In this document: piece after piece, positions 1 through 39,794 of the stretch
Numbering within the stretch: the stretch's first letter is position 1
Layout of the letters: each line of letters opens with the position of its first letter
NCBI GenBank assembly: GCA_026396195.1
Contig: JAPLXH010000011.1
Coordinates: 1 to 39,794 of the forward strand
Direction of reading: 5' to 3'
Length of the DNA stretch: 39,794 nucleotides
From: Candidatus Nealsonbacteria bacterium
Lineage (GTDB): Bacteria > Patescibacteriota > Minisyncoccia > Minisyncoccales > JAGGXC01
Made by a program: the position numbers and the translations under genes
The notes under the pieces: model-generated
Database searches by the model: none
Told to the model about the DNA's origin: nothing
What the model saw: the letters and a program-made list of their open reading frames with translations, nothing else

Positions 1-1305
1 GGCTGGATAAATTCGCGGAGAGATCACGGGAAAATAGTTTTTTTTGATTTAAGGGATTTTTCGGGGATTTTACAGATAGTTTCAAAACCAGAAATTGCCG
101 AAGGCGTTGGCCTGGAATATGCCGTTGAAATTGAGGGAACGATACAAAAGAGACCTGTAAAAATGATAAATCCGGAAATTGAAACGGGCAGCGTGGAATT
201 AAGCGCAAAAAGTATTAAAATTTTGGCAAGGGCCCAAGTTCTTCCTTTTGATATTCGCGATTTAAAAGCAACTCTTCCGACTCTTTTAGATTACAGGCCC
301 ATAACCCTGAGAAATGAAAAAGTCAGGGCTATTTTTAAGATAAGAGAAGGAGTGATAAATAGTTTCAGAAACACGCTCAAAACTTTGGGTTTTTATGAAT
401 TTGAAGCTCCGACAATTGTTCCGGCAAACGCCGAGGGGGGCGCCGCCGTATTTCATATTGATTATTACGATAAAGACGCTTATTTAGCCCAAAGCCCTCA
501 ACTTTACAAACAAATACTGGTGGGAGCCCTTGAAAGAGTTTTTACCGTAACGAATATTTTGAGAGCAGAGCCCAGTATAACAACTCGTCATCTTTCTGAA
601 TCAACCAGCTTGGACGCTGAAATGGGATTTATCGATTCTTGGCAGGATTTAATGGATGCTTGCGAAACAATAATTAAAAATATTGTTTTAAATATCCAAA
701 AAAATTATAAAAATGAACTCAGGGTTTTGAAAGCCGAAATTCCTCAAATTGGGGAAAAAATTCCCAGAATAAAAATGAGAGAAGCTCAAGGAATAATTTT
801 TGAAAGAACCAAAAGAGATAACAGGCAAGAACCTGATTTGGAGCCCGGCGACGAAAAAGAAATTTGTAACTTTGCCAAAGAAAAATATAATTCTGATTTT
901 GTTTTTATAACTCACTATCCGACTAAAAAACGCCCTTTTTATACTTATCCGGACCCGGAAAATGAAAATTATACGTTAAGCTTTGATATACTATTTAAGG
1001 GTTTGGAAATCGCCAGCGGGGGACAAAGAATAAATGATTATGAAAAGTTGAGGGAAAATATCAAAAAATGGGGAAACAACCCAAAGGACTTTGATTTTTA
1101 TCTGCAGGCATTTAAATACGGCATGCCCCCTGAAGGCGGTTTTGCTTTTGGAGCCGAAAGAATCGTGAAACAATTTTTAAATTTGGAAAATCTCAGGGAA
1201 GCCAGTTTTTTTCCGAGAGACATGGAAAGAATAGACCTGAGACTTTCTTTGACTGAAGAAAAAAATAAAATAAAAGGTAAAAAAACAAAAAAAGAGAAAA
1301 AATAA
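1..1305 (+). CDS. aspS: Aspartyl-tRNA synthetase, archaeal type (5' end outside window)
   Basis: Charges tRNA with aspartate in the cytoplasm. The reading frame is open from base 1. The 54 residues before the first ATG (163) read as the end of the OB-fold anticodon domain (GWINSRRDHG, then DLRDFSG), so the gene starts left of the window. The class II catalytic core follows: motif 2 region with AYLAQSPQLYKQ and FRAE-like RAEPS, RHLSES, and motif 3 as GFAFGAERIVK then FFPRDMERIDLRLS. The compact form without a GAD insertion is the archaeal/eukaryotic AspRS type, which in many lineages is non-discriminating (Asp and Asn); that activity is not shown here. The C-terminus has an extra Lys-rich tail of about 17 residues. 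The next gene follows after 3 bases, so co-transcription is likely. Confidence 0.93.
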   Translation, partial: GWINSRRDHGKIVFFDLRDFSGILQIVSKPEIAEGVGLEYAVEIEGTIQKRPVKMINPEIETGSVELSAKSIKILARAQVLPFDIRDLKATLPTLLDYRPITLRNEKVRAIFKIREGVINSFRNTLKTLGFYEFEAPTIVPANAEGGAAVFHIDYYDKDAYLAQSPQLYKQILVGALERVFTVTNILRAEPSITTRHLSESTSLDAEMGFIDSWQDLMDACETIIKNIVLNIQKNYKNELRVLKAEIPQIGEKIPRIKMREAQGIIFERTKRDNRQEPDLEPGDEKEICNFAKEKYNSDFVFITHYPTKKRPFYTYPDPENENYTLSFDILFKGLEIASGGQRINDYEKLRENIKKWGNNPKDFDFYLQAFKYGMPPEGGFAFGAERIVKQFLNLENLREASFFPRDMERIDLRLSLTEEKNKIKGKKTKKEKK

Positions 1306-1308
1306 ATT

Positions 1309-2283
1309 ATGTCCAAAACTTCCAAGTTTTTAATTATTTTTCTGATTAGTTTCGCCGGCTGGTGGGGAGTGAATTTGCTTTATCAAAACTTGGAAGAAGT
1401 TTATTATTTCAATGAAGTCAGTAAAAATCCTAAATTATTTTTAGCTCAAATAAATATAAGTCCCGAGACAAAATTAATTAATCAAGTTGTTGAAAAATAT
1501 CCGGAAATAAAAAACTTGGAAATTGAGGCGACTTCGGCCATTTCTTTTTTAATGCCCGAAAGCGGGGAAGGTAAGATTATTTTCCAAAAAAATATTTACG
1601 AAAAAAGACCGATTGCTTCTTTGACCAAGTTAATGACCGCTTTGGTGGCTAAAGAACTTTACAGGCCCGAGCAAATCATGATTGTAAGCGAAGAAGCAAT
1701 TAATCAAGAAGAACAAACCGGTGACTTTAAAACAGGAGATGAGCTTTCTTTAAATGAACTTTTGCATAGCGTGCTTATTGAATCCTCCAACGACGCTGCC
1801 TGGGCGATAGCTGAAGGAAAAATGGTGGGAGCGGAAAACTTTGTCGGAGAAAAGGGTTTTGTAGAGTTAATGAATCTGGAAGCCCAAAATTTAGAAATGG
1901 AAAATACCAATTTTGTAAATCCCACGGGTCTGGACGGCCAAGAAAATTATTCCACGGCCCAAGACCTGTTAAAATTGGTTCAGTATATAATCAAGAAACA
2001 TCCCGATATTTTAGATATCACCCAGAAGAAGTCTCATGAGGTTTTAAAGCCGGATGGAACCATTCATCATTTTATTCCCGAGAACACCAATAAATTATTG
2101 GGTCAAAACGGTTTGGAAATTGTTGGCGGGAAAACTGGATTTACCGAAGAAGCCGGCGGATGCATAATTTTAGTTTTAAAGGAAAAAGAGGGGGATTACT
2201 TGATCAGTTTAATTTTAGGAGCTAAATCCCAGGAAACAAGATTTGAAGAAATGAAAAAAATAATCGAGGCAATTAATAAATAA
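1309..2283 (+). CDS. D-alanyl-D-alanine carboxypeptidase (peptidase S11)
   Basis: Penicillin-binding serine peptidase that trims the terminal D-Ala of peptidoglycan stem peptides outside the membrane. An N-terminal hydrophobic segment (about residues 7-25) serves as signal or anchor. The three S11 motifs are present in order: SLTK (104-107, catalytic Ser104), SSN (159-161) and KTG (275-277). At 324 residues it covers the catalytic domain, with no room for the C-terminal beta domain and amphipathic anchor of classic DacA. It lies between aspS and mraY with 3- and 1-base gaps, in a cell-wall operon. The family assignment is firm; the exact paralogue (DacA/DacB/DacF) is not decided. Confidence 0.92.
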   Translation: MSKTSKFLIIFLISFAGWWGVNLLYQNLEEVYYFNEVSKNPKLFLAQINISPETKLINQVVEKYPEIKNLEIEATSAISFLMPESGEGKIIFQKNIYEKRPIASLTKLMTALVAKELYRPEQIMIVSEEAINQEEQTGDFKTGDELSLNELLHSVLIESSNDAAWAIAEGKMVGAENFVGEKGFVELMNLEAQNLEMENTNFVNPTGLDGQENYSTAQDLLKLVQYIIKKHPDILDITQKKSHEVLKPDGTIHHFIPENTNKLLGQNGLEIVGGKTGFTEEAGGCIILVLKEKEGDYLISLILGAKSQETRFEEMKKIIEAINK

Positions 2284-2284
2284 T

Positions 2285-3415
2285 ATGCCTTTGAATTTTA
2301 ACGTAATAAAATTATTAAGCTTGGCAGCCACGGCTGCGTTTTTTGCTGTTTTATGGGCGCCCCTCTTGATTAATTTTCTTTATAAACATAAGCTTTGGAA
2401 AAAAGAAGCAAGAAAATTAACAATTACCGGAGAAGAAGCGACATTTTTTTACAATCTTCATAAAGAAAAGGAAGTAAACACCCCGCGCTTCGGCGGTTTT
2501 TTGATTTGGGTTACTACGCTTTCAGTTATTTTTTTGTTTTGGTTGATTTCCAAAATATCAGATAATGTTTGGCTAAAAAATTTAAATTTTCTTTCAAGGG
2601 GAGAAACTTGGTTGCCTTTGTTTACTTTAATTACGGCTTCCCTTGTCGGACTGTCTGATGATATTTTGCAAGTTTGTTATCATCAAAATTCAGAAAGTCC
2701 AAGATCAAAAATTGTTAAAGGAATTAAAAAAATTATTGACTTTGCTTTCGGCAAGGGAAAATATATCGGCGGGGGATTGGCCTTCAAGAGCCGGCTTTCA
2801 GTGGTGGCCTTAATAGGAGCTGTCGGGGGTTGGTGGTTTTTTGCAAAACTGGGCTGGGACACAATTCACATTCCCTTTTTGGGCGATTTTTCCATCGGAA
2901 TTTTATATATTCCTATGTTTGTCTTGGTTATGGTCGCTTCCTGGTCCAGCGGAATAATTGACGGATTAGATGGCTTGGCCGGAGGCGTTTTTGCTTCAAT
3001 TTTTGGCGCTTTCGCCATCATTTCTTTTGCTCAAGACAAAATAGATTTATCGGCTTTTTGTGCGGTAATTTCCGGAACTCTTTTTGCTTTTTTGTGGTTT
3101 AATATCCCGCCGGCCAGATTTTACATGGGAGAAACCGGCATTCTGGGGTTGACTTCTACGATGGCGGTGGTTGCTTTTTTAACCAATTCAGTAATGGTTC
3201 TGCCGATAATAGCCGGTCTTCTGGTTATGGAATCAGGTTCGGTAATTTTACAATTGTTATCAAAAAAAATAAGAAAGAAAAAAATTTTCCTTTCCACTCC
3301 TATCCATCACCATTTTGAAGCTTTAGGCTGGCCTTCTTATAAAGTAACAATGAGATTTTGGATAATAGGCGTGGTTTTAGCGTTAATAGGAGTGGTTATA
3401 AAGTTATTGGGATAA
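2285..3415 (+). CDS. mraY: Phospho-N-acetylmuramoyl-pentapeptide transferase MraY
   Basis: Integral membrane enzyme that transfers phospho-MurNAc-pentapeptide to undecaprenyl phosphate, making lipid I. About ten hydrophobic segments are visible. Family motifs: NTPRFGG (65-71), DD (125-126), IIDGLDGLAGG (224-234) and the HHH cluster STPIHHHFEALGW (337-349). Two deviations stand out. The usual NLTDGLDG reads GIIDGLDG. The MGDxGS motif that carries the third catalytic Asp in Aquifex MraY reads MGETG (281-285), giving Glu283. Length 376 is near normal (about 320-360), with an insert around 130-165. It starts one base after the carboxypeptidase stop. Confidence 0.95.
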   Translation: MPLNFNVIKLLSLAATAAFFAVLWAPLLINFLYKHKLWKKEARKLTITGEEATFFYNLHKEKEVNTPRFGGFLIWVTTLSVIFLFWLISKISDNVWLKNLNFLSRGETWLPLFTLITASLVGLSDDILQVCYHQNSESPRSKIVKGIKKIIDFAFGKGKYIGGGLAFKSRLSVVALIGAVGGWWFFAKLGWDTIHIPFLGDFSIGILYIPMFVLVMVASWSSGIIDGLDGLAGGVFASIFGAFAIISFAQDKIDLSAFCAVISGTLFAFLWFNIPPARFYMGETGILGLTSTMAVVAFLTNSVMVLPIIAGLLVMESGSVILQLLSKKIRKKKIFLSTPIHHHFEALGWPSYKVTMRFWIIGVVLALIGVVIKLLG

Positions 3416-3419
3416 AAAA

Positions 3420-4751
3420 ATGAATAGGATTGATTTATTAAGAAAAAAATATAAAAAGTTTGTTTATTCGGGATATGCTTATAAAATAACCGGAGAAGAT
3501 TTAAAAATTTTCTTCAATTTTTTTATTGAGCCCGATATTTATTTTAAACCCGGCTTAACCATAAAAAATATTGATAAAAAGAGATTTTTGAATATCGATA
3601 AAAAAATTATCGATAACTTGGTTTTTCATTTGGGACTGATAGAAATGCCCAGTTATTGGAAGTCAACCTGTTCTCCTCAAATTGAAATTAAAGCGGGGGA
3701 GCTGGATAAAGAACAAATTAATTGGTGGAAAAATTTAATAATCAAGGGTTTGGGCCAGTTTTTTTATGAAAACAAAATTAACTGGAAAAATAAAAATTTT
3801 CTAAAAATTTCATCTTTAAGGCCCGAAAATCCAGAATCCTTTAAAATTAAACTTAAAAACAGGCATTTGGTGCCATTCGCCGGAGGCCGAGATTCAATTG
3901 TCACTTTGGAAACGCTAAAAAAACAATCCATTGGCCGGCAAAAAGAAATTTCCCTATTTACGGTAAACCCGATAGAAAAAATTCAAAAAACCGTAAAAGT
4001 TTCCAAAATTAAAAAACAAATTATAGTTAAAAGGGAAATTGATAAAAAACTTTTAGAGTTAAACAAAAGGGGTTTCTTGAATGGCCATACTCCCTTTACG
4101 AGCGTTTTATCTTTCGTATCTTTATTTTGCGCTGTTATTTTTGATTATAAAAACATCGCTTTTTCAAATGAAAAGAGTTGCGACGAAGGAAATGTTAAAT
4201 ATTTGGGGGTTACAATCAACCATCAATGGGCAAAAAGTTCTGAATTTGAAGAAATGTTTAAAAAATACGCAAGAAAATATTTAGTCAAAGATATAAATTA
4301 TTTCAGTTTTTTAAGAAAATACAATGAACTTGAAATTTCAAAAATGTTTACAAAATATTCAAAGTATTTCCCTGTTTTTTCTAGCTGCAACGCCGGCATG
4401 AGGATGAACTCAGCCGGTTCCCTTGAAGCGAAAAAAAGATGGTGCGGCAAATGCCCGAAATGTTTTTTTGTTTATTTAACCCTGTATCCTTTTTTGGACA
4501 AACCGGAACTTCGTAAAATTTTTGGCCAGGATCTTTTTGAAAAAAAAGAACTGCTGTCTTTGATGAAAGATTTAATAGAAAAAAATAGAACCAAGCCCTT
4601 TGAATGCGTTGGAACAAAAGAAGAAAGCTTGGTTGCCATTTATTTAAGCTGGAAAAAAGATAAAAAAATTAAAAAATTGCCGGTTCTTTTGCGATATTTT
4701 GAAAAAGAAATTTTACCTAAATACATAAAAAAGGAGGGAAAAAATGGGTAA
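3420..4751 (+). CDS. murL: MurL-type UDP-MurNAc-L-Ala-L-Glu epimerase
   Basis: MurL, characterised in Xanthomonas, epimerises the L-Glu residue of UDP-MurNAc-L-Ala-L-Glu to D-Glu, replacing MurI racemase when a MurD2 ligase adds L-Glu. The match rests on recalled family motifs: a PP-loop-like AGGRDS (154-159), GHTPFTS, SNEKSC, INHQWAKSSEFEE, the SCNAGMR stretch, WCGKCPKCFFVYL with a Cys cluster, the FGQDLF segment and KPFECVGTKEES near the C-terminus. Length 443 fits the family. It sits directly after mraY and in the same block as the MurD-type ligase at 7364, which supports the pathway assignment. It was previously a 'hypothetical/endonuclease-like' family, so automated annotation may differ. 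Confidence 0.85.
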   Translation: MNRIDLLRKKYKKFVYSGYAYKITGEDLKIFFNFFIEPDIYFKPGLTIKNIDKKRFLNIDKKIIDNLVFHLGLIEMPSYWKSTCSPQIEIKAGELDKEQINWWKNLIIKGLGQFFYENKINWKNKNFLKISSLRPENPESFKIKLKNRHLVPFAGGRDSIVTLETLKKQSIGRQKEISLFTVNPIEKIQKTVKVSKIKKQIIVKREIDKKLLELNKRGFLNGHTPFTSVLSFVSLFCAVIFDYKNIAFSNEKSCDEGNVKYLGVTINHQWAKSSEFEEMFKKYARKYLVKDINYFSFLRKYNELEISKMFTKYSKYFPVFSSCNAGMRMNSAGSLEAKKRWCGKCPKCFFVYLTLYPFLDKPELRKIFGQDLFEKKELLSLMKDLIEKNRTKPFECVGTKEESLVAIYLSWKKDKKIKKLPVLLRYFEKEILPKYIKKEGKNG

Positions 4752-4875
4752 AAGAAAAGATATTTTTAATTCAAAAATCAAGCACTTGAAATTTAAAAAC
4801 GAAAAAGGACAAAACAACAAAGAACATAAATTGAGAAAAGAAATTGAAAAAAAGTTTTTGAAAAAAATAGAATAA
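4744..4875 (+). CDS. Small basic protein, 43 residues
   Basis: The ATG at 4744 overlaps the end of murL by 8 bases and is preceded by an AGGAGG-like run (4733-4738), so it is probably translationally coupled. The product is highly charged (about 19 Lys/Arg in 43 residues), predicted helical, with no Cys and no membrane segment. Function unknown; the composition would suit nucleic-acid binding, but that is only a guess. It is the last gene before a terminator, which closes the murL transcript. Confidence 0.55.
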   Translation: MGKRKDIFNSKIKHLKFKNEKGQNNKEHKLRKEIEKKFLKKIE

Positions 4876-4876
4876 A

Positions 4877-4905
4877 AAAGGGTGGAATTTCACCCTGTTT
4901 TTTAT
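4877..4905 (+). terminator. Intrinsic terminator after the murL unit
   Basis: AGGGTG (4879-4884) pairs with CACCCT (4891-4896) around a 6-base loop, followed by GTTTTTT. It starts 3 bases after the stop codon of the small basic protein. Confidence 0.85.
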
Positions 4906-4911
4906 TGTTGT

Positions 4912-4954
4912 CTTTCTCAAAGACCCTTTGCCCTCTTTTCTTAGGGCGAGAAAG
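4912..4954. other. Nested inverted repeats between murL unit and DUF192 gene
   Basis: GCCCT (4930-4934) pairs with AGGGC (4943-4947). Directly outside, CTTTCTC (4912-4918) pairs with GAGAAAG (4948-4954), with an 11-base bulge on the 5' side. There is no U-tract, so it is probably not a terminator. It could fold in the 5' leader of the DUF192-rlmN transcript. Confidence 0.35.
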
Positions 4955-4979
4955 CCGTCATAATGAATAGAAGATTTTT

Positions 4980-5441
4980 ATGAAAAAAATGATTGTTTTT
5001 ATAATTTTTATTTTAATTTTTTCAATGTTTTTATTCTTAACACTATTCAATAAAAATCCAAGCAAGCCGGAGAACAAAATTTTTTTTAAAGAGCATTGTT
5101 TTTTCGTAGAATTGGCTAAAACCGACGAAGAACTGAAAAGGGGGTTGATGTTTAAAAAAGAACTAAACCCTGACAGCGGGATGCTTTTTGTTTTTGATAA
5201 AGAAAAAATATATCCTTTTTGGATGAAAAATACTTTAATCCCTTTGGACATAATTTGGTTAAACGAAGAAAAAGAAATAGTTTTTATGAGTAAAAATACA
5301 CCACCCTGTTTTGAAAACAATTGCAAATCTATAGTGCCGGACAAAGAATCAAAATATGTTTTGGAAATAAGCGGAGGGGTTTCAGATAAAATAAACCTTG
5401 AGATCGGAGATAAATTAATTTTTAACATAGATGAACATTGA
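4980..5441 (+). CDS. DUF192 family protein, membrane-anchored
   Basis: COG1430/DUF192 protein of unknown function. An N-terminal hydrophobic helix (about residues 4-22) suggests an exported, anchored form. The DUF192 core follows: VELAKTDEELKRGLMF, MLFVFDKEKIYPFWMKNT, PLDIIWLNEEKEIVFM, and the closing YVLEISGGVSDK...GDKLIF. The length of 153 matches the family. The Cys pair in PPCFENNCK is a common variant site. Its end overlaps the rlmN start by 11 bases, indicating coupled expression. The start ATG is preceded by AGAAGATTTTT with no clear Shine-Dalgarno site. Confidence 0.88.
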   Translation: MKKMIVFIIFILIFSMFLFLTLFNKNPSKPENKIFFKEHCFFVELAKTDEELKRGLMFKKELNPDSGMLFVFDKEKIYPFWMKNTLIPLDIIWLNEEKEIVFMSKNTPPCFENNCKSIVPDKESKYVLEISGGVSDKINLEIGDKLIFNIDEH

Positions 5442-6435
5442 TAATTTGGAAAAAATTTTAAAAGATGGGCCTGAATACAGGTTTAAACAGGCCAAAGAAG
5501 CTATTTTTAACCGATTAATCCAAGACTGGCAAGCGTTAAGCGTTTTTCCTTTAGAATTAAGAGAAAGACTAAACAAAGAATTTCCTCTTTTTATAAAAGC
5601 TGATTTTTTAGAGTCTAAAGATAAAAATTCAATAAAGTCGGTGATTGAGCTGAAAGACGGTTTCAAAATCGAAACTATTTTAATGCGCCATCAAGATGGC
5701 CGTAATACTGTTTGTGTTTCTTGCCAGGTGGGATGCCCTTTGGCTTGTCAGTTCTGCGCCACGGGTAAAATTGGATTTAAAAGAAACTTGAATTCTTGGG
5801 AAATTACAGAACAGGTTTTATTTTTTAACCGTTATTTAAAAAAAGAAGCAAAAAGAGTAAATAGCGTTGTTTTTATGGGAATGGGGGAGCCGTTTTTAAA
5901 CTATGATAACGTTTTAAAAGCAATAAAAATCTTAAACGATAAAAATTTTTTTAATATCGGGGCTAGACACATTTCAATTTCCACGGCGGGTATAGTTGAA
6001 GGAATTGAAAAATTATCAAAACAAGGCCTTCAAATAAACCTGGCTGTTTCCTTACACGCTCCAAACGATGAATTGAGAACAAAGATTATGCCCATAAACA
6101 AAAAGTATCCACTAGGGGTTATTTTTAAAGCAATTGACCTTTATATTAAAAAAACAAAAAGAAAAGTTATGTTTGAGTATCTTTTGATTAAAGGTTTAAA
6201 TGATTCTGAAAAATGCGCTTTGGAATTGGCAAAACTGATGAAAAAGCCGCTTTATTTTTTAAATTTGATTTTATACAATCCAACCGGTGTTTTTAAGCAG
6301 TCTTTGCCTGAAAAAGTTAATAAATTTAAAAAAATATTGGAAAGCAGGAGAGTGCAATTTGTCCAGAGGTATCGATTTGGAGAGGATATCAAGGGGGCCT
6401 GCGGACAGCTTATATATAAAGAAAATAATAATTAA
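5431..6435 (+). CDS. rlmN: 23S rRNA (adenine-2503-C2)-methyltransferase RlmN
   Basis: Radical-SAM enzyme that methylates A2503 of 23S rRNA (and in many bacteria A37 of some tRNAs). The cluster-binding CxxxCxxC is C102-C106-C109 in the segment GCPLACQFCATG. GMGEPFLNYDNV and the SVSLHAPND-like VSLHAPNDELR follow. The second catalytic cysteine is in GACGQL (C324) near the C-terminus. At 334 residues it is slightly shorter than E. coli RlmN (384) but complete. It overlaps the DUF192 gene by 11 bases. Confidence 0.95.
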   Translation: MNIDNLEKILKDGPEYRFKQAKEAIFNRLIQDWQALSVFPLELRERLNKEFPLFIKADFLESKDKNSIKSVIELKDGFKIETILMRHQDGRNTVCVSCQVGCPLACQFCATGKIGFKRNLNSWEITEQVLFFNRYLKKEAKRVNSVVFMGMGEPFLNYDNVLKAIKILNDKNFFNIGARHISISTAGIVEGIEKLSKQGLQINLAVSLHAPNDELRTKIMPINKKYPLGVIFKAIDLYIKKTKRKVMFEYLLIKGLNDSEKCALELAKLMKKPLYFLNLILYNPTGVFKQSLPEKVNKFKKILESRRVQFVQRYRFGEDIKGACGQLIYKENNN

Positions 6436-6437
6436 GT

Positions 6438-6443
6438 TATAAT
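6438..6443 (+). promoter_or_regulatory. -10 box upstream of the MazG-like gene
   Basis: TATAAT lies just after the rlmN stop. A TTG at 6443 would start inside this box, which argues for the ATG at 6476 as the real start of the next gene. No good -35 is visible. Confidence 0.45.
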
Positions 6444-6475
6444 TGAATAGAATAAATAAAATTATCATTAAAATT

Positions 6476-6805
6476 ATGGATTTTAAAGAATATCAAAAAC
6501 TTTCAAGAAAAACCGCTATTTATCCCAATAAGGATAAAAATTTTATTTATCCCACCTTGGGGCTGGCCGGAGAATCAGGAGAGGTGGCCGAGAAAGTTAA
6601 AAAAGTAATCAGAGACAATAATGGCGTTTTTGACGAAAAAAGAAAAGAGGAATTAAAAAAAGAACTGGGAGATGTTTTGTGGTATCTATCTCAAATCGCC
6701 ACTGAGTTGAACCTGTCATTGGAAGAAGTGGCTTTATTTAACATTGAAAAATTAAGCTCCAGGCAAGAAAGAGGTAAAATATCGGGCAGCGGAGATAACA
6801 GATAA
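6476..6805 (+). CDS. MazG-like nucleotide pyrophosphohydrolase
   Basis: All-alpha NTP pyrophosphohydrolase, probably hydrolysing (d)NTPs for pool sanitation. The family signature is clear: YPTLGLAGESGEVAEKVKK, where the EExxE-type metal ligands start, then KKELGDVLWYLSQIATELNLSLEEVA with the ExxD second metal motif, and a KLSSRQERG tail. The ATG at 6476 gives 109 residues, the usual single-domain length; the longer TTG frame would overlap a -10 box. No Shine-Dalgarno site is present. It follows rlmN and precedes a membrane protein by 8 bases. Confidence 0.9.
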   Translation: MDFKEYQKLSRKTAIYPNKDKNFIYPTLGLAGESGEVAEKVKKVIRDNNGVFDEKRKEELKKELGDVLWYLSQIATELNLSLEEVALFNIEKLSSRQERGKISGSGDNR

Positions 6806-6813
6806 TCAATAAA

Positions 6814-7341
6814 ATGAAGAAAAAAATCAAAAAAATTAAAAAAATACCGGTAAAAAAGAAAAAGAAAATAGAAAGGAAAGAAATTAAACCTCAAAAATTA
6901 AAAATAAATTTTGATTGCCAAAAAACCCTAAAAGTTGCTTTTATTGTTTCAGCTTTATTGCTAAGCTTTTCCGTTCTTTATTATTATGTTTTTTTCCTTC
7001 CAACAATTGAAAAAGAAAAATTGGAACAGCAAAAAGAATTCGAACAATTAAAATTAAGCCAAGGGACAATTGAAAACAAAATTAAAAACGAAACAGAAGA
7101 TAAACAAAAAGAAGAATCTAAAGAAATATCATTGGCCGATTGCTTAAACACGGCAAAAGAGGCCTATTCTGAGGTTTTTGAAAAAGCCATAGAGAGTTGC
7201 AACGCAAAAGAAAATAATAAAGAAAAATACGATTGCACCTCTATTTTATTAAGCGAAACTCAAAAAGGATTGGAAGAGTCCCAGGCTGAATGTTTAAAAA
7301 ATGATGAAATCAAGGACGAATCAAGTATAACTAACCCCTAA
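6814..7341 (+). CDS. Hypothetical single-pass membrane protein with coiled coil
   Basis: Not recognised. The N-terminal 40 residues are extremely Lys-rich (cytoplasmic by the positive-inside rule). One hydrophobic segment follows at about residues 41-62, then a Glu/Lys/Gln-rich stretch with coiled-coil character, then a C-terminal part with four Cys (ADCLNT, ESCNAK, YDCTS, AECLKN), which could form disulfides outside the cell. It sits between the MazG-like gene and the MurD-type ligase, so a cell-envelope role is plausible but unproven. Confidence 0.65.
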   Translation: MKKKIKKIKKIPVKKKKKIERKEIKPQKLKINFDCQKTLKVAFIVSALLLSFSVLYYYVFFLPTIEKEKLEQQKEFEQLKLSQGTIENKIKNETEDKQKEESKEISLADCLNTAKEAYSEVFEKAIESCNAKENNKEKYDCTSILLSETQKGLEESQAECLKNDEIKDESSITNP

Positions 7342-7363
7342 AACACGATAAAATAATCAAAAA

Positions 7364-8704
7364 ATGAATTTTAACAATTTTAAAGATAAAAAAATATTAA
7401 TTTTGGGTTTTGGCATGGAAGGAAAGGACAGTTTATTTTTTTTAAGAAAATTTTTTCCGCAAAAAATTCTGACAATAGGGGATAGGACGGAATTTAAAAT
7501 TTTTGACCAAAAAACTCAAAAATTAATCAAAAAAGATAAAAATATCAGGTTAGACCTCGGAAAAGATTATCTTAAAAACCTTAACAAATACGATATTATT
7601 ATAAAATCGCCGGGGATTTCGTTTTTTTTGCCTGAGATTAAAAATGCTCAAAAAAAAGGCAAAGTTTTAACTTCTCAAACCAAGATTTTTTTAGAAAATT
7701 GCCCTTGTAAAATTATTGGGATAACAGGCACCAAGGGAAAAAGCACAACTACTTCTTTAATTTATCATATTTTAAAAATAGCCAATTTTAAGGTTCATTT
7801 GGTGGGAAATATAGGAAAGCCGGTTCTTTCTTTGCTGTTAAAGGCGAAAAAAAACGATATTTTCGTGAATGAGTTATCCAGTCATCAATTATTAAATATC
7901 AGAAAAAGCCCCAAAATTGCCGTATTTTTAAACATTTATCCTGAACACTTGGATTATTACCCCGGCTTTAAAGATTATTTTGAGGCAAAAACAAATATAA
8001 CCAAATTTCAGACCAAAAACGATTACTTTGTCTTCAATAAAAAACAAAAACTGATTAACGACCTTGCGAAAAAATCTAAAGCCAAAAAAATTCCATTTAA
8101 CACAATAAACATCGAAAAGATAATAAAAACAAAGGATATTCCTTTAATGGGAAAATTTAATCTGGAAAATATTAGAGCCGCGATTGCAGTTTCCAAAATT
8201 TTTAACGTTTCCGATGAGATTTTCGCCAAAGCGATAAAAACATTTAAAGCCCTGCCTCACCGCTTGGAATTCATAGGATGCTATAAAGAAATAAAATTCT
8301 ATGACGATGCTATCGCTACCATTCCTGAAGCAACAATCGTTGCGATGGAAACTCTGGGAAACGACGTTCAAACCATACTTCTCGGCGGCTTTGAAAGAAA
8401 TCTTGATTTTACCGAATTGGCTAAAAAAATATTAAAAAGCAAGATTCAAAATGTAATTTTATTTCCCACAACCGGAAGTCGAATCTGGGAAGCGATACAA
8501 AAAGAGGCTGAAAAAGAAAAAAAGAAAAAATCACTGGAAAGTTTTTTTGTAAACAGCATGGAAGAAGCCGTAAAATTGGCCTATTCAAACACAGACAAAG
8601 GTAAAATTTGCCTTCTCTCTACCGCCTCTTCCAGTTTCAGTATTTTCAAGGATTACAAAGAAAAAGGGAATCTTTTTAAAAAATACGTAAAAAAATGGGC
8701 ATAA
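7364..8704 (+). CDS. murD2: MurD-type UDP-MurNAc-L-alanine:glutamate ligase, probably MurD2 (L-Glu)
   Basis: Mur ligase adding glutamate to UDP-MurNAc-L-Ala. The ATP loop is GTKGKST (122-128), followed by NELSSHQL (169-176), YPEHLDYY (192-199) and ALPHRLEF (296-303). Two segments that bind D-Glu in E. coli MurD are altered. The DSKATN motif reads DAIATI (315-320), and the GGDGKGADF segment with Lys348 reads GGFERNLDF (341-349). Similar changes are what I recall for MurD2, which adds L-Glu and works with MurL, and a murL gene lies 2.6 kb upstream. The MurD family is certain; the MurD2 assignment is inference. The gene lacks a clear Shine-Dalgarno site and overlaps ftsW by 10 bases. Confidence 0.8.
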   Translation: MNFNNFKDKKILILGFGMEGKDSLFFLRKFFPQKILTIGDRTEFKIFDQKTQKLIKKDKNIRLDLGKDYLKNLNKYDIIIKSPGISFFLPEIKNAQKKGKVLTSQTKIFLENCPCKIIGITGTKGKSTTTSLIYHILKIANFKVHLVGNIGKPVLSLLLKAKKNDIFVNELSSHQLLNIRKSPKIAVFLNIYPEHLDYYPGFKDYFEAKTNITKFQTKNDYFVFNKKQKLINDLAKKSKAKKIPFNTINIEKIIKTKDIPLMGKFNLENIRAAIAVSKIFNVSDEIFAKAIKTFKALPHRLEFIGCYKEIKFYDDAIATIPEATIVAMETLGNDVQTILLGGFERNLDFTELAKKILKSKIQNVILFPTTGSRIWEAIQKEAEKEKKKKSLESFFVNSMEEAVKLAYSNTDKGKICLLSTASSSFSIFKDYKEKGNLFKKYVKKWA

Positions 8705-9807
8705 AGCCAAAAATCGATTATTTTTTGATGGGAATCGTTGGATTTTTGTTGTTTTTGGCAATTTTAGTTTTAGCTAGCGCTTCAGCTTCCTTGTCCCAAG
8801 AAAAAGTTGGAATCAGCAGTTATTATTTAAAACACCAAATTTTATTCGGCATCCTTCCCGGACTTCTTTCTCTTTTATTTTTTTTAAAAATTAAAAGAGA
8901 AACCCTGGAAAAATTGATTTTGCCTCTTTTCTTAGTAAGTTTATTTTTTTTGATATTAGTTTTTGTGCCGTTCTTCCAATCCAGCGCGAAGGGAGCGAGC
9001 AGATGGTTTAGTTTTGGACCGATTACTTTCCAGCCTTCGGAATTACTTAAGATTAGCTTTATTCTTTATCTGGCAAGCTGGTTAAAAAGCAGGTCCGATT
9101 TTTCTTCAAAAAAAGAAAATCGGCTTTTGTCAAAAAATCTTTTGGTATTTCTGGTTATTTTATTACCGATAATTATTTTGTTAATCAAGCAGCCCGATTT
9201 GAGCACCTTGGTAATAATTTGTATCACCGCTTTTTTAATGTATTTTTTATCCGGGGCTCCCATTAAACAAATTTTTCTTATTTTACTGATGGGGGCTTTG
9301 ATTTTATCTATTTTTATTTTTTTCGCTCCATACCGGTTGGATCGTTTTTTAGGTTTTTTAAATCCGGAATTGGCGGATTCAATGGGAAAAGGATGGCATG
9401 CAAGGCAAATTTTAATTACCATTGGGTCGGGCGGATGGAAAGGGCTGGGATTGGGTTTGAGCCGTCAGAAATTCGGGTTTTTGCCCGAAACAATGTCAGA
9501 TTCAATTTTTGCCATATACGCCGAAGAACTGGGATTCATTATAAGCGCTTTTTTAATCTTTTTGTTTTTGCTTTTTTTAAGACAAGGGTTTAAAATTGCA
9601 AATAGAGCAGATAATTCCTTTCTAAAGCTCGCGGCTTTTGGAATTACCTGTTGGATAACGCTTCAGGCTTTCCTTAACATCGCCGGAATGGTTGGTATTT
9701 TTCCTTTAGCCGGAATACCCCTGCCCTTTTTAAGTTATGGCGGATCGGCCACGGTGGCTGAGTTGACTGGAGTCGGAATATTATTAAACATTTCTAAAAA
9801 ATCTTAA
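8695..9807 (+). CDS. ftsW: Peptidoglycan glycosyltransferase FtsW (SEDS family)
   Basis: Multi-pass SEDS protein polymerising glycan strands at the septum. About ten hydrophobic segments are visible. Motifs include GASRWFSFGPITFQPSELLK (motif with the WxxxG...QPSE core), QPDLST, GWHARQILITIGSGGWKGLGLGLS, QKFGFLPETMSDSIFAIYAEELGF and the closing GIPLPFLSYGGSAT. These favour FtsW/SpoVE over RodA. Length 370. It overlaps the MurD gene by 10 bases and is followed by murG, as in the classical dcw order murD-ftsW-murG. Confidence 0.95.
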   Translation: MGIKPKIDYFLMGIVGFLLFLAILVLASASASLSQEKVGISSYYLKHQILFGILPGLLSLLFFLKIKRETLEKLILPLFLVSLFFLILVFVPFFQSSAKGASRWFSFGPITFQPSELLKISFILYLASWLKSRSDFSSKKENRLLSKNLLVFLVILLPIIILLIKQPDLSTLVIICITAFLMYFLSGAPIKQIFLILLMGALILSIFIFFAPYRLDRFLGFLNPELADSMGKGWHARQILITIGSGGWKGLGLGLSRQKFGFLPETMSDSIFAIYAEELGFIISAFLIFLFLLFLRQGFKIANRADNSFLKLAAFGITCWITLQAFLNIAGMVGIFPLAGIPLPFLSYGGSATVAELTGVGILLNISKKS

Positions 9808-9869
9808 AAATAATAAATATTTCTAAACGAATTTAAAAATAATAAATATTTCTAAACAATTTTAAAAAT
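9783..9869 (+). repeat. Three tandem 29-bp repeats spanning the ftsW stop
   Basis: Three consecutive 29-bp units (9783-9811, 9812-9840, 9841-9869) share the pattern AATAAATATTTCTAAAC, then an A/T-rich tail ending TTTAAAAAT. Units 2 and 3 differ at about three positions. Unit 1, which encodes the last residues and the stop of FtsW (NISKKS), is more diverged. The array fills the entire ftsW-murG gap. Confidence 0.8.
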
Positions 9870-9875
9870 AAAAAT

Positions 9876-11036
9876 ATGAAATTAGTTTTTACCGGCGGCG
9901 GAACAGGAGGGCATTTCTTTCCCATTATTGCCGTCACCAGAGAGCTCGGCGGACTTCAGGCTCAAATAAATAAAGATTCTAAGAAAAAAAGAAAAATAGA
10001 CCTTTTTTACATCGGTCCCAAAGATTACTTAAGCTTGGATTTGGAAAGAGTGCTTGCCCAAGAACAAATTACAATTAAAAGTATATTGGCCGGAAAAATT
10101 AGAAGATATGGGGGTTTTGGCGCTTTTTTCAGAAATTTTATTGATATTTTTAAAAATTTTATCGGGACTTTTCAGTCTTTCTTTTTACTGTATTTTTTGG
10201 CTCCCGATGCTATTTTCAGTAAGGGCGGTTACGGAGCTGTTCCGGTTATGCTGGCGGCCAGGCTTTTAAAAATTCCTATTTTTATCCATGAATCGGACGT
10301 TATTCCGGGACTATCCAACAGACTGTTTAATAAATATGCCTCTAAAATATTTCTTTCTTTTCCTGAAACTGAAATTAAAATTTCAAAACCTGAAAAAGTT
10401 TCTTTGGTTGGAAACCCGGTTAGAAAAGAATTATTGGACGGTTCCGCTGAAAACGCAAAGAAAATTTTCAATTTAACTTTTGAAAAACCTGTAATTTTTA
10501 TCATCGGCGGTTCTCAAGGAGCTCAAAAAATAAACGACGCCGTTCTGAACGCTTTGCCTCAAATGCTGACTGATTTTGAATTAATTCACCAAGTAGGACC
10601 CTTAAATTTCAAACAGGTTGTAAAGGAAGCCGAGGTCATGATAAAAGAAAACATGAAGAAGTACTACCATCCTTATCCTTTCTTAAAAGAAACCGAATTA
10701 AAATACGCTTATGCTGTTTCCGATCTGATTATTTCTCGCGCCGGATCGGGTACTATTTTTGAAATTGCCGCTTGTAAAAAACCTTCTATCTTGATTCCTT
10801 TATCAAATTCTGCGCAAAATCATCAGGTTAAAAATGCTTACGCTTACGCAAAAAATAAAGCTACGGTAGTGGTTGAAGAAAATAATTTAAGCTCCAGTTT
10901 CTTTTTACAAATAATAAAAAACATAATTCAAAGCCCGAGCGAACAGGAAATTATGAAAAAAGCCGCGGAAAATTTTGCAAAACCGAACGCTGCAATGGAA
11001 ATAGCAAAATACATTATAGATTATCTTTATCAATAA
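9876..11036 (+). CDS. murG: UDP-GlcNAc:undecaprenyl-PP-MurNAc-pentapeptide GlcNAc transferase MurG
   Basis: Peripheral membrane GT28 enzyme that makes lipid II from lipid I. The N-terminal glycine-rich loop is TGGGTGGHFFP. SKGGYGAVPVM and FIHESDVIPGLSNR follow, then the C-terminal UDP-GlcNAc site with IIGGSQGAQKIN, RAGSGTIFEIAA, PSILIPLSNSAQNHQVKNA. Length 386 is slightly above the usual 355-365, with a basic insert near residue 35-45. It completes the murD-ftsW-murG run and is followed by gltX after 2 bases. Confidence 0.95.
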   Translation: MKLVFTGGGTGGHFFPIIAVTRELGGLQAQINKDSKKKRKIDLFYIGPKDYLSLDLERVLAQEQITIKSILAGKIRRYGGFGAFFRNFIDIFKNFIGTFQSFFLLYFLAPDAIFSKGGYGAVPVMLAARLLKIPIFIHESDVIPGLSNRLFNKYASKIFLSFPETEIKISKPEKVSLVGNPVRKELLDGSAENAKKIFNLTFEKPVIFIIGGSQGAQKINDAVLNALPQMLTDFELIHQVGPLNFKQVVKEAEVMIKENMKKYYHPYPFLKETELKYAYAVSDLIISRAGSGTIFEIAACKKPSILIPLSNSAQNHQVKNAYAYAKNKATVVVEENNLSSSFFLQIIKNIIQSPSEQEIMKKAAENFAKPNAAMEIAKYIIDYLYQ

Positions 11037-11038
11037 CT

Positions 11039-12631
11039 ATGCCCAGAAGTAAAAAACAAAAAAAACCCGAACAAATCAGGGTCAGGAACGCGCCTTCGCC
11101 GACCGGATTTTTGCATTTAGGCAGCGCCAGAAACGCTCTTTTTAATTTCCTTTTTGCCAGAAAAAACGGGGGCAAGTTTATTTTAAGGATTGAAGATACC
11201 GATTTGGAAAGGTCAAAAGATGTTTTTGATAAAGACATAATAACCCAACTCAAATGGCTTGGAATAGAATGGGACGAAGGACCTGTTGAAGAAAATAAGA
11301 TAAAATATAAAGGAGAATACGGCCCTTATCGACAAAGTCAAAGAAAAGAAATCTATAAAAAATACATTAAAAAACTGTTGGAGGAAGGCAAGGCTTATTA
11401 TTGTTTTTGCTCCGAGGAAGACCTGGAAACCCAAAGACAGTACTTAATGTCAATCGGCCAACCTTCAAGTTATTCGGGAAAGTGCCGCGACCTGCCTCAG
11501 GAAACCGTTAAAAAATATCTGGACGAAAAAAAACCCTATATTATCAGATTGAAAATGCCGGCTAAAAAAATAGCTTTCGATGATTTAATCAGGGGAAAAA
11601 TAGAGGTTGACTTGGGGCTGATAGGAGATATGGCAATTGCTAAAGACGAAGAAAACCCTTTTTATAATTTAGCGGCGGCGATTGATGATTATGAAATGAA
11701 ATTTTCTCACATCATAAGGGGAGAAGACCATATATCCAATACTCCAAAACAAATCGCTTTGCAGGAAACCTTGGGATTTCCATCTCCTCAATATGCCCAT
11801 TTGGCTTTGGTTTTAGGACCCGACCGCAGCAAGCTGAGCAAAAGACACGGAGCAGTGTCGGTGGGTGAATATCGAAAAGAGGGCTATTTACCAGAAGCTT
11901 TAATAAATGCCATCGCTTTTTTGGGCTGGAATCCGGGAACAGACAGAGAAGTTTATTCTTTGCCGGCTTTAATTAAAGATTTTTCTTTGGAAGGATGTCA
12001 AAAAGGAGGAGCTATTTTTAACCTTCAAAGATTGGAATGGCTGAATGGATTTTATCTTCGCCAAAAAACAGCTGAAAAAATAACGGAACTTTGTCTTCCT
12101 TATTTGATTGAAGCCGGCTTGATTGAAGAAATTGAAAATAATTTCGGCAAAACAAATGAATTAAACCACTCTAACGGATTAAAACTTTTTGAAGCCAATA
12201 AATTCAGGATTAAAGAAACAAAAGAAATAATAAGTTTTGATTGGTTAAAAAAAATAATGGTTATTTATCAGGAAAGATTAAAAAAATTGTCGGAAATCGT
12301 TGAATTTACCGATTTTTTCTTTAAAGAGGTAAAAATTGAAAAAAGCCTATTACAATGGAAGACAATGACCGACCAAGAACTTAAAGAAATGATTTCCAGG
12401 TTAGAAATAATATTTTTGGAAATTGAAGAAAACAAGTTTTTAAAATTAGATTTGGAAGCTAAAATAATGCCTTTGGCCCAAGAACAGAAAGACAGGGGAA
12501 GAATGCTTTGGCCCTTGAGGGCCGCTTTAAGCGGGAAGCGAGCTTCGGCGGGACCTTTTGAAATTGCCGAAATTCTCGGCAAAAAAACGGTGCTGAAAAG
12601 ATTGGCTCAAGCAAAAAAATTATTTAATTGA
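11039..12631 (+). CDS. gltX: Glutamyl-tRNA synthetase
   Basis: Class I synthetase charging tRNA-Glu. The HIGH motif is in APSPTGFLHLGSARN and the KMSKS motif is DRSKLSKRHGA. Other family blocks are RIEDTDLERS, YYCFCSEEDLE, HIIRGEDHISNTPKQ, ALVLGPD and LGWNPGTDRE. The C-terminal anticodon-binding part is complete (ends KTVLKRLAQAKKLF). Length 530 is a little longer than E. coli (471). Whether it also mischarges tRNA-Gln cannot be read from the sequence. It sits 2 bases after murG and 1 base before the next gene. Confidence 0.95.
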   Translation: MPRSKKQKKPEQIRVRNAPSPTGFLHLGSARNALFNFLFARKNGGKFILRIEDTDLERSKDVFDKDIITQLKWLGIEWDEGPVEENKIKYKGEYGPYRQSQRKEIYKKYIKKLLEEGKAYYCFCSEEDLETQRQYLMSIGQPSSYSGKCRDLPQETVKKYLDEKKPYIIRLKMPAKKIAFDDLIRGKIEVDLGLIGDMAIAKDEENPFYNLAAAIDDYEMKFSHIIRGEDHISNTPKQIALQETLGFPSPQYAHLALVLGPDRSKLSKRHGAVSVGEYRKEGYLPEALINAIAFLGWNPGTDREVYSLPALIKDFSLEGCQKGGAIFNLQRLEWLNGFYLRQKTAEKITELCLPYLIEAGLIEEIENNFGKTNELNHSNGLKLFEANKFRIKETKEIISFDWLKKIMVIYQERLKKLSEIVEFTDFFFKEVKIEKSLLQWKTMTDQELKEMISRLEIIFLEIEENKFLKLDLEAKIMPLAQEQKDRGRMLWPLRAALSGKRASAGPFEIAEILGKKTVLKRLAQAKKLFN

Positions 12632-12632
12632 T

Positions 12633-13100
12633 ATGCAAAAAAAACAAGTCGGATTTTTTCTATTTTTTTTAATAATTATTTCTGTTTTTCCGTTTTTAAT
12701 TTCGAACGGAGTAAAGGCTGAATTAACTCAACCAAAAACAATAGAGGAATCGAAGGGCTTTTTTGAAAAAGCAATAAAAGTGATAATAGAAAAAATACCC
12801 GCCATCATAAAAGGAATGTGGAAAAATGAAATTTTACCGATTTGGCAAAAAATGTGGGGCTGGGTCAAAAATTTTTGGAACAATTTCTTTGGCGAAAAGT
12901 TGCATAATTTTTGGTATTCTTTTTTAAAACCAAAAATTAATTTATTGTTAGACAAAATCAGGGCTTTATTGGGAAACACCATTGAAAAAGAAAAACCCAT
13001 AATTGAAAGGGAACTTGAAAAAGAAAAAGAAGAAATAAGAAAAGATATTCCCACGAGTACCAAGTCCTATATAGAAAAATTCAATGAATTACTAAAATAA
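12633..13100 (+). CDS. Hypothetical exported protein, Trp-rich amphipathic
   Basis: Not recognised. An N-terminal signal peptide or anchor covers about residues 6-28, ending near NGVKAE. The rest is Lys/Glu-rich and helical, with a central Trp-rich stretch (MWKNEILPIWQKMWGWVKNFWNNFFG, shown here as overlapping blocks MWKNEILPIW and QKMWGWVKNFW) that could lie on the outer face of the membrane. It follows gltX by one base at the end of the cell-wall run, so it may be co-expressed. Confidence 0.65.
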   Translation: MQKKQVGFFLFFLIIISVFPFLISNGVKAELTQPKTIEESKGFFEKAIKVIIEKIPAIIKGMWKNEILPIWQKMWGWVKNFWNNFFGEKLHNFWYSFLKPKINLLLDKIRALLGNTIEKEKPIIERELEKEKEEIRKDIPTSTKSYIEKFNELLK

Positions 13101-13106
13101 ACCAGA

Positions 13107-13184
13107 GGTTTGATTCGATGAAATAAGGCATAGCCTTGATTCATCGAAATAAACTATAAGTTTGATTTATTAAAATAAGTTATA
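13107..13184 (+). repeat. Three tandem 26-bp imperfect repeats
   Basis: Units 13107-13132, 13133-13158 and 13159-13184 each fit the pattern nnnTTGATT, about 7 variable bases, AAATAA, then nnnATA. The third unit supplies the start of the TATAAT box used by the next gene. The array fills most of the gap between 13100 and 13197. Confidence 0.7.
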
Positions 13185-13186
13185 AT
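13181..13186 (+). promoter_or_regulatory. -10 box of the DUF5661 gene
   Basis: TATAAT at the end of the third 26-bp repeat, 10 bases before the ATG at 13197. The expected start point is about 3-4 bases upstream of the ATG, so the mRNA would be leaderless or nearly so. Confidence 0.6.
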
Positions 13187-13196
13187 AAAAAATATT

Positions 13197-13466
13197 ATGG
13201 CGAAAAATAATTTTTCAACGGAAGAGGCAAAAAAAATAGGTGAAACCCTGGGAATAAAATGGAATAAATTTGACATAGAGCAATTCAGAAGAGGCATGGA
13301 CGTGGAATTAGAACACGGCTTAAAGGATCCGCGTACCAATGTAACGAATGACGATCCTTTAATAACGGGAAAGATAGCCCTGGCTCATTTAAACGAGTTT
13401 CCGGACTATTATATTCGCCTTAGCCAGCTGGAAGAAGATGCTGACGAGTACTGGGAAAACAAATAA
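13197..13466 (+). CDS. DUF5661 family protein
   Basis: Small protein of unknown function found in CPR bacteria and some phages. The recognisable core is EEAKKIGETLGIKWNKFDIEQFRRGMDVELEHG, followed by DPRTNVTNDDPLITGKIALAHLNEFPDYYIRLSQLEEDAD. The HG...DPxTN...DD...GKIALAHLxExPDYYxRL pattern is the family hallmark, as I recall it. 89 residues, acidic, no membrane segment. It has its own -10 box and terminator, so it is a single-gene unit. (The long motif is given here in parts: EEAKKIGETLGIKWNKFD and FRRGMDVELEHG.). Confidence 0.85.
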   Translation: MAKNNFSTEEAKKIGETLGIKWNKFDIEQFRRGMDVELEHGLKDPRTNVTNDDPLITGKIALAHLNEFPDYYIRLSQLEEDADEYWENK

Positions 13467-13477
13467 ATTAAATTAAT

Positions 13478-13509
13478 TAAAAATCGCCGATTTCTTTTGG
13501 CGATTTTTA
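13478..13509. terminator. Bidirectional intrinsic terminator
   Basis: TAAAAATCGCC (13478-13488) pairs with GGCGATTTTTA (13499-13509) around a 10-base loop. A- and T-tracts on both sides would let it work in both directions. Confidence 0.85.
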
Positions 13510-13522
13510 ATGCAATTTAAAC

Positions 13523-14080
13523 ATGCAAATTAAATGTTTAAAAGTGGGACCCTTGGAAACAAATTGTTATTTTTTAATTTCAAAAAAAGAAATCGCAATT
13601 ATAGATCCGGGAGCTGAACCCTTTAAAATTATAAAAGAAATCAGATCAATGGAAGCTAAACCTAAGTTTATCATCAATACCCATTATCATCCCGACCACA
13701 CTTTGGCCAATAAAGACATAAAAAAAGAGTTCAATTTTGTTAAAATTTTAATCCATGGAAAGGAAAGAGGTTTTTTGGATTTTAAAGCAGATGTTTTTTT
13801 AAAAGAAAATGACGAAATTAAAATAGGGAACGAAGTTTTAAGAGTTATTCATACTCCAGGCCACAGCCAAGGAAGTATTTGTTTGTTGGGCCAAGGTTTT
13901 ATCTTAACCGGCGACACTTTATTCAAAGAAGGTTACGGCCGGACTGATTTTGAGGGCGGTTCTCAGATTGAATTGGAAGAATCTTTAAAAAGGCTATCGA
14001 AAATCATAAAACCCAAAATGATGATTTATCCCGGCCATGATGAAATTTTTAAATTTGACAATAGTGTCAATTTTTTTTAA
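13523..14080 (+). CDS. MBL-fold metallo-hydrolase (glyoxalase II-like)
   Basis: Metal-dependent hydrolase of the metallo-beta-lactamase fold; many homologues are hydroxyacylglutathione hydrolase-like with unknown substrates. Metal ligands are visible: THYHPDH (HxHxDH), HTPGHSQGS (third ligand His), GDTLFKEGYGRTDF (bridging Asp) and YPGHDE (last His). Length 185 is near the short end of the family (about 200-210), and the C-terminus after PGHDE is brief. The ATG at 13523 lies 14 bases after the terminator of the DUF5661 gene, with no clear RBS. Confidence 0.9.
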   Translation: MQIKCLKVGPLETNCYFLISKKEIAIIDPGAEPFKIIKEIRSMEAKPKFIINTHYHPDHTLANKDIKKEFNFVKILIHGKERGFLDFKADVFLKENDEIKIGNEVLRVIHTPGHSQGSICLLGQGFILTGDTLFKEGYGRTDFEGGSQIELEESLKRLSKIIKPKMMIYPGHDEIFKFDNSVNFF

Positions 14081-14178
14081 ATTAAATAAATAATTAAAAT
14101 TTTGATAAAGCCGGGTTCGGAAATCTGAAAGAAGAACTTTTAAAACTTTTAAATAATTAAAAAAGGAGGTTAAAAATA

Positions 14179-14403
14179 ATGGATTGTGAATCAATAAAAA
14201 AAATGATTGAGGGCTATTACGGCGCAAAACTGACAACAGAACAAATGGTTCAAGTTTCAAAACATCTTAAAAAATGTCGTTTTTGCAAAGAAAGCTTTAC
14301 CAACATGGTGCATGAAAAAGCCCCTTATTCTTTGGGGAAAAAAGTACTCAACGAAGACATCAATTGGTTTATAGGCCACAACCTTAAATTAAATGGGATT
14401 TAA
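14179..14403 (+). CDS. Small zinc-binding protein, anti-sigma (ZAS/zf-HC2)-like motif
   Basis: 74 residues with C3 and then HLKKCRFCK, matching the C...HxxxCxxC pattern of ZAS-type anti-sigma-factor zinc fingers (zf-HC2). No membrane segment follows, unlike typical membrane anti-sigma factors, so it would be soluble. The C-terminus has MVHEKAPY and a second His-rich stretch. A strong RBS (AAAGGAGGT, 14163-14171) precedes the ATG; this is the first gene of the window with such an RBS and marks the start of the accessory island. The stop lies inside the terminator stem. Function not established. Confidence 0.65.
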   Translation: MDCESIKKMIEGYYGAKLTTEQMVQVSKHLKKCRFCKESFTNMVHEKAPYSLGKKVLNEDINWFIGHNLKLNGI

Positions 14404-14420
14404 TCTGTCCCATTTTTTTA
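14392..14420 (+). terminator. Intrinsic terminator overlapping the zf-HC2-like gene end
   Basis: AATGGGA (14392-14398) pairs with TCCCATT (14408-14414), followed by a T-run. The 5' arm encodes the last codons (Asn-Gly-Ile) and the stop lies in the loop. Confidence 0.85.
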
Positions 14421-14447
14421 TTTAATTAATCTGATAGAATAAAATAT

Positions 14448-14909
14448 ATGAAAAAAATAAATAAAAAAGTGGTTATTGGCGGAACTTTTGATATTTTACA
14501 TAAAGGACACGAAGCATTTCTGAGCAGAGCTTTCGGTTTGGGTGAAGTTTTTATCGGGCTTACTTCAAACGAAATGGCGCTACGAACAAAAAAAAGACAG
14601 GTTCAGGATTTTGAACGTAGAAAAAAAGAACTGAAAAGATTTATCTCAAAAAATTTTAAAAATTATTACAGGATAGGAAAAATAGAAGATATGTTTGGGC
14701 CCACCTTAACGGAAAACTTTGATTATATAATAGTTTCGCCGGAAACCAATCAAGCGGCGGTTTTAATTAATAAAGAGCGCCGAAAAATAAACAAAGAACC
14801 AATTGAAATCATTGAAATAGATTTTATTTTGGCTAAAGACAAGAAACCGATTTCCAGCACCAGAATATTCAAGGGAGAAATAGACAGGGACGGAAACTTA
14901 ATAAAATAA
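14448..14909 (+). CDS. Phosphopantetheine adenylyltransferase, archaeal/eukaryotic type
   Basis: Nucleotidyltransferase of CoA synthesis (4'-phosphopantetheine + ATP). The signature GGTFDILHKGHEAFL carries the HxGH motif of the cytidylyltransferase fold, and the closing SSTRIFKGEID is the ISSTxI-type motif. Sequence around VFIGLTSNEMALRTKK, DYIIVSPET and INKERRK matches the COG1019 (archaeal) PPAT class more than bacterial CoaD. 153 residues. It is led by a -10-like GATAGAATAAAAT but no Shine-Dalgarno site, like the housekeeping genes and unlike its island neighbours. Confidence 0.85.
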   Translation: MKKINKKVVIGGTFDILHKGHEAFLSRAFGLGEVFIGLTSNEMALRTKKRQVQDFERRKKELKRFISKNFKNYYRIGKIEDMFGPTLTENFDYIIVSPETNQAAVLINKERRKINKEPIEIIEIDFILAKDKKPISSTRIFKGEIDRDGNLIK

Positions 14910-14935
14910 AGAATTTTATTTCCTTTTTTTATTTT
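14900..14935 (+). terminator. AT-rich intrinsic terminator after PPAT gene
   Basis: AATAAAAT (14900-14907) pairs with ATTTTATT (14913-14920), then TCC and a T-run. The stem overlaps the stop codon. It is weak because the stem is all A/T. Confidence 0.5.
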
Positions 14936-14999
14936 TATTGTTATACTGTTTTAATAGCTCATTTTAAAATAATATGGGAAAATGGAGGAAACGAAAGAC

Positions 15000-15347
15000 A
15001 TGGAAGAAATTAAAGGTTTTAAAAAACTAGACGAGCGTATTTCGTTCAGGTGCAATCAAGATGGAAAATCGGCAAAGATAATTATACGACAAATAGAGAT
15101 ACCACGGCTTAAACTTACTTGTGACTACTATGACTTACGTCATAACGGTAAAAAGGCCAACCTTGAAGAAGTGTTAGAAAAGATACCTTCTTGTTGCAAG
15201 CCTTTGCCGACGGAAAAGGGAAACTATGTTTGCAGTTGCGAAAAGCACCTACTAAGAATAGATGGGAATAATAATAACCCTCTCGTTCAAATAGCGGAAA
15301 TTCCGAAACAAATAAGAATAAATCTCTACAAGCACTTATGCAAATAA
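15000..15347 (+). CDS. Hypothetical protein with four clustered Cys
   Basis: Not recognised. The ATG at 15000 is chosen because GGAGG (14985-14989) lies 10 bases upstream; the in-frame ATG at 14982 lies before that RBS. The 115-residue product has IPSCCKPLP and YVCSCEKHLL, a CC...CxCxxH arrangement that could bind zinc. It is otherwise basic and soluble. It is a single-gene unit, with its terminator overlapping the last codons. Confidence 0.55.
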   Translation: MEEIKGFKKLDERISFRCNQDGKSAKIIIRQIEIPRLKLTCDYYDLRHNGKKANLEEVLEKIPSCCKPLPTEKGNYVCSCEKHLLRIDGNNNNPLVQIAEIPKQIRINLYKHLCK

Positions 15348-15358
15348 GTGCTTTTTTC
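15330..15358 (+). terminator. Strong intrinsic terminator overlapping the stop codon
   Basis: AAGCACTTAT (15330-15339) pairs perfectly with ATAAGTGCTT (15344-15353) around GCAA, followed by TTTT. The stop TAA at 15345-15347 is within the 3' arm. Confidence 0.9.
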
Positions 15359-15383
15359 TTTAAAGTAAGGTTGGCTGGGGAGG

Positions 15384-15411
15384 TTGACAAGGCTTTTGAA
15401 AAATGTTTAAT
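15384..15411 (+). promoter_or_regulatory. Promoter TTGACA-16-TTTAAT
   Basis: TTGACA at 15384-15389 and TTTAAT at 15406-15411, giving a leader of about 50 bases before the next gene's RBS. Confidence 0.6.
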
Positions 15412-15469
15412 AAAAGAAGCAGAACTTTTTAAAAATTAAAAATGATCTGTGGGAGGTGAATAATAAAAA

Positions 15470-15691
15470 ATGAAAGAAAAACCAAAAGAAAGGGAAAGTG
15501 AAGAAATAATAGAAACGGATTCTCTTATTTGCGAAAAACATAATCAAGTACTGATTCATTTGAACAATAAATTATATTGTAATCAATGCAAAAAATATTT
15601 TAAATACAGAGGTCGCGCCGTAAAAGTAATAACTCCAGCGAATCCGTTAAGGGAAATAAAAGTACCAAAAAAAGTAAGCGAAAATAATTAA
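15470..15691 (+). CDS. Small zinc-ribbon-like protein, 73 residues
   Basis: Function unknown. It carries ICEKH and YCNQCKKYFKYRG, i.e. CxxH...CxxC spaced about 20 residues, a likely zinc ribbon. The rest is highly charged with a basic C-terminus. RBS GGAGGTG (15452-15458) lies 11 bases before the ATG. It is one of several short zinc-ribbon proteins in this island, each in its own unit. Confidence 0.6.
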   Translation: MKEKPKERESEEIIETDSLICEKHNQVLIHLNNKLYCNQCKKYFKYRGRAVKVITPANPLREIKVPKKVSENN

Positions 15692-15727
15692 CCCTCATCT
15701 AACACAAAGAAGGTGAGGGGATTTTTT
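15692..15727 (+). terminator. Intrinsic terminator fused to next promoter
   Basis: CCCTCATCT (15692-15700) pairs with AGGTGAGGG (15711-15719, one G-U pair), followed by GATTTTTT. The T-run is the start of the shared 15-mer TTTTTTATTGACAAA at 15722-15736. Confidence 0.9.
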
Positions 15728-15728
15728 A

Positions 15729-15757
15729 TTGACAAAAGATAAATTATTATGTTATAG
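15729..15757 (+). promoter_or_regulatory. Promoter TTGACA-17-TTATAG
   Basis: TTGACA 15729-15734, 17-base spacer, TTATAG 15752-15757. The -35 box is reached 1 base after the previous terminator's T-run. Confidence 0.75.
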
Positions 15758-15791
15758 TTTGAATATTAAAAATTGAATAGGAAGTGAGAAG

Positions 15792-16643
15792 ATAGAAAAA
15801 ATAAAGATACAAATAAAAGCTCTAGGTGATCAAGGAAGTGCAAAAGTATCGGAAGATGGAATTGTTTTCAATCCTCCTAAATATTTTGGAGTAAGCGATG
15901 GAATAAGTGGAGTTTATACTCCTGACGAAGGACCGAAATTATTCAATGAAAAAACAGGCGGTCAATTAGCGTCTTGGGCTATCTCTTATGCTTTTAATGA
16001 TGTTTTGACGAAAGAACCATTAAAAAGAGTCCTTGATCGCGCAAACGACATAATCCGCCGGTTAAGTCAGGAAAACGGTTTATCTCTTCATATGTCGGAG
16101 TTTCTTCCATCTGCCACTTTTGCCATAGCCAGCGTAGATGATCAAAAAATCGAAATTGTCCAAGGAGGCGACACTCTCGCAGTGTGGCAAATGAAAGATG
16201 GAACCATTGGAGGAACCCCAAATTTAATTTTTGACTATGAAGAAAGGCAAACTTTCATGATTGCAGAGTTGATGATAAAACACAAAGGAAATCGGCAAAA
16301 AATGTGGGAAGAATTCCGGCCGCATCTCATTGAAGACCGACGCAAAAACATAAATGCCATTAAGGGCTTTTCGATTATCAATGGTCAACCATGGTTTAAA
16401 GATTTTCTTCAGGAGTTTACAATACCCATAGAAACAATAAAGCTTTTGATTATTTTTTCTGACGGACTTGTTCCATTTGAGTGGACGCGCAACCCAATAG
16501 TTATGTCAAAAAGAATAATTGATCTTTATCAAAAAGGGGGACTAGATTTAATTCTTGAAACTACCCGCAAAATTGCAGAAAAGAACAAAGATTCAAGTCA
16601 TGAAGATTATCCGGAAGCCACCGCAATATCTTTAGAATTCTAA
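15792..16643 (+). CDS. PP2C-like serine/threonine phosphatase, apparent ATA start
   Basis: Likely metal-dependent protein phosphatase acting in the cytoplasm. The PP2C pattern is visible: KALGDQGSAKVSEDG, then FGVSDGISGVY (the DGxxG metal motif), GGQLASWA, ATFAIASVDDQKIEIVQGGDT, LIIFSDGL and a final PEATAISLEF, where the usual DDxT has Glu in place of the second Asp. The frame is open from 15777 and the conserved N-terminus needs a start near 15792, but the codon there is ATA. GGAAGTGA (15780-15787) is a near-perfect RBS for it. The first in-frame ATG (16091) would remove the DG motif. So it is either a rare ATA start or a start-codon mutation in an otherwise intact 283-residue gene. Confidence 0.7.
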   Translation: MEKIKIQIKALGDQGSAKVSEDGIVFNPPKYFGVSDGISGVYTPDEGPKLFNEKTGGQLASWAISYAFNDVLTKEPLKRVLDRANDIIRRLSQENGLSLHMSEFLPSATFAIASVDDQKIEIVQGGDTLAVWQMKDGTIGGTPNLIFDYEERQTFMIAELMIKHKGNRQKMWEEFRPHLIEDRRKNINAIKGFSIINGQPWFKDFLQEFTIPIETIKLLIIFSDGLVPFEWTRNPIVMSKRIIDLYQKGGLDLILETTRKIAEKNKDSSHEDYPEATAISLEF

Positions 16644-16649
16644 ATAGAG

Positions 16650-16675
16650 AGGATACTTTCCGTATCCTTTTTTTA
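16650..16675 (+). terminator. Intrinsic terminator after PP2C-like gene
   Basis: AGGATAC (16650-16656) pairs with GTATCCT (16662-16668) around TTTCC, followed by a T-run. Confidence 0.9.
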
Positions 16676-16719
16676 TTTTAAAAATAGGATTAAAATAAAT
16701 AGAAGAGGAGATTGATTAT

Positions 16720-16818
16720 ATGTTTTGGTATCTTTTTAGACGGCGTAAACGACTAAAACGACAACGATTAGATTTAGTAAACTCTTATTTGATCTTTATA
16801 ATAAGAATAATCCAATAA
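16720..16818 (+). CDS. Arg-rich 32-residue small protein
   Basis: A short frame with a good RBS (GAGGAG, 16704-16709) starting at ATG 16720, in its own unit with a terminator at its stop. The N-terminal half holds RRRKRLKRQR and the C-terminal half is hydrophobic (YLIFIIRII), so the product could be a membrane-associated cationic peptide. No family recognised. No TTGACA promoter lies directly upstream, so expression is uncertain. Confidence 0.4.
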   Translation: MFWYLFRRRKRLKRQRLDLVNSYLIFIIRIIQ

Positions 16819-16855
16819 GAGGAGCGATATTGTTTTTCGTCTTCCTCTTTTTTTA
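16817..16855 (+). terminator. Intrinsic terminator
   Basis: AAGAGGA (16817-16823) pairs with TCCTCTT (16843-16849), with an inner CGA/TCG extension, followed by a long T-run. Confidence 0.75.
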
Positions 16856-16869
16856 TTTTTAAATTGACT

Positions 16870-16878
16870 TGGTATAAT
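16870..16878 (+). promoter_or_regulatory. Extended -10 promoter for a leaderless pilin mRNA
   Basis: TGGTATAAT (TGn plus TATAAT) ends 6 bases before the ATG at 16885, so transcription would begin at or next to the start codon. Confidence 0.7.
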
Positions 16879-16884
16879 GAAATA

Positions 16885-17370
16885 ATGAAAAATTTAAAAA
16901 ATTACGCATTTACTCTCGTCGAAATATTAATCGTTCTTTCGATAATTGGAATTATTTCATCAATTTTATTGGTTTCTTTTTCTGGTATTAGGACTAAAGC
17001 TAAAGACGCAAAAAGAAAGGCGGAGGTTTCTCAAATAGGAAAATTTTTAACAATGTCTTGTTATATGCCAAATGGAGGAGCTGGTGAATATGATCTAATT
17101 AATCTTGCCAATGAACTGCTTGTAAAATATCCTCAATTTTTAAGCCAAGTACCCAAAGATCCCAAAACAGGAAATGACACAGAGTCAAAATATATCTATA
17201 TCGTAAGTTCTGACGGAAGAAAATGCGCTTTATATGCGAATCTTGAAAGCCCGGAAGAGCCGGTAACCTTAACCATTACTGTCCCGACTCCAGGCGGGGG
17301 AAAAGGGGTTTTTAAGGCCGATAACCCCGGCTGGAACGGAACAAAAATTTTTTATCAATATTCTAATTAA
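16885..17370 (+). CDS. Type IV pilin / pseudopilin-like protein
   Basis: The class III signal peptide and helix are clear: MKNLKNYAFTLVEIL followed by a hydrophobic stretch. In the usual pattern, prepilin peptidase cuts before FTLVE (Glu at +5), and the product joins a pilus or a type II secretion-like pseudopilus. The soluble domain (to residue 161) has two Cys (TMSCYMPN and RKCALYA) and ends in an aromatic tail. The ATG at 16885 is preferred to the TTG at 16864, which lies upstream of the -10 box. The next gene follows after 15 bases, so the two are probably co-transcribed. Confidence 0.85.
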   Translation: MKNLKNYAFTLVEILIVLSIIGIISSILLVSFSGIRTKAKDAKRKAEVSQIGKFLTMSCYMPNGGAGEYDLINLANELLVKYPQFLSQVPKDPKTGNDTESKYIYIVSSDGRKCALYANLESPEEPVTLTITVPTPGGGKGVFKADNPGWNGTKIFYQYSN

Positions 17371-17385
17371 AACAAAGGGTAAAAA

Positions 17386-18780
17386 ATGAAACGAATAACA
17401 TTAACTTCAACGATTGCGGGATTGGCGATTATCTGTTTTATAGTTATTTTTCTCACCGGAGAAGATTGCAATGAGTGTTTTTCATTGCCTGTGATGGCAA
17501 TGAAATTTTTAATTTGCGGTTTGTTAATTATCATATGGACTATTTATTCTACGATAAAATATCTTAAAACGGAGGGTATTATTTTTGATATAGACAGTGA
17601 ACCCTTAAGGGAAACAGACGAAGCGGTGGATGGCGTCCCGTTTGTTGGCGAAGGAATAGTAGAAGGTGAAAACAGCAAACTCCTCAATTCGCTTTATACA
17701 AATACGCCTTGCGTATATTTTCATAGCATCAAAGAAAAATATATCCGTAGCGGTAAAAGTGGCAGGTGGGTAATTATTGAAAACATAGCTCTTTCTGTCC
17801 CGTTTTATATTAAAGATAGCAGAGGAAAATTAAAAATAGACCTTGCGGATATTGATTGGGATTTTTCGCCATATAAAATTCCTCTTCAAAATGAGAACGG
17901 GCTATATCCGAAAAACAGCGAAGTCGATTGCGAAGCATTATTAAGACGTTCCGCTTGGACGGAGAATGCCGGAATTTTTACAATGTCTTATGAAAAATAC
18001 AGAAGAAGTGAATTCGTATTGCGTCCCGACACAAAAATTTTTGCATGCGGAATGGTGCTAAAAGATAACGAACAATTGGTTTTACACGAAAACGAAAAAT
18101 ATCCTCTCATAATAAGCAGAAAGAATCGTGACCAATACGTCGGAGAATTTTATAAAGGAGGAGGCCTTGTTTACATTTCCCATGTTTTAGTGGCGATTGG
18201 ATATACTTTTTTTATGATTCCGTTAAACTATCTTCTTCGGTTAAGTTCTGTAAATTTTTTAACCCTTCTTTCTATCGGCAACTTTGCTATTTTAGGAAGC
18301 GTAATTTTTTCTTTATATAACAGAATTATCACTCTTCAAAACAGGACTTTTAACGCTTTAAGCAATATTGAAATAGATTTAAAAAGAAGAGCAGATTTAA
18401 TACCTGGCCTAGTGGAAGTTATAAAAAAATATTCAAAATACGAAAAAGAAATTCAACAAATCATAGCTGAATCAAGGGCAAAAATAATGTTTTCTAAAGA
18501 AACATCAAAAGGAGAAAGGCCTATTATTTCCTCTCTGGTCTCGACAATAGAAAATTATCCGGAGCTTAAGGCGTCTGAACAATTTCAATTCTTGATGAGA
18601 ACGCTTGTTGATACAGAAAATAGAATTGCATATTCGAGAGAATTTTATAATCGGAGTGTAAGAAAATACAATACAATTATCAATCAGCTTCCATTCTTGC
18701 TTGTTTCTTCTCCCTTTAAAATGAAAGAAATGGATTTTGTCTCAATCGACCGCGGAGAAAATATAATGATTGATAAATAA
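17386..18780 (+). CDS. GIDE-domain / LemA-domain fusion membrane protein
   Basis: 464 residues. Two N-terminal hydrophobic segments (about 5-25 and 38-58) are followed by a GIDE-like domain (about 60-230), the non-RING part of E3 ligase GIDE/MULAN proteins, with VPFVGEGIVEGE, NTPCVYFHSIKEKY, WVIIENIALSVPFYIKD and KIDL. Two more hydrophobic segments (about 255-300) lead to a LemA domain with SLYNRIITLQNRTFNALSNI, DLKRRADLIPGLVEVIKKY and a closing NRSVRKYNTIINQLPFLLV. Prokaryotic GIDE-LemA fusions exist, but their function is unknown. It has a weak AGGG RBS and follows the pilin gene by 15 bases. Confidence 0.75.
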   Translation: MKRITLTSTIAGLAIICFIVIFLTGEDCNECFSLPVMAMKFLICGLLIIIWTIYSTIKYLKTEGIIFDIDSEPLRETDEAVDGVPFVGEGIVEGENSKLLNSLYTNTPCVYFHSIKEKYIRSGKSGRWVIIENIALSVPFYIKDSRGKLKIDLADIDWDFSPYKIPLQNENGLYPKNSEVDCEALLRRSAWTENAGIFTMSYEKYRRSEFVLRPDTKIFACGMVLKDNEQLVLHENEKYPLIISRKNRDQYVGEFYKGGGLVYISHVLVAIGYTFFMIPLNYLLRLSSVNFLTLLSIGNFAILGSVIFSLYNRIITLQNRTFNALSNIEIDLKRRADLIPGLVEVIKKYSKYEKEIQQIIAESRAKIMFSKETSKGERPIISSLVSTIENYPELKASEQFQFLMRTLVDTENRIAYSREFYNRSVRKYNTIINQLPFLLVSSPFKMKEMDFVSIDRGENIMIDK

Positions 18781-18785
18781 AACGA

Positions 18786-18813
18786 TTGACAAACTAATAA
18801 TTTGAAGTAAAAA
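18786..18813 (+). promoter_or_regulatory. Promoter TTGACA-16-TAAAAA
   Basis: TTGACA 18786-18791 begins 5 bases after the previous stop; TAAAAA at 18808-18813. There is no terminator before it. The downstream part TTTGAAGTAA resembles the promoter at 20164. Confidence 0.65.
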
Positions 18814-18831
18814 GATAGAGGAGGTATTTGA

Positions 18832-19236
18832 ATGTTGCTTAAACTTAAGGAGGATTATGAAACCCACGAAGATGAAATTCATTTAGTACATTTGAAAATT
18901 AAAAAAATTAAAAAAGGCGCGCCAATTGAAGTCATTTTTGAATTTTGCAGCGATGGAATAATAGGTTTTTTCTACGGCGTAGGACCTTTAAAACACATGT
19001 CCCTTTCTATGCTCGAACTTCCCAAGAAGTGTATTAAAGATGAGAATACAGCCAAGATTGTTTTCTGCGCGACTAAAAAGAAATTTTTCTATGCCAGTTA
19101 CCACGATAGCTTCATTGGTAAATTTGTTGCAAGACAAATGGATTTTTGTCCTATCTGCGGTAAAGGCTTAGAAATTTTGATGCCTCTTCCGACTTCTTTT
19201 GATAACGAACTTTTTGAAGTGCCTTGCGAATCTTAA
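18832..19236 (+). CDS. Hypothetical protein with C-terminal zinc-ribbon half
   Basis: Not recognised; 134 residues. The bulk is a mixed alpha/beta sequence. Near the C-terminus is FCPICGKGLEIL, a CxxC knuckle, preceded by FCATKKKF; together these could form a four-Cys zinc site. RBS GAGGAGGT (18819-18826) lies 5-6 bases before the ATG. It is a single-gene unit with promoter and terminator. Confidence 0.6.
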   Translation: MLLKLKEDYETHEDEIHLVHLKIKKIKKGAPIEVIFEFCSDGIIGFFYGVGPLKHMSLSMLELPKKCIKDENTAKIVFCATKKKFFYASYHDSFIGKFVARQMDFCPICGKGLEILMPLPTSFDNELFEVPCES

Positions 19237-19248
19237 TCTAATGCAAAA

Positions 19249-19273
19249 GAGGTGAAAATTCACCCTCTTTTTT
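19249..19273 (+). terminator. Intrinsic terminator fused to next promoter
   Basis: GAGG-TGAA (19249-19256) pairs with TTCA-CCCTC (19259-19267, one bulged C). The T-run continues into the 15-mer TTTTTTATTGACAAA at 19268-19282. Confidence 0.85.
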
Positions 19274-19274
19274 A

Positions 19275-19302
19275 TTGACAAATTGGTAAATTATTCTAAT
19301 AT
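19275..19302 (+). promoter_or_regulatory. Promoter TTGACA-16-TAATAT
   Basis: TTGACA 19275-19280 and TAATAT 19297-19302. Confidence 0.75.
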
Positions 19303-19317
19303 TACCTTATGAACTAA

Positions 19318-19339
19318 GGAGGGTGAGTTAGCCCTTTTT
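19318..19339 (+). promoter_or_regulatory. Small hairpin with T-run in the leader
   Basis: AGGG (19320-19323) pairs with CCCT (19332-19335) followed by TTTT, downstream of the promoter and upstream of the RBS. It could be a weak attenuator. An RBS-like AAGGAGG overlaps it. Confidence 0.25.
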
Positions 19340-19357
19340 AAAATTGGAGGTAAAAAT

Positions 19358-19828
19358 ATGGAGAAAAAAACCGTTTGGGAAGAAAGTGTTGGAGAGGCTT
19401 TTGGCTTAAGCACGAAAAGAGACGAAGAAATCAGTAAGTTGGCCGCTGAGACTGTTCATGATGTTTATAAGCATCATAGAGGAAGAGTTGAAATCATAAC
19501 CGAACTGCAAAAAACAGGGTTGAAAGAAAACGAATTACTGCTGGCAGTTTTCTATGGTAGCGCTTTTATGATAGAAGCAAAAAATAAACTTAAAGAAATA
19601 AGGATAATATCCGGACTTTCAGGATTGATATTATTAGATGAATTGATATCGTCAGATGAAAAATGTGGTTGCGATGAGTGTTTCAAAAGTGGCAACTGTC
19701 CAAAAGAAGAATCAGCGAGAAAGGCGTACAAGGAATACGAGGAAAGAAGAAAACAAAAAAAACAGCAGCAGCAAGAAAGAAAAGAAGAAAAAGTAGAAAA
19801 GGAAAAAAAATCAAAAACAGCATCATAA
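19358..19828 (+). CDS. Hypothetical protein with Cys motif and Gln/Lys-rich tail
   Basis: 156 residues, not recognised. The first 95 residues look helical (AAETVHDVYKHHRGRVE, LLLAVFYGSAFMIEAKNKL). CGCDECFKSGNCPKE holds four Cys in a CxCxxC...C pattern that may bind metal. The C-terminal 45 residues are a highly charged single helix or disordered tail with a run of Gln. RBS GGAGGT (19346-19351) precedes the ATG by 6 bases. It has its own promoter and terminator. Confidence 0.6.
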   Translation: MEKKTVWEESVGEAFGLSTKRDEEISKLAAETVHDVYKHHRGRVEIITELQKTGLKENELLLAVFYGSAFMIEAKNKLKEIRIISGLSGLILLDELISSDEKCGCDECFKSGNCPKEESARKAYKEYEERRKQKKQQQQERKEEKVEKEKKSKTAS

Positions 19829-19849
19829 GAGGTTAAATACCTCTTTTTT
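19827..19849 (+). terminator. Intrinsic terminator fused to next promoter
   Basis: AAGAGGT (19827-19833) pairs with ACCTCTT (19839-19845); T-run to 19849. The 15-mer TTTTTTATTGACAAA lies at 19844-19858. Confidence 0.9.
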
Positions 19850-19850
19850 A

Positions 19851-19879
19851 TTGACAAATAAAAAAATTAGTTTTAAAAT
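19851..19879 (+). promoter_or_regulatory. Promoter TTGACA-17-TAAAAT
   Basis: TTGACA 19851-19856 and TAAAAT 19874-19879. A TTG start at 19886 would be too close, and GAGAGAGG lies just before the ATG at 19919. Confidence 0.75.
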
Positions 19880-19918
19880 TTCTTATTGTACATTAATAAA
19901 AACAAGAGAGAGGAAAAT

Positions 19919-20167
19919 ATGGCAGAAGTAAACTCGATATTACCAGTAATAGGCGGACTAATCCTGATAATAATAGGAATTATCTTGGTTGTATTATATC
20001 TAAAAAAAGAAAAGGAAATTTTAAAAAAATTCGAGAGAAACGAACCAGTACTTTTCAAAGAAAGTAAAATAGCATCATACTATATAATTGGCGGATGGCT
20101 TTGTTTAACCATTGGAATAGTTCTTCTTTTTATAGGGCTCTTGCATTTAGAGCTCATTTTTTATTGA
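19919..20167 (+). CDS. Two-TM membrane protein whose stop lies in the next -35 box
   Basis: 82 residues with two hydrophobic segments (about 7-28 and 57-78) joined by a charged loop, so both ends are probably on the same side. Function unknown. RBS GAGAGAGG is just upstream. The 3' end is unusual: the terminator hairpin is inside the coding sequence, the T-run encodes Phe-Tyr, and the stop TGA is the TGA of the TTGACA box that starts the next unit (20164-20169). Confidence 0.6.
   Translation: MAEVNSILPVIGGLILIIIGIILVVLYLKKEKEILKKFERNEPVLFKESKIASYYIIGGWLCLTIGIVLLFIGLLHLELIFY
20135..20162 (+). terminator. Intrinsic terminator inside the coding sequence
   Basis: GGGCTC (20135-20140) pairs with GAGCTC (20150-20155, one G-U pair), then ATTTTTTA. 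The 15-mer TTTTTTATTGACAAA is at 20157-20171. Confidence 0.8.
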
Positions 20168-20191
20168 CAAATTGATGACTTGAAGTAATAT
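20164..20191 (+). promoter_or_regulatory. Promoter TTGACA-16-TAATAT
   Basis: TTGACA 20164-20169 and TAATAT 20186-20191. It shares TTGAAGTAA with the promoter at 18786. Confidence 0.75.
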
Positions 20192-20209
20192 TTTAGTAGG
20201 AGGTTTTCA

Positions 20210-20362
20210 ATGACGGAAAAGGGAATGAAATGTCCGGAATGCAAAGAAAAGCTTGTTTTTAAACCAATGGATGGATGTCTCGTTACTTTTTGTAAAGTTT
20301 GCGAATCAGTTCAAATTATCGCAGCTATAGATGAAGGAGATAAACAAATAATTTCTAGATAG
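20210..20362 (+). CDS. 50-residue zinc-ribbon protein
   Basis: Short protein with MKCPECKEKL and FCKVCESV, i.e. CxxC-19-CxxC, a compact zinc ribbon with little else. Similar minimal ribbons bind nucleic acids or proteins, but no function can be assigned. The start is set by AGGAGGTTT (20199-20207) immediately before ATG 20210. Promoter, RBS, gene and terminator together make a unit of under 250 bp. Confidence 0.65.
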   Translation: MTEKGMKCPECKEKLVFKPMDGCLVTFCKVCESVQIIAAIDEGDKQIISR

Positions 20363-20374
20363 TTCTTTTATTCA

Positions 20375-20400
20375 TAGAGGTAAATATGCCTCTTTTTTTT
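20375..20400 (+). terminator. Intrinsic terminator fused to next promoter
   Basis: AGAGG (20376-20380) pairs with CCTCT (20389-20393), followed by eight T. The 15-mer TTTTTTATTGACAAA is at 20395-20409. Confidence 0.85.
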
Positions 20401-20401
20401 A

Positions 20402-20429
20402 TTGACAAATCAGTGGTTCAGAGTAGAAA
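20402..20429 (+). promoter_or_regulatory. Promoter TTGACA-16-TAGAAA
   Basis: TTGACA 20402-20407 and TAGAAA 20424-20429. The whole promoter closely resembles the one at 21277 (same -10 and AGAGTAGAAA context). Confidence 0.65.
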
Positions 20430-20451
20430 ATAGATAAAAAGGAGGTTTGAA

Positions 20452-20775
20452 ATGGGAACAAACAGTAAAGAAGACGAAAGACTTAAAAGAGAGAAGAAAA
20501 AATTTAGATTTCCTGGACGAAGAAAATACGTAAAACAGCCCGACGGAACTTATAAATGCGAAGATTGTGGAAGCACGATTAAAGCAGTTAAGTTTAGCAA
20601 TGCGAGCGCGAAACTTTCTTTCGTTGGAGAATCTCTTGAGCCTATTGGTTCTGGTTTGCCAGAAATTTGGCGGGGCCGAGGAGAAAAAGGAGAAAAAGAT
20701 CTTTTTATAGAAATACCTTATTGTCCTAAATGTGATGAAAGGCCGGGAAAAGAACCTGATATGAGGTGTTTTTAA
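20452..20775 (+). CDS. Hypothetical zinc-ribbon protein, 107 residues
   Basis: The N-terminal 25 residues are strongly basic (KREKKKFRFPGRRKY). YKCEDCGSTIKAVKF gives one CxxC knuckle and IPYCPKCDERPG the second, about 50 residues apart, so a split zinc ribbon is likely. A YVKQPDGTY segment precedes the first knuckle. Function unknown. RBS AAGGAGG (20439-20445) precedes the ATG; it is a single-gene unit. Confidence 0.6.
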   Translation: MGTNSKEDERLKREKKKFRFPGRRKYVKQPDGTYKCEDCGSTIKAVKFSNASAKLSFVGESLEPIGSGLPEIWRGRGEKGEKDLFIEIPYCPKCDERPGKEPDMRCF

Positions 20776-20785
20776 AGTACATTGT

Positions 20786-20820
20786 GGTTCAATCATTAAG
20801 AAAAGATTGAACCTTTTTTA
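20786..20820 (+). terminator. Intrinsic terminator
   Basis: GGTTCAATC (20786-20794) pairs perfectly with GATTGAACC (20805-20813), followed by TTTTTTT. Here the next promoter is 34 bases further on, not fused. Confidence 0.9.
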
Positions 20821-20853
20821 TTTTAAAAAATATGGGAGTGGATTAGTTTTAAC

Positions 20854-20882
20854 TTGACAAAAGATAAATTTATGTGAAATAA
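20854..20882 (+). promoter_or_regulatory. Promoter TTGACA, weak -10
   Basis: TTGACA 20854-20859, then AAATAA at 20877-20882 at 17 bases. The sequence TTGACAAAAGATAAATT is shared with the promoter at 15729. Confidence 0.55.
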
Positions 20883-20906
20883 TTAAATAATCGAATGGAG
20901 GTAAAA

Positions 20907-21236
20907 ATGTTGTTAAGAAAAATAAAGAATTGGATTGGCGGCTTAAAAGGTTTTGGGACTTGTCCTAATTGTAGAGACAGCTGGTGGTGGAAAGAAATTG
21001 ATGGTATAGAATATTCAGCAACTGGGGGATATTTAAATCTGGCTGATCTTAATGCCAAAATTCCAATGAAATTTTGCATAAAGGAAATAATGATTTGCAA
21101 AGAATGCTTATCTGACCCTAAAAAACTAGACTTAGACAAGATTCGCCAAAATTTAGAGAAATATCCATCCTGGATCCCTTATGTCCCAAAAGCTTTAGAA
21201 GCTATCAAAGAATATAAAACTAAAGCTCTTTCGTAA
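20907..21236 (+). CDS. Hypothetical zinc-ribbon protein, 109 residues
   Basis: GTCPNCRDSWWWKE and MICKECLSDPKK give two CxxC knuckles about 50 residues apart. The segment between is aromatic and glycine-rich (YSATGGYLNLADLN). The C-terminus is helical with PSWIPYVPKALEAIKEY. The ATG at 20907 is chosen because the GGAGG (20898-20902) lies 4 bases upstream of it and overlaps the earlier ATG at 20895. Single-gene unit; function unknown. Confidence 0.6.
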   Translation: MLLRKIKNWIGGLKGFGTCPNCRDSWWWKEIDGIEYSATGGYLNLADLNAKIPMKFCIKEIMICKECLSDPKKLDLDKIRQNLEKYPSWIPYVPKALEAIKEYKTKALS

Positions 21237-21242
21237 ATGCAA

Positions 21243-21275
21243 ACTCAAGGTTTAAATAATCTTGAGTCTTTTTTT
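21243..21275 (+). terminator. Intrinsic terminator fused to next promoter
   Basis: ACTCAAG (21243-21249) pairs with CTTGAGT (21261-21267), then C and seven T. The 15-mer TTTTTTATTGACAAA is at 21270-21284. Confidence 0.9.
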
Positions 21276-21276
21276 A

Positions 21277-21304
21277 TTGACAAACCAATTAGTTAGAGTA
21301 GAAA
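21277..21304 (+). promoter_or_regulatory. Promoter TTGACA-16-TAGAAA
   Basis: TTGACA 21277-21282 and TAGAAA 21299-21304. Confidence 0.65.
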
Positions 21305-21328
21305 GAAGTAAAAAGGAGGATTTTAAAA

Positions 21329-21874
21329 ATGAATAAAGGTGATAAGATATTTTTTGCCATATGGGCCATGCTGATGGTTATAACAATCGCAGCGGTATGT
21401 TCTATAACAATACCAAGAGAGATAACAAAAAAAATTTGGCTACCGGATAATTATCATTTTGCCAATGAAAAAAATCCAGTAGAAGAAATTCATGTAAGCG
21501 GGACGGCAGTGGTAATTTCTTTTGAGGAATATAAAAAACAATTCTCCGACAATAGACACGAAATAATTGTAATAAAAAACAGTCCCTATCATACGGCAGA
21601 GCTTCATTATTTAACGAAAGAAGACAATATAACTTATTCTTCTTCGGTGTCTTACTCTGGTGCTACGTTTAACTTTGAGGTTGAACCAACGATAACTGAT
21701 TCAGAAATTAAACTATCATTCTCGCCAGGGGCAGGAGGAATTGTTATAGCAATTATCTTAGTGGGAATAGCAGCCTTTGTTTATTTTGTTATCGGTTTTT
21801 TAATCTATGAACCCATAGAAAAAAGAATAGAGAGAATAAAGAATTTGTGGATTTATAGGAAAAAGATTTCTTAA
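21329..21874 (+). CDS. Hypothetical membrane protein with two TM segments and external domain
   Basis: 181 residues. A first hydrophobic segment at about 8-28 and a second at about 135-160 enclose a polar beta-rich domain (YHFANEKNPVEEIHVSG, ITYSSSVSYSGATFNFEVEP), which is presumably outside the membrane. A short basic tail follows (EKRIERIKNLWIYRKK). No family recognised. AAGGAGGA (21314-21321) is the RBS. Own promoter and terminator. Confidence 0.6.
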   Translation: MNKGDKIFFAIWAMLMVITIAAVCSITIPREITKKIWLPDNYHFANEKNPVEEIHVSGTAVVISFEEYKKQFSDNRHEIIVIKNSPYHTAELHYLTKEDNITYSSSVSYSGATFNFEVEPTITDSEIKLSFSPGAGGIVIAIILVGIAAFVYFVIGFLIYEPIEKRIERIKNLWIYRKKIS

Positions 21875-21875
21875 A

Positions 21876-21905
21876 GGGGTACTATTTTTGTACCCTCTTT
21901 TTTAT
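21876..21905 (+). terminator. Intrinsic terminator
   Basis: GGGTAC (21877-21882) pairs with GTACCC (21890-21895), followed by TCTTTTTT. Confidence 0.9.
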
Positions 21906-21933
21906 TTACCGAGAAAATTGAGCTTGTCGAAGG
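21901..21933 (+). repeat. 33-bp direct repeat, copy 1 (leader)
   Basis: Begins TTTATTTACCGAGAAAATTG and ends CTTGTCGAAGG; 32 of 33 bases match the copy at 22381-22413. It follows a terminator T-run and takes the place of the TTGACA promoter in this unit. Confidence 0.85.
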
Positions 21934-21980
21934 AAGAAAATAAAGGTATTGTCAAAATAGATAAAAGGAGGTCTTTAAAA

Positions 21981-22343
21981 ATGAATAATGATACTAACGA
22001 TACTGATGATAATGTAACAAAAATCAAAAAGATGGTTGAAATGATGGAAACCAATGCAAAGACATTATCGGAGAAGAAAAACATTACACTCGATGAAGCT
22101 AGAAAAATAGTTCAAAAATCCTTAGAAAACATATTTGTAAAGAAAGCCTTGGAAGAACGCAAGGCTATTGAGGAATATACTACAATTCGTTTGTCTAAAA
22201 AAATTAAAGAAGCATTGAATACATGCGGACATAAAGGAGAATCTTACGATCAAATTTTGATAAAACTCATAAAATTATTTAGTAAGGGTGAAGGACGTCT
22301 GGAAAAACAAGTAAGAGAATATCTCTTAAAACAAAATCTTTAA
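21981..22343 (+). CDS. Hypothetical protein with RHH/VapB-like C-terminal motif
   Basis: 120 residues, soluble and highly charged. The N-terminal half is helical. The C-terminal half has YTTIRLSKKIKEALNTC then HKGESYDQILIKLIKLF, resembling ribbon-helix-helix antitoxins of the VapB type (TTIRLs-keik..L...gEsyddvI). No toxin gene follows, so it would be a solitary DNA-binding protein or regulator. Start at 21981 from AAGGAGGT (21965-21972). Family call is tentative. Confidence 0.55.
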   Translation: MNNDTNDTDDNVTKIKKMVEMMETNAKTLSEKKNITLDEARKIVQKSLENIFVKKALEERKAIEEYTTIRLSKKIKEALNTCGHKGESYDQILIKLIKLFSKGEGRLEKQVREYLLKQNL

Positions 22344-22351
22344 GAAAAAAC

Positions 22352-22384
22352 GCAGACAAATAGTATAAAATGTCTGCTTTTTTA
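22352..22384 (+). terminator. Intrinsic terminator
   Basis: GCAGACA (22352-22358) pairs with TGTCTGC (22371-22377), followed by TTTTTT, leading straight into the second 33-bp repeat. Confidence 0.9.
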
Positions 22385-22413
22385 TTTACCGAGAAAATTG
22401 AACTTGTCGAAGG
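22381..22413 (+). repeat. 33-bp direct repeat, copy 2 (leader)
   Basis: Second copy of the leader repeat, 480 bp from the first, with one mismatch (AAC for AGC). Both copies lie between a terminator and an RBS. Confidence 0.85.
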
Positions 22414-22440
22414 GAGGAAAGAGAGGTAGAGTTAAAAAAT

Positions 22441-22701
22441 ATGAATGATGACTTGATAAAACAACTCATAGAAGAAATTAAAAAGTTGAACAAAACAACC
22501 AAAGAGGCCAGTAAAAATACAAATCATCTTTCTAGTATAATTTTTATTATAGCTTTTGTTCAACTTTTTATAGCGTATTATCAGTTTCTTTTTTCGGTAA
22601 TAGAAGGAAAACATCAATTAATAGGGGTAGGATTTTTTATAGCTATTGTTGTCACGATTTGGTATATTTTTCATACTCTTAAAGGAAGGAGTGGGAATTA
22701 A
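22441..22701 (+). CDS. Small membrane protein, two TM segments
   Basis: 86 residues. An N-terminal amphipathic/coiled helix (LIKQLIEEIKKLNKTTKEA) is followed by two hydrophobic segments (about 31-50 and 58-78). Topology resembles small phage-like holins or accessory membrane proteins, but this is only a shape similarity. GAGAGGT lies 13 bases before the ATG. Ends just before a short terminator. Confidence 0.5.
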   Translation: MNDDLIKQLIEEIKKLNKTTKEASKNTNHLSSIIFIIAFVQLFIAYYQFLFSVIEGKHQLIGVGFFIAIVVTIWYIFHTLKGRSGN

Positions 22702-22704
22702 AAC

Positions 22705-22724
22705 GCCCATTGCTGGGCAGTTTT
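22705..22724 (+). terminator. Short intrinsic terminator
   Basis: GCCCA (22705-22709) pairs with TGGGC (22714-22718), then AGTTTTT. An inverted near-copy lies at 23569-23582. Confidence 0.8.
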
Positions 22725-22779
22725 TATTTGAAATTAGTTTATTTTATTGTGTTCTATAAATCAATAAATAATATCACCG

Positions 22780-23517
22780 CTAGAATAATTTAGGGGGATT
22801 TTCCAAAGTTATTGGTCTAGAACCGCCTCTTCCCATTCCTTCAAAAATAAAAAAACTACCGTCTTTTCCGTCTCTCCATAACTTACAGTCTTCAATCGGG
22901 TCTATGGTGATAAAAGAAAAAACGGGTTTTATTTGCACTAATGAGGTTTTATATATGGCGCGTAAAAAATCGTTGCCCATAACATTTTGTGGTATATCTG
23001 TTAATTTTAATCCGTCGAATACTAGAAAAATATGATTTAGACTTGTTATTTCTTTTGCAATAATCTCTGATTCCTTTTTAAAATCAAAGATTCCACCCTG
23101 AGATATATAGCAAACGAGCATTGTATTTGGTTCGTATTGTTTTCTTGATAATTTATTCCTTATTGTATCAAGTAAAGCGTCCTTTACTTGTTCAACCACC
23201 TCAACCTCTCTGATATGCATTTCTTGGATATTGTCCTTTTGAATAATGGTTCCGATTACGCCGTCAGGTGGGTCGATTTCTGGTTTTTGAATCCACCATT
23301 TAGTTTTATTTTGTTTAGCCACAGCTATTGCAACAATTGATGTTGCATATATTTCCTTGGCTCTTTTTAAATCCCTGTGGTTCCAAACATAGTCATGAGG
23401 CTTATTTAGTCTTTCTTTAAGTTTTCGATATTCATTCCAAAATCCGTTCAATCCCCAACATGGATTAAACCAGATAGTTCCTTTTTCTTTCAAATATAAT
23501 AAATGAGGCGGATACAT
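22780..23517 (-). CDS. Hypothetical protein, 245 residues
   Basis: Not recognised. The sequence is that of a soluble mixed alpha/beta protein: start MYPPHLLYLKEKGTIWFNPC, a YVWNHRDLKRAKEIYATS helix, TKWWIQKPEIDPPDGVIGT, EVVEQVKDALLDTIRNK, and LVCYISQGG...HIFLVFDGLK strands that could belong to a Rossmann-like or nuclease-like core. No catalytic motif is convincing. It is transcribed opposite to its neighbours from a TTGAAC/TATTTT promoter that would give an almost leaderless mRNA. No terminator was found between its stop and the convergent unit. Its flanks carry inverted copies of the same small hairpin. Confidence 0.65.
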   Translation of the reverse strand: MYPPHLLYLKEKGTIWFNPCWGLNGFWNEYRKLKERLNKPHDYVWNHRDLKRAKEIYATSIVAIAVAKQNKTKWWIQKPEIDPPDGVIGTIIQKDNIQEMHIREVEVVEQVKDALLDTIRNKLSRKQYEPNTMLVCYISQGGIFDFKKESEIIAKEITSLNHIFLVFDGLKLTDIPQNVMGNDFLRAIYKTSLVQIKPVFSFITIDPIEDCKLWRDGKDGSFFIFEGMGRGGSRPITLENPPKLF

Positions 23518-23525
23518 ATTCTTTT

Positions 23526-23554
23526 AAAATAAGCCTATTTTTAAAAAAGTTCAA
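23526..23554 (-). promoter_or_regulatory. Promoter TTGAAC-17-TATTTT (minus strand)
   Basis: -35 TTGAAC (plus 23549-23554) and -10 TATTTT (plus 23526-23531). The start point would be about 2 bases before the ATG at 23517. Confidence 0.55.
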
Positions 23555-23616
23555 GGTAAATAAAAACTGCCCAGTGATGGGCTTTTTGTATTCCTACAAC
23601 ATAGATTATGAGACGT
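23551..23616 (-). pseudogene. Mini-frame behind a good RBS with ACG where ATG is expected
   Basis: On the minus strand GGAGG is followed after 7 bases by ACG and an open frame of 21 codons. The frame runs through a terminator hairpin and ends in the TGA of the TTGAAC -35 box of the next gene. The layout copies that of the intact units, so it looks like the remains of one; it could also be chance. Confidence 0.3.
23563..23582 (-). terminator. Short intrinsic terminator (minus strand)
   Basis: GCCCA/TGGGC arms at 23569-23573 and 23578-23582; on the minus strand it is followed by AGTTTTTATTTACC. It is an inverted near-copy of the terminator at 22705. Confidence 0.7.
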
Positions 23617-23631
23617 AAATTTTCCTCCAAC

Positions 23632-23651
23632 AAAAAACCGTCTGATTGACG
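23632..23651 (-). terminator. Intrinsic terminator (minus strand)
   Basis: On the minus strand CGTC-AATCA-GACG is followed by GTTTTTT. It is the second of two tandem terminators after the broken gene at 23729. Confidence 0.6.
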
Positions 23652-23654
23652 ATA

Positions 23655-23690
23655 AAAAAAGAAAGAGGGCAAGTTTCGAAACTTAACCCT
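23655..23690 (-). terminator. Intrinsic terminator (minus strand) after the broken gene
   Basis: AGGG/CCCT outer arms (23666-23669, 23687-23690) and AAGTTT/AAACTT inner arms, followed on the minus strand by CTTTCTTTTTTT. Confidence 0.75.
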
Positions 23691-23728
23691 TTAAATTTAT
23701 ATAGATTTATTTTATCTCTAACTTCCAA

Positions 23729-24082
23729 TCAGCCATGATGAAGCATTTCGTCTAACTCTGTTTCAACGCCTATGTCGGACTTAACGTTTGATTTGAAATT
23801 TTCAGGAAACCAGTTTTTCCCTTCCTTCTTATAAAAATTTTTATCTTTTGGATGAGGATTGGGAGCCAAGATAAAGCCTGGTAATTCGGTACCTTCTCCG
23901 TCTATTATCGCAAGAAGAGAAAAAATGGCACCATTTGTTCTTTCTAACACAGATAACTTCCCCTTAGAATCCGCCCAAGACTTTGCAATTGAACGAGCCT
24001 TTTTTATAAATATTTCGCGAACCTCTTCGGTTGTATATTATCTCGGCTTTTTTTCTTCCAATTTTTTTTCTTTCTTCATCAT
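23729..24082 (-). pseudogene. Hypothetical gene interrupted by an early in-frame stop
   Basis: A consensus promoter and GGAGA RBS lead to ATG 24082 and the frame MMKKEKKLEEKKPR, which then meets TAA (24040-24038). The same frame continues without a break as YTTEEVREIFIKKARSIAK, then SWADSKGKLSVLERTNGAIF and ends ELDEMLHHG, 102 more residues. One C-to-T change (CAA to TAA) would explain it. The remaining protein (IDGEGTELPGFILAPNPHP...GKNWFPENF) is not recognised. An internal start (for example GTG near 23953) could still make a shorter product. Confidence 0.6.
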
Positions 24083-24158
24083 TATCATTCTCCTATTCAA
24101 TTTTTTACTAAGATTACTTAGTAAACAAGAGAAATAATTTTTATTTCCTTGCATTTAT

Positions 24159-24188
24159 ATTATACCATACTAATTTATAATTTGTCAA
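24159..24188 (-). promoter_or_regulatory. Consensus promoter TTGACA-18-TATAAT (minus strand)
   Basis: -35 TTGACA (plus 24183-24188) and extended -10 TGGTATAAT (plus 24159-24164 for TATAAT). The surrounding bases TTGACAAAT...AATTAG-ATGGTATAATATAA are shared with the promoter at 32242. Confidence 0.85.
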
Positions 24189-24196
24189 ACTAAAAT

Positions 24197-24237
24197 AAAC
24201 CGTTTCTACCATGAGAGCGACTTAGACGGTTTTTTTA
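24197..24237. terminator. Hairpin with T-run
   Basis: AAACCGT (24197-24203) pairs with ACGGTTT (24226-24232), followed on the plus strand by TTTTTTATTAG. On the minus strand the hairpin runs into TTTATTTTAG and the TTGACA box at 24188, copying the terminator-promoter junction of the other units. Confidence 0.6.
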
Positions 24238-24261
24238 TTAGTAATCGCAACAGTTAATCTC

Positions 24262-24471
24262 GTGGGCATTGCAATTGCTTCAATGTTTATAAGAGAAATA
24301 GACAAATCAGGAGAGAAAGTGTTTACACTTAAACAATTTTATATCTACTCGATTCTTTGGCCAGTACCCTTTATTCTAGCAATTCTCGGTACTTTAGATG
24401 CCGCGATCGCCATTAATATACATAAAGCAATGCAACGAATGCCTACGAATCAATGCAAAAGCAATTATTAG
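24262..24471 (+). CDS. Possible membrane protein fragment
   Basis: A frame of 69 residues from GTG 24262 (open upstream to about 24230 without any ATG) with two hydrophobic segments (GIAIASMFI and FYIYSILWPVPFILAILG). There is no RBS and no promoter; the T-run of a hairpin directly precedes it. It ends near a good terminator. It may be the 3' part of a gene that lost its start. Low confidence that it is expressed. Confidence 0.35.
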   Translation: MGIAIASMFIREIDKSGEKVFTLKQFYIYSILWPVPFILAILGTLDAAIAINIHKAMQRMPTNQCKSNY

Positions 24472-24484
24472 TTCTTTTGCTTAT

Positions 24485-24514
24485 CAGACACTTATTTTTG
24501 TGTCTGTTTTTTTA
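24485..24514 (+). terminator. Intrinsic terminator
   Basis: CAGACAC (24485-24491) pairs with GTGTCTG (24500-24506), followed by TTTTTTTTA. Confidence 0.9.
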
Positions 24515-24574
24515 TATAATAATTATGATTCAACTAGGAATTGTTATATTTTTTGAAAACAGTAGAATAAAATC

Positions 24575-25702
24575 ATGGAACCTTTAGCTTCAAAGATAAG
24601 ACCAAAAAATTTAAAAGAATTTGCCGGACAAGAACATCTGGTAGGGGAGGGAAAACCTTTGAATGTTGCCATAAAACAGAAACACCTGTTTTCTTTTATT
24701 TTTTGGGGACCGCCGGGAACCGGAAAAACTACTTTAGCTAAAATATATGCCAATAGTTTGAATGCCCGATTTTATGAATTATCTGCTGTTTCAGCGGGAA
24801 AAGCAGATATCAGAAATATAATAACAGAAGATATAGGGACAGAACCCAAAATTTTGTTTTTAGATGAAATCCACCGTTTCAATAAAGCTCAGCAAGATTT
24901 TCTGCTTCCTTTTGTGGAAAGAGGGGAGATAACTCTTATTGGCGCCACTACGGAAAATCCAAGCTTTGAAGTAATTGCACCTTTGCTTTCGCGTTGCCGG
25001 GTTTTTGTTTTAAACGAACTCTCGGAAAAAGAAATGCTGTCAATTATTGAACGAACCGAATTTAAAATGCAAAAAGATGCGAAAGACTGGCTGGTTAGAA
25101 TGGCAAATGGTGACGCCAGACAAGCTATCACCATGCTGGAAAACACATCAAAGCTCTATGGTAAAATTACGGTGGAAAATTTAAAAAGCACTCTTCAATC
25201 AAAATATTTAAGATATGACAAGCAAGGAGACGAACACTACAATACCATTTCAGCTTTTATTAAATGCATGAGAGCTTCCCAGCCCGATGCCGCGCTTTAT
25301 TATCTGGCCAGAATGATTGATAGCGGGGAAGACCCCAAGTTTATAGCCAGAAGGATGGTTATTTTCGCCTCTGAAGACATTGGGATGGCCCAGCCAACGG
25401 CTTTGGTAGTGGCAAATGATGTATTTAGGGCGGTGCAAAGTATTGGGCTGCCCGAATGCGGCATTAACCTGGCTCACGGAGTAGTTTATTTGTGCAGATG
25501 CAAGAAAAATAGAACAGCTTATGATGCTTATATGGCGGCAATGGAAGATGTAAAACAATATGGAAACCTGCCAATTCCTTTAAATTTACGCAACGCGCCC
25601 ACGAAACTTATGAAAGAATTGAATTATGGAAAAGGATATGAAAGATACACTACGGAAGACCTTCTACCGGATAAGCTAAAAGGCAAAAAATATTTAAAAT
25701 AA
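24575..25702 (+). CDS. rarA: Replication-associated recombination protein A (RarA/MgsA, AAA+ ATPase)
   Basis: Clamp-loader-like AAA+ ATPase acting at stalled replication forks. The N-terminus PLASKIRPKNLKEFAGQEHL is typical. Walker A is GPPGTGKTT, Walker B is ILFLDEIHRFNKAQQD, sensor 1 is GATTENPSFEV, and the SRCRVFVLNEL segment follows. The C-terminal tetramerisation domain is present (SEDIGMAQPTALVVAN, GINLAHGVVYLC, YERYTTEDLLPDKLKGKKYL). Length 375 versus about 420-450 in E. coli and B. subtilis; linkers look shortened. It lacks a strong RBS, like the housekeeping genes, and separates two parts of the accessory island. Confidence 0.95.
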   Translation: MEPLASKIRPKNLKEFAGQEHLVGEGKPLNVAIKQKHLFSFIFWGPPGTGKTTLAKIYANSLNARFYELSAVSAGKADIRNIITEDIGTEPKILFLDEIHRFNKAQQDFLLPFVERGEITLIGATTENPSFEVIAPLLSRCRVFVLNELSEKEMLSIIERTEFKMQKDAKDWLVRMANGDARQAITMLENTSKLYGKITVENLKSTLQSKYLRYDKQGDEHYNTISAFIKCMRASQPDAALYYLARMIDSGEDPKFIARRMVIFASEDIGMAQPTALVVANDVFRAVQSIGLPECGINLAHGVVYLCRCKKNRTAYDAYMAAMEDVKQYGNLPIPLNLRNAPTKLMKELNYGKGYERYTTEDLLPDKLKGKKYLK

Positions 25703-25728
25703 AAGCTGAAAAACTAAAGAAACAATAG

Positions 25729-25756
25729 TTGACATTAAAGCTCTTATTGATAAGAT
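25729..25756 (+). promoter_or_regulatory. Promoter TTGACA-16-TAAGAT
   Basis: TTGACA 25729-25734 and TAAGAT 25751-25756, about 45 bases before the GGAAGGTGG RBS of the next gene. Confidence 0.7.
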
Positions 25757-25806
25757 AAAATATTCAAAAAAGAACATTTAAAAATTAATTTAAGGAAGGT
25801 GGAAAA

Positions 25807-27585
25807 ATGGAGAAAGACATGATTAGTTTTGATGTAGAAAAAATAATTGAGGCCTGGAAAGAAATGGAAGACGAAAGAAAAGGAACAGACTTCCTGGAAT
25901 TTCAGAAAATATTATCTTCATCTTCGATTGGAAGAATCTTTGAATTAAGGGGAATAGACCTTAGGGAGCTGTTCGAAAATTTACACAGCAAAGAAATAAA
26001 AAAAATAGAAGAAGAAATAAGAAAGGAATTTTCGAACATAACGAAAGCCGAGCCGGGACTAACAGAAGAACCGCCACCAGAACTAAAAAAAGACCCACTC
26101 GCAGTAATGCCGGAAACTGAAACAATAATAAAAGAGAATAATATTCCAGAAAAAACAAATGAACAAAGAGAAAGGGAAGAAAAAAAACGCATTGTATTGG
26201 CAAAAGCAAGTACCGAGTTGGTAATTTCCAAGATAAACGAACATCAAGATCAGTTTAAACAACTGGAAAAGAAAATACTAGAAAAAATGGGACGCTATAG
26301 AAATGTTCATGAGAAAAAGAAAAAATATACGCTTATTTCAAAGATTAAGATTTTCACTATTATGGAAATCTGCGATTTCCGTAGCTTTACCGTATTAGCA
26401 GATTGGATAATAGGAAACGAAAAACTAGTGATAAAAAGTTTAGAAATCGATAATTTACCGAAAACAAGAGAAGGAATTTCCAGCGCATTCTATGGCTCGC
26501 GAGGCACTATTGAAAAACATCTTGCCGAGGGAGAGATAAAAAAGATAGCCGATGAAATTATAGACGAAATAAAGAAATCTGTAGAAAATAAAGAAAACAA
26601 TCAAAAATTGCCTGAAAAAAAGAAAGAACAAAAATTTAACATAGCAGAAGAGTCTTTACCGACAGAGAAGAAAGAACTGGAAGAAAAAAAATCCGAAGAA
26701 AAAAAATCAATTATTGCGCCGACATCTAGGGCAGAATTAATAATTTCTATGATAAATAAGCGTCAGAACTCTTTTGAATTAATGGTAAAAAAAATGTTTG
26801 AAAAAATGGGAACTTTCAACGCTCGTCAAAACGAAAAATATCCCTTAATTTTAATATTTAAACTTTTTACCATTAAGCACTTCTACGGATTTGTCTCCTA
26901 TGCTAGATTAGCAATTTGGATAGAAGAGAACAAAGAACTGGTGATAAAGGATTTAGGATTTGAAGATTTGCCGAAAACAAAAACAGAAATTTCTAATTTA
27001 CTCAATAAATCAGAACACGCTTTCAAAGAATATCTCCCTGAAGCAGGAATAAAAAAGATAGCCGATGAAATTATAGACGAAATAAAGAAATCTGTAGAAA
27101 ATAAAGAAAACAATCAAAAATTGCCCGAAAAGACAAAAACCATTTTTCAAGGCAAAAAAGAAAAACCCCTAAGTCCAAGTTTAAAAAGATCATCCGAAAA
27201 GCCAGAAGAAGAAACGACAGCAATGAGGAATTATATTTGGGGACTATTTAATCTTAATGGACAAAAGGATTACAACGAACTGCTTCGTTTAGTCAGAGAA
27301 AAGTTTAAAGGGCACGTTATAACGAAAGAAATAATTCCTCAATGGATTCAGGAAGAAAGATCAAGAAGGAACAATCTCACCTGCGGTGGAATGGATTGCT
27401 TCAAGGAAGAAGCTGGTAAAGATAAGGGTCTAACCACGGTATATTGTAGAACAGTACAAAGAATGAGGGGCAAAGACGAAAATATTTGCAACACAGAACT
27501 GGAAGAACTGATTAAAAAAGCAGACAACCGATTATCTGCTCAATTCCTTAACCAACCTCAACCACTACCTAGCCGCTCTATATAA
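25807..27585 (+). CDS. 592-residue protein with a duplicated helical domain
   Basis: Not recognised. An N-terminal helical part (about 1-130) is followed by two copies of a domain of about 150 residues. Copy 1 runs from about 132 (ASTELVISKINEHQDQF) to about 275 (NNQKLPEK), copy 2 from about 304 (RAELIISMINKRQNSF) to about 446 (NNQKLPEK). Each copy holds a F.I-.I..F..F..-A.WI segment and LPKT...IS. A C-terminal domain (about 475-592) has RNYIWGLFNLNGQKDY and four Cys (LTCGGMDCF, VYCRT, NICNTE) that may bind zinc. The linker and last helix of each copy are identical at DNA level (77 bp). Own promoter, GGAAGGTGG RBS and terminator. A large regulatory or structural protein is possible. Confidence 0.7.
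   Translation: MEKDMISFDVEKIIEAWKEMEDERKGTDFLEFQKILSSSSIGRIFELRGIDLRELFENLHSKEIKKIEEEIRKEFSNITKAEPGLTEEPPPELKKDPLAVMPETETIIKENNIPEKTNEQREREEKKRIVLAKASTELVISKINEHQDQFKQLEKKILEKMGRYRNVHEKKKKYTLISKIKIFTIMEICDFRSFTVLADWIIGNEKLVIKSLEIDNLPKTREGISSAFYGSRGTIEKHLAEGEIKKIADEIIDEIKKSVENKENNQKLPEKKKEQKFNIAEESLPTEKKELEEKKSEEKKSIIAPTSRAELIISMINKRQNSFELMVKKMFEKMGTFNARQNEKYPLILIFKLFTIKHFYGFVSYARLAIWIEENKELVIKDLGFEDLPKTKTEISNLLNKSEHAFKEYLPEAGIKKIADEIIDEIKKSVENKENNQKLPEKTKTIFQGKKEKPLSPSLKRSSEKPEEETTAMRNYIWGLFNLNGQKDYNELLRLVREKFKGHVITKEIIPQWIQEERSRRNNLTCGGMDCFKEEAGKDKGLTTVYCRTVQRMRGKDENICNTELEELIKKADNRLSAQFLNQPQPLPSRSI
26536..26612 (+). repeat. 77-bp perfect direct repeat, copy 1
   Basis: Inside the 592-residue protein gene; begins ATAAAAAAGATAGCCGATGA and ends AAAAATTGCC. 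Identical to 27049-27125, 513 bp downstream (in frame). Confidence 0.95.
27049..27125 (+). repeat. 77-bp perfect direct repeat, copy 2
   Basis: Identical to 26536-26612, whereas the rest of the two domain copies has diverged strongly. Confidence 0.95.
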
Positions 27586-27594
27586 AAAATTATG

Positions 27595-27620
27595 GCTGAA
27601 GAAAAACTTCAGCTTTTTTA
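27595..27620 (+). terminator. Intrinsic terminator
   Basis: GCTGAAG (27595-27601) pairs with CTTCAGC (27607-27613) around AAAAA, followed by TTTTTTA. TTGACA follows 8 bases later. Confidence 0.9.
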
Positions 27621-27627
27621 TTTTAAA

Positions 27628-27657
27628 TTGACAAAATACTAAATTTTATTGCATAAT
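27628..27657 (+). promoter_or_regulatory. Promoter TTGACA-18-CATAAT
   Basis: TTGACA 27628-27633 and CATAAT 27652-27657. Confidence 0.7.
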
Positions 27658-27696
27658 ATTAATAGCACATTAGATTTTTAAATATGAGGTAAAATT

Positions 27697-28134
27697 ATGA
27701 TTAAAGAAGAAACAGAACGAACGGAAAGAAATATAATAAAGTCTTTAAAACCGAAGGTCAAATCTCTGGTTATAGAATTAAGAAGATTGGGGATAGAAAC
27801 AGTTTGGTCTTGCCAAGGTTATACTGGTTGGGGAAATAATTTTCCGTGGATATGTGTTGCGATAAAAGATTTGGATAGGGTGAAAATAATAGTTAATTTA
27901 TATAATAAAACAGTTGAGCAATCCAAGGAAGAAAAAAATAGAATTTTTTGGACAATATTAAATTCACCCGCAGCATTGATACCAAACATGCAAGGTAAAA
28001 ATTTTTCTCTAGAGGAATTACAAGAAAGCGCATTAAACTTTGCTGAAACACTAAAGGAATTGAACTATGTCCCAGAAGAAATAAAACATGAGCCACAAAA
28101 TCGCATTTTGTTAGGCTCTTTTTTTTATTTCTGA
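27697..28134 (+). CDS. Hypothetical protein with SCQGY motif; terminator inside coding sequence
   Basis: 145 residues, soluble. IKSLKPKVKSLVIELRRLGIETVWSCQGYTGWG resembles small phage/CPR proteins with a conserved SCqGh/y loop (given here in pieces: LVIELRRLGIETVW and SCQGYTGWG), whose role is unknown. Helices follow (LEELQESALNFAETLKEL). GAGGT lies 8 bases before the ATG. The last codons are read through the terminator hairpin and its T-run (GSFFYF), and the stop follows only after the T-run. Confidence 0.6.
   Translation: MIKEETERTERNIIKSLKPKVKSLVIELRRLGIETVWSCQGYTGWGNNFPWICVAIKDLDRVKIIVNLYNKTVEQSKEEKNRIFWTILNSPAALIPNMQGKNFSLEELQESALNFAETLKELNYVPEEIKHEPQNRILLGSFFYF
28090..28127 (+). terminator. 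Intrinsic terminator inside the coding sequence
   Basis: GAGCC (28090-28094) pairs with GGCTC (28114-28118), with inner AAAAT/ATTTT pairing, then eight T. It lies upstream of the stop codon at 28132-28134. Confidence 0.85.
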
Positions 28135-28151
28135 ACTAAGTGAAGAAACAA

Positions 28152-28223
28152 GGTTCTGTCGAATGCAGGTTCTTATTTCCGAGCACAGCGAGGAAACAAG
28201 GTTCTACTACAGGCAAATCCTTA
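28152..28223 (+). repeat. Two copies of a 24-bp hairpin-type repeat
   Basis: Copy A (28152-28175) starts GGTTCTGTCGAATGCAGG and ends TTCTTA. Copy B (28200-28223) is degenerate (GGTTCTACTACAGGCAAATC). Both are preceded by GAAACAA. Copy A matches the inverted element at 32711-32734 in 22 of 24 positions. Confidence 0.6.
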
Positions 28224-28229
28224 TTTTTC

Positions 28230-28238
28230 TGGTATAAT
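28230..28238 (+). promoter_or_regulatory. Extended -10 promoter
   Basis: TGGTATAAT (TATAAT at 28233-28238), 24 bases before the ATG at 28263. Confidence 0.65.
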
Positions 28239-28262
28239 ATAATAATAAATAAACATAATAAC

Positions 28263-28463
28263 ATGAATCAAAATAATATATTAGCCATCTTTTTCTTAAT
28301 GGGCTTGATTTTGGGCGGAGTTTCCGGAGCCTTATATGTTGTGGCTTCGGTAAAATACCACAAGATAAACTTTGAGCAATTAAAGTATTCCGCTTTCAAA
28401 CAACTGGTAATTCTTTTTTTTATAACCATATTTGTTGTACTTTTAGCGATAATGGTTTTTTAA
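28263..28463 (+). CDS. Small two-TM membrane protein, 66 residues
   Basis: Two hydrophobic segments (about 6-28 and 45-65) with a short polar loop (VKYHKINFEQLKYS). The ATG at 28263 is taken because the longer upstream frame would include the repeat elements and the promoter. No RBS is present. Such small CPR membrane proteins are often annotated as hypothetical or pilin-system accessory; no function is claimed. Confidence 0.6.
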   Translation: MNQNNILAIFFLMGLILGGVSGALYVVASVKYHKINFEQLKYSAFKQLVILFFITIFVVLLAIMVF

Positions 28464-28484
28464 TAAAAATAAAATTATATAAAT

Positions 28485-28973
28485 ATGCCAATATTTCATC
28501 AGGGAAGTTCTTCTATGGGAAGACAAGAAAGATCATCAAGCAAACCTTCTATGCCAAACAAAAATGACAGGAGTGCGGTTCAGAAAATATTCGGAAGGTC
28601 ACCACCGGCATCAAAAGCCAAGCTAAAAGAGACGCCAGTAATACAATCAGCATTTGGCAATAAATCATCGATGAGCAGACAAGAATTCAGGTCATGGCTT
28701 CGCAATCAGCCGGAATTTAAAAAAGAATCTTATAAGCTTTATCCAAATTTATCGGAAGATAAAAGAGTTCAAGAAATAGAAAAAAATATCTGGGGTGGTG
28801 TTGGTAGTAAGTGGGGAAGTCTTATTGAAAAAGGAACAAAAGAGCCGGAAAGAAGAAAATTTGAATACGAAAGAGAATTACATACAAGCAAGATCATGAA
28901 TGATATAAAACAAAAAAATAGAAAAAAATTTGAAGAAGGTTTTATTGATAAATTTATAGAAAAGAAAAAATAG
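28485..28973 (+). CDS. Hypothetical basic protein, 162 residues
   Basis: Not recognised. The N-terminal 60 residues are Ser/Lys/Arg-rich and probably disordered (HQGSSSMGRQERSSSKPSMP). A second part has SRQEFRSWLRNQPEFKKESYKLYPNLSEDKR, given here in part as SRQEFRSWLRNQPEF, and a charged helical tail. No membrane segment. It lies 21 bases after the two-TM gene, with no promoter between, so the two may be one transcript. Confidence 0.6.
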   Translation: MPIFHQGSSSMGRQERSSSKPSMPNKNDRSAVQKIFGRSPPASKAKLKETPVIQSAFGNKSSMSRQEFRSWLRNQPEFKKESYKLYPNLSEDKRVQEIEKNIWGGVGSKWGSLIEKGTKEPERRKFEYERELHTSKIMNDIKQKNRKKFEEGFIDKFIEKKK

Positions 28974-29023
28974 TTGAAAAATAATTTTATATTATATAGT
29001 ATAGGATATTATGGAGGCAAAAA

Positions 29024-29533
29024 ATGTTCTTTGTAAATAGATTTTCCGGAAACAAAATTTATACAATAGGAAAAATAAAAAACCTTTATCTTGGCAACGA
29101 AAGAGTAGAAATTATCAAAGAAAAATACGTATATTTTAAATCCCAATCAAATTTCGGCGTTATTTTCGTTTCTAAAAAAGAATTGACAAGAAACAAGATG
29201 CTTAAAAAATCGAATTATCCTTTACTTGAAAGGAGCCTCAAGCAAACACTGGAATTTACTGTGCTTAGCCTGAATAGAATAAAATTTTACGAAACAGCAT
29301 CCTTGGAAGAAATAATAAAACTTATTAATTCAAGCAAAATCGAAGAAACGCGTAAGTTTAAGCCGGAGATAGAACTAAAATTGGGAAAACTAAATAATGA
29401 TGAATACATAACAATCTACTCAGAGATAAAAAATAAAAACGAACAATTAATAAAAATGCAGTTGAAAAGAATCATGTCGTTTTTTGAAAGATTTTCTAAA
29501 GAACTAGGAATCACAAGAGGTTCAATACTTTAA
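29024..29533 (+). CDS. Hypothetical protein, 169 residues
   Basis: Not recognised. The first 65 residues look beta-rich (NKIYTIGKIKNLYLGNERVE, YVYFKSQSNFGVIFVSKKEL), followed by helical segments (SLEEIIKLINSSKIEETRK; QLIKMQLKRIMSFFERFSKE). GGAGG (29012-29016) is the RBS. A TTGAAA at 28974-28979 and TATAGT at 28995-29000 could be its promoter, with a short 15-base spacer. Ends at a good terminator. Confidence 0.6.
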   Translation: MFFVNRFSGNKIYTIGKIKNLYLGNERVEIIKEKYVYFKSQSNFGVIFVSKKELTRNKMLKKSNYPLLERSLKQTLEFTVLSLNRIKFYETASLEEIIKLINSSKIEETRKFKPEIELKLGKLNNDEYITIYSEIKNKNEQLIKMQLKRIMSFFERFSKELGITRGSIL

Positions 29534-29537
29534 TTAT

Positions 29538-29564
29538 CCAGCAAATTGAATTGCTGGTTTTTTA
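29538..29564 (+). terminator. Intrinsic terminator
   Basis: CCAGCAA (29538-29544) pairs with TTGCTGG (29551-29557), followed by TTTTTTA. TTGACA follows at 29572. Confidence 0.9.
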
Positions 29565-29571
29565 TTTGATA

Positions 29572-29600
29572 TTGACAAATTAGTAGTTTGTCTTTAAAAA
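29572..29600 (+). promoter_or_regulatory. Promoter TTGACA-17-TAAAAA
   Basis: TTGACA 29572-29577 and TAAAAA 29595-29600. Confidence 0.65.
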
Positions 29601-29648
29601 TAAAAGAGGGGTGAATTTTAAAAATTAAATAATGAAGGAGATGATAGA

Positions 29649-29921
29649 ATGATTGAACTAAAAAAATACATAAAAGTTGGAAAAACAACAGTAAGAATTG
29701 ATGAAATGATAAATTTAATCAAAAAGTACGGTTTGTCTTGCAGAATATGTAAAAAGGGGACAGTAAAATTTGTCAGCGAAGGCGACATTTCTTCGGTAGA
29801 AAATAAAAAATATTATGAAGCATACTGCATGATACTAAAATGCCCGAGATGTGAAGGATCAATGAATTTTATTTATGATTCGGAAAATAACTCTGTTAAA
29901 ATAACACCTCCCGTATCCTAA
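29649..29921 (+). CDS. Hypothetical zinc-ribbon protein, 90 residues
   Basis: SCRICKKGTVKFV and LKCPRCEGSMNFI give two CxxC knuckles about 35 residues apart, so a zinc ribbon is likely, with a beta-rich C-terminus (FIYDSENNSVKITPP). The first 28 residues include a short basic helix (IDEMINLIKKYG). RBS AAGGAGA (29635-29641). Followed after 11 bases by the rpiB-like scrap. Function unknown. Confidence 0.6.
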   Translation: MIELKKYIKVGKTTVRIDEMINLIKKYGLSCRICKKGTVKFVSEGDISSVENKKYYEAYCMILKCPRCEGSMNFIYDSENNSVKITPPVS

Positions 29922-29988
29922 GGAGGAATGAAATGATAATATTTGTCGCCAGCGATCATGCAGGATATTTCTTAAAAGAAAATATAAA

Positions 29989-30011
29989 AGGAGACGAATC
30001 TCCTTTTTTTA
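29989..30011 (+). terminator. Intrinsic terminator
   Basis: AGGAGA (29989-29994) pairs with TCTCCT (29999-30004) around CGAA, followed by a T-run. Confidence 0.9.
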
Positions 30012-30017
30012 TTTTCA

Positions 30018-30046
30018 TTGACAAAATTATACAAACTATTTATAAT
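30018..30046 (+). promoter_or_regulatory. Perfect consensus promoter TTGACA-17-TATAAT
   Basis: TTGACA 30018-30023, 17-base spacer, TATAAT 30041-30046, about 40 bases before the GAAGGAAGTG RBS of the glucanase gene. Strong expression is expected. Confidence 0.9.
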
Positions 30047-30098
30047 AAAAATGCTCTTTAACAACTAAACATCTGTTAAAAGAGAAGGAAGTGAAAAA

Positions 30099-32135
30099 AT
30101 GAAAGAAAAAATAGAGAAAAGAAAGAAATTTTTGATAGGCATGTTAATTGCGCTAGTGATGCTAACCGCAAATATGTCCGGTTGTCTAGGAATAGGAAAT
30201 GAACCAAAAGAAAATGATGAAAATAATCCTCAACCACCGATAACGCCTACTTACTACAACTTAATTATAAAGGTTGTGGGACAGGGGACTACTAATCCAA
30301 CTACCGGTGCTCATAGCTATCTTAAAGGAACTAAAGTAAATCTAACAGCGGATCCTTCTCCGGGTTGGGAATTTGATTATTGGAGCGATGATATTCATAA
30401 ATTCCAGAACCCTATCAACATTACAATGACTTCCAATAAGACAGTGACAGCTAACTTTTATAAAAAAAGGACACCGCCACCACCGTATTACACTCTAACC
30501 ATAACTATTGATGGTCAGGGGACAACCAATCCAGCTTCTGGTACTCACAGCTATTTAAAAGATAGCTCAGTAATAATAACTGCCACAGCTAGTGCTGGTT
30601 ACAAGTTTGATCACTGGTCAGGTGATACTGCAGGAACTCAAAATCCTGTGACAATTCCCATGAGCTCTAATAAAACAGTGAAAGCTTGGTTTGTAGAAAA
30701 GCCTGTTTACTACGAATTAGCGATTAAGGTTAGCGGCGATGGGACAACTAATCCTGCTCCCGGTAACCACACTTATCTTAAAGGAACTCAGGTAAGTATT
30801 GCGGCTATTCTTAGTACTAACTGGCAATTTGATTACTGGAGCGGCGATGCCGACGGAAATCAAAACTCAACTACTATTACTATAGATTCTGACAAAGAAA
30901 TAACTGCTCGATTTGCTCCACCCTATAAAGTATATGGACTAGACTTTGGTCCTTATACAAAATCAGGGCAAAATCCTAATTATGGAACAATAATAAGCGA
31001 GGAACAAATAAGAGAGTTAATAAAAGTTATTAAAAAGTACACTACCTGGATCAGAACCTATGGTACCGAACGAGGTTTAGAAAACGTCGGACGTATCGCT
31101 CACGAAAACGGCCTTTCGGTGGCAATTGGAGCTTGGTTAAGTAAGGATTTAGCGGCAAATGAAAGGCAGGTTGCTAATCTGATAACTATAGCTAACGATG
31201 GCGAAGCCGATATGTTAATTGTCGGCAACGAAGTTATGCTCCGAGGTGAACTTAACAGTAGTCAAGTAATTGGGTATATAAATAGGGTTAAGGAAAATAC
31301 TTCTGGGATTCCCGTTGTTGCATCTGATGTCTACGGCGAATTTTTAGAACATCCGGAAATAATGAATGCCAGCGATATAATTCTAGCGAATTGCTATCCT
31401 TATTGGGAAAGAATAAGTATAGACTACGCAGTTTATAATATTAATCTCAGATATCAACAATTATTAGCGGCAGCAGGAAACAAAAAGGTTATGATTGCTG
31501 AAACCGGCTGGCCAAGCAGTGGCGATACAATGGGCGATGCCGTTCCTTCACCAGAAAACGCCAATTTCTTTTTCCTGAACTTTATTTCCTGGGCTAATAC
31601 CGAAAATGTATCCTATTTCTACTTTGAGGCTTTTGATGAACCTTGGAAAGTAAACTACGAAGGTCCTAAAGGCGCTCATTGGGGAGTTTGGGACAAAAAT
31701 GGTTATTTAAAACCAGGAATGGAAAGAGTATTTAATGGCGAAAGTACTCTTAATAACTGGGGGACAAAGATTATTGACGGACCAGGAAATCCTACAATTA
31801 AATTTACACATGTACCTCCTTACGGCAGTTACGAGGACCTCAAGGGCGATGTTTCTCATGTTAGTTCATCTGATTATCGAGTAGCGGTTTATATAAAAGT
31901 AGGTAACGGATGGTGGACTAAACCCTTTTGGGATAATCCTTTAACCATTATCTTACCCAATGGAAACTGGATTTGCGATATCACAACCGGTGGACAAGAT
32001 TCTCAAGCAACCGAAATTATTGCCTTTCTTTTACCAGTTAGTTACGGTCCGCCACTTATGCGCGGAGGTTCTATCTTACCTCAAGGATTATACGATAACG
32101 CTCTGGCATATGTGAACGTAACACGCTCTCTTTAA
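30099..32135 (+). CDS. Surface lipoprotein with three InlB-like repeats and a GH17 glucanase domain
   Basis: 678 residues. A signal peptide with a lipobox-like MSGC (Cys29) is followed by an acidic/proline-rich linker. Three repeats of about 70 residues follow (53-123, 130-201, 204-274), each with G.GTTNP..G.H.YLK, FD.WS.D and NPxxI.M.S.K.V.A.F, i.e. divergent InlB B-repeat (PF18998-type) domains. A glycoside hydrolase family 17-like barrel covers about 279-545. VGNEVM (proton donor Glu378) and AETGWPSSG (nucleophile Glu468) are intact, so beta-1,3-glucan hydrolysis is the likely activity. The last 130 residues form an unrecognised beta-rich domain. Codon choice and the archaeal-looking lipobox context suggest acquisition by transfer (inference). 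Confidence 0.8.
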   Translation: MKEKIEKRKKFLIGMLIALVMLTANMSGCLGIGNEPKENDENNPQPPITPTYYNLIIKVVGQGTTNPTTGAHSYLKGTKVNLTADPSPGWEFDYWSDDIHKFQNPINITMTSNKTVTANFYKKRTPPPPYYTLTITIDGQGTTNPASGTHSYLKDSSVIITATASAGYKFDHWSGDTAGTQNPVTIPMSSNKTVKAWFVEKPVYYELAIKVSGDGTTNPAPGNHTYLKGTQVSIAAILSTNWQFDYWSGDADGNQNSTTITIDSDKEITARFAPPYKVYGLDFGPYTKSGQNPNYGTIISEEQIRELIKVIKKYTTWIRTYGTERGLENVGRIAHENGLSVAIGAWLSKDLAANERQVANLITIANDGEADMLIVGNEVMLRGELNSSQVIGYINRVKENTSGIPVVASDVYGEFLEHPEIMNASDIILANCYPYWERISIDYAVYNINLRYQQLLAAAGNKKVMIAETGWPSSGDTMGDAVPSPENANFFFLNFISWANTENVSYFYFEAFDEPWKVNYEGPKGAHWGVWDKNGYLKPGMERVFNGESTLNNWGTKIIDGPGNPTIKFTHVPPYGSYEDLKGDVSHVSSSDYRVAVYIKVGNGWWTKPFWDNPLTIILPNGNWICDITTGGQDSQATEIIAFLLPVSYGPPLMRGGSILPQGLYDNALAYVNVTRSL

Positions 32136-32145
32136 AATAAAGTCA

Positions 32146-32176
32146 CGGTGCAACCTTTTTTGCACCGGTTTTTTTA
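32146..32176 (+). terminator. Strong intrinsic terminator after the glucanase gene
   Basis: CGGTGCA (32146-32152) pairs with TGCACCG (32161-32167), followed by a T-run. The T-run touches the left inverted repeat at 32176. Confidence 0.9.
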
Positions 32177-32194
32177 TATCTAATATTGTGCGAC
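32176..32194 (-). repeat. 19-bp inverted repeat, left copy (partial dif-like site)
   Basis: ATATCTAATATTGTGCGAC on the plus strand is the exact reverse complement of 33912-33930. In dif orientation (minus strand) it keeps the first arm and centre, but its second arm is replaced by the terminator T-run (ATATAAAAAAA). Confidence 0.9.
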
Positions 32195-32241
32195 GTTTAA
32201 TTAAGGATACAAAATCACCGAGGTAGGCGAATAGTGGTTTC

Positions 32242-32271
32242 TTGACAAATAAGAAATTAGCATGGTATAAT
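32242..32271 (+). promoter_or_regulatory. Consensus promoter TTGACA-18-TATAAT
   Basis: TTGACA 32242-32247, extended -10 TGGTATAAT (TATAAT 32266-32271). The sequence is closely related to the minus-strand promoter at 24159-24188. Confidence 0.9.
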
Positions 32272-32277
32272 ATAATT

Positions 32278-32330
32278 GCCAATAATGGATACCATTAATT
32301 GGCTATGCTGGGAAATCCCAGTGAAGGAGG
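32278..32330 (+). promoter_or_regulatory. Structured leader: two hairpins before the RBS
   Basis: GCCAATAATGG pairs with CCATTAATTGGC (32278-32303, one bulged base), then CTGGGA-AA-TCCCAG (32308-32321), then the RBS AAGGAGG (32324-32330). The leader starts at or near the predicted start point. Confidence 0.6.
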
Positions 32331-32339
32331 ACAATTAAA

Positions 32340-32438
32340 ATGACAGAAATAAATTTTTGGCGATGGTTGCTAAAACCATTGCAAGATTATAAATTTTGGC
32401 GATGGTTACTAAAACCATTACTAGATGAAAAAACATGA
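32340..32438 (+). CDS. Trp-rich 32-residue tandem-repeat peptide
   Basis: The ATG at 32340 follows AAGGAGGA by 8 bases. The peptide is essentially two copies of a 13-residue unit, INFWRWLLKPLQD and YKFWRWLLKPLLD. The FWRWLLKPL core is aromatic, cationic and amphipathic, like membrane-active peptides. No family is recognised. It has a consensus promoter, a two-hairpin leader and a terminator, so it is well provided for expression. Because the repeats are also self-complementary at RNA level (ATGGTT/AACCAT), the unit might act as an RNA rather than, or as well as, a peptide gene. Confidence 0.55.
   Translation: MTEINFWRWLLKPLQDYKFWRWLLKPLLDEKT
32349..32426 (+). repeat. Two tandem 39-bp repeats in the peptide gene
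   Basis: Units 32349-32387 and 32388-32426 share TTTTGGCGATGGTT then CTAAAACCATT. Each can fold as ATGGTT-N5-AACCAT. Confidence 0.85.
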
Positions 32439-32463
32439 GGTAACCATTCCTCTTCTTTTTTTA
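32437..32463 (+). terminator. Terminator with loop complementary to the second repeat
   Basis: GAGG (32437-32440) pairs with CCTC (32449-32452), then TTC and a T-run. GTAACCAT (32440-32447) is fully complementary to ATGGTTAC at 32402-32409, giving an alternative fold that would break the terminator stem. Confidence 0.6.
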
Positions 32464-32498
32464 CTACACGAACCCTTAGGGAAGTAGTGATTTTCCAC

Positions 32499-32527
32499 TT
32501 GACGCCAGTCTTTACCGGCATTATTCT
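32499..32527 (+). promoter_or_regulatory. Promoter TTGACG-17-TATTCT
   Basis: TTGACG 32499-32504 and TATTCT 32522-32527, directly upstream of a hairpin-rich non-coding stretch. Confidence 0.5.
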
Positions 32528-32533
32528 ATATAT

Positions 32534-32652
32534 AGAAAGGGTCGTACAATGTAGGTTAAGCGACCCTTCTAAGAACAAACATAAGCCCTCTTGAAAGACC
32601 CCTTAAAAACCTGTTGTTTAGGAGCCTAACCCCAAGAGAGCTAAATTACAGA
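32534..32652 (+). ncRNA. Candidate structured RNA upstream of the recombinase
   Basis: No credible coding frame. GGGTCG (32539-32544) pairs with CGACCC (32561-32566), extended by AGAA/TTCT. AGC-C-CTCTTG (32584-32593) pairs with CAAGAG-A-GCT (32633-32642). A third small hairpin TTAGG/CCTAA lies inside. A promoter sits just upstream. There is no clear terminator, so it could also be the long leader of the recombinase mRNA. Not recognised as any known RNA family. Confidence 0.4.
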
Positions 32653-32685
32653 ATAATATAAAAAAATTTTAAAAATAAAATTATT

Positions 32686-32775
32686 ATGAATAAATCCAAT
32701 AAAAGTATTATAAGAACCTGCCTTCGGCAGAACCTTTAAACACTTTCATGAATAAATTCAATAAAAGTATTATAA
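32686..32775 (+). repeat. 28-bp direct repeat of the recombinase start, interrupted by a hairpin element
   Basis: 32686-32713 and 32748-32775 both read ATGAATAAAT, C/T variation, then AATAAAAGTATTATAA (27 of 28 identical). Between them lies the hairpin element at 32711-32734. The upstream copy has its own ATG, but its frame stops after 17 codons. Confidence 0.85.
32711..32734 (-). repeat. 24-bp hairpin repeat element, inverted copy
   Basis: TAAGAACCTGCCTTCGGCAG then AACC. Its reverse complement matches the copy at 28152-28175 in 22 of 24 positions. CTGCC-TTC-GGCAG forms the hairpin. Confidence 0.7.
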
Positions 32776-33704
32776 AATCTATCCCCGATTTTTTAGATTA
32801 TTGCGAAGTTGAAAAAGGCCTTTCCAATAACACTCAAAAGAATTATAAGAGATACCTTGAGAAGTTCATTTTTTGGTTAAGAAAGACCAAAAAAGAAGAC
32901 CTTAAACCCCACGAATTAACTAGTGAAAATATTTGGGATTATCGCCTATTTTTATCCCGTTTTCAGGACAAAAAAGGCCAGGTTTTAAAGAAGATTACCC
33001 AGAACTACTATTTAATCGCTTTAAGGGCACTTTTAAGCTATTTTAGTGCCAAAGACGTGGTTTGTATCGCATCGGATAAAATAGCCCTGCCAAAGGATGC
33101 TAAAAGCGAAAAAACAGTAAAATTCCTTAATTTAGATCAAGTTGAGAAGCTTTTATTATCTCCGAACACTAAAGACGAAATCGGATTAAGGGACCGGGCT
33201 ATTTTGGAGGCCTTTTTCTCAACCGGCCTAAGAATAGCTGAGCTCGTCTTTTTAAACAAAGAACAATTTGCTAACTTGAAAGATAAAAAAGAATTAGAAC
33301 TTGGGATTATCGGCAAAGGAAATCAACCGCGGACGGTTTATTTTTCAGAAAGAGCTTTGTCTTGGTTAAAAAAATATTTGGAAACTAGAAACGATAAAGA
33401 TAAGGCCCTGTTTATCCATTACAGATCTAAAAAAGATACTGACTCTCGCCTAACCCCGCGCTCTATTGAAAGAATTGTTAAAAAATATGCGATGTTGGCC
33501 GGAGTACCAATTTTTACTACTCCTCATACCTTGCGTCATTCTTATGCCACGGATTTATTAACTCAAGGCGTTGACCTAAGAAGTATTCAAGAATTTTTAG
33601 GCCACAAAAATATTGTTACCACTCAAATATATACTCACGTCACAAACAAGCGTCTAAGAGATATTCATCATCAATTCCACAGCGGAAAAAATTTAAAAGA
33701 ATGA
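32748..33704 (+). CDS. Tyrosine recombinase, XerC/XerD/XerA-like
   Basis: 318 residues, complete. The N-terminal SAM-like core-binding domain has DFLDYCEVEKGLSNNTQKNY. The catalytic set is full: Arg162 (STGLRIAEL), Lys190 (GKGNQPR), His260 and Arg263 (HTLRHSYA), His286 (FLGHKN) and the nucleophile Tyr295 (QIYTHV). This resembles single-recombinase Xer systems (archaeal XerA, CPR Xer) used for chromosome dimer resolution, but integrases of cassettes look alike. It sits inside a 1.75 kb segment bounded by inverted dif-like repeats. The 5' end has a duplicated start region; ATG 32748 is taken because the upstream copy is closed by a stop. Confidence 0.92.
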   Translation: MNKFNKSIIKSIPDFLDYCEVEKGLSNNTQKNYKRYLEKFIFWLRKTKKEDLKPHELTSENIWDYRLFLSRFQDKKGQVLKKITQNYYLIALRALLSYFSAKDVVCIASDKIALPKDAKSEKTVKFLNLDQVEKLLLSPNTKDEIGLRDRAILEAFFSTGLRIAELVFLNKEQFANLKDKKELELGIIGKGNQPRTVYFSERALSWLKKYLETRNDKDKALFIHYRSKKDTDSRLTPRSIERIVKKYAMLAGVPIFTTPHTLRHSYATDLLTQGVDLRSIQEFLGHKNIVTTQIYTHVTNKRLRDIHHQFHSGKNLKE

Positions 33705-33719
33705 TAAGAAAAAAAGTAA

Positions 33720-33758
33720 CGGGACCGGAGAGTTTTATCTCTACTCGGTCCCTTTTTT
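33720..33758 (+). terminator. Strong intrinsic terminator after the recombinase
   Basis: GGGACCG (33721-33727) pairs with CGGTCCC (33746-33752), with inner GAGAG/CTCT pairing, followed by TTTTTT. Confidence 0.9.
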
Positions 33759-33841
33759 GTTTTTTATTTTTTTGTTTTTTTTAATGATCCAGGGTGCGTT
33801 TATAAATCAATCTTTTCTATGTTTACTTGTCTTATTTACAT

Positions 33842-33886
33842 ACCTCCTCTAAAAATGATTATGTACGATTAAATAATTTTTGTCAA
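33842..33886 (-). promoter_or_regulatory. Minus-strand promoter and RBS without a gene
   Basis: On the minus strand, TTGACA (plus 33881-33886), 17-base spacer, CATAAT (plus 33858-33863), then AGGAGG (plus 33843-33848), followed by ATG-TAA. No frame longer than about 10 codons follows before the recombinase terminator. It looks like an emptied unit pointing into the segment. Confidence 0.55.
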
Positions 33887-33909
33887 TATAAAAATAAAGA
33901 ATATTTAAA

Positions 33910-33937
33910 GTGTCGCACAATATTAGATATCTTAAAC
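33910..33937 (+). repeat. dif-like site containing the right 19-bp inverted repeat
   Basis: Arm 1 GTGTCGCACAA, centre TATTAG, arm 2 ATATCTTAAAC. Against E. coli dif, arm 1 matches GGTGCGCATAA at 7 of 11 and arm 2 matches TTATGTTAAAT at 8 of 11, with the same 11-6-11 layout. Bases 33912-33930 are the perfect inverted repeat of 32176-32194. It lies 206 bp after the recombinase stop. This is a candidate recombination site for it; function inferred. Confidence 0.55.
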
Positions 33938-33958
33938 TGTTGTTTTGAGAGAAAGCTA

Positions 33959-34035
33959 TTGACAATTAAATTAATTAGTATAAAATAATCGTGGAGGCAA
34001 AAGGAGGTAGGAAATTTACTCCTCTTTTTTTAATT
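33959..34035 (+). other. Empty unit: promoter, RBS and terminator with no gene
   Basis: TTGACA (33959-33964), 16 bases, TAAAAT (33981-33986), then GGAGG (33993-33997) and a second AGGAGG (34002-34007). AGGAG (34002-34006) pairs with CTCCT (34019-34023) followed by seven T. There is no start codon between the RBS and the terminator. The layout is that of the island units with the gene missing. A short RNA of about 40 bases would be made. Confidence 0.6.
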
Positions 34036-34036
34036 A

Positions 34037-34052
34037 ATGGTTGCTTAACCAT
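34037..34052. other. Hairpin ATGGTT-GCTT-AACCAT
   Basis: Perfect 6-bp stem; almost the same sequence as the hairpin in each 39-bp repeat of the peptide gene at 32340. The stretch 34053-34140 holds a further palindrome AAGGAAA-TTTCCTT (34078-34092) and no gene. Confidence 0.5.
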
Positions 34053-34142
34053 CATTCTCCTCACGCACCTCAAATCAAAGGAAAATTTCCTTACCTCCCC
34101 CATCTCTCTTTATTGAACATTAAAAACATACAAAAAAAACAA

Positions 34143-34172
34143 AAAGAGCTATTTTTAATCAGCTCTTTGTTT
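34143..34172. terminator. Bidirectional terminator
   Basis: AAAGAGCT (34143-34150) pairs with AGCTCTTT (34161-34168). On the minus strand it ends the nuclease gene (TTTTTGTTTTTTTT follows); on the plus strand a GT-rich T-tract follows. Confidence 0.8.
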
Positions 34173-34184
34173 GTTTTGTAAATC

Positions 34185-34865
34185 TTAAAATTTACCGGCT
34201 TTGCTTAACCATTGGCCATGCTCGCAGTCTGCACTGTGGGGTGGCGGAGTTTCTCTTTTCAAAACAGCAATGGCATTTTTAAAAGTTTCAACAACACTTA
34301 AGGGGTCAGTCTCTATTTCTTGTAATTCTTTTTTAAACGGCAAGCGAGCGTCAAAACCATTTGTTTTATCTACAACATAAAAAGCTAAGTAACCTTTTTT
34401 AGTAGTTTGGTATCCGTTTTTTTCCAAAAGATAAGTATATACATCCATTTGCAACTGAAAACGATCGTATACGGTCGGAACTGCGCTGCCGGTTGATTTA
34501 TAGTCAAGCGGCGCTAATTTGCCGTCGGGAAACTCTAAGACATCGTCTACCGCCCCAAAAAGAGTGACGCCGGTTTCTTTATCTAAGTGCCTGATTCCTT
34601 CAAAATTATTCCGCCATTTATTTAAAAGCGTCTGGTTGGCGAAAAGTTTGGCATTTAATTTTTTTTCTAATAATAAAGGATGAGGGCTCCCCTGTTTTCT
34701 GTAAACGTCAAATTCTTGTTTTAAAAGTATGTCCACGGCTGCGTTTAAAGCATAAGGATAAGGCTGTGGTCTTCTTATCCCCTTTTTCTTTTCAAGCCAA
34801 AAACAACAAGGACATTCCAAAAATAAATTTAACGAACTGGGTGAAAGTTTTATGGAATTGATCAT
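34185..34865 (-). CDS. PD-(D/E)XK nuclease family protein (RecB/Cas4-like fold)
   Basis: 226 residues. The nuclease motif is visible: TLFGAVDDVLEFPDGKLAPLDYKST, given here as GAVDDVLEF...LDYKST, with catalytic D and D-x-K spaced as in PDDEXK_1, then a QLQMDVYTYLLEKNGY helix with motif IV Gln. The N-terminus SPSSLNLFLECPCCFWLEKK is the usual RecB-family start; Cys residues there and a late SADCEHG might bind metal, but a full Cas4-type four-Cys set is not seen. ATG 34865 is preferred to 34874, which lies in the -10 box. The mRNA would be leaderless. No other cas or addB genes are nearby. Confidence 0.82.
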   Translation of the reverse strand: MINSIKLSPSSLNLFLECPCCFWLEKKKGIRRPQPYPYALNAAVDILLKQEFDVYRKQGSPHPLLLEKKLNAKLFANQTLLNKWRNNFEGIRHLDKETGVTLFGAVDDVLEFPDGKLAPLDYKSTGSAVPTVYDRFQLQMDVYTYLLEKNGYQTTKKGYLAFYVVDKTNGFDARLPFKKELQEIETDPLSVVETFKNAIAVLKRETPPPHSADCEHGQWLSKAGKF

Positions 34866-34872
34866 TATTATC

Positions 34873-34878
34873 ATTATA
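34873..34878 (-). promoter_or_regulatory. -10 box for a leaderless nuclease mRNA
   Basis: TATAAT on the minus strand, 7 bases before ATG 34865. Confidence 0.6.
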
Positions 34879-34939
34879 TCACAACAAAAAATCCCGTTAA
34901 GGTTTAAAAAATTTTAATATCTGCTAAAATAAAACAAAA

Positions 34940-35158
34940 ATGGTAAAAACAAAATTTCGCATCCATAATAATCATATTTACGATTCTAGTTCCGATACCG
35001 GGTATTATCTTTATAACGGCCAGATTTATAGCCCGGAAGGTTCAACCGGCTATTTTATAAAAGATAATTATATCCACGACTCCAGCGGAAATACCGGTTT
35101 TTTCATTCAAGATGAAAAAATCTATGGTGAAAGCGAAAATCCTCCCTGGCTTGAATAA
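34940..35158 (+). CDS. Small protein of tandem beta repeats, 72 residues
   Basis: The sequence is made of about three to four repeats of 18-19 residues with the pattern I-Y/H-D/S-S-S-x-x-T-G-Y/F-Y/F-I/L: HIYDSSSDTGYYLYNG, QIYSPEGSTGYFIKDN, YIHDSSGNTGFFIQDE. Such units would form two-stranded hairpins stacked into a small beta sheet. No function is known to me. A TAAAAT -10 (34925-34930) precedes it and no RBS is seen, so the mRNA may have a very short leader. Confidence 0.7.
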   Translation: MVKTKFRIHNNHIYDSSSDTGYYLYNGQIYSPEGSTGYFIKDNYIHDSSGNTGFFIQDEKIYGESENPPWLE

Positions 35159-35173
35159 ATAAATCAAATAAAA

Positions 35174-35197
35174 ATAGAGGCAAATTTTTGGCCTCTA
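35174..35197 (-). terminator. Terminator (minus strand) overlapping the stop codon
   Basis: AGAGGC (35176-35181) pairs with GCCTCT (35191-35196); on the minus strand ATTTTTA follows. The TAG stop of the next gene is in the stem. Confidence 0.75.
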
Positions 35198-35536
35198 CTG
35201 TACGTTCTTTGGAACATTCGGTCCTCTCATAATTTTACCGCGAAGCATTCTATCGAAGTCCTCTGCCGCCTTGATAATTTGTTTTTTTGCTTCTTTTTTT
35301 ACTATCAAAGCTGTGAATTTATATTTGCCGATTTCTACGTCTTCAACTATAATTTCATTATTTCCATGTCTTGCGGCAACGGTTTCGGCAAAAGATTGAG
35401 TAAATTCGTCTTTACAAGCGCATAGAAATCCTATTCCATTCATTGGAGTCTCCGGGATAAAAAAACGATTTATTTTAATCGGGGTTTTTATGTTCGATAT
35501 CTTTCCGGATATTTCTATCATTTCTTCTACTTCCAT
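35195..35536 (-). CDS. Hypothetical protein, 113 residues
   Basis: Not recognised. A soluble alpha/beta protein: MIEISGKISNIKTPIKINRF, FIPETPMNGIGFLCACKDE, an AETVAARHGNN helix, VEDVEIGKYKFTALIVKKEAKKQIIK and a C-terminal helix AAEDFDRMLRGKIMRG. Two Cys (LCACKDE). AAAGGAGG (plus 35544-35551) lies 9-10 bases before the ATG. Unlike its neighbours it has a TTGACA promoter, a long structured leader and a terminator, so it is a regulated single-gene unit. Confidence 0.6.
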   Translation of the reverse strand: MEVEEMIEISGKISNIKTPIKINRFFIPETPMNGIGFLCACKDEFTQSFAETVAARHGNNEIIVEDVEIGKYKFTALIVKKEAKKQIIKAAEDFDRMLRGKIMRGPNVPKNVQ

Positions 35537-35544
35537 TTCTAAAT

Positions 35545-35655
35545 GCCTCCTTTATTTAATTTAAAATGGACAATACTTGGATCAGGGCCCAGAAGGTGGT
35601 GAGGAGAGAATTACCGACTAACGTCGATTATTAAAATTTCTGCGACCCTGACCCA
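35545..35655 (-). promoter_or_regulatory. Structured 5' leader (candidate cis-regulatory RNA)
   Basis: The predicted transcript starts near 35655 and immediately forms TCAGGG (plus 35646-35651) with CCCTGA (plus 35582-35587) closing a loop of about 58 bases. That loop includes CGAC-GTTA-GTCG. The strand also carries CTCTCCTC, which could pair with the AGGAG of the RBS. No known riboswitch class was recognised. Confidence 0.45.
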
Positions 35656-35661
35656 TTAAAT

Positions 35662-35690
35662 ATTTTAATTTTAAAGGCAGTTTATGTCAA
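35662..35690 (-). promoter_or_regulatory. Promoter TTGACA-17-TAAAAT (minus strand)
   Basis: -35 TTGACA at plus 35685-35690 and -10 TAAAAT at plus 35662-35667. Confidence 0.8.
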
Positions 35691-35721
35691 ATAAACTAAG
35701 TCTTTATAAAATTTGTTAATT

Positions 35722-35730
35722 TGATATAAT
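35722..35730 (+). promoter_or_regulatory. Extended -10 promoter
   Basis: TGATATAAT (TATAAT 35725-35730), 27 bases before the ATG at 35758. It faces the isomerase gene. Confidence 0.6.
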
Positions 35731-35757
35731 AAAAAAATAATTAAAAATATCACTACT

Positions 35758-36714
35758 ATGATTGAAAATTTAAGAAAGTTTATAAAAGAGCTCGAGGCCG
35801 GCGATAAGGTAGAAATAAAAATACCTTTGAGTTATAAAAATTTTGAAAACATAGTTATCGCCGGGATGGGAGCTTCCGCAATTCCGGCCGAAATTCTTAA
35901 AAGTGTTGTTTCTTTAAAAATTCCTTTGGAAATATCTAAAAATTATAATCTCCCCTCTTTTGCCTCGAAGAATACTCTTTTAATTTGCGTAAGCCGTTCC
36001 GGTAATGTTAAAGAAACCTTAAGCCAATTTCAACAGGGCATAAAAAATAAATGCAAGATTATTGTTATTTCTCTGGGAGGAGAAATTTCAAAAAAAGCTC
36101 AAAATTTAAAAATACCTTTAATTAAAATTCCTGAAGAATTTTCACAAAGAGAAACCAGGGAAATCTTTTCTTATTTATTTGGTTTGTTATTTAATCTGGT
36201 TAAAAAATTAAATTTAACGAAAGATAATTTTACTTTCGAAATTTTAGAAAAAGAAAAAAATAATATTGAAAAAGAAGCTGAAAACCTGGCTTTAAAAATT
36301 AAAGACATTTTCCCTATCATCTGTTCTGAACATCATTCTTTAAGCTTTAGGTGGGAATCCGACCTTAGCGAAAGCGGAAAAAAACTGTCCAAAGGCGCTT
36401 TCTTGCCGGAACTGGCCCACAACGAACTGGAAAGCTGGCAAAATTTAAATAATAAGTATTGTTTAGTTCTTCTAAGAAGCCAGGAAGAAAAAAAAGAAAT
36501 AAAAATTTTGATTGAAGCTATTAAAAAAATAATAAAAAAAGAAGTAAAAATTATTGAAATTTACGGGCAAGGAAAAAATCAATTGGAAGAAACCCTTTAT
36601 TTTGTCTGGTTGGGCGGGCTTACAAGCTACTTTATAGGGAAACAAAAAGGAATTGACCCAAAAGAAACCAGATATATCAAAATGATGAAAGAGGAAATAA
36701 AAAAATTTTCTTAA
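35758..36714 (+). CDS. Bifunctional phosphoglucose/phosphomannose isomerase-like protein (SIS domain)
   Basis: Sugar-phosphate isomerase of the short PGI/PMI family (about 300-330 residues). The SIS fold begins at NIVIAGMGASAIPAEIL; phosphate-binding Ser/Thr loops LLICVSRSGNVKETL and IIVISLGGEI follow. FSQRETREIFSYLFGLL, SDLSESGKKLSKGAFLPELAHNELESW (in parts: WESDLSES and LPELAHNELESW) and a C-terminal LVLLRSQEEKKE region match the family. It probably interconverts glucose-6-P, fructose-6-P and mannose-6-P, feeding UDP-sugar and cell-wall synthesis. No RBS; a -10 box lies upstream. Confidence 0.88.
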   Translation: MIENLRKFIKELEAGDKVEIKIPLSYKNFENIVIAGMGASAIPAEILKSVVSLKIPLEISKNYNLPSFASKNTLLICVSRSGNVKETLSQFQQGIKNKCKIIVISLGGEISKKAQNLKIPLIKIPEEFSQRETREIFSYLFGLLFNLVKKLNLTKDNFTFEILEKEKNNIEKEAENLALKIKDIFPIICSEHHSLSFRWESDLSESGKKLSKGAFLPELAHNELESWQNLNNKYCLVLLRSQEEKKEIKILIEAIKKIIKKEVKIIEIYGQGKNQLEETLYFVWLGGLTSYFIGKQKGIDPKETRYIKMMKEEIKKFS

Positions 36715-36719
36715 AAAAA

Positions 36720-36748
36720 AATCTCTTTTGAAAAAAGAGGTTTTTTGT
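36720..36748. terminator. Bidirectional terminator between convergent genes
   Basis: CTCTTTT (36722-36728) pairs with AAAAGAG (36733-36739 region), with a T-run on the plus side and a T-run on the minus side (AGATTTTTTTTT). Confidence 0.8.
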
Positions 36749-36767
36749 TGCAAATAAATTTAAAATT

Positions 36768-37649
36768 TTATTTCAAACCGGCTAATTCTAATTTTTTTAA
36801 TCCTTCCGCATAATGTTGCTTAATTTCGAAAGTTAATAGGGATTGGTCGTAAACCTTGACATCGTCAATTGTTCCAATAAAACGATCATTGCAATTTGTT
36901 GTGTTATTGGTTTTATAATTACAACCTATTCCAAAAAAATTATTAGTAATTGAATAAGCTAAAATTCTAGTTCCGGGCAACGTTAACTCTTTTTCTATTT
37001 TACCGTTAACATAAAGGACGGCTTTTCTATTTTTAGAATTATAAGTAACAACTATGTGATACCAAGTTCCTATCGATGGAGCCTTGGTGGTAGTTACGAG
37101 AGTATTATTGCGACTACTACCTTGAATTGTTCCAATGCGCGAACCTATATTATTCCGATGCATATATAAATTTATTCCGTAATTATTACCATATTTATTT
37201 GTAACTATTCCTCTATAATTATTATCTAAGGTTTCAGCCTTGGCCCAAGCTTCCATCGTAATGTCGGTAGGAAATAAATTCGGCCGAGAACTGCTGTCGC
37301 CGCAATTAAACCATTTATTACCGCTCATACTAAGTGCGTTGCCCAAGGCGCGATGAGCACTGGAAGCATAAACAAAGTTTCCTCCGCTACTGGGTATACA
37401 ATTATTTTTATAGCCAGAGCTATCATATCCCGCCTCACCAATGGTGGCACCTTCAAACATCCAAGCTCCTGTGACGTAAGCGCCCAAAGCACCACTAACA
37501 GAGCTTCTAAATTCAAGCTCACCAGCAAGTTTTGCATTTTCTTTTGTTGGCTTCATGTAAACCAATACTGCGCTGGATAAAATGGCAATAATTGAAATTA
37601 CGACTAACAATTCAATAAGAGTAAAAGAATTTTTTTCTTTTAATTTCAT
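36768..37649 (-). CDS. Type IV pilin-like protein with LamG/concanavalin-like domain
   Basis: 293 residues. The prepilin start MKLKEKNSFTLIELLVVISI is classic (cleavage before FTLIE expected, Glu at +5), followed by the hydrophobic helix. From about residue 95 to the end is a LamG/jellyroll-type domain: ALSMSGNKWFNCGDSSS, DITMEAWAKAE, GTWYHIVVTYNSKNRKAVLYVNG (in part: WYHIVVTYNSK and AVLYVNGKIEKEL), and FIGTIDDVKVYDQSL. It probably serves as a pilus-tip or surface adhesin binding carbohydrate or protein. ATG 37649 lies 6 bases from a -10 box, so the mRNA is leaderless; the longer upstream frame is rejected for that reason. Confidence 0.87.
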   Translation of the reverse strand: MKLKEKNSFTLIELLVVISIIAILSSAVLVYMKPTKENAKLAGELEFRSSVSGALGAYVTGAWMFEGATIGEAGYDSSGYKNNCIPSSGGNFVYASSAHRALGNALSMSGNKWFNCGDSSSRPNLFPTDITMEAWAKAETLDNNYRGIVTNKYGNNYGINLYMHRNNIGSRIGTIQGSSRNNTLVTTTKAPSIGTWYHIVVTYNSKNRKAVLYVNGKIEKELTLPGTRILAYSITNNFFGIGCNYKTNNTTNCNDRFIGTIDDVKVYDQSLLTFEIKQHYAEGLKKLELAGLK

Positions 37650-37655
37650 TTTTTT

Positions 37656-37661
37656 ATTATA
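37656..37661 (-). promoter_or_regulatory. -10 box for a leaderless pilin mRNA
   Basis: TATAAT on the minus strand followed by six A and the ATG. Confidence 0.65.
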
Positions 37662-37707
37662 ACATAAAATAAAAAAGTTAAAAAAACTTTTGTTTTTTTT
37701 CAAAAAT

Positions 37708-37735
37708 AAAAAAGCCGGAAAAATGGCTTTTATTT
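37708..37735 (-). terminator. Terminator (minus strand) after the small zinc-ribbon gene
   Basis: AAAGCC/GGCTTT arms at 37711-37716 and 37725-37730; on the minus strand TTTTTATTTTT follows. Confidence 0.75.
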
Positions 37736-37768
37736 TTAAAACTTAAAATTAAAAAGAACCGTTTCAGA

Positions 37769-37945
37769 TTATCTTGTTTTCATTAAAGCGCCGGTGGCAA
37801 TCTTTTGGTCTTCCACAGCATAAACAATTCCGCAACCCTCGCCCTCGCAAGAAATTAATACAACTTCGTCTATCAATGACATTTCTGAAAATGGACTTAT
37901 TTTTTTAAATGTTTTACAGCCGCAAACCTTACATTCAAATCCCAT
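37769..37945 (-). CDS. Small zinc-ribbon-like protein, 58 residues
   Basis: MGFECKVCGCKTFKKI and ISCEGEGCGIVYAVED give a CxxC...C...C arrangement typical of a short zinc ribbon, with a C-terminal IATGALMKTR. GGAGGT (plus 37952-37957) lies 6-7 bases before the ATG and a TTGACA-17-TAAGAT promoter is further upstream. In layout (promoter, RBS, tiny zinc ribbon, terminator) it matches the units of the 15-30 kb island, although it lies outside it next to lepA. Function unknown. Confidence 0.65.
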   Translation of the reverse strand: MGFECKVCGCKTFKKISPFSEMSLIDEVVLISCEGEGCGIVYAVEDQKIATGALMKTR

Positions 37946-37982
37946 AATTTATACCTCCTTGATATAATTATTTGATTTAATT

Positions 37983-38011
37983 ATCTTATTTAATAATTTT
38001 TTTCCTGTCAA
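37983..38011 (-). promoter_or_regulatory. Promoter TTGACA-17-TAAGAT (minus strand)
   Basis: -35 at plus 38006-38011, -10 at plus 37983-37988. The -35 box begins 1 base after the lepA stop codon. Confidence 0.8.
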
Positions 38012-38012
38012 A

Positions 38013-39692
38013 TTATTTTTGTTTCAGTAAGTTAATAAAAACCTCCGCAGGAATTCTTACCCTTCCCTTTGCGGCTAATTCTTTTTTTCCCTTCTTTTGA
38101 ATATCCAATAATTTCTTCTTGCGGGTATAGTCACCTCCGTAAAGAGGGGCTGTAACATCTTTTCTCAAAGCCGGTATCGTTTCTCTGGCGACAATTTTTG
38201 AATTCCCGACATTTCTCGAACTTTCTTCTTCAAACAGATTGCCCAAAACAATTTGAATGGCAACGGCAAAGTTTTGTTTGGGAACCAATTCTTTTAAAGA
38301 TAAGGCCAAGTTTCTGGCTCTTTTTTGCATTTCCTCTTCCGGAACTATCTGGGATAAGTTTTGAAAGTGCTCTTTAGCCAATAGAACCTCCAATTTAATC
38401 AGCTTACCCGGCCTTGAACCGATTGGTTCGTAAATCATAGAGGCGTATCCTGAGGTGGCGCTTTTTAATTTATCATAAAAATCAGTAACAATGTCAGCCA
38501 AAGGAGTGTTGTAAACAACAATCATTCTTTCGTTGCTCAAATATTTTGTTTCCTGATAATTCCCCCTCAACCCTTTTAAAAGATTCATTACGTTTCCAAA
38601 ATAAAAATGCGAAGTGACTATTTCCAATCTGACCCACGGCTCCTTGACTATTGATTCTTTTTTTAATATTTCATAATTTACTCTGGGAGTGGTGGCTACT
38701 AAATCCAAATTAAATTCTCTTTTTAATCTTTCGGCAATAATTTCCAAATGCAACATGCCTAAAAATCCGCACTTAAATCCCCTGCCCAAGGCCGGTGAAG
38801 ATTCTTCTTCAGAATACAAAGCTGCATCGTTTAGTTTCAGTTTATTTATCGCGTCTTTTAATAAATTAAACTCTGAATCTTCCCTGGGATATAAACTAGC
38901 GAAAACCATGGGTTTTGGCTTTTCCCAGCCAATTTTTGCCAAATATTCTTCTAAATTTTTCTCACCGGTGGCAATATAACCGATTTCCCCGGCTGAAAGT
39001 TCATTCGCGACAACTAATTGAGGCTTAAATATGCCTATTTCCTGCCTTTCTTTTTTTAAAACGCCGTCTACAACCCTGATATAAGCAATAATTCCTTTAT
39101 AAGGGTCGTAAAAAGAATCAAAAACCAAGGTTTTCAATGGCAAGTCAGGACTTCCTTTTGGACAAGGGATTCTCTCTATAATCGCTTCTAAAACTTGCTC
39201 TATATTGGTGCCGTTTTTGGCGGAAATTTTTATTATTTTTTCTTTTTCTATTTTTAAAAGATTCATCAATTCCTCTTCCACTTCTTGGGGCCGGGCATTA
39301 TTTAAATCAATTTTATTGATAATCGGAATTATAACTAAATTCTGCTGCTGGGCTAAATACAAATTAGAAAGAGTTTGAGCTTGAACGCCTTTCACGGCAT
39401 CAACTAAAAGTAAAGCGCCCTCCACCGCTCTCAAGGACTTTTCCACTTCTAAGCGAAAGTCCATATGACCGGGAGTATCGATTAAATTTAAAACATAGCC
39501 TTTATATTCCATTCTTACCGGCTGCAGTTGTATCGTAATCCCCCTTTCTCTTTCCAAATCCATTTGGTCCAACAATTGATCTCTCATTTTTTCCAAAGGA
39601 ACAGTTTTGGTCAATTCCAAGAACCTGTCAGCTAAAGTTGACTTTCCGTGGTCAATATGGGCGATAATGCAAAAATTACGAATTTTTTCCAT
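38013..39692 (-). CDS. lepA: Elongation factor 4 (LepA), shortened domain II
   Basis: Ribosome-bound GTPase that back-translocates stalled ribosomes. GTPase motifs: G1 AHIDHGKST (11-19), the ERERGITI switch I (47-54), DTPGHMDF (72-79), NKID (126-129) and ISAKNG. ALGRGFKCGFLGMLHLEI is the LepA-specific domain III signature and the C-terminal domain closes with YGGDYTRKKKLLDIQKKGK (LepA's YGGDxTRKxKLLxxQKxGK). At 559 residues it is about 40 shorter than E. coli LepA (599). The loss is in the beta-barrel of domain II: residues about 212-256 lack the GDKxKxMxTG strand and part of the GDTLT segment. All catalytic motifs are intact. Confidence 0.94.
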   Translation of the reverse strand: MEKIRNFCIIAHIDHGKSTLADRFLELTKTVPLEKMRDQLLDQMDLERERGITIQLQPVRMEYKGYVLNLIDTPGHMDFRLEVEKSLRAVEGALLLVDAVKGVQAQTLSNLYLAQQQNLVIIPIINKIDLNNARPQEVEEELMNLLKIEKEKIIKISAKNGTNIEQVLEAIIERIPCPKGSPDLPLKTLVFDSFYDPYKGIIAYIRVVDGVLKKERQEIGIFKPQLVVANELSAGEIGYIATGEKNLEEYLAKIGWEKPKPMVFASLYPREDSEFNLLKDAINKLKLNDAALYSEEESSPALGRGFKCGFLGMLHLEIIAERLKREFNLDLVATTPRVNYEILKKESIVKEPWVRLEIVTSHFYFGNVMNLLKGLRGNYQETKYLSNERMIVVYNTPLADIVTDFYDKLKSATSGYASMIYEPIGSRPGKLIKLEVLLAKEHFQNLSQIVPEEEMQKRARNLALSLKELVPKQNFAVAIQIVLGNLFEEESSRNVGNSKIVARETIPALRKDVTAPLYGGDYTRKKKLLDIQKKGKKELAAKGRVRIPAEVFINLLKQK

Positions 39693-39707
39693 AATCTGTT
39701 ACAGATT
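39693..39707. other. 15-bp palindrome abutting the lepA start codon
   Basis: AATCTGT-T-ACAGATT is a perfect 7+1+7 inverted repeat immediately upstream of the ATG on the minus strand. It could be an operator or a small leader hairpin; it could also be chance. Confidence 0.35.
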
Positions 39708-39756
39708 AAACTTATCAGAAAAAACTTAAAATCTCAATTATTTATAATCAAAACAA

Positions 39757-39780
39757 AAAAAAGCCCTAAAGGACTTTTGA
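39757..39780 (-). terminator. Terminator (minus strand) of a gene beyond the window
   Basis: AAGCCC (39761-39766) pairs with GGACTT (39771-39776, one G-U pair); on the minus strand a run of T follows, so it ends a transcript entering from the right. Confidence 0.65.
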
Positions 39781-39794
39781 CTATAATATATTTT

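Follow-up and report, generated by a model that had tools for sequence, protein, structure and literature searches.

Accessory genes on Acinetobacter plasmids are found in dif (pdif) modules, in which they lie between inversely oriented relatives of the dif that the host Xer system uses on the chromosome; small genes – toxin–antitoxin pairs included – are common cargo (PMC13141974). In the XerS/difSL and XerH/difH systems there is a single Xer gene, and the dif that belongs to it lies directly alongside (PMC5357621). The locus described here, which forms part of a window of 39,794 nucleotides (the whole stretch of DNA analysed) from Candidatus Nealsonbacteria (host genome size 792 kb), bears a likeness to each. 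As in the Acinetobacter modules, inverse sites stand at both ends – evident from a perfect 19-bp repeat and from polarity counts – and, as comparison of congeners makes clear, differing cargo is held in equal surroundings. However, this locus is chromosomal, lies at the terminus, includes xer and dif, has an additional hairpin at its outer sites and is served by a single Xer rather than by XerC/XerD; moreover, whereas pdif modules end in two-armed sites with a 6-bp spacer, here the second arm is absent (6/9 mismatches at 32171 and at 33912). The likeness to XerS/difSL and XerH/difH is the pairing of one Xer with an adjacent dif-like site. Yet this site has a 6-bp centre and an E. coli-like core in place of the wide central region of difSL, the protein is XerC/XerD-like (112 bits against the XerS model, for which the cut-off is 267), and dif lies in the xer leader, flanked by outward one-armed sites and a cargo slot. 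Outer sites of this kind go without mention in the part of PMC5357621 on which we draw.

The xer gene (32748-33704, plus strand) encodes a tyrosine recombinase of 318 aa (Pfam Phage_integrase, 2.5e-37), the sole one in this genome at E < 1e-20. Xer matches are present in 210 of the 243 genomes of the order, with identities of up to 79%: the gene is a vertically kept, single housekeeping Xer. Upstream of it are a weak promoter-like site, TTGACG-17-TATTCT (32499-32527, plus strand; 9/12), at the place where relatives have TTGACA..TATTAT, and a two-armed site, GTCGTACAA-TGTAGG-TTAAGCGAC (32541-32564, plus strand), that ends 184 bp before xer. Relatives carry the two-armed site in their xer leaders as GTCGCACAA-TGTAGG-TWAAGCGAC: 25 of 46 genomes have it no more than 250 bp upstream of xer, always on the same strand, although these loci were partly chosen for the site or for a close Xer, and counts drawn from them describe layout and polarity rather than prevalence. 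For other orders of the class the form is GTCGCAYAATGTAGGTTATGCGAC, with one copy in every genome that matches. Its core resembles that of E. coli dif, and for this reason we take the two-armed site to be dif. In some relatives (L062, L066, L075 and L084) a conserved long hairpin, GCAGATTTTGCGACACTC..GAGTGTCGCAAGAATCTGC, stands between dif and the xer ATG and contains inverted GTCGCAA words; none was seen in the window.

The module is bounded by inverted ends of about 60 bp that carry GTCGCACAATATTA and are directed outward. In each end a short spacer separates TAATATTGTGCGACATTTAAT from a hairpin, for instance ACCGTTAGGGTAGGGAACTAACGGTTTTTT, and the two ends are inverted copies of each other; in the window the site is retained at both, but a hairpin, of weaker form, is seen at the left one alone. 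The left site, GTCGCACAATATTAGATAT (32176-32194, minus strand, outward from xer), is an exact 19-bp inverted copy of the right one (33912-33930, plus strand, likewise outward). Its position is kept in relatives, and the repeat has just two copies genome-wide at up to 3 mismatches; between them lie a peptide-encoding unit, the dif-like site and xer. Further in, at 32195-32240 (plus strand), the left end continues with GTTTAAT.., the weak hairpin ACCGaGGTAGGcgaatagTGGT and a T run; seven relatives have left ends that align with this part, and in most of them the hairpin is stronger and of the ACCGTTAGGGTAGGGAACTAACGGTTTTTT type.

In relatives the word GTCGCACAAT recurs at three positions: in the two-armed leader site and in one-armed sites on either side. 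These one-armed sites, TAAATGTCGCACAATATTA, flank xer and are directed away from it. Within the same partly preselected 46 genomes polarity is outward at 41 of 41 sites to the right of xer and at 21 of 24 to the left; three left-hand sites depart from this, all of them 51-71 bp away from xer, where the two-armed site usually lies. Prevalence is better judged from the 14-base site, which at no more than 1 mismatch is found in 80 of 196 genomes, some of the matches – especially mismatched ones – lying far from xer and perhaps being due to chance. At several left ends (L115, L124, L134 and L138) the outer site, TAATATTGTGCGAC, contributes a TAA that either is the stop codon of the outside gene or directly follows it. 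Elsewhere (L126, in G119 at 410000-425500; L117, L141, L149, L121 and L122) there are extra one-armed sites of the same polarity, together with two-armed ones (for example GTCGCACAATACACCTTGTGAGAC); they lie next to the xer module or on different contigs and may delimit further cassettes. An IS-like transposon between inverted repeats was considered and set aside: xer mostly occurs once per genome, and often next to gltX.

Between the outer end, with its one-armed site and hairpin, and the xer promoter is a slot whose contents vary. In the window the slot extends from 32237 to about 32465, an extent that all but coincides with that of the peptide unit. The peptide is less remarkable than this position, in which relatives hold different genes or possible RNAs. 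Two congeners (G113 and G114) are 90% identical over the 72 bp of the left end and 86% identical across the xer promoter, dif and xer, but the intervening segment is unrelated apart from short pieces; a second comparison (G027 and G116) likewise gave conserved ends and xer with an unrelated middle. The slots of other genomes contain frames of 71 aa, 97 aa, 157 aa or larger, or none that is evident, and two of them (G003 and G179) have a strong promoter with no evident frame. Promoters scoring at least 10/12 occur within 140 bp of 9 of 21 left ends, against an expectation of 0.9. The peptide gene had been placed inside the recombinase segment by a first-pass annotation made from the letters alone; more precisely, it takes up the variable slot within an Xer/dif module that is itself conserved.

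The position of the module on the chromosome is best seen in a relative assembled as one contig (661 kb). There the cumulative GC skew has its maximum – which marks the terminus – at 422 kb, inside the 421.2-423.4 kb taken up by the xer module, around which two-armed dif-like sites cluster. The window, too, shows a flip of GC skew and of gene strand at the module.

We think it probable, with some reserve, that the peptide unit is cargo, a self-contained gene housed in the accessory slot of an Xer/dif module at the terminus. A gene with its own promoter, strong ribosome-binding site and terminator would thereby occupy the slot, with dif inside the xer leader, and Xer would exchange the cargo at the outer sites, as in plasmid dif modules – a step suggested by layout and turnover. 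The transcript would be translated and would contain no switch of transcription, and the peptide would act at the membrane by way of two amphipathic FWRWLLKPL segments. Against this reading, no recombination product was seen, the outer sites have one recognisable arm, and the case for peptide coding comes from one sequence.

A broader proposal, which we advance tentatively and consider conceivable rather than likely, is that in small-genome bacteria of this order the single housekeeping Xer and its dif constitute a gene-capture platform at the terminus, an Xer-based counterpart of the integron, with self-contained cassettes (orphan micro-peptides and possibly structured RNAs) being swapped between the one-armed sites and the xer promoter. 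Common to integrons and this locus are a recombinase gene with an adjacent site, variable self-contained genes and, in some relatives, tandem sites of the same orientation. Here, however, the recombinase is a housekeeping Xer (91 bits against the integron-integrase model, with a cut-off of 265), the conserved hairpin next to the outer site lacks the attC layout, the slot is on the promoter side of xer, and the outer sites are inverse. Were the exchange slot real, it would account for one origin of orphan genes in genomes of very small size; these genes would be sought, species by species, in the stretch from the left end to the xer promoter, and chromosome-dimer resolution would double as gene capture with no dedicated integrase. 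Our search of the open-licence literature turned up no account of dif or Xer cassettes from these bacteria.

A serious rival concerns the outer sites, which could be polar terminus signals – a fork barrier, or a bidirectional insulator around dif – with the slot gene merely lying between them and with no mobility. Such a function would fit the way in which the sites point outward to either side of dif, their place where GC skew peaks, the terminator-like hairpins of the two ends and, in some genomes, the presence of further sites of the same polarity on one side; yet the outer sites share the Xer arm of dif, two-armed dif-like sites recur nearby, and the cargo of congeners is unrelated exactly from the end to the xer promoter. 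Fixed polarity and hairpins suit terminus signals well, but turnover of cargo at the ends fits exchange better, and we regard signals without mobility as somewhat unlikely. The alternatives are not exclusive: this one bears on the outer sites, those below on the peptide unit.

That unit, which lies wholly on the plus strand, contains all the sequence features that the first-pass annotation listed, and a discrete, strongly promoted micro-peptide gene beside a recombinase describes it well. The consensus promoter is there (TTGACA-18-TATAAT, 32242-32271; 12/12 matches), with an extended -10 (TG before the -10) in addition, as are two leader hairpins at 32278-32303 (-11.5 kcal/mol, pairing probability ~1) and 32307-32322 (-9.5 kcal/mol). 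A strong, well-spaced ribosome-binding site, AAGGAGG (32324-32330), stands 9 nt upstream of the ATG at 32340, from which a 32-codon frame, MTEINFWRWLLKPLQDYKFWRWLLKPLLDEKT, runs to 32438. Within the frame are two 39-bp units, NFWRWLLKPLQDY (32352-32390) and KFWRWLLKPLLDE (32391-32429), that are 85% identical and each encode FWRWLLKPL. An intrinsic terminator follows (32425-32463; -8.7 kcal/mol), its GAGG/CCTC stem extended by the A/U tract. The minus strand over the unit has no good promoter: the best, at 32116-32087, reads away from it, and a weak one (9/12) at 32826-32797 is directed towards it.

The predicted peptide contains four Trp residues and two FWRWLLKPL segments and has a net charge of +2. 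From this composition we would guess at a membrane-associated action, perhaps that of an antagonistic or self-limiting small peptide; its amphipathicity is within the range of shuffled sequences (156 of 2000 shuffles). The very short frame, strong expression signals and aromatic amphipathic segments recall the small hydrophobic or Trp-rich peptides of type I toxin–antitoxin systems and bacteriocins. Unlike these, the peptide unit was seen with no antisense RNA, immunity gene or export gene, and there is no sequence relationship.

The unit might instead work as a structured regulatory RNA in which the frame is incidental. Its complete transcript of 187 nt is more stable than shuffles (z -5.5), the frame has no homologue that we could find, and one of the frameless slots (G003) is strongly folded (z -3.7); indeed, because slots exist with a promoter and no evident frame, an RNA product is possible for the peptide unit too. 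But the other such slot (G179) has no excess fold, no Rfam family matches in the window or in the slots of relatives, the frame has a strong, well-spaced ribosome-binding site, and the fold inside the frame barely exceeds that of synonymous recodings: 57 of 1000 recodings with host codon usage, and 103 of 1000 codon shuffles, were equally stable. The repeats had been noted to fold on themselves, and the hairpins are present; they are mainly a by-product of coding, because WLLKP is specified by the self-complementary TGG-TTR-CTA-AAA-CCA.

A comparison of synonymous with non-synonymous changes between the two units had been suggested by the first-pass annotation. The units differ at six bases, of which two fall inside FWRWLLKPL and are both synonymous (about 6% by chance, taking a synonymous fraction of 0.25 and for a single sequence), while the codons flanking this core differ non-synonymously. 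One of the synonymous core differences, the sole change to a stem pair, breaks the pair and leaves the amino acid as it was. The pattern weakly favours a peptide over an RNA, and we judge a regulatory RNA with an incidental frame to be unlikely.

Protein searches of 60, 247 and 384 genomes from the order and class (overlapping sets) returned no homologue of the peptide: the weak matches in the 247-genome search appeared on inspection to be due to chance, and one weak match in the 384-genome search sits in an open frame of 416 aa. A DNA pattern found none in IMG/VR or GTDB, weak matches again looking like chance when inspected, although the pattern required FW[R/S]W..KP and more diverged relatives of the peptide would escape it. 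Plasmids and phages yielded no homologue, Pfam and NCBIfam no family, and the region contains no tmRNA or tRNA. At the sensitivity of these searches the peptide gene is an orphan. The search for similar frames upstream of xer in relatives, also suggested at the outset, recovered the position but not the peptide. Conservation of neither frame nor hairpins had been named in advance as counting against the gene, and in part this is what was found: neither is conserved in anything recovered. The lack can, however, be put down to turnover of cargo, and the gene need not be spurious. A spurious frame in decayed sequence of a variable region would also be an orphan, in single copy, in a variable slot, but complete and well-spaced expression signals and a tandem duplication that preserves a nine-residue core make such an origin improbable.

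The first-pass annotation went further in proposing control built into the RNA, by terminator and anti-terminator folds that exclude each other. The complementarity behind this is exact over 8 nt, between ATGGTTAC in unit 2 (32402-32409) and GTAACCAT in the terminator loop (32440-32447); the exclusion is not borne out, for a forced anti-terminator reaches -11.6 kcal/mol against -17.1 kcal/mol for the unit-2 hairpin plus terminator – 5.5 kcal/mol worse, with an ensemble probability of ~0.07. A switch of this type is rejected on energy, and the synonymous recodings likewise lend built-in control no support. Despite its four Trp codons, the exact complement and the downstream position of xer, a leader-peptide attenuator controlling xer is highly improbable: Trp-type attenuators have competing folds of similar energy before the regulated gene, whereas here the energies are far apart, xer has its own promoter-like site (with dif) after the terminator, relatives retain that promoter and not the leader of the peptide unit, and no Trp-related gene lies downstream.

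The surroundings of the module in the window have features of their own. In many relatives gltX and a gene of ~100-150 aa adjoin xer; here they are found ~20 kb away (11039-13100), and for this reason a large island appears to have entered the terminus, the interval between gltX and the module (13100-32170) being filled mostly with unassigned small genes. Inside the island, at 23591-23614, is a possible second two-armed site, TTCCTACAA-CATAGA-TTATGAGAC, with 5/18 mismatches and a background of ~5 in 620 kb. A lipoprotein-like protein of 678 aa (30099-32135), with three InlB-type repeats and a glycoside hydrolase 17-like domain, is encoded by a frame that stops 40 bp short of the left end. Just outside the right outer site there is a tiny unit (33960-34053) consisting of TTGACA..TATAAA, GGAGGCAAAAGGAGG and a short T-tailed hairpin, followed by ATGGTTGCTTAACCAT (~34038-34053), which nearly equals the hairpin word of unit 1 of the peptide gene.
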